From positions 1 through 23,939 of the IMG/VR virus record IMGVR_UViG_3300030520_000110: a DNA stretch of 23,939 nt; one strand, written 5' to 3'. How positions within the stretch are numbered: position 1 is the stretch's first letter; each line of letters starts with the position of its first letter. This stretch comes from a virus. Shown here in pieces: positions 1 to 23,939 of this stretch. The translations under genes were made by a program, and so were the position numbers. A model generated the notes under the pieces. That model ran no database searches. It worked only from the letters and a program-made list of their open reading frames with translations, and was not told the DNA's origin.

Positions 1-2074
1 CGGCGCCACCCTGCGCGATGACCCCGGCCTGATAGCCGCCGCTGCCAAGTGCAGCCGCATTATTGCAGCAGCCGTTGAACTCACTGCTTTCTATTGTACT
101 GTCGCCGAAGCTCGGGAAATTCGCGCCAGAAACGGCTGAACCGTACGTCCACGCGAGATAGCCCTTGAAATTGGAAACCGTAAAATTCAATGCATTAATC
201 ATATCCAACGGCGTATCCGCGCCGTAGCACATCACATCACGAACAACGCTTTGTGCATTGGCGTTGCTGCTGCCTGATGTTGCCTGAATGGTCAGGCATT
301 GCGTTCCCGGCCATGCTGCGCTGCCGTTCCATCCAGCGGCTCCGACCGGATAGAGAATCTCGAAGTTGCTAGCCTTGATGGCATAGTTCGAGGTGCAGGT
401 AAGCGCGTTGGCAGAGGCGACCGAAATAATAACCGATCCCTTCCCAGTGAGGTTAGCAAGCCCCTGGACTGCGTAACCGCCCCCAGCGGCCAACGCCCCG
501 CCATCGCCCTGATAACCCGCACCATCAATGCGTAGCGGCCCGGTACAGGTAAGTCCGCTGCTGATTGGATAGCTACCGGCCGGCAGAAATGCATACCCGT
601 TCGTGGCCGCAGTCAGCCAGTTTTGAAGTGCCGTCGTATCGTCATGAATGACATAGGATGAGGTGACGGCATTGCCGGCGCTCGCCGCCAGCGTCAGCGA
701 CGTGGAGCCTCCACCCGAAGAAACCGTCGTGACCAGCCAGTCCGGCAACGCGCTGGCGATCGGACAGGAAGACGGAATCCAGTCCGGGGGCGTCCAGGAT
801 TCGACACCCATGTCGTTATAAGCGGTTTGCGTGACGACTGCGATCGGCACCAGCGAGCCGGATTTATTACCGCAGACCAGATAAGCCGAAGGCGCGGTTC
901 CGCTGACAGGAGCGGTCCAAGCCAACTGATTAAAGTTCGTGCTGCTCAGCGTAGCAAAGCCAGTCGTGGTAGAAACCGCCGTGATGGTCGCACCGATCCC
1001 ACCGGCCGAATCCAACGATGCAATCGTATATTGATAGCTGGTTGAACCCGACGTACCGGCTTGTGTAATAGCCAGCGCAGTTGGCGGGTTGATGGCAAAG
1101 GAAGCCCCGGCATGATTGACGCGGATGCCTTGGCCATTGACGAAATCCTTAGCCGCACCCAGCACTAGCGTGGCGGATGAACCGGAGATCGTACCGGTCG
1201 TATTCTGGACCGAACCTGAGGTAGTTGCGGCCGGCAATGTCATCACCGAACTTGTGATAACAATACTAGATCCGGAGGCTGAAACCGTATTGCCGGGACC
1301 TCCAACGATAGATGGATTTCCTGTCAGGCCGTTTAGCGTCGCCACGCCCGCCGTCGCTGACGATGCAATCTGCCCGGGCGTTACATATTTGATCGATCCT
1401 GCCGCATTATCGTACAGCGGGATTTTATCATTCGTGGCATCCGGAGCCCCGCGCGCCGTCAATCCCTGGATGGTGAAATCAGTCGGCGCTACACTCGCTG
1501 TCGCGGTTGGATTGCCCTTGAAGGTCGCCGCCCCGACCAGAGCCAGATTGGCATTCGGAAGCAATCCAGTTACAGCGGTCGCCAGATTGACTTGGTTATA
1601 GGTGCCATCGCCACGAAAGAAAGTCGTGGTGTTGTTGGGAAACGCCGGCATTGCCCCAGGCAGAGACGATGTGACCTGATTGATCAGTGCCGTCAATTGC
1701 GAGTTGGTGTACTCTCCGATCTTACCTGCATTATCATATACCACACGCCCCGATGTGCCGCCCGTGATCGCCGTATTCCCAACCTGGATATTGAGAGCTG
1801 AAGGCGCGACCCCGCAATCCTGTAGCAACCCGGTAGTTCCATTGAAGCAAGCAAGATTGCCAGCCACCACAGGAGCGGTCGGCATAATCGAATTGATGAT
1901 ATTGTCGGAGATCGTCCGCGTGTTAAGCGGAAGAATCTGGAAATTCATATTGTCTGGGAAATTTGCGCTGACCTGTGCGTTCAACTGTACAGCGGTATAA
2001 GGTGCCTGCGCATGGCTATACCCAGTCATGGCGCATAGCAGTGCGACCGCCGCGATGATGCGTCGTGAGATCAT
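1..2074 (-). CDS. Tailspike-like protein with pectate-lyase fold and Sec signal peptide, 3' end outside window
   Basis: This open frame runs from an ATG at 2074 to the left edge: 691 codons with no stop seen, so the C-terminus is missing. Residues 1-22 (MISRRIIAAVALLCAMTGYS, then HA|QAP) look like a signal peptide. Residues 24-60 resemble the fibre-type start AQLNAQVxANFPDN. A linker follows with FFRGDGTY at 152-159 and TFKGNPTATAS-type repeats common in tail proteins. Residues about 335-422 look fibronectin-III-like. From D478-D479 the pattern DDTTALQNWL, FLPAGSYPISSGL and LRIDGAG is the classic start of a pectate-lyase-type right-handed beta-helix. The expected role is host polysaccharide binding or cleavage at the virion surface. 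It follows the fibre gene after 17 bases. The catalytic residues and trimer tip would lie outside the window. Fold confidence is good; the enzyme activity is inferred. Confidence 0.85.
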   Translation of the reverse strand, partial: MISRRIIAAVALLCAMTGYSHAQAPYTAVQLNAQVSANFPDNMNFQILPLNTRTISDNIINSIMPTAPVVAGNLACFNGTTGLLQDCGVAPSALNIQVGNTAITGGTSGRVVYDNAGKIGEYTNSQLTALINQVTSSLPGAMPAFPNNTTTFFRGDGTYNQVNLATAVTGLLPNANLALVGAATFKGNPTATASVAPTDFTIQGLTARGAPDATNDKIPLYDNAAGSIKYVTPGQIASSATAGVATLNGLTGNPSIVGGPGNTVSASGSSIVITSSVMTLPAATTSGSVQNTTGTISGSSATLVLGAAKDFVNGQGIRVNHAGASFAINPPTALAITQAGTSGSTSYQYTIASLDSAGGIGATITAVSTTTGFATLSSTNFNQLAWTAPVSGTAPSAYLVCGNKSGSLVPIAVVTQTAYNDMGVESWTPPDWIPSSCPIASALPDWLVTTVSSGGGSTSLTLAASAGNAVTSSYVIHDDTTALQNWLTAATNGYAFLPAGSYPISSGLTCTGPLRIDGAGYQGDGGALAAGGGYAVQGLANLTGKGSVIISVASANALTCTSNYAIKASNFEILYPVGAAGWNGSAAWPGTQCLTIQATSGSSNANAQSVVRDVMCYGADTPLDMINALNFTVSNFKGYLAWTYGSAVSGANFPSFGDSTIESSEFNGCCNNAAALGSGGYQAGVIAQGGA

Positions 2075-2091
2075 TTCAAATTGTTCCGGAA

Positions 2092-3987
2092 TTATCCGCG
2101 GTACTGCGCGGTCAGGAGCATCTGGTTGCTGCCAAAATAGGAGACGTTATTTGTGGTGACGCCGCCGAAGGCAGGATTTTCAAGAGGGTAGATTGTCGTG
2201 ATGCCGAGAGCCGGGGGAAAAATGCACTTCGATTTCAGGCTGCCCCCTGATAGGGCGCTGCTCGCAGATCCCGGATTGAACGTCATTGCTCCCGCTGCAC
2301 AGAACGAAGCAGGAGCCGGCGATGACGTATTGCTGTTGATGCCAATGCTGATCGCAGCCGAAACCGTCGCCGAGCTTAAGGCGGCAAACGTCGCGTTCTG
2401 GCTGAAATCGAGATCGACTACTTGTTCCGGCAAGCCCGTGAACGTGGTAATGACATTGTTGGTGTTTCCATTGTTGGAAACGATCCATCGATTGCCGCCG
2501 CCATCGGTCCAGCTTCCGGTGGAATCCTGCTCCTGCTGGATAATGTTCTGTTGATTGTAGGCGTTCCAGATGCCGAACTTGCGGTTTTGTCCGACCGTTC
2601 GATAAGCCGAGACCTGCCCCGCCGTTGAATCAATCGAGAGAGATCCGACATAAGTGCATTGATTGGCCGGGATGGTATAAGACGATAGCCCGTTATAGCC
2701 GACGATCGAAACCGAATTGACCCAGATCCCTTGCAACCGCGTGAGCTGCGCGGTACCAGCTCCCGTTCCCCGGCTCCCCGACCCCGCTGTTGGGACGGAC
2801 CAAGCTGGACCCGTAACTAGCGTCGGAACTCCGTTGTTGGAGAATACACAGGAGTCCTGAATGGCTGAAGCAGCGCTTCCGGCACTTGTCAGCGTCGCCG
2901 TCAATTCCGAGAATGTAATACCTTTGAACGCCGACCCGTTCCAGATCGGAATCTGATTGCCGTTATAGGGCGAATAAAAGATCGTGGCGACGCCAACCAC
3001 GTCACCAGTCTGCACCACATCTCCGGAGGCTTGCCCCACCAGATTGAGATAACCTTGAGGTGGCGCGAGCCCGGATGATGTGCCGCCGCTGCCCGAGGTT
3101 GATTCTGCCGGATTAACCAGATGAAATTCGCTGTTTGTAGAATCATAAACGATGAGCGGCTGATTGAAGGCATCGATCTCGCCTCCTGATAAGGCTGCTG
3201 GACCAGAAGTTGTATCTACTACGATCGGAAGCAGCGCACCTCCAGAAACTTGTACTGTTGCGGGTCCGGTATTGGAAGCAATAGCCCGAAACTGGATTGC
3301 TGCGCCGTCCTGCAATGCGAATGACGTATCGGTGATCTGGATAGCGTTGCCAGTGCCAGTAGCTAGGCCAGCCCAGAATATCCCCTGTGGAGAGGTCGAA
3401 GCCGTGAGTTTCGTGTATACTGTGTTCCCAAGGCTATCCTGCACCACCATGAGGTAGATGCCGGCACCATAAACGACCGCACAGCCGTTTTGATCGAGCG
3501 GGACGGGGTTCTGGTTGAGGGTGACTTCCCCGGCATCCTGCCATGTCTGCTTATAGGTCTGGGTATTCGGGATGTAGAACCCAACTGACCCGCCAGCCAG
3601 CGACGAATTGATCGAGGTAGAGGCCACCGGGATCAAAAGACCGCTTCCAGTGCCGCCTATTGAGGCTGCAGGGGCGCTTAAAACGTCTCCGACGACGTAC
3701 TGAATGCCGGGATTGAGGATTATGACGGCGGTGACAATCCCTCCTGAAACTGTTATATTCGCAGTCGCACCGGTCCCGGATCCGCCCGTTAAAGCGACCC
3801 CGCCATAGGTGCCATTTGTGTAGGAACTGCCGCCCGTGATCGAGCCGAGAAGCCCGACCATACCGTTGATTCCAGCCGTGGCTTGGAAGCACGTTTCTCC
3901 CGGAGGCAATATCGTGGCCTGCCCGAAGGCCTGCACACACGACAAGGCGACCGCAAAGGCTGCGGCGATGGCGGTTTTGAATTTCAT
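2092..3987 (-). CDS. Tail fibre or appendage protein with signal peptide and virion-attachment-like domain
   Basis: A 631-residue protein. Residues 1-22 (MKFKTAIAAAFAVALSCVQA, FG|Q) form a typical Sec signal peptide. Residues 50-120 are a Gly/Ser/Thr beta module (YTNGTYGG, GTGATANITVSGG, VGDVLSA, GGTGSG) seen repeatedly in phage appendage proteins. Residues 138-195 (FYIPNTQT, TWQDA, LNQNPVPLDQNGCA, GIYLMVVQDSLGNTV) match the arrangement of N-terminal virion-attachment domains in podophage spikes and fibres. Residues 225-292 (IQFRAIASNTGPATVQVSG, LIVYDSTNSEFHLVNP) are another common tail-protein beta domain. The C-terminal half is Ser/Gly/Asn-rich and not recognised. No enzyme motif was seen. 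It is the first gene after the plus-strand ORF and precedes the tailspike. A signal peptide in front of a virion-attachment domain is odd, because phage tails normally assemble in the cytoplasm. Only a weak ribosome site precedes the ATG. Confidence 0.8.
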   Translation of the reverse strand: MKFKTAIAAAFAVALSCVQAFGQATILPPGETCFQATAGINGMVGLLGSITGGSSYTNGTYGGVALTGGSGTGATANITVSGGIVTAVIILNPGIQYVVGDVLSAPAASIGGTGSGLLIPVASTSINSSLAGGSVGFYIPNTQTYKQTWQDAGEVTLNQNPVPLDQNGCAVVYGAGIYLMVVQDSLGNTVYTKLTASTSPQGIFWAGLATGTGNAIQITDTSFALQDGAAIQFRAIASNTGPATVQVSGGALLPIVVDTTSGPAALSGGEIDAFNQPLIVYDSTNSEFHLVNPAESTSGSGGTSSGLAPPQGYLNLVGQASGDVVQTGDVVGVATIFYSPYNGNQIPIWNGSAFKGITFSELTATLTSAGSAASAIQDSCVFSNNGVPTLVTGPAWSVPTAGSGSRGTGAGTAQLTRLQGIWVNSVSIVGYNGLSSYTIPANQCTYVGSLSIDSTAGQVSAYRTVGQNRKFGIWNAYNQQNIIQQEQDSTGSWTDGGGNRWIVSNNGNTNNVITTFTGLPEQVVDLDFSQNATFAALSSATVSAAISIGINSNTSSPAPASFCAAGAMTFNPGSASSALSGGSLKSKCIFPPALGITTIYPLENPAFGGVTTNNVSYFGSNQMLLTAQYRG

Positions 3988-4006
3988 TTAAGGGAATTCC
4001 GATTAG

Positions 4007-4315
4007 ATGAGAGAGCGCCTACTAACGAAACGCGGCAGACTTATTCTTCCCGTTACTGGGATCGGTTTTGCCATCCTCATCTGGGCTAGATTGAATGGTT
4101 TCGATTCTGGCCCCAAGGCGCTCATCATCATTTTCTTGACGAGCGTGCTGGGCGGCATCGTTCAATTCATTGCTGGTCGCGTCGAGGGCCAAGAAGAGCA
4201 TTCCGCGTCCCTAGAGATACGGGAAACGTCGAAGCCGTCCCCACCCGCGCAAGTCGGTTATGAAGGGCGGCGCCTCTTGACTGTTCGTCCATCAAATCCT
4301 GAACAAGAGCATTGA
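4007..4315 (+). CDS. Putative two-helix membrane protein on the opposite strand (possible moron)
   Basis: A 102-residue ORF on the plus strand, the only plausible gene in that direction. It starts with a basic stretch (MRERLLTKRGR) and has two hydrophobic segments, at about residues 12-29 (LILPVTGIGFAILIWARL) and 37-57 (ALIIIFLTSVLGGIVQFIAG). A polar tail follows. Bases 3988-4166 contain no better minus-strand gene, which favours this ORF, but its last 149 bases run antisense to the end of the ejection-protein gene. An AAGGG lies 12 bases before the ATG, which is far for a ribosome site. The gap to the divergent fibre start is only 19 bases, so its promoter would have to sit within the fibre gene. 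It could be a small holin-like or superinfection-exclusion protein carried as a moron, or a chance ORF. Function unknown. Confidence 0.42.
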   Translation: MRERLLTKRGRLILPVTGIGFAILIWARLNGFDSGPKALIIIFLTSVLGGIVQFIAGRVEGQEEHSASLEIRETSKPSPPAQVGYEGRRLLTVRPSNPEQEH

Positions 4316-6254
4316 AGTTTTTGTCACCCATCTTGCGGGTTAGAAGGGGTGCAATTTGCTGGTAGGCGTCCGCGTATCTGGCAGATCGCGCCCCCTCCAT
4401 GATGGTGTGAGGGCTCATCCACTCGGGAATGAAAGAAGTCGGCTTAGTCAGGTTGAGGTTTGAGAAATATCCCATTTCCCCGGGAGCGGGCGTCAGTGCG
4501 TTGACGCGCTCTTTCTTGGGCGTCGTCTGGCTTCCCCCAATAACATTCTGAACCTGATTTTTTCCCTTAACTTCCGCTTCCAAATCATCGATTAGGCGAC
4601 CAGACCGCTTATCACCGAACAGCATCTCTAGCTTGTCACGATTTGACCGCGCCAAGAGGGTATTGCGAGCCGTCGTGTCGCCACGAACGCTTAACTCGAG
4701 CATGTCTTGGATGGCCTTACGCGCGCCCTGAACACGGGCTGCCAGCTCTGGGCCGGAAAGCTGGTTCAGTTCATGGGCCAACTCTTCCTTGTCGGTTGAG
4801 CGGCTGAACGTTTTCTTACCTTCCTGGATTTGGTGAAGCAACTCTGAAGGCTCTGCGTATGTTTCGCGCGCCTGACGGTAGACCTGTCCAGCCGGCGTCT
4901 TGTCGATGGCTGAAAGCATGTCAGATTTCAAATTTAGCAGCTCGCGCGCCAAATCCTTATCTGGCTTTGTCTTGTCGAGTGCGTCCCCGATTCTGCGATC
5001 CAACCCGCGCTTTACGTAATCCCACGTTTCTGCAGTCGGGAACGCCTTCTGAGGACCTCCCGTGAAGAAGTTACGGTTGATCGGGCGTCCCGATATGCCG
5101 GAAAGCTCTTCCGCCTTGTCGAAGGCGCCAGAAGATTCAAGGCGCGGTATCAATGCCTTTATCTCATTGGTCGGATGAATTTGCATCGTCCGGAATTGAT
5201 TATAGAGCGGATCGGCGCCTGTTGCCCTAGCCTGCTCAATCGAGCGAGTTAGATTCGCCATGTTGGTATAAGGCACCGTATTCTTATTGAGTGACTGCTC
5301 AATGCGATCAGCCTGCCCCGCCGCGCGGATGCGATACGCTTCTCTAATCGCTTCTTTGTGAGGACCGGGAATATCAGCGAGGCCTCCAGCAATATCAGTC
5401 GTTGCGTTATTCACGTCCGCCAACATGCCTGCTGGTCCGTAGGTCTTTTTCGCTTGCATAATCGATGCGGGTGTTTCGCCTTCAACTGCGTTAACGAGCA
5501 TGTTTCGGCCAACCGAATTGACTCCAGCAAGTTCGCCTGTGGTCCGCGGCAGCCAGCTTGCGATTGCATCACCAGCCGCCGTGATGCCGTGCCCGGCCAT
5601 CGGCCCTAATGCGCCGCCAGCCATCGATAGAGGCACCGGGCCAAATAGACCCTGATTAAGCGGGTTATTGCCCTGCACAAGCTGATTTCCGGTCTCTAGC
5701 GCCCCCATCCCGGCAGCGCCTTGATAAACGCGAGCACCGAGAGAATTTCCAACCATACCCATCATGCGGGCACCAACTGGCGTCTCAGACATGGGGCCGA
5801 GTAGCATCGCATTTCCAGTCACGTCCGCGACCGTGGATGCTATCGGGTGCTGTTCCCCGTATTGCTGATTTCTCGTATCTTGGGCTTGCAGATTGTTCGC
5901 ATATCGATCGGCAAACGAGGTATTGGCGTATTGAGGATCCTTGCCTAGTCCTTGTCGGATCAGATCGGTTACAGGCTGAATCGCCGCGCCAGTTGCCGCG
6001 GCTGCTTTATCAGCCAAAGGCCCAAGGATTGGAACGCTACTTGCCATCCGGTCATTGAAACCGGACATAGCCTCCTCAGCCTTCGATACAGGACTATCAA
6101 GCTGCATGATAACTTTGGTTGGCTTGCCGTCTCGTTTTACGATTTCGGGCGCGCGGTCATATTTATTGAAAATGTCGTCAGGCGTGAACGATCCATCAGC
6201 AACAGGAGCGGCCTGACTATCTCGGGAATATCGATCGAGAATATCATCGCTCAT
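4167..6254 (-). CDS. Large ejection / internal virion protein, P22 gp16-position
   Basis: A 695-residue protein, last of the ejection-protein group and close in size to P22 gp16 (about 609). The N-terminus carries two copies of an acidic-aromatic motif, DDILDRYSRD (3-12) and DDIFNKYDRA (26-35). Residues 145-235 are rich in Gly, Ala and Met (LLGPMSETPVGARMMGMVGN, PLSMAGGALGPMAGHG) and could insert into or cross a membrane. The rest is mainly charged helix, including GPAGMLADVN and a predicted helical region at about 300-560, of the kind seen in large internal proteins of other podophages. No lysozyme or transglycosylase motif was found. The start overlaps the previous stop as ATGA (6251-6254). 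Its 3' end is overlapped antisense by the plus-strand ORF. Assignment rests on size, position and composition, not on clear similarity to gp16. Confidence 0.7.
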   Translation of the reverse strand: MSDDILDRYSRDSQAAPVADGSFTPDDIFNKYDRAPEIVKRDGKPTKVIMQLDSPVSKAEEAMSGFNDRMASSVPILGPLADKAAAATGAAIQPVTDLIRQGLGKDPQYANTSFADRYANNLQAQDTRNQQYGEQHPIASTVADVTGNAMLLGPMSETPVGARMMGMVGNSLGARVYQGAAGMGALETGNQLVQGNNPLNQGLFGPVPLSMAGGALGPMAGHGITAAGDAIASWLPRTTGELAGVNSVGRNMLVNAVEGETPASIMQAKKTYGPAGMLADVNNATTDIAGGLADIPGPHKEAIREAYRIRAAGQADRIEQSLNKNTVPYTNMANLTRSIEQARATGADPLYNQFRTMQIHPTNEIKALIPRLESSGAFDKAEELSGISGRPINRNFFTGGPQKAFPTAETWDYVKRGLDRRIGDALDKTKPDKDLARELLNLKSDMLSAIDKTPAGQVYRQARETYAEPSELLHQIQEGKKTFSRSTDKEELAHELNQLSGPELAARVQGARKAIQDMLELSVRGDTTARNTLLARSNRDKLEMLFGDKRSGRLIDDLEAEVKGKNQVQNVIGGSQTTPKKERVNALTPAPGEMGYFSNLNLTKPTSFIPEWMSPHTIMEGARSARYADAYQQIAPLLTRKMGDKNFNALVQDLMDEQSRGAALHNRLARVGTASTFPVSLGTRNALLGPRRDQQ

Positions 6255-7555
6255 TGTGAGTGAACATCTCCGAGCAACCCGTGACGATCAGCGATATTCA
6301 TGCCATTGCGTATTTTGTTAAGTTCCGAAGGAGGCAGCGTCTCTTTGAGCTTTTTCTGCTGGTCTTTGCTCATCAAATCATAAACGAATGCGCGAGGATC
6401 TTGCTTGGTACCCCAATCCACCATGAATTTATTGAAGGTGGACGGGTCAGCTTCTCCGCGATCGACCTTCGAATTGAATTCAAGGACGCCAGCCTGTCGC
6501 ATCCGCTCGACACCGAGCGCCACCTTGGAAAGCTCAAGTGCCGACAGTTTGTCCATATGAACGTTCGGATTGGACGTAACCGCCGTAGCGAGACCATCGT
6601 TCGTTTTTGGACCGAGTGTCGCCGCCGCCTGCGCCGAATACTGGTTGAAATATTTTTTGAGTTCGTTGAAATCCTTGATCTGATATGGATCAATTCCAGC
6701 GATCTTGCCTGCACCAAGACTGACGGCAGTAGATTTGATGTCGTTCCACCGCTCGGATGTTGGTCCGATATCGGTCTCTTTCATATTCTCCAGAATCGGG
6801 ATGGCCTGTCGGAGCGGGTTGACGCGCTGTCCATAATTTCCTGCAGCTTCGCTAGCTGCGGAATAAGCCTCGCCCGAGCGTGCGCTTGTTGCCGCTGCTG
6901 CGGGAGACAGGCCAGTCGGCGACGTGCCACCGTAGTTCGCAGAGCCGAGTGTGCTCTGTTGCGGAGCGCCCCCAGGTGAAGGAGGGGCCGTAACGCGCTG
7001 CGCAATTCCACTTGATCCGATCGCCATGTTCTGAATAGTTCGCGCCCACTCATGACGCGCAGCCTGATCCTTCGGGGCGTTGCCAACCACCGACAGAATC
7101 GTCGCGGTAGGCACGCCGCTGTTGCGCGCCGATGTCACCGCGAAGTTGCGCAAATCTTCATCCGAGATATTTGGCTTATCGGCGAGCGATCCGATGCCAT
7201 CCAGAAGCACCTTATTCTGCCCGGCCTGTAGGCCAAACATCTTCTGGGCGTTATCGATCTGCTTACCTTGGCGATCGAGAGCGCCAGCAGACGCCTCGCC
7301 CGCCATAAACCCGGCGTCCGGATTATCCTTGATGCCTTGCATTAGCTTTTGGGTATCGATCGAACCATCGTCGCCGATGGCGCCTTGATAGGCTTGTCCA
7401 ATTGCCTTTCGCGCATTGAACTGCTGCTGAAAGAGAGCGTTGGCATTAAGTTGCCCAACCATCCCGATTACTCTAGCCGGGTCGCCAGACAGTGCATTGC
7501 TGCCGCCCTGCGATGGCGAAAACGACGGGTAGGTCGGGGCGGGAACGTCGGGCAT
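6251..7555 (-). CDS. Internal virion / ejection protein, P22 gp20-position
   Basis: A 434-residue protein, similar in length to P22 gp20 (471) and in the equivalent place, between the gp7-like and gp16-like genes. The N-terminus is Pro/Ser/Gln-rich (PDVPAPTYPSFSPSQGGSN). A helical region follows with many Gln and Ala residues. Residues about 190-235 are a Pro/Gly/Ser/Ala linker. The C-terminal third is charged and helical (DFNELKKYFNQYSAQAAATL, ALELSKVALGVERMRQAGVL). There is no signal peptide, transmembrane helix or enzyme motif. The start overlaps the previous stop as ATGA (7555), and its own stop overlaps the next start in the same way, so it is probably translated in fixed ratio with both neighbours. 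A role in forming the DNA-ejection conduit is inferred from position and composition. Confidence 0.65.
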   Translation of the reverse strand: MPDVPAPTYPSFSPSQGGSNALSGDPARVIGMVGQLNANALFQQQFNARKAIGQAYQGAIGDDGSIDTQKLMQGIKDNPDAGFMAGEASAGALDRQGKQIDNAQKMFGLQAGQNKVLLDGIGSLADKPNISDEDLRNFAVTSARNSGVPTATILSVVGNAPKDQAARHEWARTIQNMAIGSSGIAQRVTAPPSPGGAPQQSTLGSANYGGTSPTGLSPAAAATSARSGEAYSAASEAAGNYGQRVNPLRQAIPILENMKETDIGPTSERWNDIKSTAVSLGAGKIAGIDPYQIKDFNELKKYFNQYSAQAAATLGPKTNDGLATAVTSNPNVHMDKLSALELSKVALGVERMRQAGVLEFNSKVDRGEADPSTFNKFMVDWGTKQDPRAFVYDLMSKDQQKKLKETLPPSELNKIRNGMNIADRHGLLGDVHSQ

Positions 7556-8085
7556 CAGCGCGCCATCCCTGAGTAGTTCGCGCTCAACGCCTTCATATGC
7601 TCCATGTGCTCATCTGGATTCGTGTTGTGGTGCTGTGCGGCCTCAGTAGCCCAATCGCCAGAGCCCAAATTGGTATTGCGGTGATGCTCAACGATGCCTT
7701 GTTCTGCTTGCACCGTTTGCGCCAGCATGGTCTGCATCCATTTGCGTTGTTGCAAGGGGTCGCTGGGTACTTGAGCCAATTGCTGCACGGCTTGCGGAGC
7801 AGATAAAATTCGCTCCGAGACAAGCTTGGTCACGCCGTCGATGATCTTGGATTTTAAATCGGACCGCCCGGCCGCAGGATCTTTCAACAGCACTGTCAGC
7901 TCACCCTTGATCGCGTCGAAGTGGCGCAGCGCAGCCACAGTCTGTTCGTGCGTCGGGGGCGGCGGTGGGGCTGCTGGAGGCGCTGCGCCACTGGCCGGCG
8001 GGCCGCTCGGCTGCAAACCGTTGGCCTGCGCGCCGGGCTGCGCCTGTGCAGGCGGCGGCATGCCGCTATCAAGTGCGTTCGGCAT
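7555..8085 (-). CDS. Proline-rich hypothetical virion protein in the ejection cluster
   Basis: A 176-residue protein not recognised as a known family. Residues 9-45 are very rich in Pro, Ala and Gln, including a run of prolines around 40-44. Residues 46-135 are predicted helical (HEQTVAALRHFDAIKGELTV, WMQTMLAQTVQAEQG). The C-terminus is His/Asn-rich (HHRNTN, HHNTNPDEHMEHM). It has no signal peptide or membrane helix. ATGA overlaps at both ends tie it to the gp7-like and gp20-like genes, so an internal virion or assembly role is likely. P22 has no gene in exactly this place, so this may be an extra ejection component or a chaperone for one. The reverse strand also reads open here, but that is a shadow of the Pro/Ala codons. 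Confidence 0.7.
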   Translation of the reverse strand: MPNALDSGMPPPAQAQPGAQANGLQPSGPPASGAAPPAAPPPPPTHEQTVAALRHFDAIKGELTVLLKDPAAGRSDLKSKIIDGVTKLVSERILSAPQAVQQLAQVPSDPLQQRKWMQTMLAQTVQAEQGIVEHHRNTNLGSGDWATEAAQHHNTNPDEHMEHMKALSANYSGMAR

Positions 8086-8828
8086 CAGGTGAAGCCCATC
8101 GCTTGACCGTACGCGTTCGACTGAGCATTCGTCACGCTGGCCGCATTCATATTGCCGATATTACCAATCTGGCTTGGCGTGTAGAGGCTATTTCCGCCAC
8201 CGTTTCCGAATAGCTGGCTGTAGAGCAGCGCATTCGATGCCGAACCGGCAGCCCCCGTGAGGCCGCCTGAGAGCGCATTAGCGCTGCCAAGCGTGCCAGA
8301 GGCCAGAGCGTTACCGGTATTGGTAAGCGTGCCGGCCTGTGCATTGCCGCTGGCGATAGCATTGCCTGCAAGAGAGCCCGCAGCATTCGCCCCTGTGTTG
8401 GCGTATCCCTGCAACGCATTGATCGTAGTGCCCCAAGTATTTTGCGCCAGGCCGTTGTTGTATTGAGAAATGGCTGCCGCAAGCGGTCCTGCGGAGGCCC
8501 CGGACTTGGCCGCAAGCGCGTTCGTTGCTGCCATCGTTCCATATTGTGAGGCGAACTGAAATCCAGGGGTCTGCGATAGCAGCGCGTTTTGGTTGGCGCC
8601 CGGCGTAATGAGGCCCTGCAAGGTGGGCAAGACGCTCTGGCCGGCCGAAATAAACGGATTCAGCGCGTTCTGCGCGGTGCCGAACATGCTTTGCTGCTGG
8701 GCAAGCGCCTGTTGCTGTTCGGCAACCTGTTGCGAAGCAGCGCTCTTCGAAGCGCTGGATCCTATCAGTGCCGAACCGAGAGAACCGGCGGCGCCAACTC
8801 CTGCGGCGATTAGGGCTGTTGTCGGCAT
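8085..8828 (-). CDS. DNA transfer / ejection protein, P22 gp7-like
   Basis: A 247-residue protein rich in Ala, Gly, Asn, Gln and Ser, close to P22 gp7 (229). The N-terminus has a small-residue helix (LIAAGVGAAGSLGSALIGSS), followed by a Gln/Ala coiled region (QQVAEQQQALAQQQSMF). Residues 84-110 carry the pattern LSQTPGFQFASQYG, ATNALAAKSG, which matches the LxxTPGYQFxLxQG...AAxG signature common in podophage DNA-transfer proteins. After that come Gly/Asn/Ala repeats. Such proteins are packed in the virion and leave with the DNA to help it cross the cell envelope. It directly follows the homing endonuclease gene, whose stop abuts this start (TGAATG). Its own stop overlaps the next start as ATGA. 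It probably followed the GNAT-like gene directly before the endonuclease arrived. Confidence 0.8.
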   Translation of the reverse strand: MPTTALIAAGVGAAGSLGSALIGSSASKSAASQQVAEQQQALAQQQSMFGTAQNALNPFISAGQSVLPTLQGLITPGANQNALLSQTPGFQFASQYGTMAATNALAAKSGASAGPLAAAISQYNNGLAQNTWGTTINALQGYANTGANAAGSLAGNAIASGNAQAGTLTNTGNALASGTLGSANALSGGLTGAAGSASNALLYSQLFGNGGGNSLYTPSQIGNIGNMNAASVTNAQSNAYGQAMGFT

Positions 8829-9305
8829 TCAAGCATCCTCCGACATAAGAAGAATGCTATTTCCATTATGCCCAAGCTTTACGAGAGATATGGCCGCCTG
8901 TGAAACGCCGTAACGCTCCGCAAGATCGACCTGACGTTCCGTCGAAGCGCGTATTTCCAGCACTTCTGACGGTTTTAACTTGCAATCTTTCTTTCTGCGA
9001 TTTTTCGACCAAGAATCTATTTGGTTCTCTTTATTTGTTCCGATCGATAGATGCTTGGGATTAACGCAAGAGGGATTATCACATGAATGAAGAGTAACCA
9101 TCCCTTCAGGGACCGTTTCACCTCTATAAATCAGAAGGGATGCGCGATGTGCAAACCACGTCTTCTTACCCCAACTAAAACATCCATAGCCCTTTGGACT
9201 CAATCTGGCATTCCAATGCCAGCATTCGTCATCGCCACCTTTGACAAAGAAGTGCTCAAACTTCTCTTTTATTGGCAGTCCTTTTTTTGCACGGTGTTTT
9301 GTCAT
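8829..9305 (-). CDS. Free-standing HNH homing endonuclease
   Basis: A 158-residue protein of the HNH_3 type. Visible landmarks are CWHW (28-31), GYG (39-41), AHR (52-54), H73 with C75, CNxxCVNPxHL-like residues ending at N82-P83-H85-L86, and N94. The region around residues 124-145 (ERQVDLAERYGVSQAAISLV) looks like a helix-turn-helix that could bind DNA. Such enzymes cut an allele lacking them and spread by repair; they have no virion role. It sits between the GNAT-like and gp7-like genes, overlapping the first by ATGA and abutting the second. Its DNA is visibly more AT-rich than its neighbours: two 60-base lines count 22 and 27 GC. That supports recent arrival. All HNH residues appear present, so it is probably active. 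Confidence 0.92.
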   Translation of the reverse strand: MTKHRAKKGLPIKEKFEHFFVKGGDDECWHWNARLSPKGYGCFSWGKKTWFAHRASLLIYRGETVPEGMVTLHSCDNPSCVNPKHLSIGTNKENQIDSWSKNRRKKDCKLKPSEVLEIRASTERQVDLAERYGVSQAAISLVKLGHNGNSILLMSEDA

Positions 9306-10057
9306 CTGACTTGGATCACCTTAAATGAACTATCTTCGACAAGAAGCAGAGCCGACCCGATGTCAATTAACAGGGGAGATCTGCTCACCATAGATATGGT
9401 GGCGTATCCAGAAAATCTGGCAAAGCGATTGTAGAGAACGACCGCTTTTTCTGGCTGGCCTGCATAGATCATCTCAGCACAGGCCCCGACGTAGCGATCA
9501 TGGCATTCCTCGTCGGGATGTTTTTCATGGAGTGCTTTATGGCGTGCGAACTCTTCGTCAAGCCGTTGGTGAAAGGCGCGACCGCTTGCGACCAAACACG
9601 ATGCGCTCCGCACCCAATCCTCGTATTTCAGCGACCAATAGGACATATCGGCCGGCTCTGGCTCGATTGGCCATGACCCCTTGCGGGTGAATTCCAGTGT
9701 GGCTCCCACCATCTTGCAGAACGCTTCAGCAGCCTTGTTGAAGGCTGGAACGCGGGTCTGCAAAATCATGCAGTCGGTATGGGTGAACATCCAGCGATAG
9801 GCTTCGCGTGAAGCACGGATAGCATGTCGGCCTCGGTGATTTTCCAGAAACGAGGTATGGACATCATAGATTCCCGGCTCAGCCTGCGCGAAGATGATGC
9901 CGCCACCTTCCGACACTAGCAGCACATTGAGCGGGTTCGAGACGATCGCCGACATATCGATATCTGGCTTCATGCCCGGCAGTTTTATCGCCTCAAAAAC
10001 AGAACTGTCATTCAATATTGGGTTAATCTCTGACGCATCAAACGATCGGTGGATCAT
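9302..10057 (-). CDS. GNAT-like acetyltransferase-fold protein in the P22 gp14 position
   Basis: A 251-residue protein. I choose the ATG at 10057 because it overlaps the gp10-like stop as ATGA; an ATG further upstream (10123) would overlap by 70 bases. The first 130 residues resemble a GNAT fold: VLLVSEGGGIIFAQAEPGIY, then FLENHRGRHAIRASREAYRW, a motif-A-like stretch, then FCKMVGATLEFTRKGSW. The C-terminal part (CHDRYVGACAEMIYAGQPEK, VLYNRFARFSGYATISMVSR, SPLLIDIG) is a second module seen in phage proteins. In P22 the gene after gp10 and the gp26 needle is gp14, a small head-assembly protein, and GNAT-like proteins are often found in that position. Enzymatic activity is unproven: the acetyl-CoA loop is imperfect, so a structural role is equally possible. 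Confidence 0.72.
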   Translation of the reverse strand: MIHRSFDASEINPILNDSSVFEAIKLPGMKPDIDMSAIVSNPLNVLLVSEGGGIIFAQAEPGIYDVHTSFLENHRGRHAIRASREAYRWMFTHTDCMILQTRVPAFNKAAEAFCKMVGATLEFTRKGSWPIEPEPADMSYWSLKYEDWVRSASCLVASGRAFHQRLDEEFARHKALHEKHPDEECHDRYVGACAEMIYAGQPEKAVVLYNRFARFSGYATISMVSRSPLLIDIGSALLLVEDSSFKVIQVR

Positions 10058-11658
10058 GCGGCATGCACGATTGGAGGGTCGAGGAACGCTTGATTTAAAC
10101 CCGTCGTCATCCCTGCGACCCAACTAAGCTCAAACACAAAATCTCTGCCTTGTCCTAACCCGCGCCACCGCAACATCGATCTATAATGTCCAGCACTCGC
10201 TAATTGTTTGGTGCGGTAATTTCCGAACGTCTCGCCGCCATCTTTTGACACACGTAGCGAGACCTGCGGAGGGAGTGCGACCGCTTGCGGCCCCCAAGAT
10301 AGATTTTTGCCTAACGTCGGAACGCCGCTCGATACCTCGGTCCATCCTGATCCTGGAACAGGCGTTACCGTGATGCCGACCGGCGACTGCGTACCAAATC
10401 CAGAACTGAATGCTCCAGAAATTTGCGGGACTTCTGCCGATCCTGCCAATGTCCCAGTTGCCATATCAGCCGTGAAACACGGTAGCGTAACCATGTGCAT
10501 TTCATTGACGACATGCGGGAACGATCGAATGCAGGAAATCGGCTGCCCGTTATCCGTCGCGTAGTTCGGGTCGAGTGCGTAAATCTGGCCGGTCTGCCAG
10601 TCCATGCCGACGTTGGTATCGTAGGCGAAAGCATGGAACGCAACACGCTCTCGGTTTAACTTACCGTTCTTGTCGGTATAGGCTCGCTCATGCCATTGAC
10701 TAGTAGCACGATCAAATCCCCACGACTTATTAGCCGAGGGGAAGTGGATCACAACGAAGCTATGGCCACCCTGCTGGTAGGTGTAGCAGATCGCATCGGT
10801 CAAAGTGGGATAGGTCAGCCACTCGTCTTCCAGCGCGTAGGTCGAGACGCGCTTGGCCCCATAACCCTCGATCATCAGGAAGATAGCGCGTCCATCCTTA
10901 TCCTGCGATAGAAAGAATGCGTTAACATCGATCGTGCAGACTGAATAAGGGGCGATTGTCCCGTGTGGAACGATCTGGCCAAATACTTCCTCGAAAGGAA
11001 AGATCGGATCTCCCGCGTCGAACCACGGCTCTGATGTCATTGTTCCGATCAGCCAAAGCGTGCGCTGGCATGCGATCAGTGTTTGAATCGGATCGCCAAA
11101 TGTTCCTTTCGAAGCCTGGTCGAGCGCGTTGAACGCTACCTGCTCGGATAGCGACACATACCAGTTGTTAGTCGCTATCTGATTGAAGCTAAAAACCGTA
11201 TCGAAGAACTGTGTCCGCGTCGCGCCAGTAAACAATCCCGTCGTATCGACGATCTGCGTCATCTGACGCGAGGTCATGTTGATCTGGTAGCCTAGCGGGC
11301 TGTTATCGACGAGGACGATTTCATTACCGTTCGACTGGCCGTTATCGTCCATCGATACCGGAGTGGACTGGTTTTGAATCTGTCCTAGCTCGGTGAACTG
11401 CCAATTCGGGTTGATGTAATAAACGTTGGGACCAACCACCCCGTATAGATCACCATTGGAAACTCGAAATACTCCGCGGCCCCTCCCCGGCACCGGAGGA
11501 GCGCCGAGAGGTCTATTTCCCGGTCTCACATAATGGGTGAATGGCGATTCCGGATCTGCCTCTTCCGGATTATTCTCGCAAAACACATTCACCGAGCGCT
11601 GCGCATTGGCAATTAGTGACCGATTTTGATATGCTCCGGAATTGAGCGGGATTTTCAT
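10054..11658 (-). CDS. Tail hub / packaged-DNA stabilisation protein, P22 gp10-like
   Basis: A 534-residue protein, somewhat longer than P22 gp10 (472). It begins with MKIPLNSGAYQNRSLIANAQ and RSVNVFCENNPEEADPE, then a loop with TxYxRPGNRPLG. This matches the gp10 family opening, where a short strand is followed by RSVNxxxExN and a PTPG-type turn. The body is beta-rich with repeated aromatic blades (LYGVVGPNVYYI, NNWYVSLS, LWLIGTMTSEPWFDAG, WGFDRATSQWHERAY, YALDPNYATDNGQPI), consistent with a beta-propeller hub. In P22 gp10 binds gp4 below the portal and holds the tailspikes. Here it is separated from the gp4-like gene by the four-gene A-B-A-B cassette. It overlaps both neighbours by ATGA. 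Confidence 0.85.
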   Translation of the reverse strand: MKIPLNSGAYQNRSLIANAQRSVNVFCENNPEEADPESPFTHYVRPGNRPLGAPPVPGRGRGVFRVSNGDLYGVVGPNVYYINPNWQFTELGQIQNQSTPVSMDDNGQSNGNEIVLVDNSPLGYQINMTSRQMTQIVDTTGLFTGATRTQFFDTVFSFNQIATNNWYVSLSEQVAFNALDQASKGTFGDPIQTLIACQRTLWLIGTMTSEPWFDAGDPIFPFEEVFGQIVPHGTIAPYSVCTIDVNAFFLSQDKDGRAIFLMIEGYGAKRVSTYALEDEWLTYPTLTDAICYTYQQGGHSFVVIHFPSANKSWGFDRATSQWHERAYTDKNGKLNRERVAFHAFAYDTNVGMDWQTGQIYALDPNYATDNGQPISCIRSFPHVVNEMHMVTLPCFTADMATGTLAGSAEVPQISGAFSSGFGTQSPVGITVTPVPGSGWTEVSSGVPTLGKNLSWGPQAVALPPQVSLRVSKDGGETFGNYRTKQLASAGHYRSMLRWRGLGQGRDFVFELSWVAGMTTGLNQAFLDPPIVHAA

Positions 11659-12080
11659 GAGCGGATTTGCGTCGCCGAGAAGAAGCCAAACGTGATGCGA
11701 GATCCAGGCCCTAGCGAATAGGGCTGGTTCAAACCGAGGGCATCGATCTGCAGGCCGGGCGGTGGATAGACTTTAAGAGCGTTGGCACCCTGATTGGCCA
11801 CAAGCTGCGACTGCCCAACGCCATATGCCGATAGCAATACGCCCGTACCAGCGACAACAGTATCGACTTCATTCCATTGATCACTGAGTTGCAGCGCCGT
11901 GGCCTGATTGGTGCCGGTCGCTTCTAGACCATCGCCTACCGTTGCAGTAGCTTGGTTCGTGTTGGCTTGGTTGATGACGCTGAGCAGATATTGATAACCA
12001 CTGCTCGACAGATTCCCCGTAGCCGGGTCTACAAATGGTTCCTGCGGGGGCGGAAGGTTGTTGCCGGTCGTCTGGGCCAT
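11655..12080 (-). CDS. Cassette protein B2: GTNQAT-domain protein without signal peptide
   Basis: A 141-residue protein. The N-terminus (NNLPPPQEPFVDPATGNLSS, then YQYLLSVINQ) matches the PfvDpxTGxxxxxxxxfLxxLxxx opening of many small phage structural proteins. Residues 51-137 are a beta-rich domain starting GLEATGTNQATALQLSD and containing EVDTV, a TGVLL strand, ANALKVYPPPG and a Phe-rich end (ITFGFF). The same domain, with GTNQAT at identical residue positions, occurs in the protein at 12283-12729, so the two are paralogs. It overlaps the A2 gene by ATGA at 12080 and the gp10-like gene by ATGA at 11655. No signal peptide is present. A tail-associated knob is possible; the function is unknown. 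Confidence 0.8.
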   Translation of the reverse strand: MAQTTGNNLPPPQEPFVDPATGNLSSSGYQYLLSVINQANTNQATATVGDGLEATGTNQATALQLSDQWNEVDTVVAGTGVLLSAYGVGQSQLVANQGANALKVYPPPGLQIDALGLNQPYSLGPGSRITFGFFSATQIRS

Positions 12081-12283
12081 CAGGCAACGTCTTCCGGATT
12101 TTCCCAGATGATCGACAGATGTCGTTTCGAGGCCTCAGCCAACGCTTCCCGGGATGTCATATGCGCGTTTCGCGGCGCGTTTTCCGATTTTGGCTTGAGC
12201 GACGTATAAAATACTAAGCCATCCTTCCAGCCGTAGATTGCCTTGCGAACCTTCCGAAGGTGGGAACTACGGCTGATTGGCAT
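12080..12283 (-). CDS. Cassette protein A2: small YGW protein
   Basis: A 67-residue basic protein (MPISRSSHLRKVRKAIYGWK...). It is not recognised, but it resembles the 64-residue A1 protein at 12732-12926: both have YGW (17-19 here), a basic/Pro-rich middle, a short helix rich in Ala/Glu, and a final hydrophobic-Trp-x-(x)-Pro motif (SIIWENP here). The distance from the YGW tryptophan to the last tryptophan is 41 residues here and 42 in A1. It starts with TAATG overlap to B1 and ends with ATGA overlap to B2, which argues strongly that it is translated. No signal peptide or membrane helix is present. It may be a chaperone or partner of the B protein encoded next to it. Confidence 0.75.
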   Translation of the reverse strand: MPISRSSHLRKVRKAIYGWKDGLVFYTSLKPKSENAPRNAHMTSREALAEASKRHLSIIWENPEDVA

Positions 12284-12729
12284 TAGTTCGAATACCAGAC
12301 GCCTGTTTTGCCGCTCGTAAAGCCCTGTGCCGTATTCGCATTCAGCGTATAGCTGGTCGTGTTGTTGATTTTATCCTGCGCTCCCAGCGAATTATTATTG
12401 ATCGCAGGATATATTGTGATGTTGTTAGCGGTATTGTTGATCACGGTAATCGTCATGCCGGCAAGGGCAAACGGCAATGCCGCGCCAGTGCTCGCGCTTG
12501 AGGTGTCAACCTCAAGGAACGAAACCAGATCTGCAAGCTGAAGAGAAGTCGCCTGGTTAGTTCCGATCGCGGTCAGGCCATTCTGGAAGGTAAAATTATG
12601 GCCCTGGGTGATTCCGTTGATGAAATCACCATCCATCTCCTGGAAACCAGTATGAGGGATGATGCCGATCGCGGCATAGCCCATCGAAGCAAACAAAAGC
12701 ATGAACCCAGCAATGAGAAGCCGACGCAT
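12283..12729 (-). CDS. Cassette protein B1: GTNQAT-domain protein with Sec signal peptide
   Basis: A 148-residue protein starting at 12729. The ATG at 12777 also reads open but would overlap the A1 gene by 46 bases. At 12729 the protein begins with a clear signal peptide (MRRLLIAGFMLLFASMGYA|A), and AAGGA lies 8 bases upstream. After cleavage the mature protein is a beta-rich domain: GLTAIGTNQATSLQLAD (51-67), FLEVDTSS, ALPFALAGMTITVINN, ANNITIYPAINN and a C-terminal TGVWYSN. It is a paralog of B2 (11655-12080), with GTNQAT at the same residue numbers, but B2 has a different, non-secreted N-terminus. It is separated from A1 by two bases and overlaps A2 by TAATG. Export to the periplasm is predicted. 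Its role is unknown. Confidence 0.8.
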   Translation of the reverse strand: MRRLLIAGFMLLFASMGYAAIGIIPHTGFQEMDGDFINGITQGHNFTFQNGLTAIGTNQATSLQLADLVSFLEVDTSSASTGAALPFALAGMTITVINNTANNITIYPAINNNSLGAQDKINNTTSYTLNANTAQGFTSGKTGVWYSN

Positions 12730-12731
12730 CG

Positions 12732-12926
12732 TTATAATCCTTTCTCGGATTGGTCTTTTGTGAGTTTTGGAATCCACATGATGTCGGCGCGCTGGCGCTT
12801 AAGCATGTCGTGCACTTCGGCCATTGTCTCTAGGCATACTGCCGGACGAATGGGAGAATCTGGTGGGTAACGGCTGACTAGATAGCCGCGGTGATTGTGC
12901 CAGCCATAGAGCAGTCTACGGGCCAT
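12732..12926 (-). CDS. Cassette protein A1: small YGW protein
   Basis: A 64-residue basic protein (MARRLLYGWHNHRGYLVSRY...). YGW is at residues 7-9, then PPDSPIRPAV, a helical stretch (ETMAEVHDMLKRQRAD) and IMWIP at 49-53. It matches A2 (12080-12283) in motif order and spacing. Its start overlaps the stop of the gp4-like gene as TAATG at 12926-12928, and the next gene begins two bases after its stop. No signal peptide or membrane helix is present. The family is not recognised. The repeated pairing of an A gene followed by a B gene suggests that A and B proteins act together. Confidence 0.75.
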   Translation of the reverse strand: MARRLLYGWHNHRGYLVSRYPPDSPIRPAVCLETMAEVHDMLKRQRADIMWIPKLTKDQSEKGL

Positions 12927-13702
12927 TAGTAAGAATCGGAACGGTAATTGTACGTGCTGCCATTTCTCGTGAGCTCGCGCGGATAACGAAGAGTCGGAAT
13001 TTGCGCGTTCGCCTTTCGAATGATGTTCTTGCCCTGCGCTGCCAGAATATTCAGGTCAGGATCGCGCGGCATCTGGAATGCGACCTTGAACCGGCGCGCG
13101 AGACACCATTCTAGGGCGGCGCCGTATTCCGGTGGAAACATCATCGTCGCTTGCAGATTTGGAAACTGCTGCAAGACCTGTTTGTAAAGAAAATGAATCT
13201 CATAGATTCCGGCTTGCGGGATCGGCCATGGCTTTAGCCATCCGATCGGCCAACCTGGATCATAGAAAACAGCGGACGAAAACGTTCCCAGCGTCTTGAG
13301 CCTGATCGCCGCGTAGTCCTCATGAGCATCGATCACTTCAAGAGGCCAGTCGAACGGCTGCGTACCGGCGTTAGGAGCCGGAGAGCCGTTGTTCACGACC
13401 TGGCGCAAGAATGCGAATTCAAGGCGATCGGGGCGCGGGTTGATGTTGTAGTTCTGGCCTGCCCCTACGGTATAGGTCTGCGCTCCGGTTGACAGGAATC
13501 CAACATCCTCCAGCCGAAACACCATGTAACGTTCGTGCTGCCATTGCGCGATCATGCGGTTGGCGATCGTGAACGCCTTGTTGATGACGGCAGGCTCGAT
13601 ACTCTCATCAAGCCCGACGACGCCAGCCGTTACCAAGGCATCGGTCAGCAGCGCCCCTACATTGGTAGGTAGAGGAAGCTGCTGAGCCGGAGCGTTGGCC
13701 AT
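12926..13702 (-). CDS. Head-completion / tail accessory factor, P22 gp4-like
   Basis: A 258-residue protein, longer than P22 gp4 (166). The first 60 residues are a helical region with TNVGALLTDALVTAGVVG, then IEPAVINKAFTIANRMIAQW, the ALxxLNxMLxxW-type pattern of gp4 and related head-completion adaptors. A beta-rich insert follows (LSTGAQTYTVGAGQNYNINP), and a C-terminal helical stretch with FPPEYGAALEWCLARRF. gp4 docks under the portal after packaging and keeps DNA inside. The start abuts the previous stop exactly (TAAATG) and its stop overlaps A1 as TAATG. The gene lies between the coat block and the cassette, as expected for gp4. The extra length is mostly the middle insert and the Arg/Tyr-rich C-terminal tail (RNGSTYNYRSDSY). 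Confidence 0.85.
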   Translation of the reverse strand: MANAPAQQLPLPTNVGALLTDALVTAGVVGLDESIEPAVINKAFTIANRMIAQWQHERYMVFRLEDVGFLSTGAQTYTVGAGQNYNINPRPDRLEFAFLRQVVNNGSPAPNAGTQPFDWPLEVIDAHEDYAAIRLKTLGTFSSAVFYDPGWPIGWLKPWPIPQAGIYEIHFLYKQVLQQFPNLQATMMFPPEYGAALEWCLARRFKVAFQMPRDPDLNILAAQGKNIIRKANAQIPTLRYPRELTRNGSTYNYRSDSY

Positions 13703-14503
13703 TTACAGGCCGAGCTCTTTCTTGATGCGGTCGTTGCCCCAGCGCTTGTCGATCTTGACTTCGTTTTTCTCGGCCAATTCGATTAACGCGGCCCGCTCGA
13801 TGTCACTTTCGACGTGAACAACGATTGCCCCATCGCCAAGACGATCCTCCCCAGTAATCACGTCACCCTCTTTAATCTCCCCTTCGATCGGGGTTACCTT
13901 GAGGGGCGCGGCTTCAACCGGCTTCTGAGCCTGGGTTGCAGCCATAACCGCCGCAACAACCGCCGCAATAGCTGTCGCATCAATGCCGCCAGAGCCAGTT
14001 TCCTTGGACGCAAGAGCCTGCGCGACCACTTCTGCGAGACGTTGCGTTTCCGACTTAACCGGCAGGGATTTTCCTGTCATGTCGATCAGACGTATCCACT
14101 TATGGCTGGACTGATCAAATTTGGCAGGAGTCCAGCCAAGGCCTAACTCGGCGCGCTCTTGATCGGTCTTGATGGTCTTTCGACCCAGTACGTCATGGTC
14201 CCATACGGGGATGAACGGCGTCCAAGACGACCCTAGTGCGATCGCCTCTTCCCTGGTTTTGACGTGTTTCTCACCAAGCTTAAGGTGATAGACCAGGGCC
14301 GGGAACGGCGTATAGCGATACGGCCGGAAATATTTGCCGTAGTGCTTATGTTTCTTGAACGCCGCATAGTCGTTAATGCGGGGGGGCTCGATATCGGGCT
14401 GCCACTCCTCGCCGGCTGGCACGTCATTGGCCCACGTGCCTGGCGTCCAGTTATTAGCCGACTGGCCCTCGCCGGCAATCTCAGGATCTAAATATTCAAC
14501 CAT
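13703..14503 (-). CDS. Coat-adjacent protein with two EEAxxLGxxWTP repeats and LEM/SAP-like end
   Basis: A 266-residue protein. Residues 80-96 (HVKTREEAIALGSSWTP) and 110-126 (TIKTDQERAELGLGWTP) are two copies of a short motif known from many phage proteins near coat genes, where it reads like VxSxEEExALGxGWxxxP. A third, weaker copy may start near 135. Residues 172-195 are an Ala-rich helix. The last 32 residues (IERAALIELAEKNEVKIDKR followed by WGNDRIKKEL) resemble a short HeH/LEM/SAP-like helical domain. GGAG lies 9 bases before the ATG, within the end of the preceding gene. It has no signal peptide. A virion-associated role, perhaps decoration or DNA contact, is inferred from place and motifs. 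Confidence 0.75.
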   Translation of the reverse strand: MVEYLDPEIAGEGQSANNWTPGTWANDVPAGEEWQPDIEPPRINDYAAFKKHKHYGKYFRPYRYTPFPALVYHLKLGEKHVKTREEAIALGSSWTPFIPVWDHDVLGRKTIKTDQERAELGLGWTPAKFDQSSHKWIRLIDMTGKSLPVKSETQRLAEVVAQALASKETGSGGIDATAIAAVVAAVMAATQAQKPVEAAPLKVTPIEGEIKEGDVITGEDRLGDGAIVVHVESDIERAALIELAEKNEVKIDKRWGNDRIKKELGL

Positions 14504-14507
14504 GATT

Positions 14508-15260
14508 TTATACTCCGGACTTTACGGGGGTGGTGGGCTGGAACGGATTATTAGCCCCCAAGATGGTGTTATGATCCGTAGAGTCCTGCGGTTCCAGTTC
14601 AGGCTCGTCCACCTTTTTCGGCTCGTTCTTCAGCGCCTCGACCTGCTTGCGCTGCTCTTCGAGATCTTTCTCGGCCTGGACAACCGCTGCTTCACGGCGC
14701 TCCTTAATAATCTCGACCAAACGCCGTTCACGATGCTCGGCCTTGATGATCGCCATTTCGCGCTCATAGATACGTTCCGCCTCGGCCTTCTCGGAAGCAT
14801 CAACGGGCATAACATCCTTATGATCGTCCGAATGCTCGCCCATCGCACGCCCTTCCTCGTCCTTGTCGTGGACAAGAACTGTGATAGCGCCGTCATGGCG
14901 CCGAACATGATGCTCAAAGCCGGGAACGCTGACGACTGAATCGCGAGGAACGATCAGGCTGTCGCCATCCTTTTTCAGTTTGGATTTCTCAGCCTTTTTC
15001 TCGCCTTCGACTTCTTCACTGTCGGGCTGGCGAATGCTCACATGAGATTCATGCGGCGTGACCCATCGCGGATATTCCGCGCCGAGTTCAGGATGTGGGA
15101 TAGCCGGTACCTGCTCGATGCCGACCAGACGACCGGTCTCAGCGTCTCGCATCAGACCATCGTGCGCGCCCAAAGGGGTTTCCGGCTGATCGATATCAAG
15201 CAGCCGGCCATATTGCGGGTGGCGACGAAGCGTCGGATTCGGGTTGTCAATGTTAGCCAT
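14508..15260 (-). CDS. Coat-adjacent coiled-coil protein
   Basis: A 250-residue acidic and charged protein starting just after the coat gene (14-base gap). AAGGAG lies 8 bases before the ATG. Residues 1-70 contain HPQYGRLLDIDQPETPLGAH and an HPELGAEYPRWVTP segment, reminiscent of the HPExP opening of the same phage motif family as its downstream neighbour. Residues about 82-102 are Lys/Glu-rich. Residues 157-213 form a long predicted coiled coil (ERIYEREMAIIKAEHRERR, EKDLEEQRKQVEALKNEP). The tail is Pro/Asp-rich. No P22 homolog is known to me in this place. It may be a head decoration or an assembly protein. Confidence 0.7.
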   Translation of the reverse strand: MANIDNPNPTLRRHPQYGRLLDIDQPETPLGAHDGLMRDAETGRLVGIEQVPAIPHPELGAEYPRWVTPHESHVSIRQPDSEEVEGEKKAEKSKLKKDGDSLIVPRDSVVSVPGFEHHVRRHDGAITVLVHDKDEEGRAMGEHSDDHKDVMPVDASEKAEAERIYEREMAIIKAEHRERRLVEIIKERREAAVVQAEKDLEEQRKQVEALKNEPKKVDEPELEPQDSTDHNTILGANNPFQPTTPVKSGV

Positions 15261-15274
15261 AGTTCATGCTCCTT

Positions 15275-16525
15275 TTACAGGCTGTCGAGGGTTTGAACGG
15301 CCCATTCGCCGCGGGGCCAGAAATACCCGAAGAGCACATCGATACGATCGATTGGCTGGTCGGTACCAGGTTCGTAGCAAACCAAGCTTCGCAGCGAGCA
15401 CCGGTCAAACTCATGGCGTTCCGCTTCGATCACGCCCTTGCCGCTCGGAGGCATCCACAACGGCGCGATCACGAGCGACACCGCATCCCGCTGGAACGCC
15501 AAGGATTGCCGGTAGGTAACGCTCGCGTTTGCAAACGGTGTCACGGTGGCATTGTTAGCCGGCGTAGCGGTCACCGTCATATAAGCCTGCATGGTATAGG
15601 GCAGGCCGGCATAAGGGACTTGCGAGGCCGGCGGGATCAGAGCCGGATAGATCGGGATTGACGTGCCACCGTTTGGAACGTTCGCCGTCACGGTGAATTG
15701 CCGCGGGGTTCCGGTGGATGCTCCGGTGGTTCGGTTGACGGCGAGAACGCCGGCCACCGTGATGATGTCGCCCTGGTTCAAGGTTCCAGTGAGAGCCGAA
15801 ATCGTAAGTGCCGTGCCGGACTGGTTGGCGCCGTTGATCGTTGCCGAAGTCGCTGAGCCAGTCGTGTGCTTGATGACGGTCTGGTCTCGGAACATATCGA
15901 AACCAAGCGCATTTTTCATCATGCCGGTTTTGTATTGTGCCGAGATCGTAGCGGCCGGGTTGAACTGGCCGTTGAGCGTTCCAACCAACTTGGCGTCGCT
16001 ATGGGGATCGTTCGCAAGCTTCCATGTCTCATCCATGGGGGCTTCATTGTCGGATAGCAGCGCGCCGGCATTCAGCACAGGAGTTTGGCTGATACCCAGA
16101 ATATTGTTGCTGGAATCGACATTGGCCGACGCATTGCAGACGGCCCCCTGGGAAGAGAACATGAGCGTCTGAGCGACGTTGCCAGCGAGCTTATTCAGAC
16201 GAGGCCGGATAAAGCGTTCGGCATAGTCCTCGATCGACAGCGTGCGCTCTGCGGTCGTGAACGCAATGTCGATATGGCGCTGGGTTGCCACGGTCAAAAC
16301 GACCTGCTGTTCAATCGAATCCTGCAGCGAAAGTCCGGGGCCGTCAGTCACTCCGTAGTCATTCGGAATGCGGACGCGGAGTTGAGCGCCGATCTTGGCG
16401 CCTTCAACGCCGAAACGGTCATCGTAATCACGATTGACCGACATCATGAACAGGTTGGAGTTGAGAAATAACGGGACGGAGTACCGAGTGATCATGCTCG
16501 AAGTCAGAAGATTATTGCCGGCCAT
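15275..16525 (-). CDS. Major coat protein, P22 gp5-like
   Basis: A 416-residue protein close to P22 gp5 (430). The opening MAGNNLLTSSMITRYSVPLF, then FMMSVNRDYDDRF, EGAKIGAQLRVRIPNDYGV closely follows the P22 coat pattern (NNLLTxxMxTR, VNRxYDDxF, AKIGDxLxIRxPNxY). Residues about 222-345 (SGTALTISALTGTLNQGDII, IPIYPALIPPASQ) are beta-rich and correspond to the accessory I-domain inserted in P22-type HK97 folds. It forms the icosahedral shell on the scaffold. AGGAG is 9 bases before the ATG. A 297-base structured leader lies upstream, unlike the tight spacing elsewhere, which suggests separate control of the most abundant virion protein. Confidence 0.93.
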   Translation of the reverse strand: MAGNNLLTSSMITRYSVPLFLNSNLFMMSVNRDYDDRFGVEGAKIGAQLRVRIPNDYGVTDGPGLSLQDSIEQQVVLTVATQRHIDIAFTTAERTLSIEDYAERFIRPRLNKLAGNVAQTLMFSSQGAVCNASANVDSSNNILGISQTPVLNAGALLSDNEAPMDETWKLANDPHSDAKLVGTLNGQFNPAATISAQYKTGMMKNALGFDMFRDQTVIKHTTGSATSATINGANQSGTALTISALTGTLNQGDIITVAGVLAVNRTTGASTGTPRQFTVTANVPNGGTSIPIYPALIPPASQVPYAGLPYTMQAYMTVTATPANNATVTPFANASVTYRQSLAFQRDAVSLVIAPLWMPPSGKGVIEAERHEFDRCSLRSLVCYEPGTDQPIDRIDVLFGYFWPRGEWAVQTLDSL

Positions 16526-16534
16526 GGGAAATGG

Positions 16535-16539
16535 CTCCT
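16535..16539 (-). promoter_or_regulatory. Ribosome binding site of the coat gene
   Basis: AGGAG on the minus strand, 9 bases before the coat ATG at 16525. It is one of the strongest sites in the window. A hairpin (16547-16565) lies 7 bases upstream of it and leaves it exposed. Confidence 0.75.
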
Positions 16540-16640
16540 GGATATGGCGCCACCTCTAAGGGCGCACGAATGTTGGGGGAGCGACCGAAGTCGCGGTTTC
16601 TCTTCGCGTTCCCGACACGAGAAGAAGGTGAGCTAACGGG

Positions 16641-16660
16641 AAAATCCGTTTTCCGGATTC
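16641..16660 (-). terminator. Weak intrinsic terminator or attenuator candidate before the coat gene
   Basis: On the minus strand, a 6-base-pair stem (AATCCG / CGGATT) with a GAAAA loop is followed by a short TTTT run and then CCCG. The stem is small and the T run is short, so it would be a leaky terminator at best. It begins exactly at the stop codon of a 23-codon ORF (16659-16730), an arrangement that resembles leader-peptide attenuators. A pure RNA-stability role is equally possible. Confidence 0.3.
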
Positions 16661-16730
16661 ATCTCAGGGAATAGGTGGCCTGTGGTCCCACATCGCAGAG
16701 AATAACGTTAGTCTGCTGTACTACGAGCAT
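16659..16730 (-). CDS. Possible 23-residue leader peptide
   Basis: A short ORF within the scaffold-coat leader (MLVVQQTNVILCDVGPQATY, then SLR). It starts at 16730 and ends with TGA at 16659-16661, where the AATCCG stem begins. An overlapping ATG (ATGA) starts a further 9-codon frame. No good ribosome site precedes it; GGATG lies 6 bases upstream. It could be chance. I list it because its position against the hairpin is suggestive. Confidence 0.2.
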   Translation of the reverse strand: MLVVQQTNVILCDVGPQATYSLR

Positions 16731-16822
16731 TGCTACATCCGCACCGGTTCGAATAGGACTTGGTGTGCCAAGCCCAACTTCCCGGCTCACTCAGCCGGCG
16801 GTGATTGTAAAAAATCTAGAAA

Positions 16823-17677
16823 TCAGGCTCGTCGCATATATTTAGATTTATACCAGGATTCCCATTGTTTATCAGACATCTTTTCGTTGCCTTCAGGCGT
16901 GGTTGGATCGACTTCAGGAGCCGCAGCTAGTGGCGCTAGACGAGGCGCAGGAGTCGGCGCGCGGCTAATAGCGGCAGGCTTTGGCGCCTCTGCAGCCGGC
17001 TTTACTTCGGTCTTTGGCGCGTCGGCCATACGTGTAAGCTCCGCAATACGGCGGCGAGAATCCATACCAACCAGGGATGCCGCCTTTTCAGGGTCCTTGG
17101 CGAGTTTATCTAGAATTTTGTGAGCGCCAGCCTTATCGACTGCTAGCACATCGGAAACGAAGTCGTCATTGGTGGCACCGATCGCTGTCAAAATTCCTAG
17201 CGACTGATTGAAATCAGGAAATTCACCCTCGCCAGCCGAGCGAACGGTCATCGTATCTTCGTACAGACGATCCTTGGCAGCCTGGGCCTTGACGGCGGCT
17301 TGGAAGTCCTGTGGGGCCTCGCGAGAGGTCGCTGGCGGCTTAGTAACTACCTCAGGCTTCTCGCCGCCCTGCATGCGCTCAATAATAGCCTGCAGATCGG
17401 CGGCGCGCTGCTCAGCCGCTTCGCGCGCGGTACGCTCTTGCTGCTTCTCCTGACGGACCTCGGCAATGACGCGCTGGAACCATGGGGTTTGACCCTTGTT
17501 TCCATGCAGAGGCTCAGGCTTTGCCGGTTCAATTACCGGTTCTGGCTCAGGCGGAATCTCCGCAACCGGCTCCGGGACAACCTCGGCGACCGGCTCGATA
17601 ACGTCGGGCTCAGGCGCGGCCGGCTCATCCGGGGAACGTAATGCAGTTGAAAGATAGAGATGGCGCAAGATATTCAT
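16823..17677 (-). CDS. Scaffolding protein (predicted)
   Basis: A 284-residue protein between the portal block and the coat, where P22 places scaffold gene 8 (303 residues). Residues 16-58 are almost all Pro, Glu, Val and Ala (acidic and disordered). Residues 66-103 are a charged coiled coil (VIAEVRQEKQQERTAREAAE). A helical middle follows (LYEDTMTVRSAGEGEFPDF, KILDKLAKDPEKAASLV), then a Pro/Ala linker (220-260). The C-terminus has aromatic and basic residues (DKQWESWYKSKYMRRA), reminiscent of the basic coat-binding end of P22 scaffold. GAGG lies 5 bases before the ATG. There is no signal peptide. Assignment is by position, composition and C-terminus, because scaffold sequences diverge quickly. 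Confidence 0.78.
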   Translation of the reverse strand: MNILRHLYLSTALRSPDEPAAPEPDVIEPVAEVVPEPVAEIPPEPEPVIEPAKPEPLHGNKGQTPWFQRVIAEVRQEKQQERTAREAAEQRAADLQAIIERMQGGEKPEVVTKPPATSREAPQDFQAAVKAQAAKDRLYEDTMTVRSAGEGEFPDFNQSLGILTAIGATNDDFVSDVLAVDKAGAHKILDKLAKDPEKAASLVGMDSRRRIAELTRMADAPKTEVKPAAEAPKPAAISRAPTPAPRLAPLAAAPEVDPTTPEGNEKMSDKQWESWYKSKYMRRA

Positions 17678-17684
17678 GCGAGCC

Positions 17685-18176
17685 TCAATGTCGGGTTGCG
17701 GTTGTGCCTAAAAGCTTAGCTATCGCGGACTGCTCCACATGATTGCCGAAGTCCAGCGCAGTCTTCTTGACCTCGTAGCCATCCCCGGCAAATTGCTGGC
17801 TGTCCTTGTGAAGCTGGACCGGCGTATGCTGGGAATTGGCTCCAAGGATTTCCTGAACGCAAAGCGCCTTGTGGATTTGCTCTTTGTCCTTCTCGCGGAC
17901 ATGCGGTTGCGCCAACAATCCAGCCAATGCGCGTCGGACATCCTCGGCAAAGTTCTGGTAATGCGATTCCACATAACAAAGCTGCGGATCGGCACCGCAC
18001 CGGAAGCCTACCTCGGACCAGAACGCACGGAACTTCTCTGAGCGGCCAGCATCGCCTAGTAGGCCCTTCCGGCATTGCTCGAAGAACTCGCCGGCCATTT
18101 CTTTGCACTCATGGTCAAAAAACTTGATTAGCTTGCGTACTTCGCCGTTGGTGAGGCGTTCGCCGTCTACAATCAT
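17685..18176 (-). CDS. Hypothetical protein between portal and scaffold
   Basis: A 163-residue protein not recognised. I choose the ATG at 18176, which overlaps the previous stop as ATGA; a TTG codon nine bases upstream also reads open. It is mostly helical and charged (LTNGEVRKLIKFFDHECKEM, ALAGLLAQPHVREKDKEQI), with five cysteines in the first two thirds (CKEM, QCRK, RCGA, LCYV, ALCV) that do not form a clear metal site. The C-terminus (AIAKLLGTTATRH) is short and basic. It lacks a signal peptide or membrane helix. It lies in the procapsid assembly block, so a portal, packaging or assembly accessory role is possible, but nothing in the sequence states it. Confidence 0.72.
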   Translation of the reverse strand: MIVDGERLTNGEVRKLIKFFDHECKEMAGEFFEQCRKGLLGDAGRSEKFRAFWSEVGFRCGADPQLCYVESHYQNFAEDVRRALAGLLAQPHVREKDKEQIHKALCVQEILGANSQHTPVQLHKDSQQFAGDGYEVKKTALDFGNHVEQSAIAKLLGTTATRH

Positions 18177-18430
18177 GCGGACCAATTTCCTTGCTCTGCC
18201 GTTGGCCTAAATCTCTCTATCGGAGTAATGCGGCTGCCGGGAAAAGTCAGTTCCATGTGGTGAAAGCCGGAGCTGCGAATTTCGCCGCCATCGGTGAACC
18301 ACGTGGTCTCTATAGTGCCATCAGGATGCACATCCATTATAGTCATCGTCGGGCCGCCGCTATTCAGCCGCGCCAACATTCCCTTTTTGATGGTGCCCTT
18401 GATCTCGTCAAGCCTAGGATCATCGCTCAT
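18173..18430 (-). CDS. DUF2158-like small protein
   Basis: An 85-residue protein. The core pattern, with LNSGGPTMTI (22-31), then MDVHPDGTIETTWFTDGG (32-49), matches DUF2158 proteins, which read like GDxVxLKSGGPxMTVxxxxxxGxVxCxWF. The end (HHMELTFPGSRITPIERFRP) fits as well. Members are small beta-barrel-like proteins of unknown function, mostly bacterial. It is tied by ATGA overlaps to the portal (18427-18430) and to the next gene (18173-18176), so it is made in step with portal. A role in portal or DNA handling is only a guess. Confidence 0.75.
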   Translation of the reverse strand: MSDDPRLDEIKGTIKKGMLARLNSGGPTMTIMDVHPDGTIETTWFTDGGEIRSSGFHHMELTFPGSRITPIERFRPTAEQGNWSA

Positions 18431-20607
18431 TGCACACCCTCATCCGCACTTGGCGTGATATCCGCTGCATTCGCCTGTTCCAACACGTTGAAAATGTGCT
18501 GATTGGCCTGTGTCCGCAATTCATTCTCGGCGCGTTGCTGGCTCAACACATGCTCCACCGCAGCTTCGATAATCACCTTCATGCGCGCCGTTTCGGCATC
18601 GAACGATTTGACATCGTTGCGCTCATCCCGGCCGCGGACCTTAAGCTTTTCATCGGCCAGTTTCATCATAAGCTCACTATTAAGCTTCTGGCCTTCAGCG
18701 ATCTGAGCCTGCAACGCCGCAAGGTTCGGATCCTGCCCGTCATCAAACAGCCATGGGCTGGTGTGTTTAATCCATTTCTGGACCCGATCGGCCATTTCCT
18801 GCGCCCCGGCGAAGTCGCCATTCTTGAGCGCCAGATCGCCCATGATCGCGGTCAATTCCTTGTTCTGGGCTATAATCTGGGTCATGGCGTCCCATGCCTG
18901 TTGGCGCTGGGTTGCATAATTCGGGCCAGGATCGCTTAGAACTTCATATTCGCCGACCAGCGGATTGAAGATGATCTCTTCGGCAGCATCGGTTTCCTTC
19001 TTGATGCGCTGGAAGGCTTCCTTGGCATCCGGATCAATGGTGATGATCTTCTTGGAAAGATCCTCGCCTTCCACATGAAGGATACGCTTGGTATCGTACA
19101 GTTTCGGATAGATTCCGATCAACTGCTTTCCGAGGTTCCGGTACATGTCGTACTGGTGCTCGGTGAAATGATACGTAGCTATATTGCCCGGGCGCTGGCG
19201 GGCGTTGATAGTCTTATCGGATTCTACGCCTGCGGGATTAGCCTGTCCTTGTGTGGGCTCGTACTGGCCCGTGACCATCATCGCCCAGCGTTCTGCATCC
19301 TGCATGCCTTGCATGAACACCGGAGAGATTTGCGGCGGCTCTACGCGGGTGGGAGCGGCTACCTGCCTTCCTTCCTCGCCTTCATCCTGCACAAAGTCAT
19401 TATAGGCGAGATAGGCATAGTCCTCGATATTGGCGTTCGCCCATTCCTTTTCGTTAGTCTCGAACGCGGCTATCGGCCCGATCCATGGCGTCTTGGTCTG
19501 CAATGCGCCGAACTGTGCTGAGCCTGAAGCGTTGTAATTGAGCAATTGCTGCGGCGAGAGCTGAGCCCTGGTATGCCCCTTGCAGTCCATCTGGCCGTTG
19601 ATGATAGTCTTGAGCCCGTAACACGGGATGATCGGGACGTATTCGCCGATCCAGCGGGTTTCCGGCTTGTCACCGCGCTTCAGGATGCAATCGCCTCCGA
19701 TCAGATACCAGTTGACGCTCTGAGTGATAACGTCACGGTACTTGCCCTCGATCTCTCCAGAATCGATCTTCTCGATCGTCATATCGACGAGTTCTTTGCC
19801 GGAATCTTCTTCCATCTCTGACCGGTGGCCGCGAAACTCGGTGCCATCAGGCAGCTTGAACCAGATCAGCTCGTCGTTTTTGGCCTCGCGCTCGAAATAT
19901 TTGGCAACTAATACATGCTTGTCGCCCAGCCAGAGCGCATCTTGACCAAGGGTAGACATCCCTACCTTGTCCTTGAACTTGGGATGCTCGCGGTTGAACC
20001 GATCGCGCGATAACTTGTCGAAAATAAACCCGAACTGCGCGTCGCTTCCATCCGGTGACTTGGTTTCCGCGTCCGGGTCGAGATAAACCGCCCTCGGATC
20101 CGGGGCAGCACGGATATAGATATCCTGGTCGAACGATTTGTCGTTGACGAAAGCCGTTTCCAGAAACAGGTAGCCAAATCCACCATCAACCTGGTGCGTG
20201 ATTGCGGTGCGATAGGCAATCGTCGCCGACGAGACATATTCAGTCCGGTCGATCAGCGCTTGCATTCCCTCAGCCGCATCTGCGGTCGCTTTACCACCCG
20301 TCGCCCTGATCCGGATCGAGGCCTTGTTCAGCATCGACTCGTTGATCACCAGCCGGTTATGCGGCTCGATGATATTGATAGTCAGGCATGGCTTGCGCTT
20401 GTTCGTGCGGTCAGCCCAAATCTTGTCGTCCCAGCCATATTGGTTACGGTCATCCTGGTAGGCGCATTTGGTGTCTTCAAGGCTTCGCCGGTAGGCCGTG
20501 TCATACCATTCCTTGCAGCGCAGGAAGCGCTGGCGGGCCCGGTGAACGATCCTGGTATCTCCGGTTAGTGTCGGGTTATCATCGCTGCCATCGGCCGGAT
20601 ATGCCAT
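18427..20607 (-). CDS. Portal protein, P22 gp1-like
   Basis: A 726-residue protein, the same size as P22 portal (725). The N-terminus has RARQRFLRCKEWYDTAYRRS, LEDTKCAYQDDRNQYGWDDK and RKPCLTINIIEPHNRLVINE. Residues near 130-175 (VDGGFGYLFLETAF, FDQDIYIRAAPDPRAVYLDP) match the P22-portal family core. The C-terminus is a long charged helix (ETARMKVIIEAAVEHVLSQQ) consistent with the barrel. The portal forms the 12-subunit vertex ring through which DNA is packed. I choose the ATG at 20607 because it overlaps the micro-gene stop as TAATG. A TTG at 20622 reads open but is unlikely. It ends with an ATGA overlap to the DUF2158-like gene. Confidence 0.93.
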   Translation of the reverse strand: MAYPADGSDDNPTLTGDTRIVHRARQRFLRCKEWYDTAYRRSLEDTKCAYQDDRNQYGWDDKIWADRTNKRKPCLTINIIEPHNRLVINESMLNKASIRIRATGGKATADAAEGMQALIDRTEYVSSATIAYRTAITHQVDGGFGYLFLETAFVNDKSFDQDIYIRAAPDPRAVYLDPDAETKSPDGSDAQFGFIFDKLSRDRFNREHPKFKDKVGMSTLGQDALWLGDKHVLVAKYFEREAKNDELIWFKLPDGTEFRGHRSEMEEDSGKELVDMTIEKIDSGEIEGKYRDVITQSVNWYLIGGDCILKRGDKPETRWIGEYVPIIPCYGLKTIINGQMDCKGHTRAQLSPQQLLNYNASGSAQFGALQTKTPWIGPIAAFETNEKEWANANIEDYAYLAYNDFVQDEGEEGRQVAAPTRVEPPQISPVFMQGMQDAERWAMMVTGQYEPTQGQANPAGVESDKTINARQRPGNIATYHFTEHQYDMYRNLGKQLIGIYPKLYDTKRILHVEGEDLSKKIITIDPDAKEAFQRIKKETDAAEEIIFNPLVGEYEVLSDPGPNYATQRQQAWDAMTQIIAQNKELTAIMGDLALKNGDFAGAQEMADRVQKWIKHTSPWLFDDGQDPNLAALQAQIAEGQKLNSELMMKLADEKLKVRGRDERNDVKSFDAETARMKVIIEAAVEHVLSQQRAENELRTQANQHIFNVLEQANAADITPSADEGVQ

Positions 20608-20711
20608 TAGTCGCGCGTCCAAGACGCATCGCGGAACGGCCTATTAAATATCCACCTCCATTCGATCGGCCAATATTTTATCGCATATCGCAGACGCTGC
20701 CAAAAATTCAT
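20607..20711 (-). CDS. 34-residue aromatic micro-gene between terminase and portal
   Basis: A short ORF (MNFWQRLRYAIKYWPIEWRW, then IFNRPFRDASWTRD) with five tryptophans and many basic residues. Its ATG overlaps the terminase stop as ATGA (20710-20711 shared region) and its TAA overlaps the portal ATG as TAATG. It fills the 103-base space between the two genes exactly, which argues that it is translated. The first half could form an amphipathic helix that binds a membrane or a protein groove. It is too short for a family call. It may only pass ribosomes from terminase to portal, or be a small packaging cofactor. Confidence that it is translated is moderate. Confidence 0.55.
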   Translation of the reverse strand: MNFWQRLRYAIKYWPIEWRWIFNRPFRDASWTRD

Positions 20712-22117
20712 CAGCTCGCCATCCAGCCGTGGCCGTTGCGGTCTTCCAATGTCGGCAGCAAGGATCGCACTAACGGTTTCTTTTCCGTGACTTTCTTGGT
20801 GATGACCGGGAATAACTCGGTTAACGCCCAAACAAGCGCATCGACTCTATCAGGGGACATCTCACCAACCATGCCGTTAGGACCAAAGTTGACCATCTCA
20901 TCTTCCAACGCGGCGAAGGTTCCGACGTGACTGATGCGGCCCTGCTCATAGAGCGCCGCAACTGGTTCAGCCCGGGTCCACTTGCCTTTGGAGGCATGAA
21001 CCTCCTTGAATGGAACGGTAGGCCGAACCGCCCTCACCGTGGCAGCAACCATATCTCCGCCGTTGTTTATTTCGCCGACGATGCAATCACCCTGATGCCG
21101 GTCGAAGCACGCGACTGCCATTCTCGCCCAGCCATTCGGGCTTTCACGACAAGTAGCATCATCCAGCACATAACCGCGATTATCTTCGCCAACGCCAGCA
21201 ACCACAATTCCAGTGGCTGCCCCGTCTTCCGGCATGTCATTCTTTTTTGCCGCCGGATCGATCGCAACAACAACCCGCTTCAGGATTGGCACCTGATCGG
21301 GATGACGCCGATCGCGGTCGAGTGCCATCCGTGTCCACAATGCGTCTGGCACGTCGTCCAGGATCTCAGCCGAGAGTTCCTGCCGTCCCAAGCGCGTGCC
21401 GGCATATTTCTCGGTGATGTACTTGATGAACGGGGCAGCCAGATTGGCCTCGTTCTCAAGGGTCACCCCTCGCGTGACTACCGTAGTTGGCGCCGCGAGT
21501 ATTTCCTTCAGGACCGGGATCGGACGGGGTGTAGTCGTAATGATCTGGCGCGGATGCTCACCAAGTCGCATGCCAAACTGGAGTTGATCCCATGTCTCGC
21601 GGCTATACCGCCATTTGGCAAATTCATCACACCAAGCCCGGTCGAATTGCGGACCTCGCAACTGGTCCGGCTCAGTCGCGTTATAACCATAAGCGATAGC
21701 ACCAGTATGAAACTCAACCCGAATAGGCTTCTTGGTGATCTTCGGTTTTTGGTGGGGAGGAAATACTGAATAGATCCCGCTATTCCCGAAGCACATAACC
21801 TCTTCGAGATCCTTTTGAGTCTCGGCAATCAATGCAATTCGACTAGCGCGCTTGGACGTTACCTCGTCCCGTACCCATTCAGCTCCGCACCGGGTTTTGC
21901 CAAATCCACGGCCGGCAAGAACCAGCCATGTGATCCAATTTCCGACAGGCGGAAGCTGATTTGGCCTTGCGAAAGCATCCCAGTCCCAGAGCGCACCGGA
22001 ACTGAGCAATAGCCTATCGAATTCTTTCAAATCAGCAGGGCTAAGCTGAGCAAGAAACCTCTCTTGCTCAGCTGGAGACATTCCAGCAAAATAGGCTTCA
22101 GCGTTGCTGATATCCAT
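20711..22117 (-). CDS. Terminase large subunit
   Basis: A 468-residue packaging motor. The ATPase half has Walker A LAGRGFGKT (67-75), Walker B AWCDEF with D164-E165, and the coupling motif TTTPRP (195-200). The nuclease half shows three acidic positions of an RNase H-like fold: D287 in VVVAIDPAA, E349 in CIVGEINNGG and D423/D426 in SPDRVDALVW. The opening (LSSGALWDWDAFARPNQLPP, NWITWLVLAGRG) resembles the COG5323-type terminases common in alphaproteobacterial phages and gene-transfer agents, more than P22 gp2. All catalytic residues appear present. The ribosome site is poor, and the gene starts 15 bases after the secreted protein. It ends in ATGA overlap with the micro-gene. Confidence 0.95.
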   Translation of the reverse strand: MDISNAEAYFAGMSPAEQERFLAQLSPADLKEFDRLLLSSGALWDWDAFARPNQLPPVGNWITWLVLAGRGFGKTRCGAEWVRDEVTSKRASRIALIAETQKDLEEVMCFGNSGIYSVFPPHQKPKITKKPIRVEFHTGAIAYGYNATEPDQLRGPQFDRAWCDEFAKWRYSRETWDQLQFGMRLGEHPRQIITTTPRPIPVLKEILAAPTTVVTRGVTLENEANLAAPFIKYITEKYAGTRLGRQELSAEILDDVPDALWTRMALDRDRRHPDQVPILKRVVVAIDPAAKKNDMPEDGAATGIVVAGVGEDNRGYVLDDATCRESPNGWARMAVACFDRHQGDCIVGEINNGGDMVAATVRAVRPTVPFKEVHASKGKWTRAEPVAALYEQGRISHVGTFAALEDEMVNFGPNGMVGEMSPDRVDALVWALTELFPVITKKVTEKKPLVRSLLPTLEDRNGHGWMAS

Positions 22118-22132
22118 TTGCCGGGCTTCGTT

Positions 22133-22840
22133 TCAGAGCGTCCGATACCACACGCCAGTATTGCTGGCACCAGCCTGATAGAGCCAGCAGTTCTTGCCCA
22201 GGGTAGCCGTGCCGGCAGTACCGACCGCGGTCATGACAGGAATGCTGGTCGGCGTGACACCAGTGATAGTGGGGGTGTTGCCGAAGGAGTTGGTGCCAGC
22301 CGCAACGGCAGACAGGGTGAGGATACCGCTTCCAGCATCCGACAAGCAAAAGGTCTGGTTGGTGATCGGATTCGGCGGCAGTTTGAAGCTGGTAAAGGTC
22401 GCGGTGCCGGCGCCGGAATAGATCAGATTCGATATGCCATCCGAGGCCTGAACCAACGCAGTCGTGCCGGTGGTCGAAAATACAGTCGTGCCACCATATC
22501 CGTTAGCCAGCAGCGTGGACGGAATAACGACGGTTTGAGGAGGGGCGCTACCGGCCAATCCGGTGTCCATCGGAATGAGCTCGGTTCCCGTAAGGGCCGG
22601 CGGACCTGCAGGCACGGTCTGAGCACAAAGCGAACCCGACGTGGCTTGACCCTGGCCTGTCGGATTGACGTTGTTGGTGTTGCCCTGGGCAGTGAACCCA
22701 CCAGCCCCCGAAACAGTCGAGGCGCAGAACGATGCGCCGCCGACAATGGGGTATATCGAATAGTTACCAGCCGCATATGCAGCCACAGAGCCTACCGTCA
22801 GAGCAACGGCAAGCAGCCCGGAAAAACGGGTTACTTTCAT
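22133..22840 (-). CDS. Secreted beta-rich protein of unknown function
   Basis: A 235-residue protein starting with a strong signal peptide (MKVTRFSGLLAVALTVGSVA, then AYA|AGN). AGGAG lies 7 bases before the ATG. The mature part is rich in Gly, Thr, Ser, Ala and Pro and likely all beta. Segments include IYPIVGGASFCASTVSG, GQGQATSGSLCAQTVPAG, TNQTFCLSDAGSGILTL and a C-terminal NCWLYQAGASNTGVWYRTL. Four cysteines (C38, C73, one in the TFC segment and one near the end) could form disulfides in the periplasm. The end TGVWY also closes B1 (12283-12729). It is placed just upstream of the terminase, unusual for a secreted protein. Possible roles are a surface-modifying, superinfection-blocking or virion-tip protein. 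The family is not recognised. Confidence 0.8.
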   Translation of the reverse strand: MKVTRFSGLLAVALTVGSVAAYAAGNYSIYPIVGGASFCASTVSGAGGFTAQGNTNNVNPTGQGQATSGSLCAQTVPAGPPALTGTELIPMDTGLAGSAPPQTVVIPSTLLANGYGGTTVFSTTGTTALVQASDGISNLIYSGAGTATFTSFKLPPNPITNQTFCLSDAGSGILTLSAVAAGTNSFGNTPTITGVTPTSIPVMTAVGTAGTATLGKNCWLYQAGASNTGVWYRTL

Positions 22841-22887
22841 CTTAGTTCTCCTATGAGGTTGCCGTTAGACGGCGGTTAGCGGCTAAA

Positions 22888-23106
22888 TCACCCGCCGTGG
22901 GCAAACCTGCGTTGCATGAAACGATTGCATGTTTCCAAATCGACCGAACAAAGCCAGAAGCTATACAGCCGATAGACCGTTATACGATTATCTAGCCGAT
23001 AGAACAATCGCGACTGAACGACAGCCCGTTGCACGATCACAGCGCTGACCAAGCCCACGACAAATAGCGCCACAAATAGACCCCATGCTTTCATGTAATG
23101 ATCCAT
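22888..23106 (-). CDS. Small single-pass membrane protein
   Basis: A 72-residue protein with one hydrophobic helix at about residues 8-26 (LFVALFVVGLVSAVIVQRA) near the N-terminus and a basic, aromatic tail (RLFYRLDNRITVYRLYSFWL). The N-terminal helix may be a signal anchor leaving the tail in the cytoplasm or periplasm. AGGA lies a few bases before the ATG at 23106. There is no lipobox or catalytic motif. In late clusters such a protein could be an i-spanin-like or host-takeover protein, but endolysin and holin are not seen nearby. The gap to the next gene is 47 bases and holds a small GCCG-TCTAA-CGGC stem. Function unknown. Confidence 0.6.
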   Translation of the reverse strand: MDHYMKAWGLFVALFVVGLVSAVIVQRAVVQSRLFYRLDNRITVYRLYSFWLCSVDLETCNRFMQRRFAHGG

Positions 23107-23145
23107 GGGCGTCCTGTTGAGATTTGCCGTTGAGCCGGCGTGATG

Positions 23146-23337
23146 CTAGCTTTCCGGGACAGCGCCGGTCTTGTCTTTCCCCCAACTCACCACGAACTGC
23201 CGTCGCGGTATGGGATCGGCGTCCTCGATTGCCTTGGCCTCTTCCGCTGAGATAATCCGCAACTCAGGCAAACAGCGCGGGTCGAGATGGATAACATCTC
23301 CGGCAACGAGGGTTCCAAAGATAAGCTTGTCGGTCAT
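23146..23337 (-). CDS. Hypothetical small protein
   Basis: A 63-residue protein (MTDKLIFGTLVAGDVIHLDP...) with no recognised domain. It has a beta-like first half and a short acidic helix (SAEEAKAIEDADP), ending with QFVVSWGKDKTGAVPES. Its ATG follows the previous TAG directly (23337/23338). The ribosome site is weak (GGGTTAG), so coupling to the upstream gene is likely. Confidence 0.6.
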   Translation of the reverse strand: MTDKLIFGTLVAGDVIHLDPRCLPELRIISAEEAKAIEDADPIPRRQFVVSWGKDKTGAVPES

Positions 23338-23610
23338 CTAACCCGCAGCCAATTTCTTTGCCGCTTCGTTCATGTGGCCGCCCAAGTCATCACGGGCATA
23401 ATCTCTGGCGTGGATGGCAACCTTGACCTCAACCCAATAAGGCGTGTCATCAGTCGTACAGTAGTGGAAAACAGCAGGCCATTCAGGAATATGCCCGGTC
23501 TTGTATTCCTCGCGCCGGTTGTCGGGGTTGCGGAACAAAAGCTCTGCCAAGTATAGCTTGGCTCTTGCGTCCTTGGCCTCGTCAGAGCGCCACCAAACCA
23601 GGTCTCTCAT
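23338..23610 (-). CDS. Hypothetical protein
   Basis: A 90-residue protein (MRDLVWWRSDEAKDARAKLY...). It is charged and mixed alpha/beta, with EWPAVFHYCTTDDTPYWVEV in the middle and an Ala/Lys end (NEAAKKLAAG). It has no membrane helix. The start overlaps the previous stop as ATGA. The family is not recognised. Its place upstream of terminase would suit a packaging or regulatory protein. Confidence 0.65.
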   Translation of the reverse strand: MRDLVWWRSDEAKDARAKLYLAELLFRNPDNRREEYKTGHIPEWPAVFHYCTTDDTPYWVEVKVAIHARDYARDDLGGHMNEAAKKLAAG

Positions 23611-23936
23611 TTCCCGCTCGCTTTCGTCTTTGCCACAAACGCAGCAAATGCCCGGGCTCGGTCCTGGGTGGTCATGGTGACGACTTCCAGGGGATTCTCA
23701 GGGTCGCCTTTGACGGTAACAGCGCTAAGCTTGGCATGTACGTATGGCGACGCATCACGAGCGCATTCATGAGCCATAACCCGAAGGCCGGCCGCCTGTT
23801 TCACCTTAGCCAGCAACGCCTTGAATTGATCTTCATGAGATTGGCCCAGCGAAGCGACCTGTTCTACATTCATGCTTTCGATGACAGCCTCTGCATCAAG
23901 GGCTACCTGCTGGAAATGCCTCATGTTGTCGAGCAT
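23607..23936 (-). CDS. Possible small terminase subunit or hypothetical protein
   Basis: A 109-residue, mostly helical protein. The C-terminal half has ECARDASPYVHAKLSAVTVK followed by GDPENPLEVV, a pattern (AAPYxHAKLAAV...GDPENPLxVV) seen in proteins encoded just before terminase genes and sometimes called small terminase. It lacks a clear helix-turn-helix. The ATG is at 23936, three bases from the right edge, so an upstream start outside the window cannot be excluded. The stop overlaps the next start as ATGA. The terminase large subunit lies four genes further on, whereas small and large subunits are usually neighbours, which lowers confidence. Confidence 0.55.
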   Translation of the reverse strand: MLDNMRHFQQVALDAEAVIESMNVEQVASLGQSHEDQFKALLAKVKQAAGLRVMAHECARDASPYVHAKLSAVTVKGDPENPLEVVTMTTQDRARAFAAFVAKTKASGK

Positions 23937-23939
23937 GAC

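Follow-up and report, generated by a model that had tools for sequence, protein, structure and literature searches.

The assembly of tailed phages is taught as a wholly cytoplasmic process, and the P22 tailspike starts at its docking domain. In filamentous phages the coat proteins pass the inner membrane before assembly, a route that relies on membrane-bound subunits and extrusion and involves no tailed capsid. Phage signal peptides (SPs) have been described for lysis proteins and for one esterase, interpreted as possibly assisting lysis (PMC10975493), and the literature searched, which included few subscription journals, held no report of SPs on phage tail fibres. The sequences analysed here suggest that in a lineage of P22-like phages the receptor-binding fibres and tailspikes probably leave the cytoplasm by the host Sec system and dock on the virion afterwards, at lysis.

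The window (the whole stretch of DNA analysed, 23,939 bases) is an entire virus record that may or may not be a complete genome, and it carries a P22-type structural module on its minus strand, with the following genes.

18427 to 20622, minus strand: portal protein, P22-type (P22_portal, E 1.7e-110)
15275 to 16525, minus strand: coat protein, P22-type (P22_CoatProtein, E 2.2e-28)
20711 to 22117, minus strand: terminase large subunit (match in the ORF scan of the window)
10054 to 11658, minus strand: head closure gene (Hc3-like), serving as the lineage marker (Hc3, E 3.5e-74)

A DNA-ejection-type gene is also part of the module. The sequence-only reading of this DNA had stated that P22-type tailspikes are not exported; the contrast stands, but the phage of the window, with its P22 portal and P22 coat, is itself P22-type and breaks the rule. 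Bacterial relatives were not found in genome contigs with either the fibre-family or the Hc3 scans, and plasmid searches with Hc3 returned weak Acinetobacter matches and nothing more. The gene at 4167-6254 (phrog_5880, unknown function) had no relative in viral contigs or phages in a single-protein scan. A small ORF (8829-9305, minus strand) with the Hc3-side genes on one flank and the ejection gene on the other resembles, by eye, an HNH homing endonuclease.

The tailspike gene at the left edge presented the features listed below, in which, as elsewhere in the text, a slash marks a predicted cleavage site.

2 to 2074, minus strand: tailspike ORF of 691 codons with an ATG start, open at the left edge (ORF list; weak PF12708 match)
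2009 to 2074, minus strand: putative Sec SP of the tailspike, residues 1-22, SHA/Q, with an alternative cut after 24 (heuristic)
1889 to 1990, minus strand: N-terminal linker motif (LNAQVSANFPDN..ILPLNTR..), common to the exported spikes of relatives (alignment)
2 to 643, minus strand: start of a pectate-lyase-like beta-helix, from residue 478 on, truncated (weak PF12708 match)

Its N-terminus, MISRRIIAAVALLCAMTGYSHA/QAPYT, combines a positive n-region, a hydrophobic h-region and an A-x-A-type site, and the heuristic places the cut at 22/23, with AQA/P at 24/25 as another possibility. The ORF and the heuristic confirmed the earlier description of a gene cut by the left edge with a Sec SP ending SHA/QAP, and DDTTALQNWL does start at residue 478, as had been claimed, with FLPAGSYPISSG starting at residue 496. 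The match to the pectate-lyase-like family PF12708 was weak in this truncated ORF (19.6 bits, E 0.00088, cut-off 27); the spike at the same place in a sister phage scored 48.1 bits (Pfam, E 1.6e-12), the E-value of the predicted exported, pectate-lyase-like spike of locus L006. Export of the tailspike, also proposed in the sequence-only reading, is supported as a prediction by SP conservation across relatives and by cysteine parity, and candidate docking partners for it are the tail hub and the SP-bearing fibre.

That reading did not mention the SPs of three further ORFs, the neighbouring fibre and two others in the window. The fibre lies where fibres usually do, after the ejection genes, and is organized as follows.

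2092 to 3987, minus strand: tail fibre ORF P0002, 631 aa, with an SP, a head-binding-like domain, a shaft and a TNF-like tip (structure model)
3916 to 3987, minus strand: putative Sec SP of the fibre, MKFKTAIAAAFAVALSCVQAFGQA/T (heuristic)
3373 to 3915, minus strand: predicted virion-docking domain (P22 tailspike head-binding fold) with an inserted repeat; contains Cys33 and Cys169 (alignment, model)
2656 to 2850, minus strand: stretch from Cys380 to Cys444, a pair confined to SP-bearing homologues (alignment)
2095 to 2553, minus strand: C-terminal TNF/C1q-like lectin-type tip, mature residues 455-607 (structure model)

SPs were called with a heuristic of our own that looks for n-, h- and c-regions and a small-x-small site, and these elements were found. 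Relatives were collected from public viral contigs, in which an Hc3 scan gave 9 loci, a wider scan 21 and a fibre-family alignment scan 63; used as a single query, P0002 found no relative in viral contigs. Every fibre ORF with the 'LLPxGxxCF' version of the docking domain carried an SP, amounting to 23 distinct SPs, and none was present in 37 homologues of the fibre C-terminal domain that have other N-termini. All but one of the family SPs pass the heuristic (22/23), while that of L043 (MKKLIIALLLILATDVDA/A) was called by hand because it has Asp at −2. When N-termini were shuffled, those of the fibre family passed in 119 of 4600 cases and those of all ORFs in 3 of 769. The letters of the SPs diverge (median pairwise identity 36%), and the layout is retained, with a small-x-small site in all 23. 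Related docking domains without an SP occur in other P22-like phages (Pseudomonas phage PAE2 and contigs L018, L019 and L027), and the start of the mature SP-bearing protein aligns with the SP-less Met (A/AQLLPNGKQCF as compared with MASILPNGKTQF). In each of 17 related contigs searched, of up to 63 kb, we found one docking-domain fibre, extra rows being fragments of that one ORF; if it were secreted and never docked, those phages would therefore lack this fibre.

A profile of the docking domain, built from 7 SP-bearing and 16 SP-less rows, matched Pan3 tailspike chains (E 1.1e-15) and the Pam1 'Tailspike head-binding domain' (E 8.3e-15), and queries made of SP-bearing members only gave no PDB sequence match. 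When the SP-bearing domain of L043 was modelled (pLDDT 79) and compared with known structures, the 14 best rows were tailspike or head-binding entries of Pan3, Pam1, Sf6 and P22 (Z 7.3-9.7), and unrelated rows began below them, at Z 6.1. Foldseek with the domain returned no row at E 0.001 or better, its first seven rows being phage tailspike or neck entries, and with the whole fibre it returned weak, mixed rows, so that a domain model was needed. Structure comparison of the window fibre model matched its docking domain to the Pan3 tail complex (Z 10.4, rmsd 1.7 over 79 residues), its middle part to a Pa193 tail fibre (Z 9.5) and its tip to TNF-like lectins (Z 11.5). Across SP-bearing fibres of different architectures, median identity was 57% in the docking domain as compared with 29% in the rest. 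Profile and structure comparison place the fibre family in the head-binding fold, and its portal, coat and Hc3 matches place it in a P22-type structural module, suggesting that the SP-bearing fibre is a virion-docking protein, as modelled here. Ordinary P22-type tailspikes and fibres are made in the cytoplasm and are not known to carry an export signal; since a Sec SP is predicted in spite of the head-binding fold, the fibre is a variant and not an ordinary P22-type member.

An even cysteine count is what one expects of exported proteins in which all cysteines are paired in disulfide bonds, and a study predicting DsbA substrates reportedly counts even numbers of cysteines (PMC7678975). A list assembled by hand from complete large SP ORFs lying next to the fibre comprised 18 exported tailspikes with between 2 and 22 cysteines; all 18 counts were even, across 15 clusters. 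A systematic set, which differs from the hand list, was made to remove the choice behind it, and consisted of complete SP and SP-less ORFs of at least 300 aa from the plus strand of the loci, taken as a greedy ORF set. It contained 38 SP ORFs, 37 of them with cysteine, and the predicted mature part was even in 36 of the 37, the odd exception being L059 with nine cysteines; by cluster (first member), 18 of 18 were even (p 3.8e-6). Among the 195 SP-less ORFs, even counts were found in 60 of the 119 with cysteine and in 31 of 61 clusters, and SP-less fibres considered alone gave 21 of 35. Cysteine density was higher in SP clusters overall (median 1.83 vs 0.94 per 100 aa, p 0.0006), but the densities of SP-bearing and SP-less fibres hardly differ (0.85 and 0.74 per 100 aa), and so we regard density as a weak marker and parity as the signal.

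At the level of single sites, the pair Cys380 and Cys444 was present in 13 of 14 SP-bearing homologues and in 0 of 37 SP-less ones, which mostly have an aromatic residue and Ala or Gly there; L046 has an SP and lacks the pair. This count sets aside duplicate rows and nine docking-domain ORFs that either lack the C-terminal domain or are truncated at a contig end (L055, L059, L062, L064, L069, L091, L093, L094 and L095), and it is independent of the scan pattern that contains Cys33. Counts of Cys33 and Cys169 were not used as a test because that pattern is one of the two used in the family scan. On the tree, the association of the Cys380/Cys444 pair with the SP represents one evolutionary event, the independent-pairs test having one pair, and the disulfide claim therefore rests on parity across clusters. 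In the N-terminal part of the spikes, a motif pair (CFPD..RxC) was present in 4 of 11, absent in 7 of 11 and never single.

To place export in the phage lineage, we used a tree of Hc3 with 44 rows, 21 from phages with an SP-bearing fibre, 17 with an SP-less fibre and six of unknown fibre state, which were kept and not counted; short, duplicate or far rows were left out (L006, L007, L008, L011, L022, L023, L028-L030, L038, L058, L069 and L077). In the starred clade of 22 rows, all 19 known states were SP-bearing, and the predicted SP trait follows this well-supported clade of P22-like phages. The tree as a whole needs two state changes, with L025 (SP) and L021 (docking fibre without SP) as sisters; L021 was scored SP-less by its docking fibre, though two other L021 ORFs have SPs, and L026 was scored SP-bearing by its spike. 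The docking domain of L025 has its own cysteine pair (YTCVPNTSC), so a second origin of export is possible. The spike also moves between phages: behind an SP-like start, L004 carries a stretch 54% identical to the spike of the window, and no Hc3 match was found in that locus. In L054, L083, L085 and L087 the fibre is SP-less and a spike-like ORF is still predicted to be exported, indicating that fibre and spike export can be uncoupled.

The two remaining SP-bearing ORFs of the window are listed here, together with a neighbour of one of them.

12283 to 12777, minus strand: small structural-cassette ORF, its probable start being the ATG at codon 17, position 12729 (alignment with homologues)
12673 to 12729, minus strand: putative SP of this ORF, MRRLLIAGFMLLFASMGYA/A; SP-less homologues start at the mature position (heuristic, alignment)
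22133 to 22840, minus strand: ORF before the terminase gene, with putative SP MKVTRFSGLLAVALTVGSVAAYA/A (heuristic)
11655 to 12080, minus strand: SP-less relative of the 12283-12777 product, serving as internal control (homology search)

The family of the 12283-12777 product carries an SP in the window, L006 and L007 and is SP-less in L008, L009 and L010, where the proteins begin with MPIG or MQIG at the mature position; it is a second family that repeats the pattern of the fibre docking domain. Among the matches of the 11655-12080 product, the sole SP row was the 12283-12777 product, and the two neighbours are related by 47% over about 60 residues, one with an SP and the other without.

SPs were also called on other ORFs in the modules of the relatives, some of them typical phage fibres and others enzymes. 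In L025, a fibre with an SP contains Peptidase_S74 (Pfam, E 6.5e-8; PHROG tail fibre, E 1.6e-9), and four consecutive SP ORFs, one with the S74 chaperone domain, lie at 3456-7980 between the coat side and Hc3. L005 has three consecutive large fibre-like ORFs at 1809-7245, each with an SP, and an SP ORF of this locus is a GDSL hydrolase. Phage ORFs in L033 (15631-16374), L039 (16582-17346), L040 (13589-14308) and L055 (14933-15655) have an SP followed by ADLPTKAP-like starts; we take them to resemble small outer-membrane proteins of Alphaproteobacteria, they had no Pfam match, and a plasmid search with the outer-membrane-like ORF of L055 gave no match. No Pfam match to a muralytic domain was found in the SP ORFs scanned. 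In L008, a Class 3 lipase (18901-19584; Pfam, E 2.5e-13) adjoins a lysozyme-like gene, both without an SP. Acetobacter phage phiAX1 (L032, LC644973) has an SP ORF whose product fits the entire GH66 glycoside hydrolase profile (Pfam, E 2.6e-84); it is annotated at 10493-12313, a start that is too late, an in-frame SP lying upstream of it. phiAX1 was described in work on phages that mitomycin induces in acetic acid bacteria; its host is Acetobacter sp. ATCC 21760, and a prediction in that work rated it incomplete (PMC8566455).

Several readings compete for these observations. Some of the starts are TTG, GTG or internal and the SP of L043 fails the heuristic, as would be the case if the SPs were products of chance or of wrongly annotated starts, but 23 distinct SPs on one family, the 119 of 4600 shuffled N-termini that pass, and cysteine parity, which is independent of the SP letters, count against such an artefact and make it extremely improbable. 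A hydrophobic N-terminus that stays uncleaved and anchors the protein in the membrane or the virion would suit the n- and h-regions equally, and retention as a virion anchor was one of the two fates offered in the sequence-only reading. We consider an anchor very unlikely, since each of the 23 family members has kept a small-x-small site just ahead of the docking domain despite SP divergence (36%), SP-less phages use the related domain without such a helix, and in the neighbouring fibre the P22-fold docking domain directly follows the conserved cleavage site, at the position of the start Met in SP-less relatives.

The exported proteins might instead remain outside the virion, as secreted or periplasmic enzymes or adhesins that clear polysaccharide or that block or mask receptors against superinfection. 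The presence of SPs would fit this, as would the GH66 hydrolase of phiAX1, the GDSL hydrolase of L005 and the precedent of Pantoea WceF, a tailspike-like enzyme with an export signal (PMC7949094), and the tailspike at 2-2074 could itself be a free enzyme or depolymerase, the other fate that had been offered. A conserved P22-type head-binding domain directly behind the fibre SP, in the sole such fibre found in each of 17 contigs and in a gene placed, as is usual for fibres, behind the ejection genes, argues against a non-virion role, which we judge unlikely. Exported fibres that act first in the envelope, by receptor masking or capsule trimming, and then dock at lysis would agree with all the evidence for export and docking and with the enzymatic domains on some exported spikes; we rate this double role as quite improbable.

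Our preferred reading is export followed by docking. On the predicted SPs and the cysteine counts, Sec export of fibres and spikes is very likely, and docking after export seems probable. Completed P22 heads accept spikes in vitro, so a late docking step is physically reasonable. In the build that we favour slightly, capsid and tail hub would be made in the cytoplasm and disulfide-bonded fibres and spikes in the periplasm, to be joined at lysis, and export may have arisen more than once, passing between phage types with spike genes. After Sec export, signal peptidase would cleave the SP and the mature fibres and spikes would trimerise and form disulfides by Dsb oxidation in the periplasm, while heads with short tails would be completed in the cytoplasm; holin and endolysin would then break the inner membrane, the two pools would meet, and fibres and spikes would dock as the last assembly step. 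If fibres are indeed exported first, this last step would depend on lysis and on the Sec and Dsb systems of the host, disulfides could harden the receptor-binding parts, and exported spikes could act on the envelope before lysis. An SP together with an even number of cysteines offers a simple marker for finding such phages, and it becomes possible to test directly at what site and stage fibres are attached to the virion.

Described systems share parts of this arrangement. Filamentous phage coat proteins are virion proteins sent through the inner membrane, as proposed here, and SAR endolysins carry N-terminal export signals too, but are lysis enzymes and not virion parts. gp40 of Xanthomonas phage PBR31 has an SP on an esterase resembling tail-associated hydrolases, and we found by portal match that PBR31 has a P22-like portal; gp40 is a single protein that its authors propose may assist lysis, and the passage describing it does not mention a docking domain (PMC10975493). 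The mosaic adhesive trimers (MAT) of Bdellovibrio are phage-fibre-like trimers, some with S74, that stand behind an SP and were shown on the cell surface (PMC10769870). They are adhesins of a bacterial predator, unlike phage genes with a head-binding domain, and the S74 ORF with an SP in L025 lies in a phage module and not in a bacterial genome. Pantoea WceF is, as here, a tailspike-like beta-helix trimer with an export signal, but its signal is of the Tat type, its gene belongs to a bacterial exopolysaccharide locus and it has no virion (PMC7949094); the fibre at 2092-3987 has a docking domain, which a protein of the WceF type lacks. The tailspikes of P22 gp9, Sf6, Pam1 and Pan3 resemble the window fibre in the head-binding fold and share the setting of a P22-type portal and coat, and a beta-helix like theirs is expected in the spike. 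These tailspikes begin at the docking domain, whereas here a predicted SP precedes it and the mature proteins have putatively paired cysteines.

Follow-up and report, generated by a model that had tools for sequence, protein, structure and literature searches.

The gene studied here raises the question of how one protein can carry both an export signal and a domain of the type that docks spikes on virions. Phages usually build their spikes and fix them to the particle inside the cell, and tailed-phage assembly is otherwise cytoplasmic. The window, i.e. the whole stretch of DNA analysed, is a virus record of 23,939 bases whose main genes, all on the minus strand, include a P22-type module. The protein, FibA, is laid out as follows.

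2092..3987, minus strand: FibA, putative spike of 631 residues, with signal peptide, split head-binding domain and C-terminal domain (open reading frame, ATG start at 3987)
3922..3987, minus strand: predicted signal peptide of FibA, residues 1-22 (MKFKTAIAAAFAVALSCVQAFG; rule-based call and cleavage site conserved in homologues)
3859..3921, minus strand: head-binding domain of FibA, first part, residues 23-43, with Cys33 (aligned to the signal-less spike N-termini MTQLLPNGKQHF and VATLLPNGKQQF)
3607..3858, minus strand: insertion inside the head-binding domain, residues 44-127, about 85 residues (tail-fibre PHROG match and homologue comparison)
3391..3606, minus strand: remainder of the head-binding domain, residues 128-199, including Cys169 (profile match; PDB 7eeq)
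2095..3087, minus strand: C-terminal domain of FibA, residues 301-631, with Cys380 and Cys444 (common to Agrobacterium phage Rivra and Pam5)

Signals were called by a rule and by eye, not with SignalP. Residues 1-22, which the first-pass annotation had read as a signal peptide, meet the criteria for Sec export and signal peptidase I on both counts: a charged start with an early Lys, a hydrophobic core free of charge and small residues at -3 and -1 (A-x-G). The predictor placed the cut two residues before the site supported by homologues; cleavage after residue 22 is better fixed, as close homologues show V-F-A or V-L-A where FibA has A-F-G, so that the suggested check of cleavage-site conservation came out in favour of the signal. 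The signal/mature junctions are MKFKSIFAALFALALSCGQVFA/QATILPPGETCF in L007, MKFKTFLIAACAVVLSCVQVLA/QATILPPGMTCF in L008 and MKLKTAIAAIFAAALSCSQAFG/QATILPPGETCF in L009, and, in the more distant relatives L012 and L015, MKRIQVFLILAFCALASQALG/QAAQLIPGEQCF and MKKLIIALLLILATDVDA/AQLLPNGKQCF. Loss of the hydrophobic N-terminus, which was to have refuted the reading, was not seen: it is kept in 20 of 20 distinct gp10 representatives, the readable members of the clade. The sequence of the signal drifts across the deep clade while its position directly before the head-binding domain is constant.

The rule was satisfied by 22 of 27 signal-bearing spikes, 0 of 55 signal-less spikes, 5 of 335 core virion proteins of relatives and 1.3% of random in-frame extensions of 21 residues. 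The script under-called L009, L182, L186, L189, L194, L023, L026, L069 and L083, which were classed by eye from their N-termini. Within the window the rule called FibA, FibB, FibC and FibE, and the same predictor found no signal in the terminase, portal, coat, hub or ejection proteins. A small protein at 22888-23106 satisfies the rule when read from an internal Met but not otherwise, and resembles a lone transmembrane segment. The assignment of residues 1-22 as a Sec/signal peptidase I signal, and with it export, is well supported; the actual export and cleavage are predicted.

The docking-like domain, previously placed at residues 138-195, proved to be real, with a profile match over residues 128-199, but its extent had been drawn too small, as it also takes in residues 23-43. 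The first-pass annotation had overlooked the first strand of the domain (ATILPPGETCFQ, residues 24-35), immediately after the signal, and the insertion that parts its two halves. The N-termini of the signal-less spikes of Pseudomonas phage PAE2 (MTQLLPNGKQHFVDNNGHPLVGGRVYHYY) and MW202655 (VATLLPNGKQQF) indicate that the domain begins earlier than the profile match and, as residues 24-35 of FibA are the same strand as these N-termini, the domain must be split by the insertion at residues 44-127. The insertion, which matches a tail-fibre PHROG (phrog_5342, 1.6e-10, FibA residues 51-131), is absent in L015, L018 and L192; it is doubled in L185, L187 and L190 and therefore behaves as a repeat unit. 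The top PDB match of the domain family profile was 7eeq, 'Tailspike head-binding domain' (E 3.7e-8), followed by the tail spikes 9vyg and 9vyh, and a profile built from signal-bearing sequences alone still placed 7eeq first (E 0.0011). By these profiles the attachment domain of FibA resembles, as a putative homologue, the solved tailspike head-binding domain; docking is inferred. The domain stands behind the signal in the precursor and would be N-terminal in the predicted mature protein. The coexistence of an export signal (residues 1-22) and a virion-docking-type domain (the profile match) in one protein, as first proposed, is thus borne out.

The C-terminal domain is also found in a Pam5 protein annotated 'tail spike protein' and in a hypothetical protein of Rivra. 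A Pfam search of the FibA C-terminus gave no match and no recognised beta-helix enzyme domain. Signal-bearing fibres with a FibA-type C-terminal domain and different N-termini were seen in L240, L266, L236, L238 and L261; given these, exported appendages may reach beyond the FibA clade.

The surroundings of the gene are those of a P22-like podophage. The module runs through large terminase, portal, coat, gp4-like, gp10-like and ejection proteins to FibA and then FibB, so that FibA follows the ejection-protein genes; P22-type portal, coat, gp4 and gp10 are all present, gp4 being weak by PHROG and backed by position and relatives. The other features are:

2..2074, minus strand: FibB, second appendage protein, predicted signal at residues 1-22 (...GYSHA/QAP), cut by the window edge
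12283..12729, minus strand: FibC, about 148 residues, predicted signal peptide (MRRLLIAGFMLLFASMGYA), between gp4 and gp10
11655..12080, minus strand: FibD, signal-less, with a domain common with FibC, adjoining gp10
22133..22840, minus strand: FibE, with four Cys and a predicted signal peptide (MKVTRFSGLLAVALTVGSVAAYA), adjoining the large terminase
10054..11658, minus strand: gp10-like hub protein of the tail (head closure Hc3; PHROG 1.8e-74), signal-less, the presumed partner in docking
12926..13702, minus strand: gp4-like tail accessory protein, no signal (weak PHROG match to head-tail adaptor Ad3; same place in relatives)
18427..20622, minus strand: P22-type portal protein (PF16510, 1.7e-110)
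15275..16525, minus strand: P22-type coat protein (PF11651, 5e-29)
8829-9305, minus strand: HNH endonuclease adjoining the ejection genes (PF13392, 1.9e-7)

FibC and FibD have a domain in common and both lie between gp4 and gp10, and only FibC bears a signal; they form a natural pair bearing on what the signal does. FibE is far from the tail genes and has a signal-bearing homologue at L009 66-719. A query with the FibB N-terminal motif gave Salmonella phages only (E 9e-3) and was not used.

Most large genes downstream of the spike in relatives are also signal-bearing. They encode proteins of 715 residues with a pectate-lyase fold (L173), 631 and 557 residues (L174), 686 and 500 residues (L177), 987 and at least 401 residues (L178), 412, 362, 299 and 835 residues (L179, where one 429-residue protein was not called), 774 residues with a weak beta-helix match (L187) and 669 residues matching the colanic-acid tail spike family (L192). 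The gene after the spike in L175 encodes a lysozyme-like protein without a signal. An appendage-region protein at L179 15268-16557 has a twin-arginine-like start (ARRNFLLASG) and possibly uses Tat rather than Sec. By predicted signals, head, portal and hub proteins are almost never marked for export, as against most appendage genes of the clade (here those for FibA, FibB, FibC and FibE). The simplest reading is that the receptor-binding set of the virion is exported in the FibA clade, virion membership being inferred. Phages with signal-less spikes (L100, L053, L056, L103, L105, L107, L109, L123, L126 and others) have other signal-bearing appendage-like proteins, such as a fibre starting ...A/TTVPVQLLNPTGSSSGQ and a protein of about 135 residues (...AHA/QFNPSNGFQTI) near gp4/gp10.

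Searching viral contigs directly with FibA alone gave no match, and relatives were reached through gp10. Three viral-contig scans with FibA or domain alignments were then combined with reading of N-termini; they comprise the best 80 loci per query, and frequencies in them are not those of nature. Among the matches listed, 35 of 97 distinct domain clusters have a signal. In the signal-less state the initiator Met lies a few residues ahead of an LLP motif; in the signal-bearing state the motif is preceded, again by a few residues, by a small-x-small site that closes a varied hydrophobic leader. The signal is missing in 12 of 12 annotated phage records checked that have the domain, and is therefore not required for docking. 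The gp10/gp4/ejection neighbourhood is alike with and without it. On the gp10 tree the 20 signal-bearing representatives with the Cys pair form one side of a fully supported branch, and the remaining signal-bearing phages are scattered among signal-less ones. Each of nine relatives of 57-63 kb has one domain copy, in a signal-bearing protein.

Cysteine residues offer a second line of evidence on the compartment. Cys33 and Cys169 do not vary within the window clade. Among the matches listed, neither Cys occurs in any of 133 signal-less copies of the domain and both occur in 16 signal-bearing copies; 25 further signal-bearing copies have the second Cys, the first lying beyond the insertion, where the profile does not align it, and being present in those copies that were read. 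After clustering of the matches listed at 90, 80 and 70% identity, the pair is found in 24, 16 and 6 signal-bearing clusters and missing from 11, 11 and 2, compared with 0 of 62, 0 of 39 and 0 of 8 signal-less clusters (Fisher values 1e-14, 1.5e-8 and 0.007, respectively). Because clusters share ancestry, these values make the association look stronger than it is. On the gp10 tree the pair must have arisen twice, each time in a signal-bearing lineage. About a third of signal-bearing clusters lack it. Cys380 and Cys444 lie in the C-terminal domain, which is unrelated to the head-binding domain. Both are present in 13 distinct proteins, all signal-bearing (12 by rule, L189 by eye), and in 0 of 61 others, including those of Rivra, Pam5, L044 and L046 that share the C-terminal domain; two of the 61, the second L240 protein and L266, are signal-bearing and have only the second of the two Cys. 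Disulfides made in the periplasm would be expected to leave just this pattern, in which Cys were gained as pairs in two domains and never without a signal, although the disulfides are inferred from Cys patterns without Cys-Cys distances, and the association rests on few independent origins.

A mechanism can be proposed on this basis. The Sec machinery would recognise residues 1-22 and signal peptidase I would cut after Gly22, as the sequence supports, giving a mature protein predicted to begin QATILPPG, near where signal-less relatives begin. Folding in the oxidising periplasm would form the disulfides Cys33-Cys169 and Cys380-Cys444, as inferred from the Cys patterns. It is further inferred that FibA would be held there with FibB and FibE, perhaps also FibC, until lysis mixed the exported appendages with DNA-filled heads bearing the gp4/gp10 hub. 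The head-binding domain could then dock on this hub, a step inferred from homology; its timing, no earlier than lysis, is inferred from the domain, the unchanged hub and late spike addition in P22. Such docking could work because P22 tailspikes reportedly add to finished heads in vitro (a finding attributed to Israel, Anderson and Levine, 1967). Export, cleavage and oxidation, read from sequence, have fair to good support. For spikes that are exported, cleaved, then oxidised in the periplasm, and that join gp4/gp10 tails no earlier than lysis (their place in the virion and the time of docking both being inferred), we estimate a probability of roughly 0.55; the figure applies jointly to FibA being the tailspike or spike anchor of a P22-like podophage with exported appendage proteins and to the whole explanation by export and then docking.

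The first-pass annotation had seen two ways out, tails that mature at the envelope or another partner for the domain, and these are not separable by sequence. Three observations speak for export with docking at a late stage: the Cys pairs, the presence of just one copy in each genome and a P22-type hub that has not changed. The most serious competitor, a minority possibility that deserves attention, is that FibA is exported and is not part of the virion, its head-binding domain serving another partner or trimerisation while the protein acts at the host surface in receptor masking, superinfection exclusion, glycan cleavage or release of progeny from debris. There is no evidence here of virion membership and no virion proteome of a signal-bearing member; signal-less relatives show docking without export, and temperate Acetobacter phage phiAX1 carries a signal-bearing GH66 enzyme in its tail module. 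Yet the only domain copy in each genome is the one behind a signal, the gene occupies the place of a virion spike gene, with the hub neighbours of one, and, as most other large appendage genes of the module are also signal-bearing, few candidates would remain for the virion receptor-binding protein. That all signal-bearing appendage proteins act at the host surface, off the virion, is not excluded.

Production of two forms, one exported from the first ATG and a cytoplasmic virion form from an internal start, seems improbable. The window has a TTG at codon 27 behind GGGCAGG, but only about half of the distinct signal-bearing proteins have any start codon at most some 6 codons from the domain, the close relative L009 being one of those without it, and starting at codon 27 would remove the first residues of strand 1. 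Slightly less credible still is an N-terminus that stays uncleaved as an anchor, or that is a lipoprotein signal (Cys17), and would tether the spike to the membrane, where tails would mature. Members of the window subclade (the window, L007, L008, L009 and L186) share Cys17, in (A/V)LSC, but it is not found outside that subclade, and a lipobox with invariant Cys is therefore lacking; the wider clade (L015, L018, L177, L188 and others) does without this Cys and keeps the small -3/-1 residues of signal peptidase I. With Ser at -1 and Leu at -2, the box itself is a poor match to a lipobox. Chance or a start-codon artefact, with no functional signal, can draw on the rate at which random extensions satisfy the rule, about 1.3%, but has very little left to it in view of the conservation in all 20 gp10 representatives of the clade and the Cys association.

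If spikes are exported and oxidised as in the docking mechanism proposed above, the last assembly step would take place in the periplasm or the lysate, whereas tailed-phage assembly is treated as cytoplasmic. Where several phages share a cell, their spikes could then mix, and spike chemistry such as disulfides, or surface-active enzymes made before lysis, would become possible. Annotation would be affected too: a signal peptide on a phage protein is usually taken as the mark of a lysis or conversion gene. The wider proposal is that virion completion takes place outside the cytoplasm in a large clade of uncultivated tailed phages, with a whole set of spikes and fibres Sec-exported, disulfide-bonded, stored in the periplasm and joined to completed heads when the cell lyses; it is tentative, and we hold it a little less probable than its opposite.

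The open-licence literature yielded no description of spikes or tail fibres with signal peptides. Some gene-transfer-agent proteins are said to carry signal peptides; the RcGTA structure paper makes no mention of them on such proteins. The host was sought in genome contigs, which gave four weak or signal-less matches (a Nevskia MAG, an unplaced proteobacterial MAG, Mycetohabitans and Pseudoxanthomonas), and in 398 sampled genomes of one phylum, which gave matches but no host assignment for the window phage. A plasmid search gave Mycetohabitans remnants only.

Among known systems, the domain family profile matches 7eeq (102 residues) over positions 13-82 of 89. In 7eeq and 9vyg/9vyh, in contrast to FibA, the match lies near the chain start, with no room for a signal, and the alignments shown contain no Cys, the Cys33 column being outside them. 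To our knowledge the P22 tailspike has no signal. P22 has homologues of the window's portal, coat, gp4 and gp10, and its spike gene likewise follows the ejection-protein genes; its tailspike, gp9, was not found by sequence as a relative of FibA, which differs from it in having no recognised beta-helix enzyme domain. The P22 tail consists of gp4, gp10, tailspikes and needle (PMC3741392). The PAE2 spike (OK041467) has a domain 63% identical to the consensus query, and PAE2 gp10 is 35% identical to that of the window, but in this spike the domain begins at the initiator Met (MTQLLPNGKQHF) and His and Glu stand in place of the Cys pair. Phage phiAX1 (LC644973) was obtained by mitomycin induction of Acetobacter sp. 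ATCC 21760 (PMC8566455). No head-binding domain was detected in this phage; its portal and gp10 are related to those of the window and, in the place of FibC, two signal-bearing proteins lie between gp4 and gp10 (L006 25371-28265), one of them the GH66 glycosidase (PF13199, 2.9e-84). As an inducible cultured relative with signal-bearing genes in its appendage region, phiAX1 makes a direct test possible.

Follow-up and report, generated by a model that had tools for sequence, protein, structure and literature searches.

Predicted signal peptides on tail proteins and two anciently separate A-B gene pairs in uncultured P22-like phages

In a lineage of uncultured P22-like phages a stand-alone beta domain protein (B1), the tail fibre and a spike-like protein carry predicted signal peptides, and a small protein (A1) is found exactly where a gp4-linked B1 has such a signal. 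The reading that we propose is that this lineage completes its tail outside the cytoplasm, where spike, fibre and a free XD1-type domain handled by A1 would be exported by the Sec system, disulfide-bonded and docked at or after lysis. We put this forward tentatively, as a possibility about which considerable doubt is justified. The tails of tailed phages are assumed to be assembled in the cytoplasm, and we know of no standard assembly model that expects exported tail parts. Three sequence patterns are new: the rule connecting A1 to the signal peptide of B1, the exported-type B1 with two cysteines, and the combination of signal peptides with even cysteine numbers on fibre and spike. Our literature search, which covered few of the subscription journals, returned no report of tail fibres or tailspikes with signal peptides.

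The window, i.e. the whole stretch of 23,939 nucleotides that was analysed (IMG/VR record IMGVR_UViG_3300030520_000110), encodes all genes discussed here on the minus strand. The order A1-B1-A2-B2 lies between gp4 and gp10, with neighbouring genes overlapping by 1-4 nt or separated by a 2-nt gap. The upstream anchor of this module is a gp4-like head-tail adaptor gene (12926..13702; PHROG 12985, E=3e-19; PHROG 637, head-tail adaptor). It is followed by A1 (12732..12926), a basic protein of 64 aa with a pI of 9.6 and the companion of the predicted exported B1 (12283..12729), whose 148 aa comprise a signal peptide, a conserved arm and an XD1-type beta domain. B1 was read from an ATG preceded by the ribosome-binding site AGAAAGG; an ORF with a GTG start begins at 12777. 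A2 (12080..12283; 67 aa, basic, pI 10.0) is a homologue of A1 and the partner gene of B2 (11655..12080), which consists in its 141 aa of a tail-adaptor N-terminus and an XD1-type beta domain. Downstream are a gp10-like head closure protein (Hc3; 10054..11658; PHROG 578, E=2e-74) and, immediately 3' of it, a gp14-like gene (9302..10123; PHROG 651, DUF2824).

The earlier note had described the B proteins as beta domain knobs, and structure prediction agrees with this. The beta domain is modelled by AF2 as a monomer with a pLDDT of about 95, and the predicted fold of B1 matches XD1 domains with Z-scores of 9.2 (CBA120 TSP4), 7.7 (T4 gp9) and 7.3 (T4 gp10), over 83-90 residues at an rmsd of 2.3-2.8, a likeness at the level of the fold only. 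The list of XD1 matches for the B domain is identical to the one published for this fold (PMC8825819). According to these models B1 is a stand-alone XD1-type beta domain, usually with a signal peptide.

The same phages, the window included, have signal peptides on the tail fibre and on the spike-like protein encoded next to it. In the window these are a tail fibre or spike (2092..3987; PHROG 5342 tail fiber, E=2e-10) with the predicted signal peptide MKFKTAIAAAFAVALSCVQAFG|QATILPP and six cysteines in the mature protein, and a second spike-like protein (2..2074, running off the contig) with MISRRIIAAVALLCAMTGYSHA|QAPY and ten mature cysteines. The signal peptide of the fibre is located immediately ahead of the virion-anchor domain, a domain that in cultured tailspikes begins at residue 2.

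In a rival reading the exported proteins do not belong to the virion. B1 could act outside the cytoplasm as a superinfection-exclusion factor or a receptor decoy, and the fibre and spike-like proteins could be secreted depolymerases, an explanation we regard as unlikely, though it is the strongest of the alternatives. Known phage exclusion proteins are exported, an example being the Ltp family (PMC3952083). The Acetobacter phage phiAX1 has an exported protein annotated as glucanotransferase between gp4 and gp10, and at the locus L119 an exported-type B1 is encoded beside an O-antigen-ligase-like gene and other genes for secreted proteins. Under this explanation the depolymerases would clear the producer cell's own surface polymers, allowing the progeny to escape. 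However, the fibre retains the N-terminal domain of virion tailspikes immediately behind its signal peptide, a domain dispensable for a free enzyme, and in the 60 kb contig L001, where every fibre-like protein of at least 300 aa has a signal peptide, no other spike is left for the virion. Furthermore, B1 does not track B2: their similarity within one genome is no higher than between genomes (p=0.85), and for this reason the special case of B1 as a decoy mimicking B2 was rejected. The same figure also speaks against the scheme that we propose.

A further pattern concerns A1. This family has 30+ members and is predicted by AF2 (pLDDT 89.7) to form a beta-beta-beta-alpha-beta fold. A1 is present at exactly those loci whose gp4-linked B1 carries a signal peptide, and this holds for 41 of 41 loci (32/32 with a signal-peptide B1, 0/9 without); five of five held-out loci follow the same rule. 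In phages with a signal-less B1 the gene is missing from the whole contig. The one exception, L119, has an exported-type B1 but no A gene, and this B1 is encoded remote from gp4. After phylogenetic correction the association remains (Pagel-type LR 25.9, p=3e-5), whereas A2, used as a control, gives p=0.41. It could be argued that B1 and A1 are just inherited as one block and that A1 has no functional tie to export, because A1 immediately follows B1 on its 3' side at nearly all loci and the tree requires only about four changes. We consider this improbable. The changes in A1 and in the signal peptide sit on the same branches, in L060 A1 has been relocated behind B2 and B1 is still of the exported type, and in the window B1 and A1 have different kin, yet the signal peptide is present again. 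The corrected association, in contrast to the A2 control, likewise speaks against block inheritance.

Many B2 genes have no A next to them, several phages with B1 lack A altogether, and many B domains occur without any A, so that A is not needed for the fold of B. The suggestion in the earlier note that A is a chaperone of B is therefore possible only in a narrower form, in which A1 serves the exported B1. Compared with known tail-fibre chaperones, A gave no match in PHROG, Pfam or the PDB, which for a protein as small as A1 (64 aa) does not disprove such a relationship, and the best hit of a fold search with A, at Z 4.6, is uninformative.

The signal peptides were called by a custom rule and not by SignalP. 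By this rule B1, fibre and spike show the n-h-c layout with small residues at -3/-1; for the window B1 the predicted peptide is MRRLLIAGFMLLFASMGYA|AIG (12673..12729; hydrophobicity 2.47). A further indication is given by the cysteines. Exactly two are found in 30 of 32 B1 proteins with a signal peptide but in 2 of 9 without (p=5e-5; corrected p=0.002), and these pairs occupy several alternative pairs of positions. Signal-peptide proteins of at least 300 aa have even and odd cysteine numbers in a ratio of 33:3, the remaining proteins in a ratio of 66:68. The B1 of the window has no cysteine at all, which counts against the disulfide reading. It is quite improbable that the hydrophobic N-termini are instead membrane or virion anchors of proteins assembled in the cytoplasm, although podovirus ejection proteins interact with membranes and cleavage is a prediction only: besides the n-h-c layout, A-x-A-like cleavage sites fall just ahead of the start point of the signal-less B1 homologues, even cysteine counts are confined to signal-peptide proteins, and the cysteine pairs of B1 alternate in position.

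The two A-B pairs are homologous but, as the trees indicate, anciently separate and separately inherited. B1 and B2 match in BLASTP (E=2e-11, 47% over 62 aa). A1 and A2 are weakly similar as single sequences (E=0.006; 3 of 1000 shuffles equally good) and are clearly related in a profile-profile comparison (hhalign probability 96.3, E=1.8e-9); the A2 profile also retrieves A1 members with E-values down to 2e-5. The motif observations of the earlier note were reproduced, i.e. a spacing from YGW to the last W of 42 (A1) and 41 (A2) residues and GTNQAT at residues 56-61 of both B proteins, provided B1 is read from the ATG. Its pairing of A with B also holds, as every A adjoins a B where the contig is intact and A2 travels with B2. 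Its tandem duplication of a two-gene cassette does not: A-B-A-B order and homology would fit a recent event, but the B1/B2 and A1/A2 splits predate the divergence of the phages (support 98/85, 99/94, 99/96), no DNA similarity exists between the copies and all relatives are ordered differently, so that trees and gene orders leave this explanation practically no chance. The clades are common to about 50 uncultured P22-like phages, and the copies within a genome are not mutual closest relatives. With gp4 upstream of B1, the usual order in relatives is gp4-B1-A1-...-gp10-(A2-)B2, and A1 ahead of B1 occurs solely in the window. There B1 groups with the signal-less L057-L059 and A1 with L001/L014/L020. 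The order in the window looks as if B1 had been exchanged for that of an L057-like phage. When 50,697 phage records were searched by tblastn with B1, B2, A1-type and A2 proteins, no usable match was obtained, Pfam and PHROG gave nothing above noise for A and B (best for A: DUF2188, E=0.025) and PDB sequence searches found nothing. GTDB genomes contained no match to the A1 and B1 profiles, and hence no host is named.

B2 is, by its sequence, a tail-tip or adaptor gene which normally lies 3' of gp10 (the slot of P22 gp26) and was moved upstream here. It was classed as a moved homologue because of its N-terminal motif NLPPPQEPFVDPATGNLSSSGYQYLLSVINQ (11946..12080), which is matched with E=1e-8 by an HMM built solely from post-gp10 genes of other phages. 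This HMM matches one gene per contig and finds no needle or adaptor gene in the usual post-gp10 slot of the window. B2 is located 5' of gp10 in the clade of the window and 3' of gp10 in most relatives. A homologue of P22 gp26 in the strict sense was rejected, as gp26 scores -1.4 bits with the same HMM. B2 would be a distal tail plug or adaptor seated on gp10, carrying an XD1-type beta knob.

Combining these results, we infer the following scheme. The host Sec system would export B1, tail fibre and spike-like protein, disulfides would form in the periplasm, and the exported parts would attach to released virions at or after lysis. A1, presumably cytoplasmic, is basic like the whole A family (median pI 9.7-10; mature B1 4.4) and would be used only when the acidic B1 is exported, most likely binding pre-B1 and keeping it from folding, trimerising or assembling too early before it is exported. 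The explanation as a whole (old A-B pairs, B2 as plug, late docking of exported B1, fibre and spike, A1 serving B1) seems to us plausible, although we would rate it somewhat below an even chance. A signal peptide exactly ahead of a tailspike virion-anchor domain, together with cysteines that are paired only in the exported proteins, suggests that a whole environmental phage group may carry out part of its tail building elsewhere. If true, disulfides become available to receptor-binding proteins, the yield of phage depends on secretion by the host, and completion of the tail can be separated from head assembly and tested directly. The unnamed families A and B1 would gain a first testable role.

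Small proteins encoded beside a tail beta protein are familiar from the tail-fibre assembly chaperones Tfa and T4 gp57A/gp38. The A genes resemble these in adjoining the gene of a tail beta protein, but differ in that no sequence or fold match to them was found for A and that the occurrence of A1 goes with the signal peptide of B1 and not with the fibre. In T4 gp9/gp10 and CBA120 TSP4, XD1 serves as a trimeric spacer within large proteins of the baseplate or spike (PMC8825819), whereas here it stands alone (B1) or forms the tip of an adaptor of 141 aa (B2).

With the P22 tail machine (gp4, gp10, gp26 needle, gp9 tailspike) the lineage shares the order gp4-gp10-tip protein-gp14-gp7-gp20-gp16, and tip proteins whose distal domains can be exchanged have been described (PMC3741392). 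Unlike P22, in which gp4 and gp10 overlap and, as the earlier note had stated, the cassette is missing, the window has genes between gp4 and gp10 and the tip gene upstream of gp10. The N-terminus of B2 is not recognisably gp26 and no long trimeric coiled-coil shaft is present (about 45 of the 141 aa precede the beta domain). Fibre, spike and B1 of the window also differ from P22 by their signal peptides.

Likenesses to B2 are also found in cultured P22-like podophages. Its N-terminal peptide is shared with the single post-gp10 fibre or adaptor gene of P26218 (gp31), PAE2, phiAX1 (phiAX1_470) and VvAW1 (gp06), the presence of one such peptide per genome having been tested for P26218, PAE2, phiAX1, DSL-LC05 and VvAW1; PBR31 orf027 is likened to this adaptor by position and annotation only. 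Unlike B2, these cultured genes lie 3' of gp10 and have other distal domains. The N-terminal domain of the tailspikes PBR31 orf34, P26218 gp26 and PAE2 is homologous to the mature N-terminus of the window fibre, but these spikes begin at the shared domain, without a signal peptide. Finally, the cultured P22-like Acetobacter phage phiAX1 also has, between gp4 and gp10, genes for two proteins with signal peptides; one is fibre-like and the other glucanotransferase-like, and they are not B1 and A1.

The window covers one IMG/VR record in full (23,939 bp). On its minus strand the genes follow each other in the order gp4 (head-tail adaptor, 13702-12926), A1, B1, A2, B2 and gp10 (head closure, 11658-10054), and the junctions are either overlaps of 1-4 nt or a gap of 2 nt. 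B1 and B2 of the window share 47% identity across 62 residues (E=2e-11). A1 and A2 show only marginal similarity when compared as single sequences, and a profile alignment of the two families gives 96% probability (E=1.8e-9). The residue spacings which an earlier note on this DNA gave for these proteins are correct. Elsewhere in the window, between gp14 and gp7, an HNH endonuclease gene (PHROG 1872, HNH_3; 8829-9305) is found, which was not seen there in the mapped relatives.

The AlphaFold2 model of the window B1 domain (pLDDT about 95) matches Solidus gp83 (Z 11.4), CBA120 TSP4 residues 79-175 (Z 9.2), a KP1 baseplate protein (Z 9.1), T4 gp9 (Z 7.7), residues 49-146 of chain AC of the T4 baseplate 5iv5 (Z 7.3), the Pa223 capsid spike (Z 7.2) and also the secreted proteases CpaA and StcE; the remaining listed matches are phage tail proteins. 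Because these matches include those listed for the XD1 domain of TSP4, namely T4 gp9, T4 gp10, CpaA and StcE (PMC8825819), the B domain is XD1-like by its predicted fold. It also occurs within very large phage proteins of 698 to 2101 aa (loci L038, L039, L042 and L027). Long fibre-like C-terminal extensions of the signal-less B1 in two related loci (L026, 5896-6888; L044, 4794-5546) suggest that B1 was formerly a usual component of the virion, either a fibre or a decoration protein.

Most B1 proteins carry a predicted N-terminal signal peptide, which ends right where the signal-less B1s of other phages begin. For all counts signal peptides were called by a custom rule rather than by SignalP, and the sequences are metagenomic except for the cultured control phages. 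Exactly two cysteines follow the signal peptide in 30 of 32 such B1s, and two are present in 2 of the 9 signal-less ones (p=5e-5; p=0.002 when corrected for phylogeny). The cysteine pairs occupy at least three different sets of positions, as expected if disulfides arose repeatedly in an oxidising compartment. We infer that B1 is the exported form of the B domain, export itself being a prediction. The window B1 has a predicted signal peptide and zero cysteines.

The presence of A1 follows the signal peptide. Among 41 non-redundant gp4-linked loci A1 is found in 32/32 with a signal-peptide B1 and in 0/9 with a signal-less one; the loci not retrieved via A1 number 17 and 9, with zero discordant (p=3e-7). 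When the association is put to a Pagel-type test along the gp10 tree, the LR is 25.9 (p=3e-5), and A2 as control gives p=0.41. Five later loci retrieved via B1 are all concordant, L110 and L113 having both features and L124, L125 and L127 neither, and A1 was not found in the entire contigs, of up to 58 kb, of phages with signal-less B1. The single exception is L119, a 47-kb contig in which no A gene was found; its exported-type B1 is not linked to gp4 and has other secreted genes around it. In this region (3459-7670) B1 stands beside an O-antigen-ligase-like membrane protein, apparently split into two ORFs, and next to two further secreted fibre-like proteins. Every A with intact surroundings adjoins a B neighbour. 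A is predicted to be a small beta-beta-beta-alpha-beta protein (pLDDT 90), for which no fold relatives were found among known structures; it is basic, its median pI being close to 10, and B1 in its mature form is acidic (4.4).

Signal peptides are also predicted for the first (fibre, 3987-2092) and second (spike, 2074-2) gene products after gp16, which have 6 and 10 mature cysteines, and they recur through the lineage even in phages with signal-less B1 or no B1. Of proteins of at least 300 aa, 38/205 in the lineage were scored as having a signal peptide versus 3/65 in P22-like controls, two of these three belonging to phiAX1. Among such signal-peptide proteins 33 have an even number of cysteines and 3 an odd number (p=2e-7), compared with 66:68 for proteins without signal peptide. 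In the related phage L001 (60 of 60.3 kb read) all fibre-like proteins of at least 300 aa carry one. Its contig also holds a possible surface-modification cluster (L181, 3994-10643), where secreted proteins of 1525 and 310 aa flank a membrane acyltransferase-like gene. The mature N-terminus of the window fibre is homologous to the tailspikes of P26218 and PBR31 from residue 2 on (best E 1e-18), and likewise to the PAE2 tailspike N-terminus (E 1e-7); the predicted signal peptide has thus been placed directly ahead of the virion-anchor domain.

What can be established at the sequence level are the families, the changes in order, the domain identities, the predicted signal peptides, the cysteine pairing and the link between A1 and export. 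In the mechanism we propose, fibre, spike and B1 would be exported by the host, oxidise in the periplasm and dock onto virions at or after lysis, and A1 would most likely bind B1 prior to export. Late docking is possible in principle, since in P22 the tailspikes are the final parts to join and tail-less particles can acquire them in vitro. According to the main rival the exported proteins work at the cell surface and not as virion parts, for which the exported glucanotransferase-like protein of phiAX1 speaks and against which stands the virion-anchor domain kept in the exported fibre. In phiAX1, a cultured Acetobacter phage (L189), two signal-peptide proteins lie between gp4 and gp10 (26418-29312), a fibre-like one with 4 cysteines and one with 6 annotated as cycloisomaltooligosaccharide glucanotransferase, whose annotated start omits the signal peptide. 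A search of GTDB genomes with the A1 and B1 profiles found no relatives.

For gene order, about 50 related loci were gathered from IMG/VR using B, A and gp10 sequences, and their genes were mapped by profiles. The usual order is gp4-B1-A1-(gp14)-gp10-B2-(gp14)-gp7; L036, L051, L124, L125 and L127 have gp10-A2-B2, and the window-like phages have B1-A1-A2-B2-gp10 (L001, L014, L020) or B1-A2-B2-gp10 (L057-L059). The window alone has A1 ahead of B1. The tandem duplication of an A-B cassette proposed in the earlier note is refuted by this other order in relatives, by the separate clades of B1 (25 sequences, support 98/85) and B2 (17 sequences, 99/94) and of A1 and A2 (99/96), and by the lack of DNA similarity between the A1-B1 and A2-B2 halves of the window. 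B domains of other phages fall between the B1 and B2 clades. In the trees gp10 of the window is sister to that of L001, its A1 clusters with those of L001, L014 and L020, and its B1 is sister to the L057 B1, which has no signal peptide. The simplest history would be an L001-like phage whose B1 was swapped for an L057-like B1 inserted after A1. Three non-P22 phages have two B-domain genes each, of about 120 aa (L048, 2344-3059; L049, 5572-6290; L050, 5201-6348), and in L048 and L049 the two genes adjoin, so that there the same domain is genuinely in tandem. The locus L070 carries a pair of A genes (7986-8201 and 10490-10711): the first lies 3' of B1, and the second, which branches at the base of the A1 clade, lies 3' of the adaptor that follows gp10.

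In five of five cultured relatives (PAE2, P26218, DSL-LC05, VvAW1, phiAX1) the gene after gp10 encodes the N-terminus P..PhVD..G..W..FL..L..RTG. A profile made solely from post-gp10 genes of other phages matched exactly one gene per contig, which is B2 in the window clade (window E=1e-8; L014 6e-13); P22 gp26 did not match it. The part distal to this N-terminus varies among phages: some have collar fibre domains there, others PHROG 11393 fibre domains and others the B domain. B2 is therefore the tail-tip adaptor of the post-gp10 slot, relocated upstream of gp10 and bearing a B-type knob. In P22 gp4 overlaps gp10 and gp26 comes after gp10; PAE2, P26218, DSL-LC05 and VvAW1 likewise have gp4 directly against gp10, whereas in phiAX1 two unrelated genes separate them.

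Follow-up and report, generated by a model that had tools for sequence, protein, structure and literature searches.

Conserved signal peptides on spike- and fibre-type proteins point to a possible periplasmic route for the virion appendages of P22-like podoviruses

Four late proteins encoded in a 23.9 kb virus record (hereafter the window, that is, the whole stretch of DNA that was analyzed) carry predicted Sec signal peptides (SPs) that recur throughout a clade of related, uncultivated phages. We consider it somewhat probable that these proteins, denoted here B0, B1, the fibre and the spike, are virion appendages of a P22-like podovirus that are exported via Sec, oxidized in the periplasm and joined to tail-less particles at lysis. 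The late genes, all on the minus strand, encode a terminase, a P22-type portal, a coat protein, neck proteins similar to Hc3 (phrog_578, E 1.8e-74) and Ad3 (phrog_637, E 7e-5), ejection-type proteins, a fibre and a spike (Table 1). Judging from sequence similarity, the portal places the phage among the P22-like podoviruses. The window shares with the P22-like late module the portal and the Hc3- and Ad3-like proteins, in order, but differs from it in that SP-encoding genes are located ahead of the terminase gene (B0) and between the adaptor and Hc3-like genes (B1). The closest relatives of the terminase large subunit in bacterial genomes come mostly from Alphaproteobacteria, and host searches with the fibre profile (397 genomes from the order of Mesorhizobium) and with the B0 profile (385 genomes from the class of a Rhodospirillales genome) yielded weak partial matches only. 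An HNH endonuclease gene (PF13392; 8829-9305, minus strand), likely a homing endonuclease, lies within the late structural cluster, and an open frame of 102 aa (4007-4315), which likely includes a membrane segment and gave no Pfam match, is located on the opposite, plus strand between an ejection-type gene and the fibre gene.

Table 1. Features of the window discussed in the text (↓, predicted cut)
Feature	Coordinates	Strand	Remarks
Spike	2..2074	-	SP and 'FPDN..G.ITP' N-domain; 3' end lies beyond the window
SP of spike	2009..2074	-	22 residues, SHA↓Q
Fibre/tailspike	2092..3987	-	SP, interrupted head-binding domain and C-terminal region
Core of fibre tailspike head-binding domain	3355..3606	-	residues 128-211; joint family profile; 7EEQ, E 0.018
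SP of fibre	3922..3987	-	22 residues, AFG↓Q
SP-less paralogue of B1	11655..12080	-	N-terminus PPPQEPFVDPATG; between Ad3-like and Hc3-like genes
B1	12283..12729	-	SP and beta domain
SP of B1	12673..12729	-	19 residues, GYA↓AIG
P22-like portal	18427..20622	-	PF16510, E 1.7e-110
Terminase large subunit	20711..22117	-	adjoins B0; query for relatives
B0	22133..22840	-	SP, conserved N-domain and, at the C-terminus, a variable beta domain of the type found in phage spikes/fibres
SP of B0	22772..22840	-	23 residues, AYA↓AGN

The SPs were predicted with our own implementation of a rule that combines n-region charge, h-region hydrophobicity and a von Heijne-type cleavage score, calibrated on control phages and antisense frames. 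Under the strict version of this rule, 4 of the 27 window genes are positive, namely B0, B1, the fibre and the spike, which are the same four late proteins, with the same cuts, for which the preliminary description had reported SPs with AxA-type sites. All four display, by this rule, the features of Sec and SPase I substrates, that is, n-, h- and c-regions with small residues at -3 and -1. The predictor can err, as illustrated by the Rivra capsid protein, which passes a looser rule. The B0 gene has an AGGAG Shine-Dalgarno sequence and its product starts with MKVTRFSGLLAVALTVGSVAAYA↓AGN; the true start of B1 is at 12729 (AAAGGA ahead of ATG), the longest-frame start at 12777 being wrong, and the Shine-Dalgarno sequences of the fibre and the spike are weak. 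A cysteine at +1 is missing at all four window cuts, and this lack of a lipobox rules out lipoproteins of the Llp/Cor type.

Relatives were collected with terminase, B0, B1 and fibre profiles, and the fuller records were then read; single-sequence searches of viral contigs with B0 and the fibre retrieved no relative, so that profiles were needed. The scan of 13 related records detected 70 SP-positive frames on the late strand as opposed to a single one in the antisense orientation (1437 ORFs of at least 100 aa), a ratio that argues against chance as the source of the signals, and the same scan of controls (two complete phages, part of a third and one viral record) produced 0 or 1 SP frame each. 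Of the 70 late-strand frames, a few probably encode ordinary membrane proteins or lipoproteins or are spurious overlapping frames. The terminase, portal, scaffold, coat, neck and ejection families that are conserved in at least 3 genomes all lack an SP, and the signals can be regarded as conserved clade-wide and confined to appendage-type proteins. The recurrence of the SP families across the 13 records bears out the comparison with related phages that had been proposed in the preliminary description, and the misplaced starts that it named as a possible refutation do not account for SP-bearing N-termini that are conserved in the relatives, many with ribosome sites. In-frame ATG or GTG codons with a Shine-Dalgarno sequence near the cut are present in 0 of 71 genes, which gives no sign of an SP-less cytoplasmic isoform made by internal initiation.

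A separate observation concerns a 51 kb viral record (G007; L067-L069) in which the larger tail genes are siphovirus-type in appearance and the appendage SPs are absent. Because its terminase is 69% identical to that of the window, yet the tail genes are siphovirus-like, the terminase appears to have been exchanged between tail types.

Searches of PHROGs and Pfam assigned no family to B0, B1 or the spike. For B0, an SP is present in all 15 distinct relatives, the N-domain is conserved and includes an invariant Cys pair, and the C-terminal part is variable, with an unrelated longer one substituting in some relatives; such a layout would be expected if the conserved part were an anchor and the tip could be exchanged. 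The C-terminal domain (mature residues 92-212), in a model with pLDDT of about 75-80 over most of this part, aligns with the spike- and fibre-type beta-sandwiches of T4 gp9, CBA120 TSP4 and the Pa223 capsid spike at Z 6.2-7.9, with an identity of ~13%, and Z values below 8 may reflect a common arrangement only. The resemblance of the modeled domain to the phage spike beta-sandwich is suggestive, not conclusive. The preliminary description also stated that B0 and B1 both end in TGVWY. The pentapeptide is real (TGVWYRTL and TGVWYSN), but it is not at the very C-terminus and the relatives end differently, with VWYRVL, TWYRLY, AWGRLQ or KWFRIQ in the case of B0 and GVWAAK or GVWASK in the case of B1. 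The comparison of B0 with B1 gave an hhalign probability of 0.7%, and BLAST shows just the pentapeptide; given the lack of conservation and of homology between B0 and B1, TGVWY was rejected as a common motif.

In the fibre, the head-binding domain consists of residues 24-42, an inserted domain and the core. A comparison with the joint family profile gives E 4e-40 for the window fibre, a value that shows membership rather than independent discovery given that clade sequences are included in the profile. The profile of homologues with and without SPs matches the solved docking domain 7EEQ at 1.8e-9, as well as 9VYG and 9VYH, and the clade profile by itself reaches 7EEQ at just 0.018. The SP-less homologues, from Pseudomonas phage PAE2 and its relatives, match all three solved domains and provide the intermediates through which the fibre core can be assigned to the same family. 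The core N-terminal domain is accordingly identified, at the level of profile comparison, as the head-binding (virion-docking) domain of podovirus tailspikes, and the fibre gene, as in podoviruses with such tailspikes, is placed behind the ejection genes. The isolates differ in that their tailspikes begin directly at the domain, without an SP, whereas in the window clade the SP is accompanied by an extra Cys pair and, in most cases, by the inserted domain. Each of 12 genomes encodes one copy of the head-binding-domain protein, with an SP in 11 (including G019, which misses the strict rule although the SP is evident), the remaining one (G017) being unclear and none clearly SP-less. The AlphaFold model of the fibre is poor (pLDDT 49). 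The inserted domain (3607-3855, minus strand; ~80 residues) is related to phrog_5342 tail fibre repeats and is a clade feature that, it appears, is repeated in G025. The plus-strand gene for the PAE2 tailspike (L075:14864-16873) is unannotated; in its place, the annotation has two hypothetical genes on the minus strand.

The SP itself seems to be a clean add-on to pre-existing N-termini because the SP-less homologues of the fibre, the spike and B1 begin at the position of the predicted cut. The PAE2 tailspike begins with MTQLLPNGKQHF and the window fibre reads AFG↓QATILPPGETCF; SP-less homologues of the spike domain begin with MAKTKSEI and the SP forms read AYAQ↓KTKAQL. The nearest relatives of window B1 (L111 and L112; 60-63% identity) lack an SP and begin with MPIGILP and MPIGTVP, respectively, preceded by a strong ribosome site; these starts coincide exactly with the cut in window B1 (GYA↓AIGIIP). 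The spike N-domain is SP-bearing in all 11 copies from the clade genomes and is widespread otherwise: a pattern search detected 79 copies, of which 13 satisfy the SP rule, ~5 more are SP-positive by eye, and many have a Met right at the domain start. Most of the B1 relatives are SP-positive, and some miss the strict rule only because the n-region contains an acidic residue or the start lies upstream, the h-region and the AxA site being the same. In one genome (G018), B1 has no SP whereas B0 and the fibre have one, and therefore not every member of the set needs to be exported. In a broader sample of tailspikes, an SP is fused at the start of the head-binding domain in 5 of 80, and none of 31 GenBank records matches through the SP (of these, the two matches that extend farthest in that direction were inspected); for these reasons, SP fusion seems to have occurred more than once and to be general only in this clade.

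The cysteine content of the mature proteins provides a further line of evidence, considering that cysteines tend to pair in the oxidizing periplasm. Even and odd Cys counts are distributed 40:7 among the mature SP proteins and 69:68 among conserved SP-less families of the same genomes (Fisher p 2.6e-5). These counts are not fully independent given that relatives share ancestry, which is offset in part by a test with one vote per family (24:5 for SP families versus 142:180 for SP-less ones, p 6e-5). In the fibre, all SP forms have the Cys pair at columns 12 and 148, where PAE2 has His and Glu; the SP forms of B1 contain two mature cysteines, window B1 none and the SP-less L111 one. The even counts point to disulfides formed after export, and Sec export of the SP proteins appears to be well supported. 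The 'coordinated extracytoplasmic function' suggested in the preliminary description thus gains from the conservation, the even cysteines and the failure to find an SP-less copy of the recognized receptor-binding domains, and loses the link through TGVWY.

From the SPs, their conservation and restriction to appendage genes, the match between cuts and SP-less starts, and the cysteine signature, we infer export, cleavage, oxidation and docking that follows export. In the proposed route, cleavable Sec SPs, fused onto the N-termini of receptor-binding spike- and fibre-type proteins, would direct the synthesized appendages to the periplasm; once the SP is removed, the docking N-terminus would again be the native one, in agreement with the exact junctions with the SP-less homologues, and disulfides would form in the periplasm. 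Heads and necks would meanwhile assemble in the cytoplasm without appendages. For exported appendages, contact with heads in the cytoplasm would thus have to await the failure of the inner membrane, and docking to the tail-less particles would follow once it opens at lysis. The SP-less tailspikes of P22 join finished heads spontaneously in vitro, which makes completion of virions at lysis plausible. For the broader proposition that the whole receptor-binding set passes through Sec and is oxidized in the periplasm, so that virions are finished at lysis and intracellular heads are not yet infectious, we see the chances as evenly balanced. Neither a precedent for a tailed phage that loads spikes from the periplasm nor papers on Sec signals on tail fibres were found in the part of the literature that was searched.

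The chief rival of periplasmic loading, although we regard it as rather unlikely, is that the SP proteins are non-virion decoys or receptor masks that bind the host's own receptor from the periplasm or from outside and block superinfection or the sticking of progeny to debris. The beta domain of B1 is also present in its SP-less neighbor, so that B1 could represent the exported version of a domain that the virion may also carry, and phage proteins of the Llp/Cor type provide a precedent. However, the SP is found on the sole head-binding-domain protein in 11 of the 12 genomes and on every spike N-domain, so that decoys would leave the virion without a recognizable receptor-binding protein, and a virion-docking domain would be superfluous in a pure decoy. 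A role as exported enzymes, in which some of the SP late proteins would depolymerize polysaccharides and thereby remove the host matrix at lysis or earlier, with the spike-like domains as mere carriers, strikes us as improbable for the set: B0, B1 and the head-binding fibre contain no recognized enzyme domain. Envelope depolymerase activity probably does apply to some members, considering that an SP-positive gene of Acetobacter phage phiAX1 encodes a GH66 dextranase-type protein and that a 727-aa protein of another relative (G005) is glycosidase-like by eye and has a Tat-like signal.

The two remaining explanations dispense with export. We hold it very improbable that the hydrophobic N-terminus is retained in the virion protein, where it would serve as a plug that penetrates membranes or forms trimers: P22-like virions do have membrane-active parts, but the conserved small residues at -3 and -1, the basic n-regions, the coincidence of the cut with SP-less starts and the even cysteines all argue against it. 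Wrong starts or chance hydrophobic runs, to which the weak ribosome sites of the fibre and the spike and the fallibility of the predictor might be taken to point, are refuted in practice by the sense-to-antisense ratio together with clade-wide conservation, and the probability that we leave to them is negligible.

Compared with known systems, periplasmic loading of appendages would be closest to filamentous phages, the virion proteins of which are Sec-exported with cleavable SPs; these phages assemble at the membrane without lysis, whereas the window belongs to a tailed phage with head assembly in the cytoplasm. Llp, Cor and Sie are phage-coded, exported superinfection-exclusion proteins, small lipoproteins or membrane proteins, from which the SP proteins of the window differ in that they have no lipobox and are mostly larger, beta-rich and of the spike type. 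In the textbook view, tailed-phage assembly is entirely cytoplasmic, and split-compartment assembly, if real, would be a route for which we found no description in tailed phages in the literature searched, and in which virion completion is coupled to lysis, disulfide-stabilized spikes become possible and the infected cell is possibly coated with the receptor-binding proteins of its own phage.

The isolate phiAX1 has three SP frames, two of which are consecutive late genes. In the second of these, the GH66 gene (L076:17388-19313), the annotated start at 17493, which is probably too late, hides the signal peptide MKKIIILALLLLAPCVHA↓MP that is added by the upstream ATG at 17388; SP-bearing spikes can thus escape gene callers and virion predictors. 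The passages searched in the acetic-acid-bacteria phage paper show no virion protein data; being culturable, phiAX1 offers the best experimental handle on SP-bearing appendages. The 727-aa protein of G005 (19404-21587, minus strand; L066, L065) is encoded in an SP gene cluster and has the N-terminus MKRLALSRRMLLGGVAALGFDRSALAQ with its Tat-like twin-arginine signal, which suggests that this phage may also use the Tat route. Small SP-bearing Cys-rich proteins are encoded downstream of the spike in three records (G002, 11304-11702; G018, 45001-45426; L208, 10802-11143), and are marked by the sequences RDLGQWENSDP... and HDTWANG...ACCG.
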